Under the pieces are notes generated by a model. It was not told the origin of the DNA. It searched no databases and worked only from the letters and a program-made list of their open reading frames with translations. From Comamonadaceae bacterium (GTDB lineage Bacteria; Pseudomonadota; Gammaproteobacteria; Burkholderiales; Burkholderiaceae_C), in contig CANGPV010000007.1 of the NCBI GenBank assembly GCA_947455935.1, forward strand, positions 1 to 45,504: a stretch of 45,504 nt of DNA, given 5' to 3'. The position numbers and the translations under genes were made by a program. Positions 1 through 45,504 of this stretch are shown here, piece after piece. The first letter of the stretch is position 1, and every line of letters starts with the position of its first letter.

Positions 1-687
1 CACCGTGCGCACCAGGTGGTGGAATTGGCGCTCAATGGCGGCCAGGTCGGGGAAGATGTCAGCGTGGTCAAACTCGAGGTTATTGAGCACCGCGGTGCGC
101 GGGCGGTAATGCACAAACTTGCTGCGCTTGTCGAAAAACGCGGTGTCGTACTCGTCGGCCTCGATCACAAACAGGGGGCGGCTTTGGCCCGTAGCCAAAC
201 TTCCCAAGCGGGCCGACACGCCAAAGTTCAAAGGCACGCCGCCAATCAAAAAACCGGGTGTCAGGCCAGCCTGCTCTAGCACCCAGCTCAGCATGGCAGT
301 GGTGGTGGTTTTGCCGTGGGTGCCGGCGATGGCCAGCACGTGGCGACTGAGTCCTGGGGCATGCAGCACGTGGTCGCTCAGCCACTGCGGCCCACTGGTG
401 TAGGGCAGACCAGCTTCCAAAATCGCTTCCATCAGCGGGTAGCGCGGCGTGCCGTCGGTCAAGCGGGCGCGAGAAACCACATTGCCCACCACAAACATAT
501 CGGGCTTCAAGGCCAGTTGGTCGGCGCTGTAGCCCTCGATCAGCTCGATGCCCAAAGCGCGAAGCTGGTCGCTCATGGGCGGGTAGACGCCGCTGTCGCA
601 GCCGGTGACGCGGTGGCCGGCTTCGCGGGCCAAGGCGGCCAAACCGCCCATGAAGGTGCCGCAGACACCTAATATATGAATGTGCAT
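1..687 (-). CDS. mpl: Mpl, murein tripeptide ligase (5' part, cut by window start)
   Basis: My translation of the minus strand from an ATG at 687 begins MHIHILGVCGTFMGGLA, the characteristic start of UDP-N-acetylmuramate:L-alanyl-gamma-D-glutamyl-meso-diaminopimelate ligase. This cytoplasmic Mur-ligase relative reattaches recycled cell-wall tripeptide to UDP-MurNAc. The first 229 codons are visible and stay open to base 1. A Rossmann-like N-terminal domain is followed by the ATP-binding loop GTHGKTTTT near residue 121, and then by the Mur-ligase segments IEADEYDTAFFDKRSKF and VLNNLEFDHADIF. It is divergent from the gene at 725 with only 37 bases between them, so promoters for both must overlap or lie inside coding sequence. 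AmpD, another recycling enzyme, lies about 11 kb away in the same window. The 3' half is outside the window. Confidence 0.95.
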   Translation of the reverse strand, partial: MHIHILGVCGTFMGGLAALAREAGHRVTGCDSGVYPPMSDQLRALGIELIEGYSADQLALKPDMFVVGNVVSRARLTDGTPRYPLMEAILEAGLPYTSGPQWLSDHVLHAPGLSRHVLAIAGTHGKTTTTAMLSWVLEQAGLTPGFLIGGVPLNFGVSARLGSLATGQSRPLFVIEADEYDTAFFDKRSKFVHYRPRTAVLNNLEFDHADIFPDLAAIERQFHHLVRTV

Positions 688-724
688 AGGGGCATTGTAA
701 AAGTGTGCGGCACAATGCTTGGTC

Positions 725-1333
725 ATGTCTACGAATGCTCAAGAAGAAATTGCTGCGGTTGCGGCCCGCTTCATTGTGGAAGAGGGCTTGGAATACGGTC
801 CTGCCAAACGTCGTGCGGTCCGCGAACTGGGTTTGAATGCCCGCAGCGCTTTGCCCAGCAATGAGTTGATCGAAGAGGCTGTATATGAGTATGTAAGTAT
901 TTTTTGTGCTGACACCCAGCCGTTGGAATTAACGGCTTTGCGTTCCTTGGCCATCGTGTGGATGCAGCGTGTTGCTGAGTTTCGTCCTCACCTGAGCGGT
1001 GCTGTCTGGCGCGGTACAGCCACCCGTCTGTCCGATATTTATATCCAGCTGTTTTGCGATGACGCCAAGTCTGCCGAGCTGCACTTCATCAACCAAGGCG
1101 TGCGTTACGAGGTGCATGCCGTCAGCGGTTTCAAAGGTGAAACAGTTGACGCTTTAAGTGTTCGCAGTCGTTGCCCTGTCTTGAATGAAGAAATAGGTGT
1201 GCATTTCATGGTTTATGACTACGACGATCTGCGCGGCGCACTGCAACCCGATGCCAAAGGCCGAGCCTGGCGGGGGGATACCGAGGCTGTTCGCCGGTTG
1301 GTAGACTCTCCCGATGGAACAAAGCAACTCTGA
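725..1333 (+). CDS. conserved hypothetical protein (202 aa)
   Basis: I do not recognise a named domain. The protein is soluble, with no signal peptide or membrane segment. It begins with a helical, charged part (an AQEEIAAVAARFIVEEG-like start, then a Glu/Arg-rich helix to about residue 60) and continues as a mixed fold ending near DGTKQL. A TTG six bases upstream could also start the frame, but the ATG at 725 is the better start. Its last 20 bases overlap the start of the downstream TlpA-like gene, so the two are probably translationally coupled. From general knowledge, a protein of this kind sits between mpl and the tlpA-accBC genes in many Comamonadaceae. That suggests conservation but gives no function. 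Confidence 0.8.
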   Translation: MSTNAQEEIAAVAARFIVEEGLEYGPAKRRAVRELGLNARSALPSNELIEEAVYEYVSIFCADTQPLELTALRSLAIVWMQRVAEFRPHLSGAVWRGTATRLSDIYIQLFCDDAKSAELHFINQGVRYEVHAVSGFKGETVDALSVRSRCPVLNEEIGVHFMVYDYDDLRGALQPDAKGRAWRGDTEAVRRLVDSPDGTKQL

Positions 1334-1853
1334 CATCCCTAAGCGAGCCTCCCGCCGCATGCTTTTGGGTACGGCAGTCATGGCTGCCGTGGCAGGTGCC
1401 GCTTACAACTGGGGGCGTTTGCGTCCCCGCCTGCTGAGCGAAGAAGCGACCCAAGCTTTGTGGGCTGCTGAGTTCGATCAACCCGATGGACAAGTGCTGC
1501 GCTTAGCTGATTTAAAAGGCAAGCCTTTGGTGCTGAATTTTTGGGCTACTTGGTGTACCCCCTGCGTTGAAGAAATGCCTTTATTAAACGCATTCTTTCA
1601 GGAAAATACGTCTAAAAGTTGGCAAGTTGTTGGATTAGCGATTGATCAGCCTAGCGCCGTCAAACGCTTTTTAAAGCAAAATCCTGTTGACTACGCCATT
1701 GGTTTTGCGGGTATGGGTGGCACCGAATTGGTGAAAAAATTGGGCAACCCTGAAGGTGCTTTACCCTTTACACTGGTTTTGAATGCAAAAACTGAGGTGG
1801 TGGTGCAAAAATTAGGAAAACTATCTAGTCAAGAAATGCGTCAATGGGTGTAA
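1314..1853 (+). CDS. TlpA-family thiol-disulfide protein, membrane-anchored or exported
   Basis: This is a thioredoxin-fold protein of 179 residues. The active site is WCTPC in NFWATWCTPCVEEMP (about residues 75-90), the TlpA/ResA signature. The cis-proline region appears as GALPFTLVLN. Residues 12-18 read ASRRMLL, followed by a hydrophobic run. This resembles a twin-arginine or uncleaved N-terminal anchor, so the domain should face the periplasm. It likely reduces or oxidises disulfides of exported proteins, for example in cytochrome c maturation; a CcsA-type membrane protein is encoded at 12271-13083, but that link is inference. The start overlaps the preceding gene. No terminator is evident before accB, 82 bases downstream. 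Confidence 0.85.
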   Translation: MEQSNSDIPKRASRRMLLGTAVMAAVAGAAYNWGRLRPRLLSEEATQALWAAEFDQPDGQVLRLADLKGKPLVLNFWATWCTPCVEEMPLLNAFFQENTSKSWQVVGLAIDQPSAVKRFLKQNPVDYAIGFAGMGGTELVKKLGNPEGALPFTLVLNAKTEVVVQKLGKLSSQEMRQWV

Positions 1854-1935
1854 ATTAAGGCGCATATTGACTTTGCCGTTATCCTTACAATGGCAAAACT
1901 TTAAACACTGTTAACTACAGAAGACTGCCAAATCC

Positions 1936-2406
1936 ATGGACTTAAGAAAACTTAAAACATTAATTGACTTGGTTTCCGACTCCAATGTGTCCGAATTAGA
2001 GATCACCGAAGCCGAGGGCAAGGTTCGTATTGTCAAAGGTCCTGTGGGTGGACCGGTGATGGTGGCAGCGCCTATGGCTGCTCCCGTGGCAGCAGCCCCT
2101 CCCGTGGCTGGCGCCCCTGTGTCAGCGCCTGCACCTGCAGTTTTGACCGATGCCGAACAGGCCGCCGCCGCGGGTCATGTGGTCAAGTCTCCCATGGTGG
2201 GCACCTTTTATAGCTCTTCCAGCCCTGAAGCCAAACCCTTTGTGCAAGTGGGCAGCGTGGTGAAAGAGGGCGAGACGGTGTGCATCATTGAAGCCATGAA
2301 GATTTTGAATGAAATCGAGGCAGACAAAAGTGGCACCATCACGCGCATCTTGGTCAACAACGGCCAAGCGGTGGAATACGGACAGCCTTTGTTCCATATC
2401 GAGTGA
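1936..2406 (+). CDS. accB: AccB, biotin carboxyl carrier protein of acetyl-CoA carboxylase
   Basis: The 156-residue protein has the usual BCCP layout. A short N-terminal domain starting [20 protein letters not shown] is followed by an Ala/Pro linker (about residues 45-70) and the C-terminal biotinyl domain. The biotin attachment site is [15 protein letters not shown], with the target lysine at position 122. The BCCP thumb-type segment [18 protein letters not shown] is present just before it. The protein carries carboxybiotin between AccC and the carboxyltransferase in the first committed step of fatty-acid synthesis. accC follows after 9 bases, so the two form the classic accBC operon, with prmA coupled downstream. 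Confidence 0.98.
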
Positions 2407-2415
2407 CGCCTGCGC

Positions 2416-3771
2416 ATGTTTAAAAAAATCTTGATTGCCAACCGTGGCGAAATTGCGCTGCGAATTCAGCGTGCTTGCCGAGAGCTTGGCGTAGAAGCCG
2501 TGGTGGTGTATTCCGAGGCAGATCGTGAAGCCAAATATGTGAAGTTGGCCGAAGAGGCGGTGTGCATTGGGCCCGCATCATCCACCCTCAGCTACCTGAA
2601 CATGCCGGCCATTATTTCGGCAGCCGAAGTGACCGACGCCGAAGCCATTCACCCCGGCTATGGTTTTTTGAGTGAGAACGCCGACTTTGCTGAACGGGTA
2701 GAAAAAAGTGGCTTCACCTTTATTGGACCCACCCCAGAGTCCATTCGAATGATGGGCGACAAGGTATCCGCCAAGCAGGCCATGATCAAAGCCGGTGTGC
2801 CCTGTGTGCCAGGCTCCGAAGGTGAGTTGCCGGATGACCCGGCGCAAATTAGGCGCATCGCCAAAGCCATTGGCTACCCTGTCATCGTCAAAGCCGCTGG
2901 TGGCGGTGGCGGGCGGGGTATGCGGGTGGTTCATAACGAGGCTGCACTCATTCATGCTGTGCAAACCACCAAGGCCGAGGCGGGGGCTGCTTTTGGCAAT
3001 CCTGCGGTCTACCTTGAAAAATATTTGCAAAACCCTAGGCACATCGAAATTCAAATCTTGGCGGACAACTTTCGCAACGCGGTGTACTTGGGCGAGCGCG
3101 ATTGCTCCATGCAACGACGTCATCAAAAGGTCATTGAAGAAGCGCCTGCCCCTGGCATTGCCCGCAAACTGATAGATCGCATTGGCGAGCGTTGCGTGGC
3201 GGCATGCAAAAAAATGGGTTACCGAGGTGCAGGTACGTTTGAGTTTTTGTATGAAAACGGCGAGTTTTATTTCATTGAAATGAACACCCGGGTGCAGGTC
3301 GAGCATCCGGTAACCGAGTTCATCACAGGCATTGACATTGTCAAAACCCAAATCATGACTGCCTCAGGGCAAAAACTGCCCTTTAGCCAACGCCAAGTGG
3401 AGATCAAAGGTCACGCCATTGAGTGCCGTGTCAATGCCGAAGACCCTTTCAAGTTCACGCCTTCGCCAGGGCGCATCACCATGTGGCATCCACCAGGTGG
3501 CCCAGGCGTCAGGGTGGACTCGCACATTTACACCAACTACTTTGTGCCCCCTTATTACGACTCCATGATTGGCAAAATCATCGTCCACGGTGATAACCGC
3601 GAGCACGCTTTAGCGCGTATGCGAACAGCTTTGGGTGAAACAGTGGTGGAAGGTATTCAAACCAATGTGGCATTGCACCGTGAGCTCATGGTGGATCCTG
3701 GGTTCATCGCAGGCAGCACCAATATCCATTACTTGGAAGAGTGGTTGGCGGTGAGGGCGGCGGCCACTTAA
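2416..3771 (+). CDS. accC: AccC, biotin carboxylase subunit of acetyl-CoA carboxylase
   Basis: At 451 residues this matches the usual biotin carboxylase length. The start [25 protein letters not shown] is the biotin-carboxylase N-domain signature. The ATP-grasp glycine loop [13 protein letters not shown] lies near residues 161-173. The catalytic segment [16 protein letters not shown] is intact, and the C-domain includes [12 protein letters not shown]. It carboxylates the biotin of AccB using ATP and bicarbonate in the cytoplasm. The stop codon overlaps the prmA start (TAATG), indicating translational coupling. No anomaly is seen. Confidence 0.98.
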
Positions 3772-4646
3772 TGGTTGAGTTGCTTTTGCTGTGTGGCCAA
3801 GACCAAGTCGAGACCCTGAGCGACGCTTTAATGGCCTTGGACGCTTTGAGCGTATCGGTGGAAGATGCCGATGCCCACACCGATCAAGAACAAGCTTTGT
3901 TTGGTGAACCCAATATGCCTGCACCAGCACCCGGGTGGCAACATTCGCACATGGTTGCGCTGTTTGCAGAGCAAGCTGTGGCAGAACACGCGGCAACCAT
4001 ACTCAAACTGCAAGATTTTTTCGCTAATGCTAGTGTGGTTCGTATCTCTGAGGTACCCGCCCAAGACTGGGTTCGTTTAACGCAATCGCAGTTTGAGCCG
4101 GTGGAAATCACCTCTGATTTATGGGTGGTGCCTTCGTGGCATGAAGCGCCCGCACATGCTCGGCAAGTCATACGCCTTGACCCGGGTTTGGCTTTTGGTA
4201 CTGGCACCCATCCCACCACGCGCATGTGTTTGCGCTGGATTGCCCAGCATCTGGTTAAGGGATCTCGCGTATTGGATTACGGTTGTGGTTCAGGGATTTT
4301 GGCCATAGGAGCCGCCATGTGCGGTGCTGGTCAAGTCGATGCTGTAGATATTGACGTTGATGCCGTGAGCGCAGCACACGCCAACGCTGTGGCCAATCAG
4401 GTGCAGATAAACACAGGCCTGCCTGACAAGGCAAATGGCATTTATGGCTTGGTGGTCGCCAATATTTTGGCTGCACCTTTGAAAGTGCTGGCACCTTTGC
4501 TGTGTGGCCATATTGAACAAGGCGGTCACTTGGTATTAGCAGGTATTTTGAGCCGGCAGACAGAAGAAATTCAGAAAGCCTATGCCCCCTACATTCAACT
4601 CCATGTCGCTGATACACAAGATGGCTGGGTGTTGATGGCGGCCTAA
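3771..4646 (+). CDS. prmA: PrmA, ribosomal protein L11 methyltransferase
   Basis: The protein has 291 residues from the ATG that shares a base with the accC stop. A GTG 30 bases upstream is in frame, but the coupled ATG is preferred. The N-terminal substrate-recognition domain (about 1-100) is followed by the signature RLDPGLAFGTGTHPTT and the SAM-binding motif LDYGCGSGILAIGAA (about 167-181). The acidic loop DAVDIDVDAVSAA and the catalytic-region VVANILAAPL complete a class I methyltransferase. It trimethylates lysines and the N-terminus of ribosomal protein L11. Its location after accBC is common in Burkholderiales. Confidence 0.96.
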   Translation: MVELLLLCGQDQVETLSDALMALDALSVSVEDADAHTDQEQALFGEPNMPAPAPGWQHSHMVALFAEQAVAEHAATILKLQDFFANASVVRISEVPAQDWVRLTQSQFEPVEITSDLWVVPSWHEAPAHARQVIRLDPGLAFGTGTHPTTRMCLRWIAQHLVKGSRVLDYGCGSGILAIGAAMCGAGQVDAVDIDVDAVSAAHANAVANQVQINTGLPDKANGIYGLVVANILAAPLKVLAPLLCGHIEQGGHLVLAGILSRQTEEIQKAYAPYIQLHVADTQDGWVLMAA

Positions 4647-4657
4647 AATCGACGTCT

Positions 4658-5383
4658 ATGTCGATAGTGACCCTTTGTCCTCAATGCAAGACTGCGTTTG
4701 CAATTCAAGCTGAGCATTACAGCGCAGCAGATGCTTGGGTGCGTTGCGGCCGATGCGCCCATGTGTTTGAGGTCGATCAACATTTGTTTGAAATCGATCC
4801 CACTGACAGCGATACAGAACCCGTTGCACATGCCGTCCCTAGTCCTTCACCCGCGGTTGCGCCAACTATGACGCCGTCGCTTCCTTTGTCTTCACCGCCT
4901 TGGCAGCCAGCGGGTAAGCCCAGTTCTGTTTTTGTATTGACCCTGAGTTTTTTTGCGGCATTGTGTTTGATGGGGCAAGTTCTGATGTTTCAGCGCGATA
5001 AATTGGTCGCTATGAACGTGGGCGTATCGCCCCTTTTCAATCGAGTTTGTCAAATCTTGGGTTGCAGCATTGCTTGGCCCAAAGAGACCGATAAAGTCGC
5101 CATTGACAGCTCACACTTCAAACAGGTAGATGGCTCACAGTTTTCATTTACGTTGACGGTTAAAAATCAAGCCGCTTATTTTTTAGCTGCTCCTGCGCTG
5201 GAGTTAACCCTCACCAACGAGGAGCAGGGGGACGTGATTCGCAAAGTATGGGCACCCCAAGAGATAGGTTTATTGGACGCGCTTAAACCCATGCGCACCC
5301 AAACCGTGGAGATGGTGTTTGCGGTCGACGAACCTTGGGCTGGCAAAATCAACGGCTACCGCGCTTTACTTTTTTACCCTTAA
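4658..5383 (+). CDS. zinc-ribbon and DUF3426 membrane protein
   Basis: The 241-residue protein starts with a zinc-ribbon (LCPQCKTAF ... VRCGRCAHVFEV, two CxxC pairs within the first 40 residues) of the MJ0042 type. A low-complexity Pro/Ser linker follows (about 50-85), then one membrane segment (VFVLTLSFFAALCLMGQVLMF, about 90-110). The C-terminal DUF3426 domain contains a beta-rich part (SHFKQVDGSQFSFTLTVKNQ). The zinc-ribbon would be cytoplasmic and the C-domain periplasmic. Function is not established; genes of this type sit next to prmA in many betaproteobacteria. It begins 11 bases after prmA, so it is likely in the same transcript. Confidence 0.85.
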   Translation: MSIVTLCPQCKTAFAIQAEHYSAADAWVRCGRCAHVFEVDQHLFEIDPTDSDTEPVAHAVPSPSPAVAPTMTPSLPLSSPPWQPAGKPSSVFVLTLSFFAALCLMGQVLMFQRDKLVAMNVGVSPLFNRVCQILGCSIAWPKETDKVAIDSSHFKQVDGSQFSFTLTVKNQAAYFLAAPALELTLTNEEQGDVIRKVWAPQEIGLLDALKPMRTQTVEMVFAVDEPWAGKINGYRALLFYP

Positions 5384-5400
5384 CAAACTTAGGATTTTTC

Positions 5401-6285
5401 ATGGCTGTACTGATTTGTGGTTCTTTGGCTTTTGACACCATCATGCATTTTGAGGGTCGTTTTAAAGAACAAATTCTTCCTGAGCAACTGCATATTCTGA
5501 ATGTGTCGTTTTTAGTTCCACGCTTGCAACGCGACTTTGGTGGTTGTGCCGGCAATATCGCATACAGCATGAAACTGTTGGGTGCCGAACCATTGCCTAT
5601 GGCGACCTTGGGCAATGACGGAGCCAGTTATCTGCAGCGCTTAAACGATTTAGGTATTGCCACCACCTTTGTCAAAACCATTGAAGACACCTACACAGCT
5701 CAGGCCATGATCATGACCGACAGCGATAACAACCAAATCACCGCCTTCCATCCTGGCGCCATGATGCAGGCGCATGCGTCGCTGGTGCATAAGCATCCTG
5801 ATATTCGTTTGGGCATCATCTCTCCTGATGGACGAGATGCCATGCTCTCGCATGCACAACAGATGGCGGATGCGGGCATCCCCTTCGTGTTTGACCCAGG
5901 CCAAGGCTTGCCTATGTTTAATGGCCAAGAACTGCGCCACTTCATTGAATTGGCAACGTGGGTGACGGTCAACGATTACGAAGGAAAAATGTTGAGCGAT
6001 CGAACGGGTTGGAGTTCAGCGGAAATTTCCTCGCATGTCAAAGGCTTGGTGGTGACTTTGGGCGCTCAGGGTTGCGAGGTATGGGAACAAGGACACAAAC
6101 GCTTGGTTGACCCAGTTAAAGCACAAGCAGTGGTTGATCCCACAGGGTGTGGTGACGCTTGGCGTGGTGCCATGCTTTTTGGCTTGGAGCAAGGTTGGGA
6201 CTTGGTCAAATGCGCCGAGTTGGGTAACCGCATTGGTTCGATCAAAATTGCCAGCCGTGGGCCTCAAAACTATCAATTGACATAA
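5401..6285 (+). CDS. PfkB-family carbohydrate/nucleoside kinase
   Basis: The 294-residue protein is a ribokinase-like kinase. The N-terminal signature is VLICGSLAFDTIMHFEG, followed by the substrate-side glycine segment DFGGCAGNIAYSMKLLG. The C-terminal PfkB signature reads DPTGCGDAWRGAMLFG, containing the anion-hole glycine and catalytic Asp (GCGD; most family members have GAGD). Length fits adenosine or sugar kinases, but the substrate cannot be told from sequence. The start at 5401 is chosen because MAVLICGSLAFD aligns with the family start; the upstream extension in the same frame overlaps the preceding gene. It ends right before a strong hairpin terminator. Confidence 0.85.
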   Translation: MAVLICGSLAFDTIMHFEGRFKEQILPEQLHILNVSFLVPRLQRDFGGCAGNIAYSMKLLGAEPLPMATLGNDGASYLQRLNDLGIATTFVKTIEDTYTAQAMIMTDSDNNQITAFHPGAMMQAHASLVHKHPDIRLGIISPDGRDAMLSHAQQMADAGIPFVFDPGQGLPMFNGQELRHFIELATWVTVNDYEGKMLSDRTGWSSAEISSHVKGLVVTLGAQGCEVWEQGHKRLVDPVKAQAVVDPTGCGDAWRGAMLFGLEQGWDLVKCAELGNRIGSIKIASRGPQNYQLT

Positions 6286-6288
6286 AAA

Positions 6289-6310
6289 AACCCGGTGCAT
6301 GCACCGGGTT
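6289..6310. terminator. intrinsic terminator between kinase and histone genes
   Basis: This is a perfect 22-base palindrome with half-site AACCCGGTGCA. On the plus strand it begins 3 bases after the kinase stop. A run of seven A at 6284-6290 becomes a U-tract on the minus strand, so the best use is as terminator of the leftward histone gene. It may also stop rightward transcription, though the plus-side T-run is only two bases. Confidence 0.8.
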
Positions 6311-6337
6311 CATCGAAGACTGAAAATATAATTTCGG

Positions 6338-6886
6338 TCAGGGCTTGGTGGCCGTAGGAAAGGGCCAAGCAGCTTGCGGATTCAGCGTAGTTTGTGCCAC
6401 GTGGTGCGTTGCTGCATGTGACGACGCAGGCTTGGCCGCATGGGCAACCGGCTTTTTAGCTGCTGGTTTTTTCACTGCTGGTTTAGCTGCAACTTTTTTA
6501 GCAGGTGCTTTTTTAGCAGGTGCTTTTTTAGCGGCTGGTTTTTTCTTAACCGCTGGCTTTTTAGCTGCTGGTTTTTTAGCAGGTGCTTTTTTCGCTACGG
6601 GTTTTTTCTTAGCTGCTGGTTTTTTAGCAGGTGCTTTTTTCGCTACAGGTTTTTTCTTAACCGCTGGCTTTTTAGCTGCTGGCTTTTTGGCCGGTGCTTT
6701 TTTCGCTACGGGTTTTTTCTTGGCTGCTGGTTTTTTAGCAGGTGCTTTTTTAGCGACAGGTTTTTTCTTCGCTACGGGCTTCTTAGCAACCGCTTTTTTA
6801 GCGGCTGGTTTCTTTGCCGCAGCTTTGTTAGCTGCTGGCTGTTTTGCTGCTGGTTTTTTTGCAGCGGATTTTTTTGCAGTTGCCAT
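6338..6886 (-). CDS. histone H1-like nucleoid protein, Lys/Ala/Pro repeats
   Basis: The 182-residue protein is almost entirely Lys, Ala, Pro and Val, built from tandem [10 protein letters not shown] and APAKK units between residues 8 and about 150. It ends with a short less basic tail rich in His, Ala and Thr. Such AlgP/Hc-like histone H1 homologues bind DNA non-specifically and are common in betaproteobacteria. The start is supported by TAGGAG a few bases upstream of the ATG at 6886. The repeats are reflected in the DNA as recurrent GGTTTTTTAGC-like units, so copy number may vary between strains. It runs leftward from the nrdB side and ends at the hairpin terminator at 6289. Confidence 0.9.
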
Positions 6887-6955
6887 TAGATACTCCTAGA
6901 TCAGGTTTTCAGATCGTTGGTTCAAAACACTTGGCCCTTGTTCAAAGCCAAGAGA

Positions 6956-6989
6956 TTCATGGAACTGGACCCGGGTCCAACTCCATGAA
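6956..6989. repeat. 34-bp interrupted palindrome between nrdB and histone gene
   Basis: The arms are 17 bases each with two mismatches, centred on CCCGGG. It lies in the 172-base gap between nrdB and the histone gene. No T-run follows on either strand, so it is not a standard intrinsic terminator. A smaller hairpin (CTTGGC / GCCAAG, 6930-6935 and 6947-6952) lies beside it. It could be an RNA processing or stability element or a protein-binding palindrome; the function is unknown. Confidence 0.55.
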
Positions 6990-7058
6990 CAGGGTTTGTT
7001 CTTCCATTGCAGTGCTGACTCATGACAGTCAATGGATGAACAGAAAACATGGCGTTCT

Positions 7059-8252
7059 TCAATCCCAAGACAGCGCACCGCCAGTTTGGTATTCAATCAC
7101 GCGTGTTTCAAAAAAGTTACGTTCTTTTTTCAGGTCGATCATTTCGCTCATCCAAGGGAAGGGGTTTTCTTCATTGGGGAACAAGGTGTCAAGACCGATT
7201 TGGGTGGCACGGCGGTTGGCGATATAACGCAAATAGCCTTTGAACATGGAAGCATTCATACCCAACACACCGCGGGGCATGGTGTCTTCGGCGTAGCGGT
7301 ATTCCAACTCCACAGCTTGATGGAATAAATCAATGATCTCGGCTTTGAACTCGCTGGTCCACAGGTGTGGATTTTCGAGTTTGATTTGATTAATCAAGTC
7401 AATACCGAAATTGCAGTGCATGGACTCGTCGCGCAGTATGTATTGGTACTGTTCAGCCGCACCCGTCATTTTGTTTTGACGTCCCAAGGCCAAAATTTGG
7501 GTAAAGCCTACGTAAAAGAACAGGCCTTCCATCAAACATGCAAACACAATGAGTGATTTGAGCAAGGTTTGGTCGGTTTCGGGAGTACCGGTGTGGAAAT
7601 TGGGGTCCATGATCGCGCCAATGAACGGAATCAAGAACTCGTCTTTATTGCGGATGGAGGAAACCTCATGGTACGCATTGAAGATTTCGCTTTCATCCAA
7701 ACCCAAGGATTCGACAATGTATTGGTAAGCGTGGGTGTGAATTGCTTCTTCAAACGCTTGACGCAACAAAAATTGACGGCATTCAGGCGCTGTGATGTGA
7801 CGATAAGTACCCAGCACAATATTGTTAGCGGCCAATGAGTCGGCTGTAACGAAAAACCCCAAATTACGCTTAATAATGCGGCGCTCGTCTTCGGTCAAAC
7901 CATTGGGGTCTTTCCACAAAGCGATGTCACGGGTCATGTTGACCTCTTGAGGCATCCAGTGGTTAGCGCAAGTGGCCAAATATTTTTCCCAAGCCCATTT
8001 GTATTTGAATGGTACTAACTGGTTGACGTCGGTTTGGCCGTTGATGATGCGTTTGTCAGCTGCATTAACGCGGCGGTTGTCAGCAGCTTGCGCAGACACA
8101 GCAGGTGGAGCAACAGGTGTATTGGCAACCACAGCGCCGTCATCAAGGACACGGGTAGCGGGTGCGAGTGTCGCAGCCATGGGTGGCGGCGAAACATTCC
8201 CTTGCAAAGGAACGGGGGATAGTGGTGGCGCTTCTTCTTCCCAAGTCAACAT
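7059..8252 (-). CDS. nrdB: NrdB, class Ia ribonucleotide reductase beta subunit
   Basis: This is the radical-generating small subunit that partners NrdA to make deoxyribonucleotides in the cytoplasm. The 397 residues carry the di-iron ligand motifs [27 protein letters not shown] (Glu, His and the presumed radical Tyr), [11 protein letters not shown] and [10 protein letters not shown]. The C-terminal tail ends GALSWD after an acidic/aromatic segment, as needed to dock on NrdA. The first 60 or so residues are Pro/Ala-rich and poorly structured, longer than in E. coli NrdB. It follows nrdA on the same strand after 136 bases and is probably cotranscribed from the nrdA promoter. Confidence 0.96.
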
Positions 8253-8285
8253 AGTAGAGTTTCCATCATTCTGATTATCAATGGA

Positions 8286-8319
8286 GGAATGAGAAATTCA
8301 CAGTGTTCATTCTCATTCC
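8286..8319. repeat. inverted repeat in the nrdA-nrdB gap
   Basis: Ten-base perfect arms GGAATGAGAA (8286-8295) and TTCTCATTCC (8310-8319) are separated by 14 bases. The repeat lies between the nrdA stop and the nrdB start. No U-tract follows. It could be a processing or attenuation hairpin in the nrdAB transcript, or an operator for a separate nrdB promoter. Neither role is shown by the sequence. Confidence 0.5.
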
Positions 8320-8388
8320 CCCGAGCTTTGTTGCTGATTTGCGTCGTACTGGTGATCGCCAGGGCGATTGGCACATCCATGATCCGCT

Positions 8389-11310
8389 TTACTGACAGGC
8401 CTCGCATGTTGGGTCGTCAATACCGCATACCTTGATGTCGGTGGCAGGTGCTTGCGATTGCATTTGTGCACGCGCACTGGCGGCAGCAATTTCCATGGCG
8501 CTCAGACCGCTCGATCCACCACCAGAAGACACTGCGTTGTGCGAGCCAGATTGAACAGTGGATTTTTCCACTTGGGTGGCGCTGGTGGTGCGCAAATAGT
8601 AGGTGGTCTTGAGGCCACGCAACCAAGCAAGTTTATAAGTTTCGTCGAGCTTTTTGCCAGAAGCGCCTGCCATGTAAATATTGAGCGACTGGGCTTGATC
8701 AATCCATTTTTGGCGACGCGCAGCCGCTTCGACCAACCATTTGGTTTCCACTTCAAAAGCAGTGGCGTACAGGTCTTTGAGGTCTTGTGGTACACGGTCA
8801 ATGGGGCGCAATGAACCGTCAAAGTGTTTGAGGTCCATGACCATCACGTCGTCCCACAAGCCAAGGCGTTTGAGATCCTTGACCAAGTAACTGTTGATGA
8901 TGGTGAACTCGCCAGACAAATTGGACTTGACCGATAAATTGCCAAAGCAGGGTTCGATGGAAGCATCGACGCCCACGATATTGGAAATGGTTGCCGTGGG
9001 CGCAATGGCTACGCAGTTGGAGTTGCGCATGCCGTCAGTTTTGATTTTTTGGCGCAAAGCTTCCCAGTTGAGCGTGGTACTGCGATCGGCTTCAATGAAA
9101 CCACCGCGAGCTTTTTCCAACAGATCAAGGGTGTCCAGTGGCAAAACGCCTTGGTCCCACAGCGAACCTTGGTAAGTGGAATAACGGCCACGTTCCTTGG
9201 CCAATTCGGTAGACGCCCAGTAGGCGTAATAACAAACGGCTTCCATGGAGCGATCGGCGAATTCGACAGCAGCTTGAGAGGCGTAAGGCACACGCATTTC
9301 ATACAAGCTGTCTTGAAAGGCCATGATGCCCATGCCGACAGGGCGGTGTTTGAAGTTGGAATCACGCGCCTTTTTGACAGCGTAGTAATTGATATCAATC
9401 ACGTTGTCGAGCATACGCATGGCGGTGTTGACCGTGCGTTTGAGTTTGTCGTGATCGAGTTCGGGGCCCATGGGGCCTTGTTTCAAGTGGCGGATGAGGT
9501 TGACTGAGCCCAAATTGCACACCGCGGTTTCGGTATCGCTGGTGTTGAGGGTGATCTCAGTGCACAGATTGGAGGAGTGAACCACGCCGACATGTTGCTG
9601 AGGCGAACGCACATTGCAAGCGTCTTTGAAGGTGATCCAGGGATGGCCAGTTTCAAACAGCATGGTCAACATCTTGCGCCACAAATCGGCAGCTTGCACA
9701 GTTTTGGTGGGCTGTATCAGACCTTGTTTGGCTTGGGTTTCGTAGTTGGTATAGGCCTTTTCGAACTCGCTACCAAATTTATCGTGCAGATCGGGGGTGG
9801 TGGATGGCGAGAACAAGGTCCACTCGCCTTTTTCCATGACACGGCGCATGAACAGGTCAGGAATCCAATTGGCCGTGTTCATATCGTGGGTGCGGCGGCG
9901 GTCGTCGCCAGTGTTTTTGCGCAACTCCAAAAACTCTTCAATATCCAAGTGCCAAGTTTCCAAATAAGTGCAGACAGCGCCTTTGCGCTTGCCGCCTTGA
10001 TTGACTGCCACTGCCGTGTCGTTAACCACCTTGAGGAAGGGCACCACCCCTTGCGACTCGCCGTTGGTACCTTTGATGTGTGAACCCAAGGCGCGCACAC
10101 GTGACCAGTCATTGCCCAATCCGCCTGCAAATTTGGAGAGCAAGGCGTTTTCTTTGATTGACTCGTAAATACCGTCCAAGTCGTCAGGCACGGTGGTCAG
10201 GTAGCAGCTAGACAGTTGGGGGCGCAATGTGCCACTGTTGAACAGCGTGGGAGTACTGGACATGAAGTCAAAAGACGACAGCACTTCATAGAACTCAATG
10301 GCGCGTTCTTCGCGGTTAACTTCGCCCAGCGACAAACCCATGGCCACGCGCATGAAAAAAGATTGGGGCAGTTCAATGCGCTGCTTGCGTACGTGCAAGA
10401 AGTAGCGGTCATACAAAGTTTGCAGGCCGAGGTAGTCAAACTGCAGATCGCGCTCAGCTTTGAGCGCCTTGGCCAAGCGGGGTAAGTCAAATTGCAATAA
10501 GCGAGCATCTAAAAGGTCGTTGTCCACCCCTTTTTTGATACAAGCTGCAAAGTTGTCGGCATAGTTTTGAGCCATCTCGGCTTGGGTGACTTCTTTGCCC
10601 CACACTTCCTTGGCAATCGAGTACATCAACAAACGCGCGGTGGCGTAGGTGTAGTCGGGTTCTTTTTCAATCAGTGTTCGTGCAGCCAAAACAGACGCTT
10701 TGTGAACCTCCTCCATGGGAATGCCATCGTAGAGGTTGCGCATGGTTTCATTCAGGATAGGTGCGGCTTGAATGTCTGCGTTCAGACCTGCGCAAGCAGC
10801 TTCGACCAAATGACGTAATCTGGCGGTGTCGAGCACCATGCGCTTGCCGCCGTCAATGACATGAAGAACGGGCTCAGCGGGGTGCGCTTGCTCTTTGTGG
10901 GCTGCACGTTCTTGGGTTCTTCGTTCACGGTAAAGCACATAAGCGCGGGCAACTTCGTGGTGGCTGCCCCGCATGAGGCCGAGCTCAACCTGATCTTGCA
11001 CATCTTCAATATGGAATGTGCCGCCACCTGGGCGTGAGCGCATGAGGGCTCGAACCACAGCCTGGGTGAGTTGATCGACAGTTTCACGGACACTGGCAGA
11101 TGCCGCACCTTGTGTGCCATGAACAGCCAAAAAAGCTTTCATCATGGCCACTGCAATCTTGGCGGGCTCGAAAGGCACCACAGCGCCGTTGCGTCGGATG
11201 ATTTGGTAGTTACTAAGACTGGATTGAAGCGAAGAGGTCTTGCTGGCGTCAGTCAGGTCTGCGGGGTTGACGTAGCTGGAACTGACGGCAGAGGAGGAAG
11301 CAATTTGCAT
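8389..11310 (-). CDS. nrdA: NrdA, class Ia ribonucleotide reductase alpha subunit
   Basis: The 973-residue catalytic subunit reduces ribonucleoside diphosphates. An ATP-cone is near the N-terminus (QIIRRNGAVVPFEPAKIAVAM, from about residue 35), preceded by a Ser-rich lead. The active-site elements are SSCYLTTVPDD, SSNLCTEITLNT (the Asn-x-Cys-x-Glu site, Cys near residue 583) and ETAVCNLGSVNLI. The C-terminal redox cysteines are CGIDDPTCEACQ. The length exceeds E. coli NrdA (761) but is usual for Burkholderiales. The start is at ATG 11310, with an AGGA-type ribosome site upstream. The upstream region holds two NrdR-type boxes around a sigma-70-like promoter. Confidence 0.97.
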   Translation of the reverse strand: MQIASSSAVSSSYVNPADLTDASKTSSLQSSLSNYQIIRRNGAVVPFEPAKIAVAMMKAFLAVHGTQGAASASVRETVDQLTQAVVRALMRSRPGGGTFHIEDVQDQVELGLMRGSHHEVARAYVLYRERRTQERAAHKEQAHPAEPVLHVIDGGKRMVLDTARLRHLVEAACAGLNADIQAAPILNETMRNLYDGIPMEEVHKASVLAARTLIEKEPDYTYATARLLMYSIAKEVWGKEVTQAEMAQNYADNFAACIKKGVDNDLLDARLLQFDLPRLAKALKAERDLQFDYLGLQTLYDRYFLHVRKQRIELPQSFFMRVAMGLSLGEVNREERAIEFYEVLSSFDFMSSTPTLFNSGTLRPQLSSCYLTTVPDDLDGIYESIKENALLSKFAGGLGNDWSRVRALGSHIKGTNGESQGVVPFLKVVNDTAVAVNQGGKRKGAVCTYLETWHLDIEEFLELRKNTGDDRRRTHDMNTANWIPDLFMRRVMEKGEWTLFSPSTTPDLHDKFGSEFEKAYTNYETQAKQGLIQPTKTVQAADLWRKMLTMLFETGHPWITFKDACNVRSPQQHVGVVHSSNLCTEITLNTSDTETAVCNLGSVNLIRHLKQGPMGPELDHDKLKRTVNTAMRMLDNVIDINYYAVKKARDSNFKHRPVGMGIMAFQDSLYEMRVPYASQAAVEFADRSMEAVCYYAYWASTELAKERGRYSTYQGSLWDQGVLPLDTLDLLEKARGGFIEADRSTTLNWEALRQKIKTDGMRNSNCVAIAPTATISNIVGVDASIEPCFGNLSVKSNLSGEFTIINSYLVKDLKRLGLWDDVMVMDLKHFDGSLRPIDRVPQDLKDLYATAFEVETKWLVEAAARRQKWIDQAQSLNIYMAGASGKKLDETYKLAWLRGLKTTYYLRTTSATQVEKSTVQSGSHNAVSSGGGSSGLSAMEIAAASARAQMQSQAPATDIKVCGIDDPTCEACQ

Positions 11311-11403
11311 CTTGGTTGTATTCCTGTTGTACTGAATGCTTTGGTTAACGTGTGGGTGTTTGCTGGTTTCAAGGTGCCAACAAAAAGAAAATGTGACTAC
11401 CCC

Positions 11404-11451
11404 ACACTATATATGGGGTAGAAACTCTTTTCAACACACTACGTGTAGTGT
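11404..11451 (-). promoter_or_regulatory. nrdAB promoter with two NrdR boxes
   Basis: On the minus strand, TTGAAA (11434-11429) and TATAGT (11411-11406) are 17 bases apart, a good sigma-70 promoter. Two 16-base sites resembling the NrdR box overlap or flank it: ACACTATATATGGGGT (11404-11419) covers the -10, and ACACTACGTGTAGTGT (11436-11451, 7-base inverted arms) abuts the -35. Their start-to-start distance is 32 bases, about three helical turns, which is the classic spacing for NrdR repression of RNR operons. No nrdR gene is in the window. Confidence 0.8.
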
Positions 11452-11473
11452 TTGTGAAAAAATTGAGAATAAA

Positions 11474-12052
11474 TTAATTTAAATCAAGCTCTTCGGGAAA
11501 GTACGTAGCTTTCAACCCCAAACCTTGTTGCAAATACCGCCATACAAATCCATCGCCGGGGTCTTTTTTTCGCTTGGGGGCGATGTGTTCATGCCCTGCA
11601 AGGGCTGATATCGGGTACTGCGCCATGACCAACGGCACAAGAGAAATCAAACTTTCGTATTGGTATGCAGTGAAGGTATCGCCTTCCAAGCCTTCGAGTT
11701 CAATACCAATGGAAAAATCATTGCAGTTGCTGCGTGCGCGGTGGGTTGACACACCTGCGTGCCAAGCGCGCTGGTCACAACTTACAAATTGAATCAATTC
11801 GCCACCACGACGAATCAAAAAATGTGCGGATACTTTGACGCCACGCAAGTGATCAAAATAGGGGTGGCTGTCGTGATCAAGCGAGTTGGTGAAGAAGTTT
11901 TCTATGGCGTCGCCGCCAAATTCACCGGGAGGTAAGCTGATGGAGTGAAGAACCACAAGGTCCACAGATGCTGTGGATGGTCGTGGCTCGAAGTTGGGTG
12001 AGGGTATGTGGTGTGCATACCGGTACCAACCTTCGGACCAAACAGCTGACAT
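11474..12052 (-). CDS. ampD: AmpD, 1,6-anhydro-N-acetylmuramyl-L-alanine amidase
   Basis: The 192-residue cytoplasmic amidase_2-family zinc enzyme releases the peptide from anhydro-muropeptides during cell-wall recycling. Motifs are VVLHSISLPPGEFGG (first zinc His), AHFLIRRGGELIQFV, QRAWHAGVS, SIGIELEG and LAGHEHIAPKRKKDPGDGF, which contains the last zinc His and the catalytic Lys/Asp pair. It lies 6 bases after the PP0621-type gene and is probably the last gene of the leftward ccsA-like / PP0621 / ampD group. Mpl, the ligase for the released peptide, is encoded at the left end of the window. Confidence 0.93.
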   Translation of the reverse strand: MSAVWSEGWYRYAHHIPSPNFEPRPSTASVDLVVLHSISLPPGEFGGDAIENFFTNSLDHDSHPYFDHLRGVKVSAHFLIRRGGELIQFVSCDQRAWHAGVSTHRARSNCNDFSIGIELEGLEGDTFTAYQYESLISLVPLVMAQYPISALAGHEHIAPKRKKDPGDGFVWRYLQQGLGLKATYFPEELDLN

Positions 12053-12058
12053 CGGTCT

Positions 12059-12274
12059 TTAACCTTCCTTGGCTGAGCGGTGTGCTGAGCTGCAGTAAAA
12101 CCCTTGAGAACCTTGCAGGGCGTCGCCCTGAGGCAAATGCAGATCGCAATAGCTACATCGCACCATGTTTTGCGGTTGAGGGCTAGCGTCTTGAGCTGAG
12201 TTGTTGCTGTTGCGCTGGGTTTTCAGCCACCACAGCACCGCGCTGATAACGCCCAACAAAATAAGGTATTTCAT
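12059..12274 (-). CDS. PP0621-family small protein with Cys motif
   Basis: The 71-residue protein has an N-terminal membrane or signal segment (MKYLILLGVISAVLWWLK) and a C-terminal Cys-rich knuckle, MVRCSYCDLHLP ... GFYCSSAH, that could bind zinc. This pattern matches the small PP0621 family of unknown function. The start is ATG at 12274, whose ATGA overlaps the stop of the upstream CcsA-like gene. A longer in-frame extension to 12427 would run into that gene and is rejected. Confidence 0.75.
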   Translation of the reverse strand: MKYLILLGVISAVLWWLKTQRNSNNSAQDASPQPQNMVRCSYCDLHLPQGDALQGSQGFYCSSAHRSAKEG

Positions 12275-13083
12275 AAGCTTCGGTGCAACAGCACTTCCAA
12301 CACAAAGCGAGATCCTACATAGGCCAGCAGCAAAAGGGCTGAACCCGCATACAGCAAACGAATAGCCAAGGGACCACGCCAGCCACGAGACTGACGCCCC
12401 CATATCAGCAAGGCATAAGCCAACCAAGCCATGATGGATAACACTGTTTTGTGGTCCCAGCGAAGTGCTTGGTCTGGGCCGTACAAACGTTCACCAAATA
12501 AAAGTCCTGCAAATAAAGTGGCTGTCAGCAAGAAAAAACCGATATGCACAAAGCGAAATGTGAGTCGCTCCAGCGTGAGCAAGGGTAGCCCTGAGGGGTC
12601 GGCTTCGGCCAAGCGTATTTGCCGCTCGGCACGGTTCATCAGACCCGCATGCACCACCGCTGCGGCAAACAAGGCGTAAGAAGCCATGCCCAACGCCCAA
12701 TGCAAGGGCAACCAAAGCGATGCTGAGGCATGCAAGTCTTGGCCAGGGAAAAAGAGAGGTAGTAGCACAGCCACCAAGCCCGCCCCAGACAGCACCCAGC
12801 GGGTTTTCATTTGGGGAAACCAATGGTGTTCTAGCGTGTAGACCATCAAGACCAACCAAGCGGTGGCCGACAAAGCGGGGGCAAAGCCAAAATGGGGGGC
12901 GGTATCAGGCTCGGGGATGAGGCTGGCAAGCACACTCAAACCGTGGAACAGTGAAATCACCCACAGATAGTTACGGCTTTGCTGAGGTGAAAGTCTGCCA
13001 CCCAAGATGGCCCCCAGCGCGTATGCCAGTGCGGCTAACAAACCCCATACCGTGCTGAAGGTCGATGCGCTGAATACAATCAT
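12271..13083 (-). CDS. CcsA/YpjD-type cytochrome c assembly-like membrane protein
   Basis: The 270-residue protein has about eight hydrophobic segments. It contains the family-like signatures WLPLHWALGMASYALFAAAVVHAG and LRWDHKTVLSIMAWLAYALLIWGRQ, where conserved His residues and Trp recall heme-handling CcsA/CcmC proteins. In proteobacteria the YpjD-like versions are usually found beside ffh, as here. The precise role is not established. It is divergent from ffh (65 bases apart) and translationally coupled (ATGA) to the PP0621-type gene downstream. Confidence 0.85.
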   Translation of the reverse strand: MIVFSASTFSTVWGLLAALAYALGAILGGRLSPQQSRNYLWVISLFHGLSVLASLIPEPDTAPHFGFAPALSATAWLVLMVYTLEHHWFPQMKTRWVLSGAGLVAVLLPLFFPGQDLHASASLWLPLHWALGMASYALFAAAVVHAGLMNRAERQIRLAEADPSGLPLLTLERLTFRFVHIGFFLLTATLFAGLLFGERLYGPDQALRWDHKTVLSIMAWLAYALLIWGRQSRGWRGPLAIRLLYAGSALLLLAYVGSRFVLEVLLHRSL

Positions 13084-13148
13084 GCAGACAGTTTAGCGTC
13101 TTGTGCTACTTCGGGTAGTTTTCTCCCTTTTTCTTTCAGGCTTCAACC

Positions 13149-14525
13149 ATGGCAACCGCGCTCAGCGACAAACTTTCCCGATTGGTCAAGCAGATCAGCG
13201 GACAAGCCCGTATCACCGAAGGCAATGTCAGCGACATGTTGCGCGAGGTGCGCATGGCTTTGCTTGAAGCCGATGTCGCCTTGCCGGTGGTGCGCGACTT
13301 TATTGCACGGGTCAAAGACAAAGCGTTAGGTCAAGAGGTGTTGAGTTCGCTCACGCCTGGGCAGGTGCTGGTGAGCATCGTGCAAAAAGAATTGGCCGCC
13401 ACCATGGGCGAAGGCGTCGCGGACATTGATTTGGCCGCGCAGCCACCAGCGGTCATTTTGATGGCAGGTTTGCAAGGTGCGGGTAAAACCACCACCACCG
13501 CCAAACTGGCCAAGCACCTGATCACCAAGCGCAAGAAAAAAGTGTTAACGGTTTCAGCTGACGTGTACCGCCCAGCGGCCATTGAGCAATTGAAGACAGT
13601 CACTGCCCAAGCGGGTGCCGAATGGTTTGCCAGTGATGCATCCCAAAAGCCGGCAGACATTGTGTTGGCTGCCTTGGACTATGCCAAGAAACATTACTTT
13701 GACGTCTTGTTGGTCGATACCGCTGGCCGTTTGGCTATTGATGAAGCTTTGATGCAAGAAATCAAAACCTTGCATGCCGCAGTGAAACCAGTCGAGACAC
13801 TGTTTGTGGTCGACGCCATGATGGGCCAAGACGCGGTGAACACTGCGCGTGCATTTAAAGAGGCGCTGCCACTTACCGGCATTGTGCTGACCAAGACCGA
13901 CGGTGATTCTCGCGGTGGCGCGGCTTTATCGGTGCGGCAAATCACAGGTGTGCCCATCAAGTTTGCTGGTACCAGTGAAAAGATCGATGGCCTAGAAGCT
14001 TTTGACGCTGAGCGTCATGCCGGTCGTATCTTGGGCATGGGTGACATTGTGGCCTTGGTCGAGCAAGTCACTGCCAACATCGATGTGGAAGCCGCCCAAA
14101 AAATGGCCGCCAAAATGAAAAGCGGTGATGGTTTTGACCTCAACGATTTTTTGGCGCAAATTCAGCAAATGAAGCAAATGGGTGGCTTATCGAGTTTGAT
14201 GGACAAACTCCCCAGCCAGCTCACCGCCAAAGCCGGCGCGGTGGACTTTGACAAAGCTGAAAAAGACATTCTGCGCAAACAAGGCATCATCCACAGCATG
14301 ACGCCCAAAGAGCGCAGCAAACCCGATCTCATCAAAGCCACCCGCAAACGCCGCATCGCAGCAGGTGCGGGCGTTCAGGTGCAAGACGTTAACCGACTGC
14401 TGAATGAATTTGGCCAGATGCAAGACATGATGAAAAAAATGCGCGGCGGCGGCTTGATGAAGATGATGAAAAAGCTCGGCGGCATGAAAGGCATGCCCGG
14501 CGGCTTTCCTGGGATGCCGCGTTAG
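13149..14525 (+). CDS. ffh: Ffh, signal recognition particle protein
   Basis: The 458-residue SRP54 homologue binds 4.5S RNA and signal sequences and delivers nascent membrane proteins to FtsY. It has an N domain (helical, residues 1-90) and a G domain with the P-loop [15 protein letters not shown] (about 107-121), [13 protein letters not shown] and [14 protein letters not shown]. The Met-rich M domain ends in [23 protein letters not shown]. Length and motifs are normal. Its stop overlaps the convergent miaB stop by a few bases. FlhF, encoded at 23774, is a paralogous SRP-type GTPase of the flagellar system. Confidence 0.98.
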
Positions 14526-15859
14526 CCGCTCACCACCACCGCACCGCGCAGCGAGTGCGGCAAGGCTTGGGTGATACGTACATCAATCATCTGACCCACC
14601 AAACGCTCACCCAAAGGTCCCGCATCAAAGTTCACGATGCGGTTGCATTCGGTGCGGCCCATTAACTCTGCCGCACTTTTGCGCGAAGCGCCTTCCACCA
14701 AAATGCGCTGCACTGTGCCCACGCGGCTCTCGCCAATGCGATGCACGTTCTCTTCAACGGTGGCTTGCAGGTGTTGCAAACGGCGCAGCTTCACTTCATG
14801 CGGCGTGTCGTCGTGCAGATTGGCGGCAGGTGTTCCGGGACGGGGGCTGAAGATGAAGCTGAAAGAAGCATCAAAACCAATGTCGGTGATGAGCTTCATC
14901 AGCTTGTCAAAGTCTTCCTCGGTCTCGCCTGGGAAGCCCACAATGAAGTCGGAGCTCATGGAAATATCAGGACGTATTGCACGCAGTTTGCGGATGGTGC
15001 TTTTGTATTCCATGGCGGTATAGCCACGCTTCATGGCCATCAAAATACGGTCAGAACCGTGTTGCACCGGCAAGTGCAAATGGCTGACCAACTGCGGCAC
15101 TTTGGCGTACACATCGATCAATCGTTGTGTGAATTCATTGGGGTGGCTGGTGGTGTAGCGAATGCGTTGCACACCCGGAATGTCGGCGATGTACTCAATC
15201 AGCAAGGCAAAGTCGGCGATCTCAGCAGTGTCGCCCATGCTGCCGCGGTAGGCGTTGACGTTTTGACCAAGAAGTGTGATTTCTTTCACACCTTGCGCAA
15301 CCAGACCAGCGATTTCGGTCAGCACATCGTCCAAGGGACGGTTGATTTCTTCGCCGCGTGTGTAGGGCACCACGCAATAACTGCAGTATTTGGAGCAGCC
15401 TTCCATGATGGACACAAAGGCTGATGCTCCTTGCACCCGTGCAGGGGGCAGGTGGTCGAATTTTTCAATCTCGGGGAAACTGATGTCGACCTGTGGTTTC
15501 TTCAGGTCGCGGCGTTGGTTAAGCAACTCAGGTAAGCGGTGCAAGGTTTGCGGGCCAAACACCACATCCACATAAGGTGCGCGGGCGATGATGGCTTCGC
15601 CTTCTTGGCTGGCCACACAGCCACCCACGGCAATTTGCACACCTTTTTTCTTCAGGTGTTTGACGCGACCCAAATCGGAAAAGACTTTTTCTTGGGCTTT
15701 TTCACGCACCGAGCAGGTGTTGAAGACCACCAAGTCGGCCTCGTCGATGTCTTGGGTTTGTTCGTAGCCTTGGGCCGCGCCCAGCACGTCAGCCATTTTG
15801 TCCGAGTCGTACTCGTTCATTTGGCAGCCAAAGGTTTTGATAAAGACTTTGCGGCTCAT
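14522..15859 (-). CDS. miaB: MiaB, tRNA-2-methylthio-N6-dimethylallyladenosine synthase
   Basis: The 445-residue radical-SAM methylthiotransferase modifies A37 of tRNAs reading UNN codons. The N-terminal UPF0004 domain starts [17 protein letters not shown] and holds three cluster cysteines ([21 protein letters not shown]). The radical-SAM motif is [20 protein letters not shown] near residues 150-169. The C-terminal TRAM domain follows about residue 380. It is convergent with ffh, with a 4-base overlap at the stop codons. Confidence 0.97.
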
Positions 15860-15956
15860 GGCAAAGCCTTGGCAGAGATGCAGCGTTTCATGGTGTAGAT
15901 CCAGAGGCTGTGAAAGGAGAGGAGATTGTAGCCAGCCACTTCTTTATGATGGACCC

Positions 15957-16349
15957 ATGTCTATATTTACCCGCACTGTGCTGTTCACCGATACCGATGG
16001 CCGCGCTCGCTTCAAACACGACGCATTGGCTTTAGACCAAGGTACAGCGCAAAGTCGCTTGAGTGAACTCCTGCCCACCCAAGGTTTGCAGCTGCGTCGC
16101 AGTCCTGTGGGTTTCCAAAGTGAGTTTCATGTCAGCAGCCATGCGCAATGGGTGTTCATCTTGCAAGGGCATATGGAGATCCGATTGCAAGATGGCACCG
16201 CCCAGGTGTTTGGCCCAGGAGAGCATTTTTTTTCAGCCGACCTCTTGCCCATTGGCGCTGTCTTTGACCCCAAGTTGCATGGCCATGCAAGCCGGCAAGT
16301 GGGGGAACAAGAATTGGTGACGGTATTTGTTCGTGCTGAATATGAGTAA
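15957..16349 (+). CDS. small cupin-domain protein
   Basis: The 130-residue single-domain protein reads from ATG at 15957 (MSIFTRTVLFTDTDG). Longer in-frame starts would overlap miaB. A cupin-like barrel is suggested by the two segments SEFHVSSHAQWVFILQGHMEIRLQDG and FGPGEHFFSADLLP, with His residues placed as possible metal ligands. Function is unknown. It is divergent from miaB (start at 15859) across 97 bases. The stop is at 16347-16349, followed by a T-rich stretch without a clear stem. Confidence 0.75.
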   Translation: MSIFTRTVLFTDTDGRARFKHDALALDQGTAQSRLSELLPTQGLQLRRSPVGFQSEFHVSSHAQWVFILQGHMEIRLQDGTAQVFGPGEHFFSADLLPIGAVFDPKLHGHASRQVGEQELVTVFVRAEYE

Positions 16350-16376
16350 TTTGGAGGTATTTTTTCTTCTAAAAAT

Positions 16377-16404
16377 TAAAGTAACTGTGCTTTCAAGCCG
16401 ATCA
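16377..16404 (+). promoter_or_regulatory. possible sigma-28-like promoter upstream of the carbonic anhydrase gene
   Basis: TAAA (16377-16380) is followed by 16 bases and then GCCGATCA (16397-16404). The spacer is one base longer than the N15 seen at the other sigma-28 sites here, and the -10 has one difference from GCCGATAA. If real it would tie the carbonic anhydrase gene to the FliA regulon. It lies about 70 bases upstream of the start codon. Confidence 0.35.
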
Positions 16405-16473
16405 CACGCACAGCATCTTGGGCGAGAATCTGCCCTGACCATTATTTCTTGTCCTTCACCTTTTTGAGTAGCC

Positions 16474-17700
16474 ATGAAAAAACATTTGCGTCTTATCCTG
16501 GAAATTTTGCTGGGAATTTGCCTGGTTGCTACCGCAGCGCTGGCTTATTGGAATTTTTCCGCTAAAAAACACCTGAATGAACAAGTCGCTGAACTGAGCG
16601 AGCAGCTTGACGAAGCCAAAGATTCTTTGGAGAAAGTCCATGAAGAAGCCTCGGCTTCGCATGACGCCAAAGAAGAGCCCGACAACACGCCGGTCCAAGA
16701 AATGGATGCGCTCAAGTCCGCTTTCGCCAATGGTGTGGTGTTGCAAGATGTGGAGACCCTCTACAAAGCTCAAAAAGCGCTGAGTGCTGAGCGTCAAGTG
16801 GGTTTGGCCTCGTTGCGTTTGCTCACCAAAGGAGCCCAAGACCCTGACACCATTGCTGCCTACCAAAAGGCTTTGGAAATGGCCGAATGGAGTAACCGGT
16901 TACAAACCGTTTGCGCAGCGCAAAACGCCTTGGCTGCTGCAGGGCAAAAAGTCAAAGTCTTGTCGGAATGTAAAAAATCTACCGACAAAGAGGCTGACAG
17001 CAAAGAAGCCCTTGCCAAAAAAGACGACAAAGCGCATGAAGTGCATTGGGGTTACGAGGGCGACAACGGCCCCGAGCACTGGGGCGACGCGTTCCCTGTC
17101 TGCGGCAAAGGCAAAAAGCAGTCGCCATTGAACATCGTTGGACCGTTTGAAAAGTCCAAAGACACTTTGAGCGTGGACTACAAGGAAGGCCCGCTGAAAA
17201 TGTTCAACAACGGCCATACCATCCAGGTCAATATTGAGCCTGGCAGCACGCTGATGATTGGCAAAGAAAGTTTTGATTTGCTGCAGTTCCACTTTCATCG
17301 CCCCTCTGAAGAGCAAGTGGAGGGCAAGAACGCCAGTATGGTGGCCCACTTTGTTCACAAGAGCAAAGAAGGCAAACTGGCCGTGATCGGGGTGTTGCTC
17401 AACGAAGGCAAGGACAGTGCGGCTATCAAAACTTTGTGGGCGAATTTGCCACCCAAGGAAGGCGAGGAGTTTTTGCCACCCAAGGTGATGTTCAACCCTG
17501 CCAGCATGTTGCCCAAGGAAATGGGTTTCTATAACTACGAAGGTTCATTGACCACGCCGCCTTGTACCGAAGGCGTGCAGTTCTATATCTTGAAGTCGCC
17601 CATGGAAATTTCCAAACAGCAACTGGCAAAGTTCCCCTACAAAGTTAATGCACGACCCGTTCAATCTTTGAACGGTCGCAAGATTTCAGCGGGCGGTTAA
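16474..17700 (+). CDS. membrane-anchored alpha-carbonic anhydrase with coiled-coil N-terminal region
   Basis: The protein has 408 residues. Residues 5-27 form one membrane segment. A charged coiled coil follows (about 31-60), then a helical region of unknown function (about 75-165) and a Lys/Asp/Glu linker. The alpha-carbonic anhydrase domain spans about 190-406, starting HWGYEGDNGPEHWG. Zinc ligands are visible as LLQFHFHRPSE (His273, His275) and VAHFVH (His292). The proton-shuttle His248 is in NNGHTIQVN. A Cys210/Cys364 pair matches the usual disulfide, and SLTTPPCTEGV is the substrate-site signature. The domain should be periplasmic and interconvert CO2 and bicarbonate. Typical bacterial enzymes are about 240 residues, so the N-terminal part is extra. 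It is convergent with fliN, 2 bases apart. Confidence 0.93.
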   Translation: MKKHLRLILEILLGICLVATAALAYWNFSAKKHLNEQVAELSEQLDEAKDSLEKVHEEASASHDAKEEPDNTPVQEMDALKSAFANGVVLQDVETLYKAQKALSAERQVGLASLRLLTKGAQDPDTIAAYQKALEMAEWSNRLQTVCAAQNALAAAGQKVKVLSECKKSTDKEADSKEALAKKDDKAHEVHWGYEGDNGPEHWGDAFPVCGKGKKQSPLNIVGPFEKSKDTLSVDYKEGPLKMFNNGHTIQVNIEPGSTLMIGKESFDLLQFHFHRPSEEQVEGKNASMVAHFVHKSKEGKLAVIGVLLNEGKDSAAIKTLWANLPPKEGEEFLPPKVMFNPASMLPKEMGFYNYEGSLTTPPCTEGVQFYILKSPMEISKQQLAKFPYKVNARPVQSLNGRKISAGG

Positions 17701-17702
17701 AT

Positions 17703-18032
17703 TCAAAGCGACTGCAAGCGGTCGGTGGAGGGTACGACTCGGGTGAGTCGTATCCCGTAGCGGTCATTCACCAGCACCACTTCGCCTTGGGCGACCACGG
17801 TTTCGTTGACCAGTAAATCCAGGGGTTCGCCAGCGATACGGTCGAGTTCAACCACACTGCCTTGGGTCAAGCGCATCAGATCTTTGATTTTGATGTTGGT
17901 TCGCCCCACCTCAATCGACAAGGTGACCGAGATGTTTTGCAGCACTTCGGGGTTGATATTGCCCGGTTGACTGACCTGAAACTCTTCGGCAGAGGGAGGC
18001 GTTTCGTCGGGGGTTGCGGTGGTGTCGTTCAT
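17703..18032 (-). CDS. fliN: FliN, flagellar motor switch protein
   Basis: The 109-residue C-ring component reads from ATG at 18032; an upstream TTG start would overlap fliM. The SpoA domain occupies residues 30-105, with the hallmark VTLSIEVGRTNIKIKDLMRLTQGSVVELD and GEPLDLLVNETVVAQGEVVLVNDRYGIRLT. It forms the lower C-ring with FliM and helps export and rotation switching. It is the last gene of the leftward fliKLMN group. The fliOPQR genes that commonly follow fliN are absent; a convergent carbonic anhydrase gene lies there instead. Confidence 0.96.
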   Translation of the reverse strand: MNDTTATPDETPPSAEEFQVSQPGNINPEVLQNISVTLSIEVGRTNIKIKDLMRLTQGSVVELDRIAGEPLDLLVNETVVAQGEVVLVNDRYGIRLTRVVPSTDRLQSL

Positions 18033-18046
18033 GGTGGTTTCCAGTC

Positions 18047-19045
18047 TCAAACTTGTCCAGGGACAATTTGCTTTTCGACCCGCACAGCCACATTGGAGCC
18101 ACGCGTGCCGATGTTGACCCCAAAGGTGGGGACGCCGTTGGCCAGGAACTGTGCCTGGTCGGGTTTCTTAAAGAAGAGCAAATCGCCTTCTTTCATATTG
18201 CGAAGATGGTAGAGCGTTGTTTTGATTTCGCCCATCATCACGCGCACATCGAGTTCGGAGTCGCCCACGGCAACGGCCAAATCTTCGCGCCAAATTTTGT
18301 CGGATTCCTCATTGCCTTCGCCACTGGCTACGCGGTTGCGTAGCAGATCACGCAAAGGTTTCAAGGTGGCATAGGGGTAGACCAGATCCATGAAGCCTTT
18401 GCCACCCGATGCCGTGGCTTCGGCATCAAAGCGGCTGAGTACCACCAAGTCGTTTTCGTCGGCAATTTGGGCAAATTGTGGATTGATTTCGGCGCTGACT
18501 TGCTCGCACTCAATGTCCAAAATAGGCGACCAAGCTTCTTTCAGCGAGCGGAAAAACACCGACAAGATGATATGGATGATGCGTGTTTCGGTGGCTGTGA
18601 ACAGTCTGCCAGGAGGCAAATCAGACACGCCTTTGCCAAAGCCGCCAAAAAAACTGTCGAGTGAACTGAACACCACATTCGGGTCGATGATGACGACAGA
18701 ATTGCCTCGCATGGGACTGATGCGAATGGTGTTGACCGACAAAGGTGCTTTGAGAGTTTTGATGTAGTCACCAAACTTCAAAATTTGCACCCGAGTGGGG
18801 TTCACGCGGGGCGTGGTGCGCAGCACTTCGAGCAATCCCAAACGAAACATCCGGATGAACCGCTCGTTGATCATGTCGATGGCAGACACATTCACGCCCA
18901 GGCTGCTGTTTTCGCTGGCCAGGTCGTGTTTGCGCACCCGGACTTTGGTGTTGAAACCGGTGTCCGATTCGAGCGATCCGTCCTTCAAGCCCTCGGCCAA
19001 GGCCGTGAGCTCTTCAGGACTGAGTAAGTTAGGTCGGGTTGCCAT
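18047..19045 (-). CDS. fliM: FliM, flagellar motor switch protein
   Basis: The 332-residue C-ring protein has an N-terminal CheY-binding-like helix, LLSPEELTALAEGL (a variant of the usual LSQDEIDALL). The middle CheC-like domain contains the FFGGFGKG (GGXG) FliG-contact loop near residues 132-139. A C-terminal SpoA domain follows. It binds phospho-CheY at the motor base and reverses rotation. It lies 7 bases after fliL and 14 before fliN. Length is normal. Confidence 0.96.
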   Translation of the reverse strand: MATRPNLLSPEELTALAEGLKDGSLESDTGFNTKVRVRKHDLASENSSLGVNVSAIDMINERFIRMFRLGLLEVLRTTPRVNPTRVQILKFGDYIKTLKAPLSVNTIRISPMRGNSVVIIDPNVVFSSLDSFFGGFGKGVSDLPPGRLFTATETRIIHIILSVFFRSLKEAWSPILDIECEQVSAEINPQFAQIADENDLVVLSRFDAEATASGGKGFMDLVYPYATLKPLRDLLRNRVASGEGNEESDKIWREDLAVAVGDSELDVRVMMGEIKTTLYHLRNMKEGDLLFFKKPDQAQFLANGVPTFGVNIGTRGSNVAVRVEKQIVPGQV

Positions 19046-19052
19046 GGAGGGT

Positions 19053-19634
19053 TTATTGCATCACAAAGGAGGTGAACATGACTTCTTCAATACCGCCAAA
19101 GTCCTCGTACTCTTCAAGCATGGCGTTCATCACGTCTTTGAGTTTGACGGCAAGCTCTTTGCGAAAGTCGGGTTTATTGACTTCAGCTTCGGTGGATTGA
19201 CGCATGATGTCAAGCATGGCTGAGCGCAAGGCGAACTCATGCTTTTTGATGTTGTCAAACACACGGGTGTCGTAGTGGGTCATGACGGCGAGTTGCACGA
19301 CCATGACTTTTTTGGAGCCTGTGATATTGGTCATCAACTCTTTTTCGATTTGAAAATAGTTTTTCTCAAAGCGGGTGGCTTCGGGCGCTTCTTTTTTCAA
19401 TTTGGATGGCGCTTCGTCCTTGGCTTTGGTGGCGGCAGCTTCGAGTTCCTCAAGCTTGTCCATGGCAGCGAGTTCAGCTTTTTTCTCGTAGTAACCAGAG
19501 AAATACAAGGTGCCGAATGCCACGCCGACCACCACCACGATGGCCAATACCGCTATGCCAGCGATCATCAATATCGGTTTTTTCTTTTTCGGCTCTTCCG
19601 TGCCTTCTTCGGGTGCTGCTGCTTCTGTTGCCAT
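19053..19634 (-). CDS. fliL: FliL, flagellar basal body-associated stator support protein
   Basis: The 193-residue protein has a short Ala/Glu-rich cytoplasmic start and a Lys cluster (PKKKKP). One membrane segment follows (ILMIAGIAVLAIVVVVGVAFG, about 20-42). The periplasmic domain is typical for FliL, with FEKNYFQIEKELMTN and a C-terminal MFTSFVMQ. It rings the stator units and supports torque. It lies between fliK (29 bases upstream) and fliM on the minus strand. Confidence 0.93.
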   Translation of the reverse strand: MATEAAAPEEGTEEPKKKKPILMIAGIAVLAIVVVVGVAFGTLYFSGYYEKKAELAAMDKLEELEAAATKAKDEAPSKLKKEAPEATRFEKNYFQIEKELMTNITGSKKVMVVQLAVMTHYDTRVFDNIKKHEFALRSAMLDIMRQSTEAEVNKPDFRKELAVKLKDVMNAMLEEYEDFGGIEEVMFTSFVMQ

Positions 19635-19663
19635 GGTTTACTCCTGTTTCATTCTGGGTATTG

Positions 19664-21433
19664 TTAGACAAATGTGTCTAACAACGAACTGTTGCTGTGT
19701 CGCGCTGCGACGCTGGTGTTGCTGTCTTGCGCCTCAACGCCATGTGCGCCGAGTGTGACACGATTGTCTTGTGCGGCTTGACGTTGACCGGATTGACTTG
19801 AGCCACCTTGCGACGACTGACGGTTATCCTGTCCTACGGAAACATATGCATTGTTCATGCCAAGTTCAGCCAAAGCTTCCTTTAGGCGGGTGCTGCCATT
19901 TTGAATCAACTCCTTGGTCAAACCATTGTCGGTCTGGAACTGGGCGCTCAATTGTCCATCACGCATTTCCAATTGCACATCCACCAAGCCCAAGCTGGCG
20001 GGCTTGAGTGCAAATTTCATTTTCCATTCACCGGCATTGAGTTGGTCGTTCATGCGACTGGCCAACTCGGTAGCTAACTTTTGGCTGAGTTTCTCAAAGG
20101 TTTGCGCCATATCTGGGTGGGTTTTCATCGCTTGGGCTGGCGCGGCGTTGTTGCTGGCCATGCTGCGGTTGCTGTTCACGCCGGTGCTGGCCATGCCTTC
20201 ATGCGGTGCCGACGTGCTGTCATCTGCTGCACTCAATTTGTCGAACTCTTCTTTGAGGCGGTCCACATCTTCGGGGCGCAAATCGGCGTCCATCATCGAC
20301 AACACAGCAAGCGTGCTGATATTTTCAGGGGTTTCGCTGACTTGCGCGGTGGCTGCGATGCTGAGATTTTGCAGTGGACTGAGTTGTTTGTCAGCCGCGA
20401 TGTCAGCGGATGCTGAGCTCCATTGCACCTGAAGGCCAATAGGCGTCAAGGGATTGCTGTCTAGTGCATTCAATGAAGTGGTTGCTTGCGCCAAGGCGCT
20501 CATGTCAGGTGCGAGGGGCAGGGCTTGTGCCAGCACCGCGTTGGTGGGCAGGGCTGCGCCGTCAGCGCTGCTCAGGGGTGGTGTGAGGCCGCCGCCCAAG
20601 GGATTCAAGTTAGTCAATCCAGCGTTTTGTGCGGACAGCAGCGTATTTGACAAAGGATTGACAGCATTTGGACTGTTCAGGTTGTTCATGGCCAAAATCT
20701 GTTGCGTGGCGGCAGCCGGCGCGCTTGCGCTGCTGTCTGTACCGGCCGCGTTACCGAGCAATGCCTGAATTTGTGAAGGGTCCAAGCCCATGGCCAGCGC
20801 GAAGTCGGTCAGACTTTTGTCGCTGGTTGCTGGCTCGGCGACAGTGATGATTTCGACGTCCGGGCTGAGCTCAATCGATTGCAGGGCTTGCCCATCAGTG
20901 GCAGCCCAAGCCTTGGTGTGGGCCTGTACAGCGCGTTTGGCCTCAAAGGCCTGGGCGCTGTTGTCCCGTTCGTCATGTATTTGCTTGGTGTGTTCATCCA
21001 CCGAGGTGTCGATGGCGTGGTGTTCTTTGTGTGGGTCTTGCGCTTTGGCCAGACTTGGCTTGGCGGATGGCAGTTGCTTGGCGTAGTGGCCCCCAGCGGT
21101 AAGTCCTGAGCCCATGCCTTGTGAGCCGGGCGCTTTGGCATGTAAATAATGGCCAGGATGGAAAGCTTGGCGCAGGGCTTGCTGTTCAAACATACCACTG
21201 CCCGCAAGGCTGGGTTTGCTGCCCAAAGTGGGCGTGGGCATGCTTTCAGTGGCAATCTCTTGCCGTTGCGGTGACTTCAGTGAGGCAATTTGGTGGCGCA
21301 AGAAGGCCGCGAAATCCTCCCCCGACTGGGTGCCCGAGGATGGGCGCGACAACACCCCGCTGAGGTCACTTACCTCGGTGGCGATTGGGTTGGCGGCTGG
21401 TGACAGGCCCGAATTCAATGCAGATAAGTTCAT
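19664..21433 (-). CDS. fliK: FliK, flagellar hook-length control protein
   Basis: The protein has 589 residues. A long, low-complexity N-terminal region rich in Ala, Ser, Gln and Thr serves as the ruler part. The conserved C-terminal switch domain contains GEWKMKFALKPASLGLVDVQ, LEMRDGQLSAQFQTDN and a following helix (about residues 455-545). It stops hook growth by switching export specificity at FlhB. A ruler of this size suits a long or bulky hook, relevant given the oversized FlgE here. It is the first gene of the leftward fliKLMN group and divergent from flhA. A sigma-54-like element precedes it. Confidence 0.9.
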   Translation of the reverse strand: MNLSALNSGLSPAANPIATEVSDLSGVLSRPSSGTQSGEDFAAFLRHQIASLKSPQRQEIATESMPTPTLGSKPSLAGSGMFEQQALRQAFHPGHYLHAKAPGSQGMGSGLTAGGHYAKQLPSAKPSLAKAQDPHKEHHAIDTSVDEHTKQIHDERDNSAQAFEAKRAVQAHTKAWAATDGQALQSIELSPDVEIITVAEPATSDKSLTDFALAMGLDPSQIQALLGNAAGTDSSASAPAAATQQILAMNNLNSPNAVNPLSNTLLSAQNAGLTNLNPLGGGLTPPLSSADGAALPTNAVLAQALPLAPDMSALAQATTSLNALDSNPLTPIGLQVQWSSASADIAADKQLSPLQNLSIAATAQVSETPENISTLAVLSMMDADLRPEDVDRLKEEFDKLSAADDSTSAPHEGMASTGVNSNRSMASNNAAPAQAMKTHPDMAQTFEKLSQKLATELASRMNDQLNAGEWKMKFALKPASLGLVDVQLEMRDGQLSAQFQTDNGLTKELIQNGSTRLKEALAELGMNNAYVSVGQDNRQSSQGGSSQSGQRQAAQDNRVTLGAHGVEAQDSNTSVAARHSNSSLLDTFV

Positions 21434-21471
21434 ATCCGTTCAATGCTTCCCATAAAAGACATAGCTTTTAA

Positions 21472-21486
21472 GCAAGAAACGTGACA
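21472..21486 (-). promoter_or_regulatory. sigma-54-like element for fliKLMN (one key mismatch)
   Basis: On the minus strand the 15 bases read TGTCAC-N5-TTGC. This resembles the flgB promoter element in the same window, but the -24 GG is GT. It ends 39 bases upstream of the fliK start. The position and similarity support a role, while the changed -24 lowers confidence. Confidence 0.45.
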
Positions 21487-21547
21487 GGCTAAGGTTTGCC
21501 GTTGGCTTAGCGGATGTTGCCGACCCGTGAAAGCGGTTGTCAAGAGC

Positions 21548-21563
21548 TGGCACATGGATTGCT
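21548..21563 (+). promoter_or_regulatory. sigma-54 promoter for flhA operon
   Basis: TGGCAC-N5-TTGCT is a consensus -24/-12 element ending about 73 bases upstream of the flhA ATG at 21637. It fits activation by the FleQ-like enhancer-binding protein encoded at 30119-31234. The downstream genes are tightly packed, so it should drive flhA-flhF-flhG-fliA and the following gene. Confidence 0.8.
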
Positions 21564-21636
21564 TCATCACCCTGAGGGCGTTGAAAAACGCTTGGAAACG
21601 TACCCTAAATCATTCAAAAACTGTGACAAAACGACC

Positions 21637-23739
21637 ATGAGCACCTTAACCCTGTCAACGATTCGACAGAATCTGACCAAGTTTGACTACACCGGATTGG
21701 GAATTCCCGTCTTGGTGTTGTTGATCATGGCCATGTTGGTGTTGCCGTTACCCCCGCTTTTATTGGACTTTTTGTTTACTTTCAACATTGTCATTAGCTT
21801 GGTGATCATCATGATCGCCATCAGCACCCGCAAACCGCTGGAATTTTCATCCTTCCCTACTATCTTGTTGTTTGCCACCATGCTGCGTTTGGCCTTGAAC
21901 GTGGCATCTACCCGTGTGATCTTGGTCGATGGCCACACCGGACACGATGCCGCAGGCAAAGTAGTGGCTGCTTTTGGCGAGTTTGTGATCGCTGGTAACT
22001 ATGTCGTGGGTTTCATCATTTTTGCGATTTTGATGATCATTAACTTTATTGTGGTGACCAAAGGTGCTGGCCGTGTATCTGAAGTGAACGCACGTTTCAC
22101 CTTGGACGCCATGCCTGGTAAACAAATGTCTATCGACGCTGACTTGAACGCTGGCGTGATCGACCAACCTACCGCCCAAAAGCGCCGCGCCGAATTGTCC
22201 CAAGAGTCCGATTTCTTTGGTGCCATGGACGGTGCCTCTAAATTTGTGAGCGGTGACGCCATCGCTGGTTTGTTGATTTTGTTGATTAACTTGATTGGTG
22301 GCTTGACGATTGGCGTGATCCAACACAATTTGTCGGTGTCTGACGCTGGCAAGATTTACACCTTGCTCACCATCGGTGACGGCTTGGTCGCGCAAATTCC
22401 TTCCCTGCTGCTGTCACTGGCCACCGCCATCATCGTGACGCGTGTCACCACCGCGGAGTCAATTTCTGAGCAAGCGCATACCCAACTGGCTAATCCAGCT
22501 GCCCTGTTTATCTCCTCCATCATCTTGGCGGCGCTGGGCTTGGTGCCTGGTATGCCCCATCTGATGTTCATCACTTTGGCCGCCGCAACAGCAGGCTTGG
22601 GTCTCTTGGTGATTCGCAGCGAGGTGGAGGAAGAAGCTGTTCAAGTAGCCGAAGCGCAAGCAGCTGCCACCACCGAATCCACCAAAGACTTGGACTGGGA
22701 TGACGTTGATCAGGTGGACCTGATTGGCTTGGAAATTGGCTATGGCTTGATTCCTTTGGTCAATGTCGAAACCGGCGGCGAGTTGATGAGCCGTGTCAAA
22801 GGTGTACGTAAAAAATTGTCAGCCGAATTGGGCTTTTTGGTTCAACCCGTACGTATCCGAGACGACTTGAACATCGACCCCGACTCTTACAACATCGTGC
22901 TCAAAGGCGTGGTGCGCGGCAAGGGTGAAATCAAGGTGGGTCGTGAGTTGGCGATCAACCCAGGTCAGGTCTATGGCGAGCTGCAAGGTACGCCCACCCG
23001 CGAACCTGCGTTTGGTTTGGAAGCCGTGTGGATCGAGTCCTCACAACGCGATTTGGCCCGTACTTTGGGCTACACCGTGGTGGATGCCAGCACCGCCATC
23101 GCCACCCATTTGAATAAAGTCTTGCGTGAAAACTCGGCTGATTTGCTCAGCCACGACGAGGTGCAGCAGTTGTTGGACAAGTTGTCAGCCCGATCCCCCA
23201 AACTGGTGGAAGAACTGGTGCCAGGCAAGTTGTCGCTGGGCGTGGTGACCCGCGTGCTGCAACATTTGTTGAACGAAGGCGTGTCCATCCGCGATATGCG
23301 CTCTATCGCCGAATCTCTGACCGAAGCGAGTGCTCGCAGCACCGACCCCGAACAGCTTGCGGCTTATGTGCGTCCCAAGTTGGGCCGCATGATCATGCAA
23401 AGCTTGGTCGACGAGTCCAGCAATTTGTCCGTGATGACTTTGGAGCCAGGCTTGGAGCAATTGCTGCACAACGTGTTGCAGCAAAGCCAGCCCGGCCAAC
23501 CCGTGGTTTTGGAGCCCAGTTTGGCTGAAAACCTGTTCAATGCCTTGCGCATGGGTGCGCGGGCCATGGAGGACGATGGCCATGCGGCTGTCCTCGTGGT
23601 GTCGCCCCTGATTCGCAGCTGGCTGTCCAAGGCGGTACGTTTCCGCGTGAGCGATTTGACCGTCTTGTCGTACAGCGAAATTCCAGATGACCAAGCGGTC
23701 AAAGTGATTCACACCGTGAACGCAACCAACCGCGGCTGA
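21637..23739 (+). CDS. flhA: FlhA, flagellar type III export gate protein
   Basis: The protein has 700 residues from ATG 21637; a longer frame from 21514 crosses the sigma-54 promoter and is not used. The first half has about eight membrane segments and the conserved cytoplasmic FHIPEP-type loop (STRKPLEFSSFPTILLFATMLRLALN is at the start of this region). The C-terminal half, from about residue 350, is the cytoplasmic domain forming the nonameric ring that docks chaperone-substrate complexes. It is the first gene of the rightward operon. flhB, commonly just upstream, is not here. Confidence 0.97.
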   Translation: MSTLTLSTIRQNLTKFDYTGLGIPVLVLLIMAMLVLPLPPLLLDFLFTFNIVISLVIIMIAISTRKPLEFSSFPTILLFATMLRLALNVASTRVILVDGHTGHDAAGKVVAAFGEFVIAGNYVVGFIIFAILMIINFIVVTKGAGRVSEVNARFTLDAMPGKQMSIDADLNAGVIDQPTAQKRRAELSQESDFFGAMDGASKFVSGDAIAGLLILLINLIGGLTIGVIQHNLSVSDAGKIYTLLTIGDGLVAQIPSLLLSLATAIIVTRVTTAESISEQAHTQLANPAALFISSIILAALGLVPGMPHLMFITLAAATAGLGLLVIRSEVEEEAVQVAEAQAAATTESTKDLDWDDVDQVDLIGLEIGYGLIPLVNVETGGELMSRVKGVRKKLSAELGFLVQPVRIRDDLNIDPDSYNIVLKGVVRGKGEIKVGRELAINPGQVYGELQGTPTREPAFGLEAVWIESSQRDLARTLGYTVVDASTAIATHLNKVLRENSADLLSHDEVQQLLDKLSARSPKLVEELVPGKLSLGVVTRVLQHLLNEGVSIRDMRSIAESLTEASARSTDPEQLAAYVRPKLGRMIMQSLVDESSNLSVMTLEPGLEQLLHNVLQQSQPGQPVVLEPSLAENLFNALRMGARAMEDDGHAAVLVVSPLIRSWLSKAVRFRVSDLTVLSYSEIPDDQAVKVIHTVNATNRG

Positions 23740-23773
23740 TAACCACCCTTTTAATTGACCAACGAGAAACACC

Positions 23774-25225
23774 ATGGAACTCAAGCGAATCATTGCCCGT
23801 GACACCCGGGCGGCCAACGAAAAGGCAGTTGCCTTGTACGGCCCCGACGTGCTTGTCATCTCTACCAGCAAGGTGAGAGGCAAAACCGAGTTGATCGTTG
23901 CTGTCGATGTCGAACCCATGAACGCTGAGGCTGCCGTTGCCGAGGTGTTTGTACCGACTGAAAAATCCTATAGCTTGTCAGCCAGTAGCGACAGCCAAGA
24001 AGCTTCCATGGCCGCCCCTGAGCCCGCCACCTTTGGCAAGGTACTCGATGACACCATGGCCTTGCACAAGCGCCAAGCCAAGCCCGCCAAAGCTGAGACC
24101 ACCGGTTTTGTGCCTGCAGCCTCATTGAAAAAAGCTGCAGAAGAGAAAAAAGCCTCTGTGGTCCCTCAAGAGACTGCCGACATCGACACAGCTACTCCCC
24201 AGGTTGCTGCCCCCGCGACGCCCGCCGCTGTGCAAGCCCCAGCGCAGCACATGGCCGAAGAACGTGACGCCTTGCGCGGTCGTGAAATCGTGCAAATGGT
24301 GCGCGACGAGCTCGCTACCTTACGTAAAGAATTCAAGCTCAGCCAACAAATGGCTTGGCAAGGCACGGGCTTGGCCCGCAACCTCATTCCCCTGCGTAAC
24401 GCTTTGCAAGAAGCTGCCATCCCTGCCGCTTTGCGGGCCTTGTTGATTGACAGCATCCAAAGTTTCGAAGACGTGGAACCGGCGATGGAAGAAATTCGCC
24501 GTCAACTTTGCCACTCCATGCAACAAAGCAGTGTGAGCGCTCCCGATCAAGGTGTGCATGTGCTGGCAGGTCCCTCGGGCGCAGGTAAATCCCTGATGGT
24601 GGCTCGCCTGGCGCAACACGCCAGCGTGACGCTGGGCAGCGAGCAAGTCGCCGTCATCAGCTACAGCGACCAGCGTGCAGGCGCTTGGAACCAAACCCAG
24701 TTGCTCAGCGCCCAGTCAGGCGTGGATTGCTTCCGTGCCAGCAACGCCACCACCTTGAAACTCCTGCTCGAAGAACATGGTCAGCGCAAGTTCATCATCA
24801 TCGACACCCCGGGTGTTCAAATGAGCGAACGCGTGGGCGAAATTTCAGCCATGTGCAAAGAGGCACAATTCCACGTGGTTCTTCCTGCAGACGCCTCCCA
24901 GTCTTCTTTGCGTCGGATGTTGTCGACGCCCCACATTCAATGGCAAAGCTTGATGATTTCTAAGTTAGACGAAGCCAGCCAGCCTTGGGCACTGATTCAA
25001 GTGCTTACCGAAGGCCATGTGGGCGTGAGTGGCGCAAGCCGCGGCGAACGCATGAGCGAATGGTCGCTGCAAATGCAAGTGGAAGAATTGGTGACGGTGG
25101 CCTTGGCGAATTTGTCGCTGGGACACGCAGACGCCCCCCAAGAAGACATGAGCAGCACGCTGGCCATGGCTTCTGCCAGAATTTCGCGTCTGGCCGCGCA
25201 ACACACAAGGTCTAGCCATGAGTAA
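23774..25225 (+). CDS. flhF: FlhF, SRP-type GTPase for polar flagellar placement
   Basis: The 483-residue protein starts MELKRIIARDTRAANEKAV, the FlhF B-domain signature. An Ala/Pro/Glu-rich linker follows (about 60-165), then NG domains. The P-loop is VLAGPSGAGKSLMVARLA near residues 260-277, the DTPG box is FIIIDTPGVQMSE, and the TKLD-like box reads ISKLDEAS. FlhF sets the polar site of flagellum assembly. Its stop overlaps flhG by 8 bases. It is a paralogue of Ffh (13149). Confidence 0.95.
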   Translation: MELKRIIARDTRAANEKAVALYGPDVLVISTSKVRGKTELIVAVDVEPMNAEAAVAEVFVPTEKSYSLSASSDSQEASMAAPEPATFGKVLDDTMALHKRQAKPAKAETTGFVPAASLKKAAEEKKASVVPQETADIDTATPQVAAPATPAAVQAPAQHMAEERDALRGREIVQMVRDELATLRKEFKLSQQMAWQGTGLARNLIPLRNALQEAAIPAALRALLIDSIQSFEDVEPAMEEIRRQLCHSMQQSSVSAPDQGVHVLAGPSGAGKSLMVARLAQHASVTLGSEQVAVISYSDQRAGAWNQTQLLSAQSGVDCFRASNATTLKLLLEEHGQRKFIIIDTPGVQMSERVGEISAMCKEAQFHVVLPADASQSSLRRMLSTPHIQWQSLMISKLDEASQPWALIQVLTEGHVGVSGASRGERMSEWSLQMQVEELVTVALANLSLGHADAPQEDMSSTLAMASARISRLAAQHTRSSHE

Positions 25226-26045
25226 CAACAAAACTACCGAAGTCATCGGCATCGCCAGCGGCAAGGGCGGGGTCGGCAAGACCACGGTCTCTATCAATTT
25301 GGCTGTGGCTTTGGCTCAACGTGGTCACGATGTCATGTTGTTTGACGCTGACTTAGGGTTGGCTAACGCGCAAATCGCCTTGGGTGCAAGGGCCGAGTAC
25401 AACCTCAGCCACTTTTTGGCGGGTCAAAAAACCCTGGAAGAAATCACCATCACCACCCGTCAAGGTATTCAGCTCATCCCTGGGGCCTCGGGGGTGCAGG
25501 AGTTGGCTGCATTAAGCCAGTTGCAAGCTGCCAGCATCGTGCAGGCATTTAGCAACTTGGGTAAAAAAATCGATTACCTCATCGTCGACGTGGCGGCCGG
25601 TATTTCACCGTCCGTTTTGGCGTTTTTGGCGGCCTGTCAGCGTCGCTTCATCGTGGTGCAAGACGACCCGTCCTCCATCGCTGATGCCTACGGCACCATC
25701 AAAGTGCTCACGCAAGAGATGAAGTTAGATGAAATTTACCTGGTTCCTAATTTGGTCGATTCCCAAACCCAAGGCTGGAAGTTGTACCAACGCTTGAACG
25801 ACGTGTGCGTGCGTTTCTTGGGCGAGTCGATTCATTATTTGACCTCCATCGAAAACGATGAAATGGTCTTGGCTGCCTTGAAAAAATACCAATCGGTGAT
25901 GGAAATGGCGCCCGGCACAGCCGCAGCACGTGACTTCCGTCGTTTGGCTGAGCTGTCAACCCAGCTGCGTGCGATCGACCATCCCTCGGGTGGCTTGCAA
26001 TTTTTCATGGAGCGTTTGCTGCAAAGCAATACGAAAAACACATGA
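25218..26045 (+). CDS. flhG: FlhG (FleN), MinD-like ATPase controlling flagellar number
   Basis: The 275-residue ParA/MinD-family ATPase has the deviant Walker A GKGGVGKTT at residues 15-23. Further motifs are VMLFDADLGLANAQIALG (Walker A' region), YLIVDVAAGIS (switch/Walker B) and a C-terminal amphipathic stretch ending FFMERLLQSN. In polar flagellates it restrains FlhF and FleQ to limit flagellar number. It sits between flhF (8-base overlap) and fliA (4-base ATGA overlap). Confidence 0.95.
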   Translation: MSNNKTTEVIGIASGKGGVGKTTVSINLAVALAQRGHDVMLFDADLGLANAQIALGARAEYNLSHFLAGQKTLEEITITTRQGIQLIPGASGVQELAALSQLQAASIVQAFSNLGKKIDYLIVDVAAGISPSVLAFLAACQRRFIVVQDDPSSIADAYGTIKVLTQEMKLDEIYLVPNLVDSQTQGWKLYQRLNDVCVRFLGESIHYLTSIENDEMVLAALKKYQSVMEMAPGTAAARDFRRLAELSTQLRAIDHPSGGLQFFMERLLQSNTKNT

Positions 26046-26794
26046 GACCTCTTTCCCCTATGAAGATGTACCAACAGGCCCGCCCGCAAGGCGAGGAGTT
26101 GGTGTTAGCCCACTTGGGACTGGTCAAGCGCGTGGCTTTGCATTTGAAGGCCCGTGTACCTGCCTATATGGAACTCGATGAGCTGATACAAGTTGGCATG
26201 ATGGGTTTGCTCGAAGCCTCGCGGGTGTTTGATCCCACCAAGGGCGTGGATTTTGAAAACTTTGCCCACAGCCGTGTGCGTGGCGCCATGCTGGACGAAG
26301 TCAGACGTTTATCGTTTTTGCCGCGTTCGGCTGTTGCTTTCAACAAAGAACACAACGAAAGCCTGCATGTCTTGTCAGCCGAATTGGGTCGTGCGCCTAC
26401 CCAAGCTGAAATGGCTGAGTACATGGGCAAAGAACTGGACGATTTCCAAAAAGAGCGTGGCAAAGCACGCCGCTTTGAAACCTATTCGCTTGAAGTTGTC
26501 ACCGAAGAGGTGATGAGCATTGCCGATGACGCCTCACACCAACCCGATGTCATGGTGGAAGAGGCCGAGTTCATGGACGCGGTCACCAACGCCATTGGCC
26601 AGTTGCCCGAGCGTGAGCAGTTGGTGATGCAACTGTATTACGTGGAAGAGCTTAACCTCAAGGAAATCGGTGAAGTTTTAGAGGTGAGTGAATCCCGCAT
26701 CAGCCAAATTTTGTCCTCAGTTGTCAAAAAACTGCGGGTGCAGTTGCAAATTGCACCTGAGGATATTTTTAAAACTGCCAGGAGCGTCTCATGA
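26042..26794 (+). CDS. fliA: FliA, flagellar sigma-28 factor
   Basis: The 250-residue sigma factor has region 2 (ELIQVGMMGLLEASRVFDP and FAHSRVRGAMLDEVR), region 3, and a region 4 ending in NLKEIGEVLEVSESRISQILSS. It directs RNA polymerase to late flagellar promoters; three strong candidates are visible in the window (27588, 31311, 35937). It is coupled to flhG at its start and to the next gene at its stop, both by ATGA overlaps. Its anti-sigma factor FlgM is at 35573. Confidence 0.96.
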   Translation: MRPLSPMKMYQQARPQGEELVLAHLGLVKRVALHLKARVPAYMELDELIQVGMMGLLEASRVFDPTKGVDFENFAHSRVRGAMLDEVRRLSFLPRSAVAFNKEHNESLHVLSAELGRAPTQAEMAEYMGKELDDFQKERGKARRFETYSLEVVTEEVMSIADDASHQPDVMVEEAEFMDAVTNAIGQLPEREQLVMQLYYVEELNLKEIGEVLEVSESRISQILSSVVKKLRVQLQIAPEDIFKTARSVS

Positions 26795-27585
26795 ACAGCT
26801 TCTTTCAATTGTTTTTGGTCTGGGGTGTTTTGTTGGTGTTTTTGCTGGTTTTGTACGTGATCGACAAAGTCAACGTCATCTACCAAGGTTATTCCCGCAC
26901 CGAAGTACCCGCTACCTATGACGATGGACTGTTTGGCGAATTGGCTGGCAAAACCCTGTGGGATGCCATGAGCGGCATCCCTTTGCCTGGCGTGGACGCC
27001 AAGCATGTGTCTGACCTGAAACCGCATTACGAACCCATCTTGCGCCAGCACATTGAACAAGTGTTCATGGAAGGCTATAGCCATGGCAAAGCCGCTACCG
27101 TGGGCGTGCCCACCAACAACCGCCAAGTGCCCACGCCGCGTGGTTCGGTCGTGTCATGGTTACCCATGCACCATTTGGCCAGTTTGTACCAAGCCGGCGT
27201 CGACTTCGCCACCAGCAAGCCCGATGACGTGTTGCGCATTCAGCAGTCGCTGGACCAAGTCACCGGCATGATTTACGCCCGTATTGGCCTAGGCTTGGGT
27301 GAACCCTATTCCGCGACTTTGTTGATTCACCCTGTTTCAGCGGAAGAAGATGCCATGTTGCCACCCGCCGAGGATGAGCCTGCCGCCAAAACGCCCGCAA
27401 ATGCTGCGCCAACTCTGCCTTCAGTGGCCTTGGCTGCTGCACCTGCGCCCATGGGTGAGGTTTTAGAGCCCGATTTGTCGCAACTCAACAGCAACCGCCA
27501 AGCAACAGATTTGCAAGAAGAAGCCATGGATATGGCTGTTTCCGAAACCACAAGCGAGGAAAAGGCGGTGCCCGTTGCTGCCTGA
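26791..27585 (+). CDS. unknown membrane-anchored protein in the flhA-fliA operon
   Basis: I do not recognise this 264-residue protein. It starts with one membrane segment (FFQLFLVWGVLLVFLLVLYVI, residues 4-24). A soluble domain of about 150 residues follows, with segments DAMSGIPLPGVDAKHVSDLK, YEPILRQHIEQVFMEG and IYARIGLGLGEPYS. The last 90 residues are an Ala/Pro/Glu-rich tail. The start overlaps the fliA stop (ATGA), so it is coupled to flagellar regulation. A sigma-28 promoter starts 2 bases after its stop. It could be a motor- or cell-pole-associated factor, but no function is claimed. Confidence 0.85.
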   Translation: MNSFFQLFLVWGVLLVFLLVLYVIDKVNVIYQGYSRTEVPATYDDGLFGELAGKTLWDAMSGIPLPGVDAKHVSDLKPHYEPILRQHIEQVFMEGYSHGKAATVGVPTNNRQVPTPRGSVVSWLPMHHLASLYQAGVDFATSKPDDVLRIQQSLDQVTGMIYARIGLGLGEPYSATLLIHPVSAEEDAMLPPAEDEPAAKTPANAAPTLPSVALAAAPAPMGEVLEPDLSQLNSNRQATDLQEEAMDMAVSETTSEEKAVPVAA

Positions 27586-27587
27586 TC

Positions 27588-27614
27588 TCAAGTTCACCCA
27601 CATGGCGCCGATAC
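27588..27614 (+). promoter_or_regulatory. sigma-28 promoter for fliS-motA-motB
   Basis: TCAA (27588-27591), exactly 15 bases, then GCCGATAC (27607-27614) match the FliA consensus TAAA-N15-GCCGATAA. The same TCAA-N15-GCCGATAC appears upstream of flgM. It lies 37 bases before the fliS start. No separate promoter is evident before motA. Confidence 0.8.
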
Positions 27615-27651
27615 ATGCATGGTCAACGATTGAATACAGGAGAACTTGATC

Positions 27652-28074
27652 ATGCGAGCCAATTCCAGAGCCATTGAAAGTTACGGCGACGTCAAGGTAA
27701 CAACTGGCGTGTCTAAAGCCAACAATGTCGAACTCATTCAAATGCTGTTTGACGGCTTAATTGAAAGCTTGGCTACCACCAAAGGCCATATCCAGCACAA
27801 CAATATCGCTGAAAAAGGCAAATCGATTGCCCGCGCCAGCCGCATCGTGTTGGGCCTGCAGGGTGCCTTGGATTTCGACAAAGGCGGTGAGCTCGCTGGC
27901 AATTTGAACGAACTTTATAACTACATCACGCGCCGTTTGCTGCATGTGAATGCGCGTAATGATTTGGCGGCTTTGGACGAAATCCATGGCCTGATGACTG
28001 AAATTCGGGGTGCATGGGAATCCGTGCCTGCGTTGATCCCTCGAACAGCCCCTAGCCGGGAATTTGTTAATTGA
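27652..28074 (+). CDS. fliS: FliS-type flagellin export chaperone
   Basis: The 140-residue all-helical protein contains FliS hallmarks YGDVKVTTGVSKANNVELIQMLFDGLIESL near the start and LQGALDFDKGGELAGNLNELYNYITRRLLHVN in the middle. It binds the flagellin C-terminus before export. The start is ATG 27652, with an AGGAGA site 8 bases upstream. fliC and fliD, the usual neighbours, are not in the window. A weak AT-rich inverted repeat lies after the stop, before motA. Confidence 0.9.
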   Translation: MRANSRAIESYGDVKVTTGVSKANNVELIQMLFDGLIESLATTKGHIQHNNIAEKGKSIARASRIVLGLQGALDFDKGGELAGNLNELYNYITRRLLHVNARNDLAALDEIHGLMTEIRGAWESVPALIPRTAPSREFVN

Positions 28075-28110
28075 TAAATAAGTCTGCTTAAGTCGACAAA
28101 TTTATCAGTT
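28069..28110. repeat. AT-rich inverted repeat at the fliS-motA junction
   Basis: Eleven-base arms with one mismatch (28069-28079 and 28100-28110, TGATAAAT / ATTTATCA core) cover the fliS stop and the following bases. The stem is weak and no U-tract follows. It may modulate readthrough from fliS to motA, or mean nothing. Confidence 0.3.
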
Positions 28111-28181
28111 AATCTAGGGGAAGTTTGACGAGGCATGTTGGCGCGTTGTGCGTCAGCATGCTTTAACACTTGGAGCTTGCA

Positions 28182-29042
28182 ATGGCAGCAGTAGGTTTAG
28201 TCATATTGATGATCGCCGTGTTCGGTGTGTTCGTCGCCCACGGTGGTGATTTGACGCCTGTGATCAAGGCCGCGCCTTGGGAATTTGCCCAGATTTTTGG
28301 CGCGGCTGTGGCTGCCGGTTTGATCAGTAACAGCGGTGCCACGGTAGGCACGGGTTTCGGTGCCGTGGGCAAAGTGTTCAAGGGCCCCAAATACCATAAG
28401 GACGATTATTTGGCGATCATTTTGGTGGTCTCCAAGATACTGAAAACCCTCAAAGCCGAAGGTGCTGTGGCTTTGGAGCCGCACATTGAAAACCCTGAGT
28501 CCAGCGCGATCTTTGCCGAGTACCCCCCCTTGTTGCAAGACCACGCTTTGCTCGACATGATTTGCGACACCATCCGTTTGATGGTGGTGTCATCAGGCAA
28601 CTTAAGCCCTTATGCGGTCGAAGACGTGATGACCGCTTCCATCAAAAACCACCATCACCACGAGATGCTGAACGCCGCTTTTTGGTCCAGCATGGAGGGT
28701 GCCTTGCCTGCGCTGGGTATTGTGGCTTGCGTGTTGGGTGTGGTGAAAACCATGGGTGCGATTGACCAACCTCCGCCTGTACTGGGTGCGTTGATTGGTT
28801 CTGCGCTGGTGGGTACCTTCATGGGTGTGTTGTTGGCTTACGGTGTGGCCGGTCCTTTTGCGGTGCGTATCGCGCAGGTGATCGACGAAGACGGCGAAGT
28901 CTTCAAATGCGTGCAACAACTCATCGTCGCCAATTTGCATGGTCACCCCATGCCCTTGGTCATCGAGGCCGCCAGGTCCGTGATCAATCACCATAACAAG
29001 CCGTCGTTTGGAGAAATCTTTGACGGTATGCGAGGCAAATAA
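28182..29042 (+). CDS. motA: MotA, flagellar stator protein
   Basis: The 286-residue protein reads from ATG 28182 (GGAG seven bases upstream; a TTG four codons earlier is less likely). Four membrane segments and a large cytoplasmic loop are present. The loop carries the charged torque-generating part KILKTLKAEGAVALEPHIENP. The conserved prolines of the channel helices lie in ALPALGIVACVLGVVKTMG and AYGVAGPFAVRI. It forms the ion channel of the stator with MotB. The length fits the longer MotA type. Ion specificity (proton or sodium) cannot be read safely. motB follows after 2 bases. Confidence 0.95.
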   Translation: MAAVGLVILMIAVFGVFVAHGGDLTPVIKAAPWEFAQIFGAAVAAGLISNSGATVGTGFGAVGKVFKGPKYHKDDYLAIILVVSKILKTLKAEGAVALEPHIENPESSAIFAEYPPLLQDHALLDMICDTIRLMVVSSGNLSPYAVEDVMTASIKNHHHHEMLNAAFWSSMEGALPALGIVACVLGVVKTMGAIDQPPPVLGALIGSALVGTFMGVLLAYGVAGPFAVRIAQVIDEDGEVFKCVQQLIVANLHGHPMPLVIEAARSVINHHNKPSFGEIFDGMRGK

Positions 29043-29044
29043 GC

Positions 29045-30115
29045 ATGGCTGAAGAAGCTGTCGCCGAAGCCGAAGTAGACGCAGACGCGCCTGCCGAAGC
29101 AGCGCCTGAAGCGCCTGCTGCCGCACCGGGTGCGGAGGCGCTCGCGCCGGTCATCATCATCAAGAAAATTGAAGATGGCCACGGCGGTGCCCACGGTGGC
29201 GCTTGGAAGATTGCGCTGGCGGACATGATGACCGCCATGATGGCCTTCTTTTTGTTGATGTGGTTGCTCGGAGCGTCTAACGCCGACCAACGCAAAAGCA
29301 TTGCCGACTATTTCAAACCCACGTCCCACAGCTTGACCCCTGTCGGTCAACTGGCAGGCTCTAACGGTGTGTTGGGCGGACGCTCCATCATCGACCCCGA
29401 TGCCTTTCCTTATGGCTCACGTCAAACCGGTTTGCTCGAGCGCTTGACACCCAAATCCGAGGGAGGCCCCAACCCAGATACCGACCCAGGACCCGAAAAT
29501 GAAAACGAAGCCAAAGATCCGTCCAAAGGCGGCAAAGGCGAAGGCCTAGGCTCAGGTCAGGGTGGTCAAGGTGAGGGTGGCTCTGACCCTGAAAAAATGA
29601 GCAAAGCCGAACGTAAAGCCGCGGCCGAGCAAGAAGACAAAGAGAACTTTGAAAAGCTTGAAAAAGAGCTCAAAGAAAAATTGTCTGAAAACAAAAAATT
29701 TGAAAGCCTGAAAGACAAAGTGGCGATCAGCCGCGACAAAGATGGCTTGCGTATCGAAATCATCGACAACGCCGACTTTGCGATGTTCCCCAGCGGTGGC
29801 GTGGGCATGCAAGGCAAGGCGGCAGCGCTGATTGGTGAAGTGGCCGCTTCTTTGGGTGGCATGCCCAACCAAGTTGCGATTCGCGGTCATACCGACGCCG
29901 TGCCCTTCCAAAATCCCGATGGCAAGAACAACTGGTCGTTGTCGGCAGAACGTGCCGAAGCCACACGTCAAATCTTGCAGAAAAAGGGCATCAAGGAAGA
30001 GCGCTTCAAACGCATCGAGGGCGTGGCTGATACCGATCCGTTCAACCCCAAGGACAAGTTCGATCCGCGTAACCGCCGCATGAGCATTACCGTGCTCAAC
30101 CAAGACCCGAAATAA
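29045..30115 (+). CDS. motB: MotB, stator protein with extended acidic N-terminus
   Basis: The protein has 356 residues. The membrane helix contains the ion-binding Asp60 in WKIALADMMTAMMAFFLLMWL. An OmpA-type peptidoglycan-binding domain is at the C-terminus (VAIRGHTDAVPF, NWSLSAERAEATRQ, DKFDPRNRRMSI). Between them is a long Gly/Glu/Lys-rich linker (about 140-215). The first 35 residues are an Ala/Glu/Asp/Pro tail not seen in typical MotB, which usually begins near VIIIKKI. It is preceded by a GAGG ribosome site and motA, so the start at 29045 is likely true. It is convergent with the regulator gene, 3 bases apart. Confidence 0.95.
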   Translation: MAEEAVAEAEVDADAPAEAAPEAPAAAPGAEALAPVIIIKKIEDGHGGAHGGAWKIALADMMTAMMAFFLLMWLLGASNADQRKSIADYFKPTSHSLTPVGQLAGSNGVLGGRSIIDPDAFPYGSRQTGLLERLTPKSEGGPNPDTDPGPENENEAKDPSKGGKGEGLGSGQGGQGEGGSDPEKMSKAERKAAAEQEDKENFEKLEKELKEKLSENKKFESLKDKVAISRDKDGLRIEIIDNADFAMFPSGGVGMQGKAAALIGEVAASLGGMPNQVAIRGHTDAVPFQNPDGKNNWSLSAERAEATRQILQKKGIKEERFKRIEGVADTDPFNPKDKFDPRNRRMSITVLNQDPK

Positions 30116-30118
30116 AGC

Positions 30119-31234
30119 TCAGGCGGTGCGCAGGTCGTATTTGTTGATCTTCTCGATCAAGGTGGTGCGCTGCAGGTTTAAGAGCTTGGCGGTGCGTGAC
30201 ACATTGCCTTGCGAACGCTCCAAAGCTTGCTCGATGATGTTGCGCTCAATTTCCGCCAAGCGGTCTTTGAGTGACATTCCTTCGGGTGGCAAATGCGGCA
30301 TGCCTTGCGCCAGCATGATGATGCTCTCCACCTCGTTGTCTTGCGGTTCGGGTTGATCCACCAAACTGGCCGATTCGTTCATTTCAGCCAACACCTCGGG
30401 CGGTGGCGTCATGTCTTGCGAGATGCATGGCCCCATTTGCAACAGCATGCTTTCTTGCACCGGCACCAAGCCCTTGGGCAGCAAGCTAGGTGGAATCGAG
30501 CGAATGTCTAACTCTTGGCCCGCATACAAGGTGCTGAAGCGGTCCATCAAATTGGTGAGTTCACGCACATTGCCAGGCCATGCGTAGTTGACCAAAGCAT
30601 TTAAGAAATCAGGGTTGAAGCGAATCACACCGGATTGAGGTGATTTGTAATGCGCAGCGTAAAAATTCAGCAATTCAGGAATGTCTTGGGGGCGTTCGCG
30701 CAAGGGGGGGGTGACCACAGGCAAGACATTAAGCCGATAGTACAAATCTTCACGAAAGCGTCCGGCTTGAATTTCTGCTTCTAAATCACGGTGTGTGGCG
30801 GCAATGACACGAACATCGATGGGAATTTGCCGCGTCGACCCCACGGGGTCGATCACCCGTTCTTGCAACACACGCAGCAATTTAACCTGCATGTCCAAGG
30901 ACATGTCGCCAATTTCATCCAAAAAGATGGTGCCGCCGTGGGCTAACTCGAAGCGGCCAATGCGATCGGCCACCGCTCCCGTGAAGGAGCCTTTGCGGTG
31001 ACCAAAGAGTTCACTTTCCAATAACTCTTTGGGGATAGCCGAGCAATTTATAGGTACAAAAGTTCCACCCAAGCGGTCAGATTGCTCATGCAAAGCCCTT
31101 GCGATCAACTCTTTGCCCGTGCCACTTTCTCCTGTGATCAAGACAGTGGCGGCAGAGTTGGCGATGGTGGCGATCAGGCGGCGCAGGGCTTGCGCGATCG
31201 GGCTGGTACCGATGAAATGGGAGGGTTGCTTCAT
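30119..31234 (-). CDS. FleQ-like sigma-54 activator lacking an N-terminal sensory domain
   Basis: The protein has 371 residues from ATG 31234 (MKQPSHFIGTSP). It starts directly with the AAA+ domain: Walker A GESGTGKE (residues 35-42), the sigma-54 contact loop GSFTGA (82-87, GAFTGA in most), Walker B GTIFLDEIGD (101-110) and the sensor region REDLYYRLNVLP. After a linker of about 90 residues comes a Fis-type helix-turn-helix (NVSRTAKLLNLQRTTLIEK), very like FleQ and FlrA. No receiver or FleQ N-domain is present. It is the likely activator of the sigma-54 promoters at flgB, flhA, flgA and perhaps fliK. FlhG, which inhibits FleQ in Pseudomonas, is also encoded here. Confidence 0.9.
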   Translation of the reverse strand: MKQPSHFIGTSPIAQALRRLIATIANSAATVLITGESGTGKELIARALHEQSDRLGGTFVPINCSAIPKELLESELFGHRKGSFTGAVADRIGRFELAHGGTIFLDEIGDMSLDMQVKLLRVLQERVIDPVGSTRQIPIDVRVIAATHRDLEAEIQAGRFREDLYYRLNVLPVVTPPLRERPQDIPELLNFYAAHYKSPQSGVIRFNPDFLNALVNYAWPGNVRELTNLMDRFSTLYAGQELDIRSIPPSLLPKGLVPVQESMLLQMGPCISQDMTPPPEVLAEMNESASLVDQPEPQDNEVESIIMLAQGMPHLPPEGMSLKDRLAEIERNIIEQALERSQGNVSRTAKLLNLQRTTLIEKINKYDLRTA

Positions 31235-31261
31235 GCTTGGCAAGATTGTGACGCATGGGGT

Positions 31262-31288
31262 GAATACGACAAGTCGTCAAAAGTATTC
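31262..31288. promoter_or_regulatory. nested inverted repeat between regulator and flgP genes
   Basis: GAATAC (31262-31267) and GTATTC (31283-31288) form six-base arms around an inner CGAC-AA-GTCG repeat (31267-31276). It lies in the divergent gap just upstream of the FleQ-like gene and before the sigma-28 promoter of flgP. It could be an operator, for example for autoregulation. The assignment is inference. Confidence 0.4.
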
Positions 31289-31310
31289 CCCCGAAAACAA
31301 AGAAAGACCT

Positions 31311-31337
31311 TAAAGAACCGCCACTGTGCGCCGATTC
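31311..31337 (+). promoter_or_regulatory. sigma-28 promoter for the flgP-flgT group
   Basis: TAAA (31311-31314), exactly 15 bases, then GCCGATTC (31330-31337) match the FliA consensus with one or two differences. It is 30 bases upstream of the flgP-like start codon. It indicates late flagellar expression of this gene group. Confidence 0.78.
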
Positions 31338-31367
31338 ATAGCTTGTACCCATTCAGAGGAACTTACC

Positions 31368-31910
31368 ATGATGTACCGAATTGCTCTCGCTGCTGCCGCA
31401 CTGTCAGGTTTGACGGCTTGCGAAACCATTCATAGCTTGTCTGCCCCCGTGCAGGCACCTGTGGTGGCCATTGCTGCTCCAGCAGGTGTGGCTTCGCCCA
31501 AAGCTGCGCCAACGGTAGCCCCCGAACCCGCACCTGTTTCCATGATCACCCCGATGATGGAAAAGCGTGAAACCTTTGTGGCCACTGGCTATGCCGTCAT
31601 CAGCATCCAAAATCACAAAAACCCTGCACAACAGCGTTTGTTGGCGATCCGTGCTTCCAAGCTCGACGCTTACCGCGCTTTGACCGAACAGGTCTATGGT
31701 CAACAAATGGATGCCAGCACCACCGTGGCTGATATGACAGTGATGAACGACACCTTCCGTGCCCGTGTGGAAGGCGTGATCTACGGCGCCAATTTGGTGA
31801 GCATTACCCCCATCGGTGACGACACCTATGAAACCACTTTGTCGTTAGACCGCAATGCGGTGCAAGACTTGCGTACCCTGTACCTGACCCAAATCGCTGC
31901 TCGCCGTTAA
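31368..31910 (+). CDS. flgP: LPP20-type lipoprotein, FlgP-like
   Basis: The 180-residue protein has a lipoprotein signal; the lipobox is LTAC with Cys18. An Ala/Pro spacer follows, then an LPP20 domain (VATGYAVISIQNHKNPAQQRLLAIRASKLDAYRALTEQVYG and TFRARVEGVIYGANLVSITP). FlgP-type LPP20 lipoproteins form outer-membrane-associated rings of the flagellar motor in Vibrio and Campylobacter. The start is at the first ATG of ATGATG, with AGAGGA upstream. The flgT-like gene follows after 26 bases. The flgP name rests on fold and context, so it is moderately sure. Confidence 0.78.
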   Translation: MMYRIALAAAALSGLTACETIHSLSAPVQAPVVAIAAPAGVASPKAAPTVAPEPAPVSMITPMMEKRETFVATGYAVISIQNHKNPAQQRLLAIRASKLDAYRALTEQVYGQQMDASTTVADMTVMNDTFRARVEGVIYGANLVSITPIGDDTYETTLSLDRNAVQDLRTLYLTQIAARR

Positions 31911-31936
31911 CTCTTTAGCTTCGGACACACACGGCC

Positions 31937-33013
31937 ATGCGCACACGTTCATTCGCTCTAAGCTTGACATCGCTGCTGCTGGCCAGCGCATCGCTCACCT
32001 CGGTGTGCGCACAGTCGCTGAGCGCCGAAGAGCGCTTGGACGCCATTCGTCAGTCGCTGGTACAGCGCTCGCTCGAAGGTCCAACCCAGGTGCGTTCCAC
32101 CCAATGGATCGATGGCAATGGCGCATTGCGCGAGAGCAACAGCTTTGTCACCGGCATGGAAGTGCGCGGTGTGCGCATCCTGGCCTATGGCCGCGACATG
32201 GACAAACAGCCCAGTGCCAGCGGCATGCAAATGGACGGCAAAACCGCTTTGGCACCTACCTGTGTGTCCCCCGCCGTGGATGGCGCGGTCTGGCATCAAC
32301 TGAATTGGGATGTGCGTTACGGTGCACCCATGTCTGCGGGTCGTCGCTTTGAAGCACAGCAAATCGTCCAGCAATTTCGCCAACTTGCTTTCAGTGCTTC
32401 TCACCACGCCAAGTCTTGGCGAGTGAGCGAGCGCAAACTTCCTGCTGACGGCTACGAGCAATTGCTGGTCGGCCAAGGCGAGCAACATGTGCCTTGGGTG
32501 CTGCGCCTCACCGTTGCGCCCAGCATAGACTCTTATGTGGTGACGAATATTTACGACGTGACCTGGGAGTTGATCGGTCGCGGCGCAGGCCAAGACCCCG
32601 CCTTCCGTGGCACCCAACAAATCAGCGTCGATATACCTACCACGGTGGGTATCGAGTCCAAGCCTTTGCCGCCTGTGGTGGTCGCGCAAATCCAAGCCAG
32701 CCTGCAAAGCTTTCAAGAAGGCATGGAAAAAGTTTTGTCTTGCAAAGTGCCGCAGTTTCAGGTGGTGAATGTGTATGCCGGTGGCAGCGTGCGTATTGCT
32801 GGCGGTGCGGCCAGTGGCATACGCGTAGGCAGCCAAATGGTGCTGGCTGATCGCCACAAATTGCCGCTGCGCGCCCTTGAGCCCCGCGCTTTGGAGCGCC
32901 TTGCCATCGCTGAGGTCGTATCGGTGAGCGATTATTATGCGGAGCTCAAGCTCACCGCAGGAACCAAATTTCCCGCCAATGCGCAATGGGTTGCCATTCC
33001 GCATACACCTTGA
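31937..33013 (+). CDS. flgT: FlgT-like exported flagellar assembly protein
   Basis: The 358-residue secreted protein has a clear signal peptide (cleavage likely after SVCA near residue 25). The middle part has a strand-rich region (VLRLTVAPSIDSYVVTNIYDVTWELIG). The C-terminal domain (about 273-356) has VYAGGSVRIAGGAASGIRVGSQMVL, matching the glycine-rich barrel seen in Vibrio FlgT, an H-ring protein of the motor. It follows a FlgP-like lipoprotein gene and precedes a LysM gene in a sigma-28 driven group. The similarity was judged by eye, so other export-linked roles remain possible. Confidence 0.6.
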   Translation: MRTRSFALSLTSLLLASASLTSVCAQSLSAEERLDAIRQSLVQRSLEGPTQVRSTQWIDGNGALRESNSFVTGMEVRGVRILAYGRDMDKQPSASGMQMDGKTALAPTCVSPAVDGAVWHQLNWDVRYGAPMSAGRRFEAQQIVQQFRQLAFSASHHAKSWRVSERKLPADGYEQLLVGQGEQHVPWVLRLTVAPSIDSYVVTNIYDVTWELIGRGAGQDPAFRGTQQISVDIPTTVGIESKPLPPVVVAQIQASLQSFQEGMEKVLSCKVPQFQVVNVYAGGSVRIAGGAASGIRVGSQMVLADRHKLPLRALEPRALERLAIAEVVSVSDYYAELKLTAGTKFPANAQWVAIPHTP

Positions 33014-33032
33014 ATATCAGGAGTGATTGACC

Positions 33033-33662
33033 ATGTTTGCCATCCATCAAAACCTTGTCTGCCGTGTGCTTGTGTGCTGCGGCGTGATGGCCTCGGTCGG
33101 TGCCACCGAAGCTCCCCGTCAAGCGCCCCTGGAGTTGCCCAAAGAAATGGTGCCAGCGGACGCGGCTCCTGCCAAAAAACCTTTGGCTAAGCCCATCAGA
33201 CTCGCCAAGGCTGATATACCGCCTGAGTCCACCGGCGTTGCCGTGGCCACGCCTGTCGCTCCCGCGTCCAAGCCTGTGGTCGAAGACATGGCAGCACCTG
33301 TGTGGAAAACCCACACCGTGGTGGCAGGGGACACCTTGGACAAATTGGTTCAAAAATACTATGCCAACAGCCCCCTCAAAGCGGATGTTTTGCGTGACTG
33401 GGTGGTGGTCAACAACCCCAAAGCCTTTACCAAGGCCAACAGCAAAAAACTCCAACCCGGTACGGTGTTGAATTTGGCTGACCAAGCCGAGTTGATCCAA
33501 AAACTCATGCCCAGCAGTGCCGCCAAAGCCAGCATCCAAGTGCCCAACAGTCCTCCTGCCAATCCCTTGCCCGCTCCTGTGGGTGGCGCGGCCTCTCACC
33601 AAGCGGGCAATGTGCAAGCGCTGGTTGAACCCAATAAGCGCAATTGGGTACGCTACCCCTGA
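33033..33662 (+). CDS. exported LysM-domain protein
   Basis: The 209-residue protein reads from ATG 33033 (CAGGAG upstream). A signal peptide covers residues 1-24 or so, followed by a Pro/Ala/Lys linker. A single LysM-like domain spans about 93-153 (THTVVAGDTLDKLVQKYY ... VVVNNPKAFTKANSKKLQPGTVLNL), reminiscent of the FimV LysM. The tail is Pro-rich. It should bind peptidoglycan in the periplasm. Being in the flgP-flgT group, it may help anchor the motor to the wall, but this is inference. Confidence 0.78.
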   Translation: MFAIHQNLVCRVLVCCGVMASVGATEAPRQAPLELPKEMVPADAAPAKKPLAKPIRLAKADIPPESTGVAVATPVAPASKPVVEDMAAPVWKTHTVVAGDTLDKLVQKYYANSPLKADVLRDWVVVNNPKAFTKANSKKLQPGTVLNLADQAELIQKLMPSSAAKASIQVPNSPPANPLPAPVGGAASHQAGNVQALVEPNKRNWVRYP

Positions 33663-33672
33663 TCACTCACCG

Positions 33673-34821
33673 ATGCTCGGTCCTGAACTTGTCAGTGCTG
33701 CCAATCGGATAGGGCCTGTCCAATTTGAAAACCGTACCGTTTGGGTACAAACCCCCGTGGCTCAGCAACTGGGTTTGCGCGATGGTCAAATCGTGCAAGC
33801 CACGGCTGAAGTTCGTGATCAACGGGTGCGTTTGTGGCTCAAAGATTTCTTTTTCGAATTGCCCAACGGCTGGGTGCTCAAAGACGGCGATAAGCCGTTT
33901 TTGCGCGTCGGCCAAAATGCGGGTAGCTGGGGATTTTTGATTCAAGCTTTCCCCAATGGCCAAGCCCCTGTGGCCACCGCGACACCGGTGAATCAGCTGT
34001 TTGGGCTGCACAACACCCCTTCGCCACTGCCTAGCGATGTAGCGCAGCTCGAAACCCAGCCCAGCCGCTTGGGTATGTTGTTGATGCAGCCGCCGGGCTT
34101 TGCCACCTTCTCCAAATTACTCAACGCCATGGCGCAAGGCGGTTGGAGCGACCAAACCGAGATAGGGCCATGGTTACAGCGCTTGTTGCAGCAACGCAAT
34201 TCTTTGGCGCAAATGAACCCCAGCATGTTGCGCAAAGCGGTGCTGGGGCAGGCACGCAGCATAGAGAGCATCTTGGTTCAGGGCCAAGAAGCGGCAGATG
34301 ACCCCAAGACCTTGCTGAAGAAACTATTGGGTTTGCTGAGCGAAGAGTCGGTGGAGTCGGTTGACAAAGACAACCTGCGCCAACTGCAAGACGCCAGTGC
34401 TGAATTTGAAGCCGCCCAAGCGCAAAGCGCTCAAAAAATGTTGCAAGGTGAGCTGTCCTTGCACGTGATCTTGCCCTTTGTAGATGCTGATCCGGTGGAT
34501 TTGCATTTCCAACGCCCACCGCGCAAAAAAGGCCAAGAAGAGCCGCCTTTGAGCGTCGACATCCATTCACGCAGCCGTGTCTTGGGCGAGGTTTGGCTCA
34601 ATACCCAAATCTCCAAAGGCAATGATGTGGATTTGGTGATGTGGGCCTTGCGAGGTGAGGTGGCTAATTTGGCTAAACAACGCTCGGGCGAGTTGGGTCT
34701 TGAGCTGGGCTCGGCAGGTTTGCAGCTGCAGTCGTTTCAAATTTTCAATGCCCCGCGTCCGCTGGCGCGTGTGGGTGAGTCCTCGGGCACGCGTGGCTCG
34801 GTCATCGACTTAAGGGCTTAA
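33673..34821 (+). CDS. second FliK-like protein paired with FhlB
   Basis: The 382-residue protein reads from ATG 33673; a longer frame overlaps the LysM gene. The N-terminal part has a compact OB-like region (VQFENRTVWVQTPVAQQLGLRDGQIVQATAEV). The C-terminal 110 residues (about 256-365) resemble the FliK/Flg_hook domain: GELSLHVILPFVDADPVDLHFQ, then GEVWLNTQISKGNDVDLVMW, and a helix ending in LELGSAGLQLQSFQIFN. It is followed after 4 bases by an FlhB C-terminal homologue. Such FliK-like/FhlB pairs are known in other bacteria. It may act in export switching or be a separate secreted factor. Confidence 0.65.
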   Translation: MLGPELVSAANRIGPVQFENRTVWVQTPVAQQLGLRDGQIVQATAEVRDQRVRLWLKDFFFELPNGWVLKDGDKPFLRVGQNAGSWGFLIQAFPNGQAPVATATPVNQLFGLHNTPSPLPSDVAQLETQPSRLGMLLMQPPGFATFSKLLNAMAQGGWSDQTEIGPWLQRLLQQRNSLAQMNPSMLRKAVLGQARSIESILVQGQEAADDPKTLLKKLLGLLSEESVESVDKDNLRQLQDASAEFEAAQAQSAQKMLQGELSLHVILPFVDADPVDLHFQRPPRKKGQEEPPLSVDIHSRSRVLGEVWLNTQISKGNDVDLVMWALRGEVANLAKQRSGELGLELGSAGLQLQSFQIFNAPRPLARVGESSGTRGSVIDLRA

Positions 34822-34825
34822 GACC

Positions 34826-35146
34826 ATGAAAGCGCCGTTAGAAGCCGTTGCCCTCGAATATGGCAAACAAAAAACCCCGCGGGTGGTGGCCAAAGGACAA
34901 GAGGAATTAGCGCTGCGCATCATCACCGAGGCCAAGCGCCAAGGTATTTATGTCGCCGAAGACCCGCAGTTGTTGGCCCTGCTCAGCCGGCTGGATGTGG
35001 GCGAAGAAATCACGCAAGACATGTACACCGCGGTGGCGGTGATTTTGTCGTGGGTGTATTGGTTAAAGGGGATGCAGCCTGGCGACGAAGCCAAGGACGA
35101 GCCTGAAACAGATCAGGCTTTGAAAGACGATCAGGCTTCGCTGTAG
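34826..35146 (+). CDS. FhlB, homologue of the FlhB cytoplasmic C-terminal domain
   Basis: The 106-residue soluble protein resembles the FlhB C-domain (AVALEYGKQKTPRVVAKGQ and ITEAKRQGIYVAEDPQLLALLSRLDVGEEI, then TAVAVILSWVYWL). The autocleavage motif NPTH of FlhB is absent, and so are the four membrane helices. In several bacteria FhlB can substitute for part of FlhB or tune specificity switching. It is coupled to the FliK-like gene upstream. Its 3' end overlaps the convergent flgN by 16 bases. The acidic tail is unusual. Confidence 0.85.
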   Translation: MKAPLEAVALEYGKQKTPRVVAKGQEELALRIITEAKRQGIYVAEDPQLLALLSRLDVGEEITQDMYTAVAVILSWVYWLKGMQPGDEAKDEPETDQALKDDQASL

Positions 35147-35553
35147 CCGCGCATACGGCGCAGACGTTTAATTTGACCTAAGCGGTCATACACCTCCACC
35201 GGACTGGTGGGGTCGTTCACATTCAAGCTTTCTAAAGCGCCGCGGATGGCGTCGAGCTTGCGCAAAATTAAAATTTCATTGCGACGGTGCATATCGCGGC
35301 ACACACGCATGCGGTCGCGAAACGGTGTCCACTCGGGACCAAGGCGATCGGCATCCTCGGGCTGGCGTACACCGGTGAGCTGGCTCAGATCAGCCAAGAT
35401 TTGGTTTTTTTCGTTGAGCAGCTCTTCAAAGGCATCCAAGTCTTGTTCCTTCAGTGCATTGAATTCCTCATCGAGCAAATCAACCAAGCGGTCGAGTTGC
35501 ACATCGGCATACGACACGGCCTGGGGTACTGCGTTGAGGGTTTCAGCAATCAT
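35131..35553 (-). CDS. flgN: FlgN, export chaperone for hook-filament junction proteins
   Basis: The 140-residue acidic helical protein contains the FlgN-like ELQ-type core LVDLLDEEFNALKEQDLDAFEELLNEKNQILADLSQL. It escorts FlgK and FlgL to the export gate. It follows flgM by 19 bases on the same strand, forming the standard flgA-flgM-flgN order. Its 3' end overlaps fhlB convergently. Confidence 0.9.
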   Translation of the reverse strand: MIAETLNAVPQAVSYADVQLDRLVDLLDEEFNALKEQDLDAFEELLNEKNQILADLSQLTGVRQPEDADRLGPEWTPFRDRMRVCRDMHRRNEILILRKLDAIRGALESLNVNDPTSPVEVYDRLGQIKRLRRMRGYSEA

Positions 35554-35572
35554 GGAATAGTCCTAGGGGTGG

Positions 35573-35884
35573 TCAGATCATTTTTTCCAACGCAACAAAG
35601 TTTTCGGCAATGCGACGTGGGTTGATCGGGTAAGCGCCATCACGCAAAGCGGCTTTGATGGACTCCACTTTGGCGCGGTCAAAGTCAGGGGTGTCTTTGA
35701 CGCGTTGGGAGATGTTGCTCAGATTGACCGAGTCGCTGCTTGCAGCGGTGGACGCAGATGCGGTTTTGGCATCTGTTGTGCTTTCGCTCTTGACAGCGTT
35801 GGACTTGCCATCAACTTTGGTCGCAGGCGCACGAGGTGCGCTAGCGTTACCGATACGAGAGTTAATAGAGAAAGGGTCAGACAT
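35573..35884 (-). CDS. flgM: FlgM, anti-sigma-28 factor
   Basis: The 103-residue Ser/Ala-rich, probably unfolded protein has a C-terminal sigma-binding part with VNLSNISQRVKDTPDFDRAKVESIKAALRDGAYPINPRRIAENF, the FlgM hallmark. It holds FliA inactive until the hook is complete and is then exported. A sigma-28 promoter (35937-35963) precedes it, giving feedback control. flgA lies upstream on the same strand. Confidence 0.95.
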   Translation of the reverse strand: MSDPFSINSRIGNASAPRAPATKVDGKSNAVKSESTTDAKTASASTAASSDSVNLSNISQRVKDTPDFDRAKVESIKAALRDGAYPINPRRIAENFVALEKMI

Positions 35885-35936
35885 GGTGAATCCTTAGGAT
35901 AAAAGTGACGGGATATTTGAAATCTCGACATTGGCA

Positions 35937-35963
35937 GTATCGGCCCCAAATCTTGAGACTTGA
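35937..35963 (-). promoter_or_regulatory. sigma-28 promoter for flgM-flgN
   Basis: On the minus strand, TCAA (35963-35960), 15 bases, then GCCGATAC (35944-35937) are the same as at fliS. It lies 52 bases upstream of the flgM start, in the flgA-flgM gap. Confidence 0.85.
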
Positions 35964-36017
35964 GACCCATGAAAGAAAAAACACTGATGAAATTCTAAAA
36001 GAAACATTTTGTACTCT

Positions 36018-36806
36018 TTATAAGCCGCGTGCAGTGTTCATACCCGTGATAACCGCGGATAAGAATCGGCCCGATTCGGGATTTTTCAAGCGAATTTGGT
36101 CGCCCAAAGTGCCATCTTGTTGAGCTTCAGCCCGAACGGTGATCAAAAAGCCTTTGCCTTCGCCCACTGCCACCAGTACTTGCTGGCCACGTTTGACCAT
36201 GGTGGAGGCTTTCAAGTCCTGTAAACGCAAGGGTGTGTTGGCAGGCAAATCGCGCTGTAACTCCATGTTCAGCATGTCGCGTTCATCGCCCACCAAACGG
36301 GTTTCATAGGCGGGGACGGGCATATCCAATTGTTTAAACATGCCCGCTTGCAAGGTGGTGCCGCGCTTCAAAGTTTGGGTGCTGACCCAGACACTGCGGT
36401 TCACATTGCCATTGTTGTTGGCTTGGGTGATTTGGTTGCCCAAGGAATTGCGTACTTGCACCATCACAAAGTGCTGCCACAGGGGCTGGGCACAACGGGC
36501 ACGCACGCTTTGTTTGTTGCCAAAAGGTTGATCGAAAACGATCTCTTGGGCGCAGGGCTCGATCTTGATGCGACTGTCCATGGGCAGGATGGTGACCAAG
36601 GCAGGATCGATTTTCTGGCTGTCCACCACCAATTGCTTGGCACCTGCTTCTAGGGCGGGCCATGCGCTGGCGGGAGCGGGGGCGTTTTGGGCTTGGGTCA
36701 ATGACACCACGCCGCCCAAGAGCACGGCTACCAGCGCCAGTGCACCGCGGGCGGGTCTGGGAAGTGTCTGGAAGGTTCGGCACAGCAATTGCAAGATGGT
36801 CTCCAA
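36018..36806 (-). CDS. flgA: FlgA, P-ring assembly chaperone
   Basis: The frame of 262 codons starts at a TTG (36806). A second TTG four codons later (36794) has GGAG six bases upstream and is an equally good start; no ATG is near. A signal sequence (PARGALALVAVLLGGVVSLTQA) is followed by the SAF domain with NRSVWVSTQTLKRGTTLQAG and the C-terminal ChapFlgA motif KRGQQVLVAVGEGKGFLITVRAEAQQDGTLGDQIRLKN. It helps FlgI form the P ring in the periplasm. A sigma-54 element lies upstream, and flgM-flgN are downstream. Confidence 0.95.
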   Translation of the reverse strand: METILQLLCRTFQTLPRPARGALALVAVLLGGVVSLTQAQNAPAPASAWPALEAGAKQLVVDSQKIDPALVTILPMDSRIKIEPCAQEIVFDQPFGNKQSVRARCAQPLWQHFVMVQVRNSLGNQITQANNNGNVNRSVWVSTQTLKRGTTLQAGMFKQLDMPVPAYETRLVGDERDMLNMELQRDLPANTPLRLQDLKASTMVKRGQQVLVAVGEGKGFLITVRAEAQQDGTLGDQIRLKNPESGRFLSAVITGMNTARGL

Positions 36807-36820
36807 GGGTGTGAAAGTTT

Positions 36821-36836
36821 TGACGTTTTAGCGTCA
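36821..36836. promoter_or_regulatory. 16-bp palindrome between flgA start and its sigma-54 element
   Basis: TGACG-N6-CGTCA lies between the flgA start and the flgA -12 element, in the divergent flgA / LysM-muramidase gap. Its location suggests an operator or a 5'-leader structure. No matching site was found at the other flagellar promoters by eye. Confidence 0.35.
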
Positions 36837-38044
36837 TGTTTACACCCGATGCAAATTTGATGCCAACCGAATTGCAACCCAGAGTCGAACGCACAATGAA
36901 CTTCAATGTTGATCCCAAAGCACTCGTTAAAACAACGTTTGTCAATCCAAATGACGCTAACGCTTCCACGCGTGCTACCAGCTTGGCTTTGCCGGGCAGG
37001 GTGGGTTTTGCCCAAACCTTGTCACAGCTACAACAACGATCGAGTGTCAATTCCTCGACCATTTTGAATCCGCAGGTACCCAGCGTGGCGGTTCAAGACG
37101 GCGACACTTTGAGCAATATCGTCAAAGATCACATGGCGCAGCTGGGTCGCCCTGTCTCTAATAACGAGGCCATGCGCTTGTCTCAAGACGTGGCCCAGGC
37201 CAATGGCATCAGCAACCCCGACCGCATTTACCCTGGCCAAAGGCTTAACTTGAGCGTGCTGAGCCAATCTCCCCAAGCTGTTCCCCCCAATGTGTTGACT
37301 CAGCAAGCCTTGCAAACCAAACGTTTGCAGGCCATGCCCCAGATTCCCGTGCTGGCAGGGCAAAACCCGATTCTGCAAAAGACCTTGGACCGCGCCGTAG
37401 AGAAAGGCTATATCCCAGCAGAAGAAAAACAGCAGGTTTACCAAAAGATATTAGGCATGGCGCGTAACTACCAGTTTGCGCCTGACGACTTTGCCCGTTT
37501 GACCTTGATGGAAAGCGACGGCATGAACCCCAAGGCCAGCAACAACCGCTGCCACGGCATCATCCAGTTCTGTGACGGCCCCGACCGAGGCGCAGCCGCG
37601 GCAGGTTTTGCCAGCAACCCCAAAGCCATTTTGGGACACAGCGTGTTGCAGCAATTGGACATGGTTGACAAATACTTTGACCACAACGGCTTGAAAACCA
37701 TGGGGCCAACCAATCTGGACGATTTGTACCTGACGGTGCTCACCCCCGCGGCCCGACGCGAAAAAGCACCCAATGCCGACCTGAATATCGCTGGCACCCA
37801 AGCGCAAAAGCTCTACGTCAACCGCGACCCCAACACTTTCATTACCCGCAATTCCATTGTCCAAGGCCTGCACCAGCACGCCAACGAGCGACTAGGGCTG
37901 TACGAAACCGCCAAAGCCCAAGCACAAAAGCTGGCGCAAACCCTCACCCGCAGCAGCCCACCGGTGCAGGTGGCCAACAACCAGCCCCAGCGTGCGCAGG
38001 TGTTACGCGTAGGCGCTTATTTGAATCAGGACTATTTGCGGTGA
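36836..38044 (+). CDS. LysM plus lytic-transglycosylase-like flagellar protein
   Basis: The frame has 402 codons. The true start may be MNFNVD at 36896, since the first bases overlap the flgA promoter. No signal peptide is seen, as expected for a protein exported through the flagellar system or acting after leakage. A LysM domain spans about 84-140 (QDGDTLSNIVKDHM ... GISNPDRIYPGQRLNL). A lysozyme-like part starts near residue 222 with LMESDGMNPKASNN and HGIIQF, which recall the Glu-Ser ... Gly-Leu-Met-Gln motifs of soluble lytic transglycosylases, then runs to about 350. It could open the wall for the rod. The match is by eye only. Confidence 0.7.
   Translation: MFTPDANLMPTELQPRVERTMNFNVDPKALVKTTFVNPNDANASTRATSLALPGRVGFAQTLSQLQQRSSVNSSTILNPQVPSVAVQDGDTLSNIVKDHMAQLGRPVSNNEAMRLSQDVAQANGISNPDRIYPGQRLNLSVLSQSPQAVPPNVLTQQALQTKRLQAMPQIPVLAGQNPILQKTLDRAVEKGYIPAEEKQQVYQKILGMARNYQFAPDDFARLTLMESDGMNPKASNNRCHGIIQFCDGPDRGAAAAGFASNPKAILGHSVLQQLDMVDKYFDHNGLKTMGPTNLDDLYLTVLTPAARREKAPNADLNIAGTQAQKLYVNRDPNTFITRNSIVQGLHQHANERLGLYETAKAQAQKLAQTLTRSSPPVQVANNQPQRAQVLRVGAYLNQDYLR
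36850..36865 (-). promoter_or_regulatory. sigma-54 promoter for flgA
   Basis: On the minus strand TGGCAT-N5-TTGCA matches the -24/-12 consensus except the last base of the -24 block. It lies 44-56 bases upstream of the flgA start, inside the 5' part of the opposite-strand LysM frame. Confidence 0.7.
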
Positions 38045-38045
38045 A

Positions 38046-38063
38046 GCGGCAAAGTGTTGCCGC
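38046..38063. terminator. hairpin after the LysM-muramidase gene
   Basis: Seven-base perfect arms GCGGCAA / TTGCCGC close on a four-base loop, starting 1 base after the stop codon. There is no strong T-run, so termination may be weak or Rho-aided. It separates this gene from the flgB promoter. Confidence 0.5.
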
Positions 38064-38134
38064 CGTGTCGGCGTTTTGGACAGCTGTTGCCGCCCTTGAC
38101 ATGAAAAGCGCAACGGTAAGTATTCAGCTTGGCG

Positions 38135-38150
38135 TGGCACGTTACTTGCA
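38135..38150 (+). promoter_or_regulatory. sigma-54 promoter for the flgBCDEFG operon
   Basis: TGGCAC-N5-TTGCA is a full consensus -24/-12 element in the 182-base gap before flgB, ending 76 bases upstream of the flgB start. It should be activated by the FleQ-like protein encoded at 30119-31234. Confidence 0.85.
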
Positions 38151-38226
38151 AGGTCAGTCTGAGTTTTTGTGTTTTTCAACCCAAGCGTCGTGAAAACGGC
38201 GATGTAAACAAGGCAAGGAGGGGATG

Positions 38227-38610
38227 ATGGATTTATTTACCACCGCATTTGGCATCCACGAGCGTGCCTTGGGCGTTCGCAGCCAGCGCATGGAAGTGTT
38301 GGCGCGCAATATTGCCAACGCAGACACACCCAATTACAAAGCTGAAGAGCTGGACTTCAAAGCCATGCTCAAAGAAACCCAGCGTGAGTACATCGCTGCC
38401 ACGCATGAAAAGCATTTCGCGGCCCTTGAGGAGCAACAAGATAACGGCATGCGCTACCGCGTTCCTTTCAACAGTTCGTTTGACGGTAACACCGTCGAGA
38501 TCAACGTTGAACAGGCCAATTTTGGTAAAGCAGCTGCCGACTACCAAACCACATTGAGCTTTTTAGAAAACCGCATCAGCGGTCTTCGCAAAGCCATCAA
38601 GGGGGAGTGA
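38227..38610 (+). CDS. flgB: FlgB, proximal rod protein
   Basis: The 127-residue rod protein reads from the second ATG of ATGATG (38227); the AGGAGGGG ribosome site fits it better than the ATG at 38224. It has the rod-hook N-terminal motif VLARNIANADTPNYKAEELDF and the C-terminal helix ADYQTTLSFLENRISGLRKAIKG. It is the first gene of the rod/hook operon behind a sigma-54 promoter. Size is normal. Confidence 0.95.
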   Translation: MDLFTTAFGIHERALGVRSQRMEVLARNIANADTPNYKAEELDFKAMLKETQREYIAATHEKHFAALEEQQDNGMRYRVPFNSSFDGNTVEINVEQANFGKAAADYQTTLSFLENRISGLRKAIKGE

Positions 38611-38616
38611 TAAGCC

Positions 38617-39045
38617 ATGAGAACACTTGATTCTGTCTTCGGCATCGCCGCCACCGCCTTGAATGCACAAACGGTGCGCATGAATACCACCGCCTCCAAT
38701 TTGGCCAACGCGACCACCGTCGCCAAATCCGAAGAAGAAGCTTTTCGCGGCAAACGCACGGTGTTCAAAGCCTTGCTCAAAGACGAAATGACCAACGGCG
38801 GTTTCCCTTACAAGGGCGGCGTCAAAGTTGACCAAGTGGTGGATGACCCCACACCGATTCGATCCCTTTATGACCCGGGCAACCCTTCTGCTGACGCCAA
38901 TGGCTTTGTGTATTTGTCTAACGTCAACGAAATGCAGGAAATGATCGAAATGATGGCTGCTTCGCGGTCCTATCAAAACAACGTCGAGGTGGTCAATACC
39001 GCCAAGCAACTCATGATGCGCACGCTCGACATCACCAAATCTTGA
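38617..39045 (+). CDS. flgC: FlgC, proximal rod protein
   Basis: The 142-residue rod component has the conserved N-terminal MNTTASNLANATTVAKSEEEAFRGK and the C-terminal YQNNVEVVNTAKQLMMRTLDI. It lies 6 bases after flgB. The central part has the FlgC-typical YDPGNPSADANGFVYLSNVN. No anomaly. Confidence 0.96.
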   Translation: MRTLDSVFGIAATALNAQTVRMNTTASNLANATTVAKSEEEAFRGKRTVFKALLKDEMTNGGFPYKGGVKVDQVVDDPTPIRSLYDPGNPSADANGFVYLSNVNEMQEMIEMMAASRSYQNNVEVVNTAKQLMMRTLDITKS

Positions 39046-39062
39046 TTTTCTGAAAGCCTGAT

Positions 39063-39770
39063 ATGACCACCACTGCCACCTCCAAAGCCCCTTTGCCCAG
39101 CGGCATCGTCAGCTATGAAGATTACGTTGCGAAAAATAAAACCAAGGGAACAGGTAGCACCTCAGGCGCTATGGACCAAGGTGCATTTTTGACCTTGTTC
39201 ACCACCCAGCTGAAAAACCAAAACCCCTTGGACCCCGTGAAGAACGAGGCCTTTGTGGCGCAATTGGCGCAGTTCTCGCAATTGGAAGCCACGACCTCCA
39301 TGAAAACCAGTTTGGAGAGCATGGTGCAAAGCATGCAAGGCGACAAGATGCTCGCTGGCGCTTCCATGATTGGTCGCAAAGTGGCAGTGCCCAATGCACC
39401 TGCCATGTTGTTGGGTGGCCAGCCGGTGCAAGCCAGTGTGGATTTGCCCAACGGCGCTGACGGTGTGCAACTGCAGGTATTTGACAGCAAAGGTCAAGTA
39501 GTTCGTAAAACCATTTTTGGTGCACAGCCCTCAGGCTCGATGAAGTTGGCCTGGGACGGCATGAGCGACAGCGGCGCCTCCATGCCCGATGGCAGCTACA
39601 CCATGCAAGTGCTGGCCAGTTCGCAAGGTAAGGCCTTGCAACCCGTGGTCAATATGTTGTCCACAGTGCGCAGCGTTAGCAATGCAGGAACCGGTGACAA
39701 CACCTGGCTGCTCGAAGTTGACGGTGGCAAAAGCGTCAGCTTGGCAGACGTTAAACAAATCGCTTACTAA
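39063..39770 (+). CDS. flgD: FlgD, hook capping protein
   Basis: The 235-residue hook scaffold has the conserved N-terminal LTLFTTQLKNQNPLDPVKN followed by EAFVAQLAQFSQLEATTSM, the export and capping region. The C-terminal beta domains contain LDP-type Gly-rich turns (WDGMSDSGASMPDGSYTM). It caps the growing hook to insert FlgE subunits; here it must handle an oversized FlgE. Its own length is ordinary. Confidence 0.96.
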   Translation: MTTTATSKAPLPSGIVSYEDYVAKNKTKGTGSTSGAMDQGAFLTLFTTQLKNQNPLDPVKNEAFVAQLAQFSQLEATTSMKTSLESMVQSMQGDKMLAGASMIGRKVAVPNAPAMLLGGQPVQASVDLPNGADGVQLQVFDSKGQVVRKTIFGAQPSGSMKLAWDGMSDSGASMPDGSYTMQVLASSQGKALQPVVNMLSTVRSVSNAGTGDNTWLLEVDGGKSVSLADVKQIAY

Positions 39771-39805
39771 ATCTCAAGCACATCCTCACACGGAGTATCT
39801 GAACC

Positions 39806-42800
39806 ATGTCCTTTTTTACCTCACTCACCGGTTTGAATGCAGCCACTGCACAGTTGGGCGTGACATCCAACAACATTGCCAACGCGAGTACCGTGGGTTT
39901 CAAGCGCAGTCGCGCCGACTTCGGCGACATTTTTGCGACATCGCCTTTGCAAAAAGCCACCTCCGCGGTCGGTCAAGGTGTGTCATTGAAGCGCGTCACC
40001 CAAGAGTTTGGTCAGGGCAATATGAACTTCTCGTCCAATACCTTGGACTTGGCCATTTCTGGTGACGGTTTCTTCCCATTGAAATCTGCTGACGGATTTC
40101 AGGACATCTTTACGCGTAACGGCTCGTTCATGATGAACGATCAGTACAACGTGGTGAACTCTGCAGGCCAGCGTTTGATGGCGGCGTCAGTTGACTCGAC
40201 CGGTAAAGCCAATTTGAGCGATATGAATGTGTTGACCATTCCGCAAAAAACCACCGGTATGGCCAAAGAAACATCGTTGGTGCAACTGGGTTTGAACTTT
40301 CCTGCCGATGCGCAGGTGGTCACCAAGGCCTTCAGCCGCAATGACCCTTCTACTTACAACAAGAGCACCGCGTTGACGGTGTATGACAAGGGTGGTAACG
40401 GTTACTTGGCCACGGTCTATTACGCCAAAACACAAAACGCCAGCCAAGCTGACCCCAACAACAAATGGCAAACCTATGTGTATGTGGGTGACACGCTGGT
40501 TGCGGCTGCCTTGCAACAAGCAACCGATGCGACCACCGGCGAAAAAATGTATGTCAACAAATACGGCCAACTCAAACCCGAAAGCGAAGTGGGCGATTTG
40601 TTGGTGAACTCTAAAACCCAAAAATTCTCACTTAACCAACTCACCGACAAGCGTTCTTCCGAACCTGCCACCGTCACAGGCGGTTTGGCACCTCACTTGA
40701 GTACTTTGGAAGGGATCAACTTCAAGAACTTGCAATCGAGCCAACTGAACAATTTGTTCAGCATGGATGTCGATGGTTCGGGGATGCCAGTGCAAATCGG
40801 TCTGGACAACTTAGCGGGTAAAAACTTGACTTTGTCAGGGACTGAGATTGCCAAAGAATTAACCAACGTCATCAACCGAAAATTTGGTGATGAGCGTTTC
40901 TTCAACTTTGCAGGCCAACAAAACTTCTCTATTTCCGCCACCAATGCCGATGGTCAGCTGACTGAGAACCGAACCATTCAGTTGGATTCGACCGACATGA
41001 CGTATGAGCAGGTGGTGACCAAGATCAATAACCAGCTCAATGGCAGCAGCGATGTGTTGTCGAATGTTGCATTCAGTTCCACGCCCACCGCCAGTGAATT
41101 CAAGGGCTATAGCTTCACACTGGGTACAGGTCTCAATGCTGTCACTGTGTCGGGTGAACTCACTTTAAAAAACCCGCTGAGCACCAAGCCCATGGAAGAT
41201 TTGGTCTCCAATATGCAAGACCGCATCCAAGCGGATCTGGTTTCACGTTTTGGTTACAGCTCAGACGCGGCTGCTAATGTCACGGTGAATGTCCAAAATG
41301 GCAATGAAATTCGCTTGACGAATGGCGATGGAACTGAAGTTTCAGGCCTGAACCTGACCACGGTCAGCTCGGGCTCGCCCGTGACTGTGAACAGCGCCTT
41401 CAAATCGGGCACCATCGCTGCGGGTGTTGCAGGTACATACACCAAGCTCAATATGAAAATTGGTGCTACCCAAATCACCAATTTAGATATTTCCAAAATG
41501 GATTCAACCAGCTTGGACAGCTTTGCCAAAGAATTGAAGAGCGGTATTCAAACCGAACTCGGCCTGGCGGGTTGGTCCAAATTTCATACCGATTTGGTCG
41601 ATGTGAAAGTCACTGGGGCAGGTTTCACCATCACCGATGGCACTGGCCATCAAATCACACAATTTAACGTCACAAGCGCGGCCACGCCCTTAACACCCAT
41701 CCAAGGAACTCCCGCAGGATCGGCTTTGGCTTTGGACAATGTGGCTTTTGCTGACGCACCATTTGGCAATGAAAACCTCCTCACGCATTTCAAGGACTTC
41801 ACAGTCAATTTGACAACGCCAGATGGTTCAAAGTTGACCAAAACCATTTCGTTTTCCAATATCTTGGCGTTGGATGCCTTGGTGCAACCCTCGCCCAAGC
41901 TGGCCAAATTCAATCCCAATGATCCTGTGAATGGTCCCGACCAGCTCAAGGCCTTGGCGAAATATATGGAAGATCAGGCGAATGCTTTAACAGGGTGGAC
42001 CAATTTGTCGGGCAACCCCGTGGCAGGTGTTTACCCCACGGTGTCGCGTGCAGCTTCGGATCCCTTGACCTTGGCATGGAAGGGCGACACCAATAGCTTT
42101 ACTTTGGAAACAGGCCCCAACAGCGCTACTTATATTTCCAATCTTTCCATGAATTTGAATACCGCTGACCTCAACTTTGGTAAGTTGCTAACCAAAGGCA
42201 GCTCGGTCAATATCGTTGCACCTACCTTGGATTCGGGTGGCGCTGTGACGGCAGGTGGCTCATTGACACTTTCTAACGTCAGCTTCCCACAGTCAACCAA
42301 AGCGGTGGGCGATGAATTTCAGTCGTTCAACTTCACCTTGGGTGGCAAGACGTTTCCTTCCACAGCTGGCACTTACATCACCATTGACAAGTTGACCTTG
42401 AGCAGCTCGCCCATCACCGATTTGGCTGTGGCTTTGCAAGCCAAAATTCGCGCAGCCTTGAAGGCCAGCGATGCCAATCTGTATGACGACACACGCATAA
42501 CCAAAGTTAGCGTGTCCGTGGTCAATGGTAAAGACCTGAAGATCACTGATGCGGGTGGTGCAGACATCACAGGACTCACCTTGATTCCCAAAGCCGGCGC
42601 TGCGGTGTCGGTAGGCGCTAAAACATTCAGCATTCCGCCTTTGGGTAATTCGGTGACCGCGTCCTACGACCCCGTGTCCCAGAAGTTCAGTTTCACACCG
42701 CCTTTGGGTTCCGGAATCACCGTGGCTTTGTCGGGCATCAATAACCAGCTCGGTATCACCTCACCCGTGACACAAGATTCAGGCAGTGATGCTTTGAGCA

Positions 42801-44092
42801 CCTCGGGTGCACCGGCCATCACCAACAACTACATCCGTCCGCTCAAGTTGCAACGCTATGGCATGAAGGTGGAGTACGACACGGTGAATGAAAAATTTGT
42901 GTTCAAGTCAGGCACCACAGGGGACACTTCAAGCATCCAAATCACCAATCCCAGCACCTATGCCTCGGATCACTTTGGCATGCTGTCGGATGGCAACTAT
43001 GAAGTAAAAACCTCTTCCACAGCGGTGCGTGGTATTGCTTCTCAGCCTGCGGTGATGACAGGTTCACCTTTAGGTATCAACGCCAACAACAACTTCAGCG
43101 TTAACTTGACGAATAACAAATTCGTCGTCTCGGTCGACGACGTTAAAGGTACTGTGTATCTAGAACCCAAAGATACCTACACGATTGACAGCTTTGTATT
43201 GGCGCTGCAAAACGGTATCAACCGCTTAGCAGGCCCGCCTGACCAAAATGGTTTGACAGGTTCCACGGTTTCAGGTGTGAAAGTCTCTTATGACACTGCC
43301 ACCAACAGCTTAAAGTTCACTACAGGCACAGCAACTACCAACTCCTTTATCAAGGTGTCGGGCGACAGCCAGTGGGGCTTGGCCAACGTGGACGGTGGTC
43401 GTGGTGCCACATCCACTTGGATTAAACCCACGCAATACACCCAAGTGGTTAACGGCGTGGCGGTGGCACAGTACATCGACGAATTCGGCAAAGAAACTTT
43501 CAGCCCTGATGGCTTTAAATCCTTACCTGAATGGTCACCCATCTTCTTAGAAAAAGGCGAACTGACCTTTGACACCGGCGGTAACTTGGTGTCACCCAAA
43601 CAAGGTTCGCAGTTGGACACGGTGTACCTGCCAGACGGTAAGGGTGCTTTGACCATCAACATCAACTACTCCAAGTCAACCCAGTTCTCCTCGCCCTATG
43701 CGGTGTTGTCACAGTCGCAAGACGGTGCACCCGAAGGTGATTTGGTGGGCTTGTCACTCGGTGACGATGGCTTGGTGAACGCTTCTTACTCCAACGGCTC
43801 GCAAAAATCGCTGGGCAAGGTGGTGTTGGTGAACTTCACCAACCCCACAGGTTTGCGCCAGATTGGTGACACCAGTTACTACAAATCAGCATCCTCTGGC
43901 ACACCTAAGTACGGTGAGGCCGGTTCTGCAGGTTTTGGAACTGTACGTTCGGGCGCGACTGAGCGTGCCAACGTGGACTTGACGCAAGAGTTGGTGGACT
44001 TGATCACCGAACAGCGTAACTTCCAGGCCAATGCCAAGGCGATTGAGACCAGCACCACGCTGACCCAATCTATTATTCAAATCAGAGCGTAA
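39806..44092 (+). CDS. flgE: FlgE, giant hook protein (1428 aa)
   Basis: Typical FlgE proteins are about 400-450 residues; this single intact frame has 1428. The N-terminal D0/D1 part (MSFFTSLTGLNAATAQLGVTSNNIANASTVGFKRSRADF ... LDLAISGDGFF, residues 1-90) and the C-terminal part (GDDGLVNASYSNGSQKSLGKVVLVNF ... VDLTQELVDLITEQRNFQANAKAIETSTTLTQSIIQIRA) are canonical. Between them lie about 1000 extra residues, rich in Thr, Ser, Gly and Asn, that would form outer hook domains. Several segments repeat the same helix-plus-strand pattern (see the separate repeat entry). The flanking genes and the FlgE ends confirm identity. There is no frame disruption. Confidence 0.96.
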   Translation: MSFFTSLTGLNAATAQLGVTSNNIANASTVGFKRSRADFGDIFATSPLQKATSAVGQGVSLKRVTQEFGQGNMNFSSNTLDLAISGDGFFPLKSADGFQDIFTRNGSFMMNDQYNVVNSAGQRLMAASVDSTGKANLSDMNVLTIPQKTTGMAKETSLVQLGLNFPADAQVVTKAFSRNDPSTYNKSTALTVYDKGGNGYLATVYYAKTQNASQADPNNKWQTYVYVGDTLVAAALQQATDATTGEKMYVNKYGQLKPESEVGDLLVNSKTQKFSLNQLTDKRSSEPATVTGGLAPHLSTLEGINFKNLQSSQLNNLFSMDVDGSGMPVQIGLDNLAGKNLTLSGTEIAKELTNVINRKFGDERFFNFAGQQNFSISATNADGQLTENRTIQLDSTDMTYEQVVTKINNQLNGSSDVLSNVAFSSTPTASEFKGYSFTLGTGLNAVTVSGELTLKNPLSTKPMEDLVSNMQDRIQADLVSRFGYSSDAAANVTVNVQNGNEIRLTNGDGTEVSGLNLTTVSSGSPVTVNSAFKSGTIAAGVAGTYTKLNMKIGATQITNLDISKMDSTSLDSFAKELKSGIQTELGLAGWSKFHTDLVDVKVTGAGFTITDGTGHQITQFNVTSAATPLTPIQGTPAGSALALDNVAFADAPFGNENLLTHFKDFTVNLTTPDGSKLTKTISFSNILALDALVQPSPKLAKFNPNDPVNGPDQLKALAKYMEDQANALTGWTNLSGNPVAGVYPTVSRAASDPLTLAWKGDTNSFTLETGPNSATYISNLSMNLNTADLNFGKLLTKGSSVNIVAPTLDSGGAVTAGGSLTLSNVSFPQSTKAVGDEFQSFNFTLGGKTFPSTAGTYITIDKLTLSSSPITDLAVALQAKIRAALKASDANLYDDTRITKVSVSVVNGKDLKITDAGGADITGLTLIPKAGAAVSVGAKTFSIPPLGNSVTASYDPVSQKFSFTPPLGSGITVALSGINNQLGITSPVTQDSGSDALSTSGAPAITNNYIRPLKLQRYGMKVEYDTVNEKFVFKSGTTGDTSSIQITNPSTYASDHFGMLSDGNYEVKTSSTAVRGIASQPAVMTGSPLGINANNNFSVNLTNNKFVVSVDDVKGTVYLEPKDTYTIDSFVLALQNGINRLAGPPDQNGLTGSTVSGVKVSYDTATNSLKFTTGTATTNSFIKVSGDSQWGLANVDGGRGATSTWIKPTQYTQVVNGVAVAQYIDEFGKETFSPDGFKSLPEWSPIFLEKGELTFDTGGNLVSPKQGSQLDTVYLPDGKGALTININYSKSTQFSSPYAVLSQSQDGAPEGDLVGLSLGDDGLVNASYSNGSQKSLGKVVLVNFTNPTGLRQIGDTSYYKSASSGTPKYGEAGSAGFGTVRSGATERANVDLTQELVDLITEQRNFQANAKAIETSTTLTQSIIQIRA
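41199..43376 (+). repeat. diverged modular repeats inside flgE
   Basis: At least three protein segments share a pattern of one amphipathic helix followed by strands of the form V-x-V-x-x-x-x-G-x-x-I/L-x-I-T-D/N-x-x-G-x-x-I/V. These lie near residues 465-520 (helix MQDRIQADLVSRFG, then VTVNVQNGNEIRLTNGDG), 571-625 (AKELKSGIQTELGLAG, then VDVKVTGAGFTITDGTG) and 871-928 (VALQAKIRAALKASD, then VSVSVVNGKDLKITDAGG). A fourth, weaker copy is near 1128-1190. They recall flagellin IN-type modules. Sequence identity is low, so they are old duplications rather than recent tandem copies. Confidence 0.6.
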
Positions 44093-44114
44093 AGCCCCTC
44101 CTTAGAGAATCGAC

Positions 44115-44882
44115 ATGGATCGCTTAGCCTTTAACGCCTCTGCTGCAATCACTGAAATGCGTTTGGCTCGTCAGGCCTTGGCCAATGAAATGGCCAACAT
44201 GACGACGACGGGCTTTAAGCGTTCCTACGAAGTCTCGCTCAAGGCATTTAAAGCCGAAGGCGAGGGCTTTGACTCTAACTACCAACCCCAAGCCCAGCAC
44301 ATGGACTTCATCAAATTGGCCCCTGGCCCCTTGATGGCAACCGGCCGCGACTTGGATATTTTGATGAATGACCAAACCGTCTTGGGCGTGCAAGCACCCA
44401 ACGGTGAAATGGCCTTTACCCGCCGTGGCGACTTGCAACTCAATATCAACGGCGTGCTGCAAACCGGCAATGGTCATCCGGTCATGGGGGATAACCAGTC
44501 ACCGATTACCGTTCCCCCGGGCTTTAAGGCGACCATCACCCAAGACGGCGGTGTGTATATCCATGATCCCAACCAGCCCGGAATTCAGGCTGAGACCCAA
44601 ATTGGCCAGCTTTTGCTGAGGGATGCCAGCAAAACCCCCTTGACCCGCCGAGAAGATGGCCTGTTTCGGGCGCACGATAAACCGTCAGGCGCGGATTTTG
44701 CTTCAGGTCCTGTGAAGCCGTCATTAACGACACAGGCTCTCGAGGGCAGCAATGTCAGCCCCACCGAGGCCATGGTCAAACTGATTGAGCAGTCGCGCAT
44801 GTTTGAACAGCAGGTCCGTATGGTGAAAGCCAGCCACGAAAACGACCAGTCCGGTTCTTCCATGCTCAAGCTGTCTAGCTGA
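44115..44882 (+). CDS. flgF: FlgF, proximal rod protein
   Basis: The 255-residue rod protein starts MDRLAFNASAAITEMRLARQALANEMANMTTTGFKRSYEV, the FlgF/FlgG-type N-terminus. The middle domain has ATGRDLDILMNDQTVLGVQAPNGEMAFTRRGDLQLNINGVLQTGNG. The C-terminal part is PTEAMVKLIEQSRMFEQQVRMVKASHEND. It lies 22 bases after flgE and is followed at once by a hairpin with a T-run. Confidence 0.95.
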   Translation: MDRLAFNASAAITEMRLARQALANEMANMTTTGFKRSYEVSLKAFKAEGEGFDSNYQPQAQHMDFIKLAPGPLMATGRDLDILMNDQTVLGVQAPNGEMAFTRRGDLQLNINGVLQTGNGHPVMGDNQSPITVPPGFKATITQDGGVYIHDPNQPGIQAETQIGQLLLRDASKTPLTRREDGLFRAHDKPSGADFASGPVKPSLTTQALEGSNVSPTEAMVKLIEQSRMFEQQVRMVKASHENDQSGSSMLKLSS

Positions 44883-44887
44883 TGACA

Positions 44888-44909
44888 GGCGCCAAGGCGC
44901 TGATTTTTT
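44888..44909 (+). terminator. possible intrinsic terminator or attenuator between flgF and flgG
   Basis: A short GC-rich stem (GGCGC-CAAG-GCGCT, 44888-44901) is followed by GA and six T (44904-44909). It starts 5 bases after the flgF stop and 20 bases before the flgG start region. The stem is only 5 base pairs, so it would probably give partial termination and reduced flgG and downstream expression. Confidence 0.4.
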
Positions 44910-44928
44910 GAAGAACAGGGGTTAAGCG

Positions 44929-45504
44929 ATGGATGCAGCATTATGGGTTTCCAAGACCGGCTTGGACGCGCAGCAAACGCGCATGAACGTCATCTCGAAT
45001 AACTTATCCAACGTTTCCACGACGGGTTTTAAGCGTGACCGCGCGGTATTTGAAGACTTGCTCTACCAAAACATCCGCCAAGCGGGTGGACAAAGCACGG
45101 CCAACACCCAGTCCCCTACCGGCTTGATGCTGGGCACGGGTACCAAGGTCGTGGCCACAGAAAAACTGCATATCCAAGGCAATTTGATCAACAGCCAAAA
45201 CCCTTTGGATGTGGCCATCATGGGTGACGGTTTTTTCCAAATCCAGCAACAAGACGGTACCGTGGCCTATAGCCGCGATGGTGCTTTTAAACTGTCGGGA
45301 ACCGGACAATTAGTTACTTCTACCGGTTTTTTGCTAGAACCCAATATCACTATTCCCAACAACGCTTCGGCTTTGACGATTGGCCGCGACGGCACCGTCT
45401 CGGTTGAACTCGTAGCAGGCGGGGGTCAACAGGTCTTGGGTCAAATTCAGATCGCCAAGTTCATCAATCCAAGTGGTTTGAAGCCCTTGGGTAACAACTT
45501 GATG
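44929..45504 (+). CDS. flgG: FlgG, distal rod protein (cut by window end)
   Basis: The first 192 codons are visible and open to the right end. The start MDAALWVSKTGLDAQQTRMNVISNNLSNVSTTGFKRDRAVF is canonical, followed by the FlgG-specific stretch YQNIRQAGGQSTANTQSPTGLMLGTGTKV, which separates FlgG from hook proteins. The next part, NPLDVAIMGDGFFQIQQQDGTVAYSRDG, is normal. The distal rod made of FlgG connects to the FlgE hook. The remaining residues and the downstream flgH-flgI-flgJ are outside the window. Confidence 0.97.
   Translation, partial: MDAALWVSKTGLDAQQTRMNVISNNLSNVSTTGFKRDRAVFEDLLYQNIRQAGGQSTANTQSPTGLMLGTGTKVVATEKLHIQGNLINSQNPLDVAIMGDGFFQIQQQDGTVAYSRDGAFKLSGTGQLVTSTGFLLEPNITIPNNASALTIGRDGTVSVELVAGGGQQVLGQIQIAKFINPSGLKPLGNNLM

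Follow-up and report, generated by a model that had tools for sequence, protein, structure and literature searches.

Flagellar hooks are regarded as conserved joints built on about 400 residues, with a few larger exceptions. Among the closest described systems is the FlgE of Campylobacter jejuni, a protein of 865 aa in which two domains, D3 and D4, are inserted in D2 (PMC5069557, PMC5097172). The FlgE of Caulobacter crescentus (591 aa) has a single extra domain, D3, and forms a hook 245 Å wide (PMC5069557). The extra domains widen the hook in both species and, in C. jejuni, also strengthen it (PMC5069557, PMC5097172). Removal of D3/D4 left more than 90% of C. jejuni cells with short flagellar stubs (PMC5097172), and Salmonella given the same domains as a graft made a hook that was bulkier and worked (PMC5069557). 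Extra hook domains are not always tolerated, since D3 alone abolished assembly in the C. jejuni work (PMC5069557), a result that counts against the reading preferred below. In the filament, giant flagellins of more than 1000 aa combine an internal domain duplication with a further insert and build filaments at least 30 nm wide, according to the accessible text of PMC6248924.

The stretch of DNA analysed here (the window; 45,504 nucleotides) encodes a giant FlgE of 1428 aa (39806..44092, forward strand), recognised by its frame and by Pfam and phmmer matches. The 1428-codon frame begins with ATG, has no internal stop, and sits between flgD and flgF in the gene order flgB-C-D-E-F-G, which is kept in relatives. 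The flgB, C, D, F and G frames lie on the same strand. The hook cap gene flgD (39063..39770; Pfam FlgD, FlgD_ig and tudor) is of ordinary size, at 235 aa. The flgB and flgC frames (38224..39045) and the flgF and flgG frames (44115..45504) were named by order and sequence; flgG continues past the end of the window.

Four Pfam models match FlgE above their cut-offs: Flg_bb_rod (residues 5-33), FlgE/F/G D1 (83-151), FlgE_D2 (best stretch 167-290) and Flg_bbr_C (1382-1426). TIGR03506, a hook-basal body subfamily model, scores 269.5 bits against a cut-off of 70.25. The best FlgE-specific NCBIfam score, 361.7 for NF004238, is below the cut-off of 400; these models were built for 402-719 positions, and the insert divides the match in two. 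The preliminary description had claimed an intact frame with canonical FlgE ends, and the open reading frame and the Pfam matches at both ends bear this out. Judged by its sequence, the protein is a true FlgE hook protein.

The enlargement is internal. Residues 1-150 (39806..40255, forward), with the Pfam Flg_bb_rod and D1 matches, form the N-terminal D0/D1 and align with ordinary FlgE. Residues 1246-1428 (43541..44089, forward) comprise the rest of D2, D1 and D0, as indicated by Pfam and alignment, and are 100% identical in the related genome L032. When the protein is aligned with five FlgE of 400-438 aa, the match is interrupted inside D2, which locates the insert there, so the extra residues do fall in an outward-facing domain, as had been proposed. 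The insert, together with a hypervariable segment, spans residues ~231-1245 (40496..43540, forward), as defined by the alignment break, identity and 4-fold divergence. The Pfam D2 match extends to about residue 290, past the start of the insert at about 231.

Profile comparison indicates that the insert is partly made of repeated modules of about 100 residues that are mutually homologous, all on the forward strand. Module B (residues 430-523; 41093..41374) reaches 97.1% in hhalign with module C (543-627; 41432..41686) and 99.3% with module F (836-930; 42311..42595), and F reaches 97.7-99.3% with C and B. Module D (residues ~650-784; 41753..42157) is a weaker relative, at 46-66% with B and C. 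Fold models accompany these four assignments. Module H (residues 1104-1188; 43115..43369) is the last outer domain and is conserved. In the models, the module fold weakly resembles flagellin D2, and that of module C weakly resembles D2 of both flagellin and FliD. VIA-align matches of the modules had modest Z, with flagellar axial and phage tail domains among the rows. A PDB fold search gave no module match at E <= 0.001, a viral fold library gave none, and no stretch of the viral contigs fitted the search patterns. The FlgE module profile matches the giant flagellin L131 at 1.2e-5 and other giant flagellins weakly. An iterated version was set aside as evidence, having drifted onto module H and been trained on the sequences that it scored.

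Compared with C. jejuni FlgE, the window protein has its insertion at the same place in D2, a conserved core, FlgP in the motor and an expected wider hook. However, its insert is far larger (about 1000 versus about 386 residues), it contains repeated modules, and its genus also has enlarged FlgK and flagellin. No sequence homology was found between the insert and C. jejuni D3/D4: the best phmmer stretch with 5jxl covers residues 1296-1427 only. On this ground the window FlgE is not counted as a member of the D3/D4 type, only as a protein that probably works alike. C. jejuni FlgE is absent among the fold matches listed for the modules, but the insert may nonetheless share the D3/D4 folds. C. 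crescentus FlgE also has an extra outer domain in D2, but just one, and smaller. The giant flagellins, as presented in the accessible text of PMC6248924, likewise enlarge their surface, by duplicating domains internally and adding a further insert, but they build the filament and not the hook, and that text does not report giant FlgE.

The protein had been described as about 1000 residues larger than usual, with a suggestion that FlgE length be surveyed in the family. The survey confirms the estimate: in a sample of 70 family genomes (55 matching), the span from FlgE N- to C-terminus could be computed in 50, and is 387-551 residues in 49 of them and 793 in G160 (median of the 50, 425). Two giants (G000, G027) and three genomes with one end unlisted or on another contig (G086, G093, G127) were excluded, and additional FlgE copies per genome were not included. 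Long frames in G368, G172, G094, G237 and G185 were rejected as enlarged FlgE, since they reflect upstream overhang and the proteins are 404-438 aa. In the genus, named Limnohabitans on contig identity, both flgE ends fall within one frame of 939-1574 codons in 36 of 61 matching genomes; giant FlgE is general to the genus and not peculiar to the host. The same architecture is found on 2.6-2.9 Mb contigs in G001, G027, G028 and G029. No tandem DNA repeat was found at flgE, where there is one 25-nt two-copy family only. A merger of two genes, which the preliminary description had allowed for, is contradicted by the lack of a tandem repeat and by the relatives that share the architecture, some on megabase contigs. 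In G012, G054, G067, G070 and G074 the contigs stop 477-493 codons into flgE; a shared break point was rejected because the contig-end sequences differ.

Other parts of the flagellum are enlarged as well. In the giant-FlgE genomes of the genus, FlgK has 931-1521 codons and the longest flagellins have 1106-1793, which makes the earlier comparison with giant flagellins apt. Against the preferred reading, FlgE length and longest flagellin length show a correlation of -0.07 in the genus (n=23). The FlgK and flagellin genes are absent from the bin of the window's own genome, which also counts against it.

FlgP and FlgT are components of high-torque polar motors. The window encodes a FlgP-like outer-membrane lipoprotein (31326..31910, forward), with a Pfam LPP20 match and a match to the solved FlgP 8z5n at E 1.2e-15. 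The adjoining gene (31937..33013, forward) is possibly flgT. It has no match in family-model searches; the two best PDB matches of its profile are the Flagella basal-body protein chains 8z5n_5 and 3w1e, both weak (E 0.14 and 0.15). The FlgT-like gene occurs in 3 of the 70 family genomes, solely those with enlarged FlgE. Kinship alone could explain the association of FlgP/FlgT-like genes with FlgE size.

The ends and the middle of flgE differ in their evolution. The FlgE of L032 (1427 aa) has ends identical to those of the window protein, yet even against the nearest relative the middle keeps 37-50% identity, and its 4-fold divergence is raised. Within the window's clade, residues 1081-1245 retain 75-93% identity. 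Synonymous divergence of the middle exceeds that of the flanks in close pairs, and middle and flanks give conflicting trees, rejected in both directions by AU tests. These comparisons show that the middle has a history separate from its flanks, and the outer part of the protein appears to have been swapped between strains. In one of the 20 genomes in the flgK comparison, the flgE middle and flgK switched together while the intervening genes did not. Because the grouping of the window with L032 was not rejected in the middle trees (p 0.050 and 0.23), the tree does not prove that the window's own middle is of foreign origin; what supports this is its higher 4-fold divergence. The best reading is that the outer shell of a thick, stiff hook evolves as an exchangeable surface cassette. 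More tentatively, hook, junction and filament may all be giant in Limnohabitans, with strains trading the outer regions of FlgE and FlgK as matched cassettes, so that hook and junction surfaces co-evolve as strain-specific 'hook types' on a fixed core.

The reading we favour, with a probability of roughly 0.55, combines an ordinary D0/D1/D2 core with the ~1000-residue D2 insert as outer layers, giving a wide, strong hook with an exchangeable surface for an H-ring motor. D0, D1 and D2 would build the usual hook core, and the insert would add outer layers, partly of repeated modules, broadening the hook to about 34-37 nm (a rough estimate extrapolated from three hooks in the literature) and adding subunit-subunit contacts. 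The joint could thereby transmit torque from an H-ring polar motor to a heavy filament, and FlgK would be enlarged so that the junction fits. Since the surface alone varies, the insert would be replaceable through recombination via the conserved flgE ends, yielding strain-specific hooks. Giant FlgE probably makes the hook thick and strong, suited to a powerful motor. Against this, four Limnohabitans type strains were described as non-motile (PMC3031073).

A possible but less probable alternative is that the insert serves chiefly as a variable surface selected by phages or protist grazers, its cassettes recombining on a fixed core as in flagellin, with hook mechanics incidental. The conserved ends, the divergent middle with its raised 4-fold divergence and the intragenic exchange all fit this, and Limnohabitans is reported, in the accessible text of PMC3591437, to suffer heavy grazing and to be exposed to viral infection. 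However, variation alone needs no 1000 residues, and FlgP/FlgT-like genes go with FlgE size. Such selection is compatible with the thick-hook reading. It is unlikely that duplication and drift enlarged the insert and that it is functionless, tolerated as outer domains that do not touch the core. The modules are indeed duplicates, and complete frames range widely in length, but a large insert is kept in 36 of 36 complete frames of the genus, FlgK and flagellin are enlarged too, at a high cost of synthesis, and residues 1081-1245 remain conserved in the window's clade. A role as adhesin or enzyme carrier is very improbable: the insert is large and surface-exposed, and a proteolytic flagellin of Limnohabitans sp. 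is reported in the accessible text of PMC7643111, but no Pfam or NCBIfam domain beyond FlgE/axial models was found in the insert and its fold matches point to flagellar axial and phage tail domains. Adhesion and cleavage resistance, both suggested in the preliminary description, gained no support from the analysis. An assembly or gene-fusion artefact, which the fragmented host bin (151 contigs) might suggest, is refuted by the many relatives sharing the giant flgE architecture, some on megabase contigs, and by L032 with its near-equal length and identical ends.

The genus is common in fresh water, and its hook proteins reach 1572 aa, alongside giant FlgK and flagellin. As they differ between close relatives through recombination, they provide a natural set of hooks that share one core and are graded in size. 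Named isolate records exist in the genus, among them Limnohabitans sp. JirII-31, Jir61 and B9-3 for giant flgE. Such a series would allow hook diameter and stiffness to be tested directly against motor torque, and would likewise allow a direct test of phage or grazer selection on hook surfaces.

The flgE gene at 39806-44092 on the plus strand is one uninterrupted frame of 1428 codons with an ATG start. Its protein ends carry the Flg_bb_rod, FlgE/F/G D1, FlgE_D2 and Flg_bbr_C domains (Pfam), and its closest PDB relatives are FlgE chains. When aligned with five ordinary FlgE proteins from sister genera, the alignment is lost at residue ~229 and regained at ~1245, within D2, the first part of which extends to ~290 by Pfam; the protein has no cysteines.

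Enlargement of FlgE is the rule in the genus of the host, presumably Limnohabitans. FlgE was matched in 61 of the 84 genus genomes searched, and a hand count finds both termini within one frame in 36 of the 61, all of 939-1574 codons (931 aa the smallest and 1572 aa the largest when counted from their own ATG). Of the other 25, those inspected are cut at contig ends or, in G015 (loci L010/L038), have a broken flgE frame, whose matched stretch contains a TGA and a TAA although the locus is otherwise alike. Four further genus codes also contain near kin with an enlarged FlgE: g78, g111, g36 and g83 (one member). In the family sample (70 genomes, 55 with a FlgE match and 50 with a measurable span), the median span is 425 residues; 49 of the 50 fall between 387 and 551, and G160 reaches 793. 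The order sample (120 genomes, 81 matching) contains, among the matches listed, two further frames above 900 codons, 937 in G468 and 970 in G486, and frames of 681-711 in genus g146, where the span measured for G397 is 671 residues.

The G468 frame (L139, contig C35, ~6103-8913) belongs to a giant-type flg cluster in another family code, with 67.7% G+C and FlgE ends 68-71% identical. The same genome also has a FlgE frame of ordinary length (453) at another site, and the cluster is either a transferred second flagellar system or contamination. The G486 frame (L140, C7) is from a third family code, where frames of genus mates measure 496-539. Outer domains of FlgE are already known as hypervariable, and a FlgE of 865 aa is described as among the longest, in passages of PMC5069557. 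Among the titles listed in searches of open-licence PMC, none reports a FlgE above 1000 aa, a giant FlgK or a Limnohabitans hook; an excerpt of PMC3031073 describes four Limnohabitans type strains as non-motile.

The enlarged middle often diverges far more than its surroundings. Between the window and its nearest relative, L032, codons 1-230 and 1246-1428 show 100% protein identity with 4-fold differences of 0.33, and the neighbour genes 93-99% and 0.27-0.48. The values are 50% and 0.65 for codons 401-600, and 37% and 0.70 for codons 601-900. Comparison of 39 complete loci (741 pairs, 731 with at least 100 aligned neighbour codons) shows that a divergent middle with conserved flanks recurs in most of the closest pairs. 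In G001/G028, for example, the neighbours are at 97% and 0.22, the ends at 99% and 0.28, and the middle at 71% and 0.51 (Fisher p 1e-16). Since the middle is kept in other close pairs (L104/L105, 99% and 0.18; likewise L092/L093), it changes in jumps.

The FlgE middle is best described as a cassette with a history of its own. The cleanest tree comparison (AU tests) uses genomes with large contigs, in groups chosen after the pair divergences had been seen. By its flanks G028 falls with G001, G027, G003 and G024, and a grouping with G029 and G006 is rejected at p 1.2e-13. By its FlgE middle, G028 instead joins G029 and G006, and a grouping with G001 and G027 is rejected (p 7.3e-4). Along the locus, the identity of G028 switches within flgE, returns to 84-96% with G001, and switches a second time in flgK; between 415100 and 418700, identity to G001 is at least 90% in every full window except one. 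A second conflict was found for L039 (p 3.1e-5 and 6.9e-5), whose bin holds two flgE contigs and which may be a chimera.

The flgK middle of G028 likewise groups with G029 and G006, and grouping with G001 and G027 is rejected (p 3.7e-5). With flank identity partialled out, identities of the FlgE and FlgK middles correlate at r 0.47 in 20 genomes and 0.57 in 14 (permutation p 2e-4, in a kind of test that is liberal). G003 and G024 break the pattern: their FlgE middles are mutually nearest, and their FlgK middles are not.

FlgK is itself enlarged. It was matched in 67 of 84 genus genomes (45 above the cut-off), and frames span 931-1521 codons in the 29 with FlgE and FlgK each judged complete, or 971-1518 aa in the 20 with the ATG set. 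The median for 52 family genomes is 664.5 (range 551-1199, where 1199 and 846 reflect overhang beyond actual spans of 657 and 623). FlgK of the sister genome G065 (1258 aa) has FlgK_D1 at 93-323 and its C-terminal segment at 1217-1257, which again places the enlargement in the middle. G038 and G068 have an additional FlgK frame of 527 codons, matched along its whole length, and thus a second, ordinary system or contamination. Flagellin, matched in 62 of 84 genus genomes, reaches 1106-1793 codons for the longest per genome (23 of the 29 have one recorded), frequently accompanied by another of about 640-775; family frames are mostly 280-600 among the matches listed, with some longer open frames besides. 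Genus frames of ~310, taken for FlgL, are of ordinary size. FlgE length correlates with that of FlgK (Spearman 0.46, p 0.012, without correction for kinship) and not with that of the longest flagellin (-0.07). Because a search of the window's own bin found neither FlgK nor flagellin, the shared enlargement rests on relatives.

Several flagellin loci have further peculiarities. The 1793-codon frame in L119 (G011, C1) is the longest among the genus matches listed; L118 and L130 (G025, G008) carry, beside ordinary flagellin, a divergent flagellin-like frame starting MIINTNMDAI; and L114 has, downstream of flagellin, an 851-codon frame (minus strand, ~16447-18999) with short 'QI..L' type repeats at its ends.

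The window also encodes FlhA (FHIPEP), a sigma factor, MotA and MotB, and an SRP54-type GTPase and a MinD/ParA-type ATPase in the gene order usual for FlhF and FlhG. Beside motB, a frame at 30119-31243 (minus strand) resembles by eye a sigma-54-dependent activator, which suggests an RpoN-controlled polar flagellum. Two FliK-like frames are present, one of 589 aa (19664-21433, minus strand; Flg_hook 7.9e-19) and one of 434 aa (33517-34821, plus strand; Flg_hook sub-threshold at 0.0018). After the second of these comes a 106-aa frame that by eye resembles the C-terminal part of FlhB. Adjoining flgA is a 402-aa LysM protein (36836-38044, plus strand) without other family match. FlgP, which has solved relatives, is encoded as well, and the protein adjoining it may be FlgT. 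Of 15 relatives compared, 14 have a flgP relative next to the FlgT-like gene; in the remaining one the stretch starts at a contig end. FlgT-like genes occur in 70 of 84 genus genomes. In the family sample of 70 they are confined to G000, G027 and G160, which are also the sample's three genomes with an enlarged FlgE; this association could come from kinship alone. Parts of PMC7990780 link FlgP/FlgT rings to higher-torque polar motors.

Experiments on C. jejuni FlgE, which has the extra outer domains D3 and D4 inserted in D2, offer an analogy. According to sections of PMC5069557, Salmonella FlgE bearing a D3-D4 graft is exported and assembled, giving motile cells with a bulkier hook, and a graft of D3 alone abolishes assembly; some outer domains are therefore not tolerated. 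C. jejuni lacking D3-D4 has very poor motility and short stubs in >90% of cells (PMC5097172, in part). By this analogy, the insert modules of the window FlgE would form additional outer hook layers. Fitting squared radius on three published hooks (180, 245 and 280 Å) and extrapolating to 1428 residues gives, as a rough guess, a hook 341-368 Å wide. If the junction has to fit, an exchange of matched FlgE and FlgK would be understandable.
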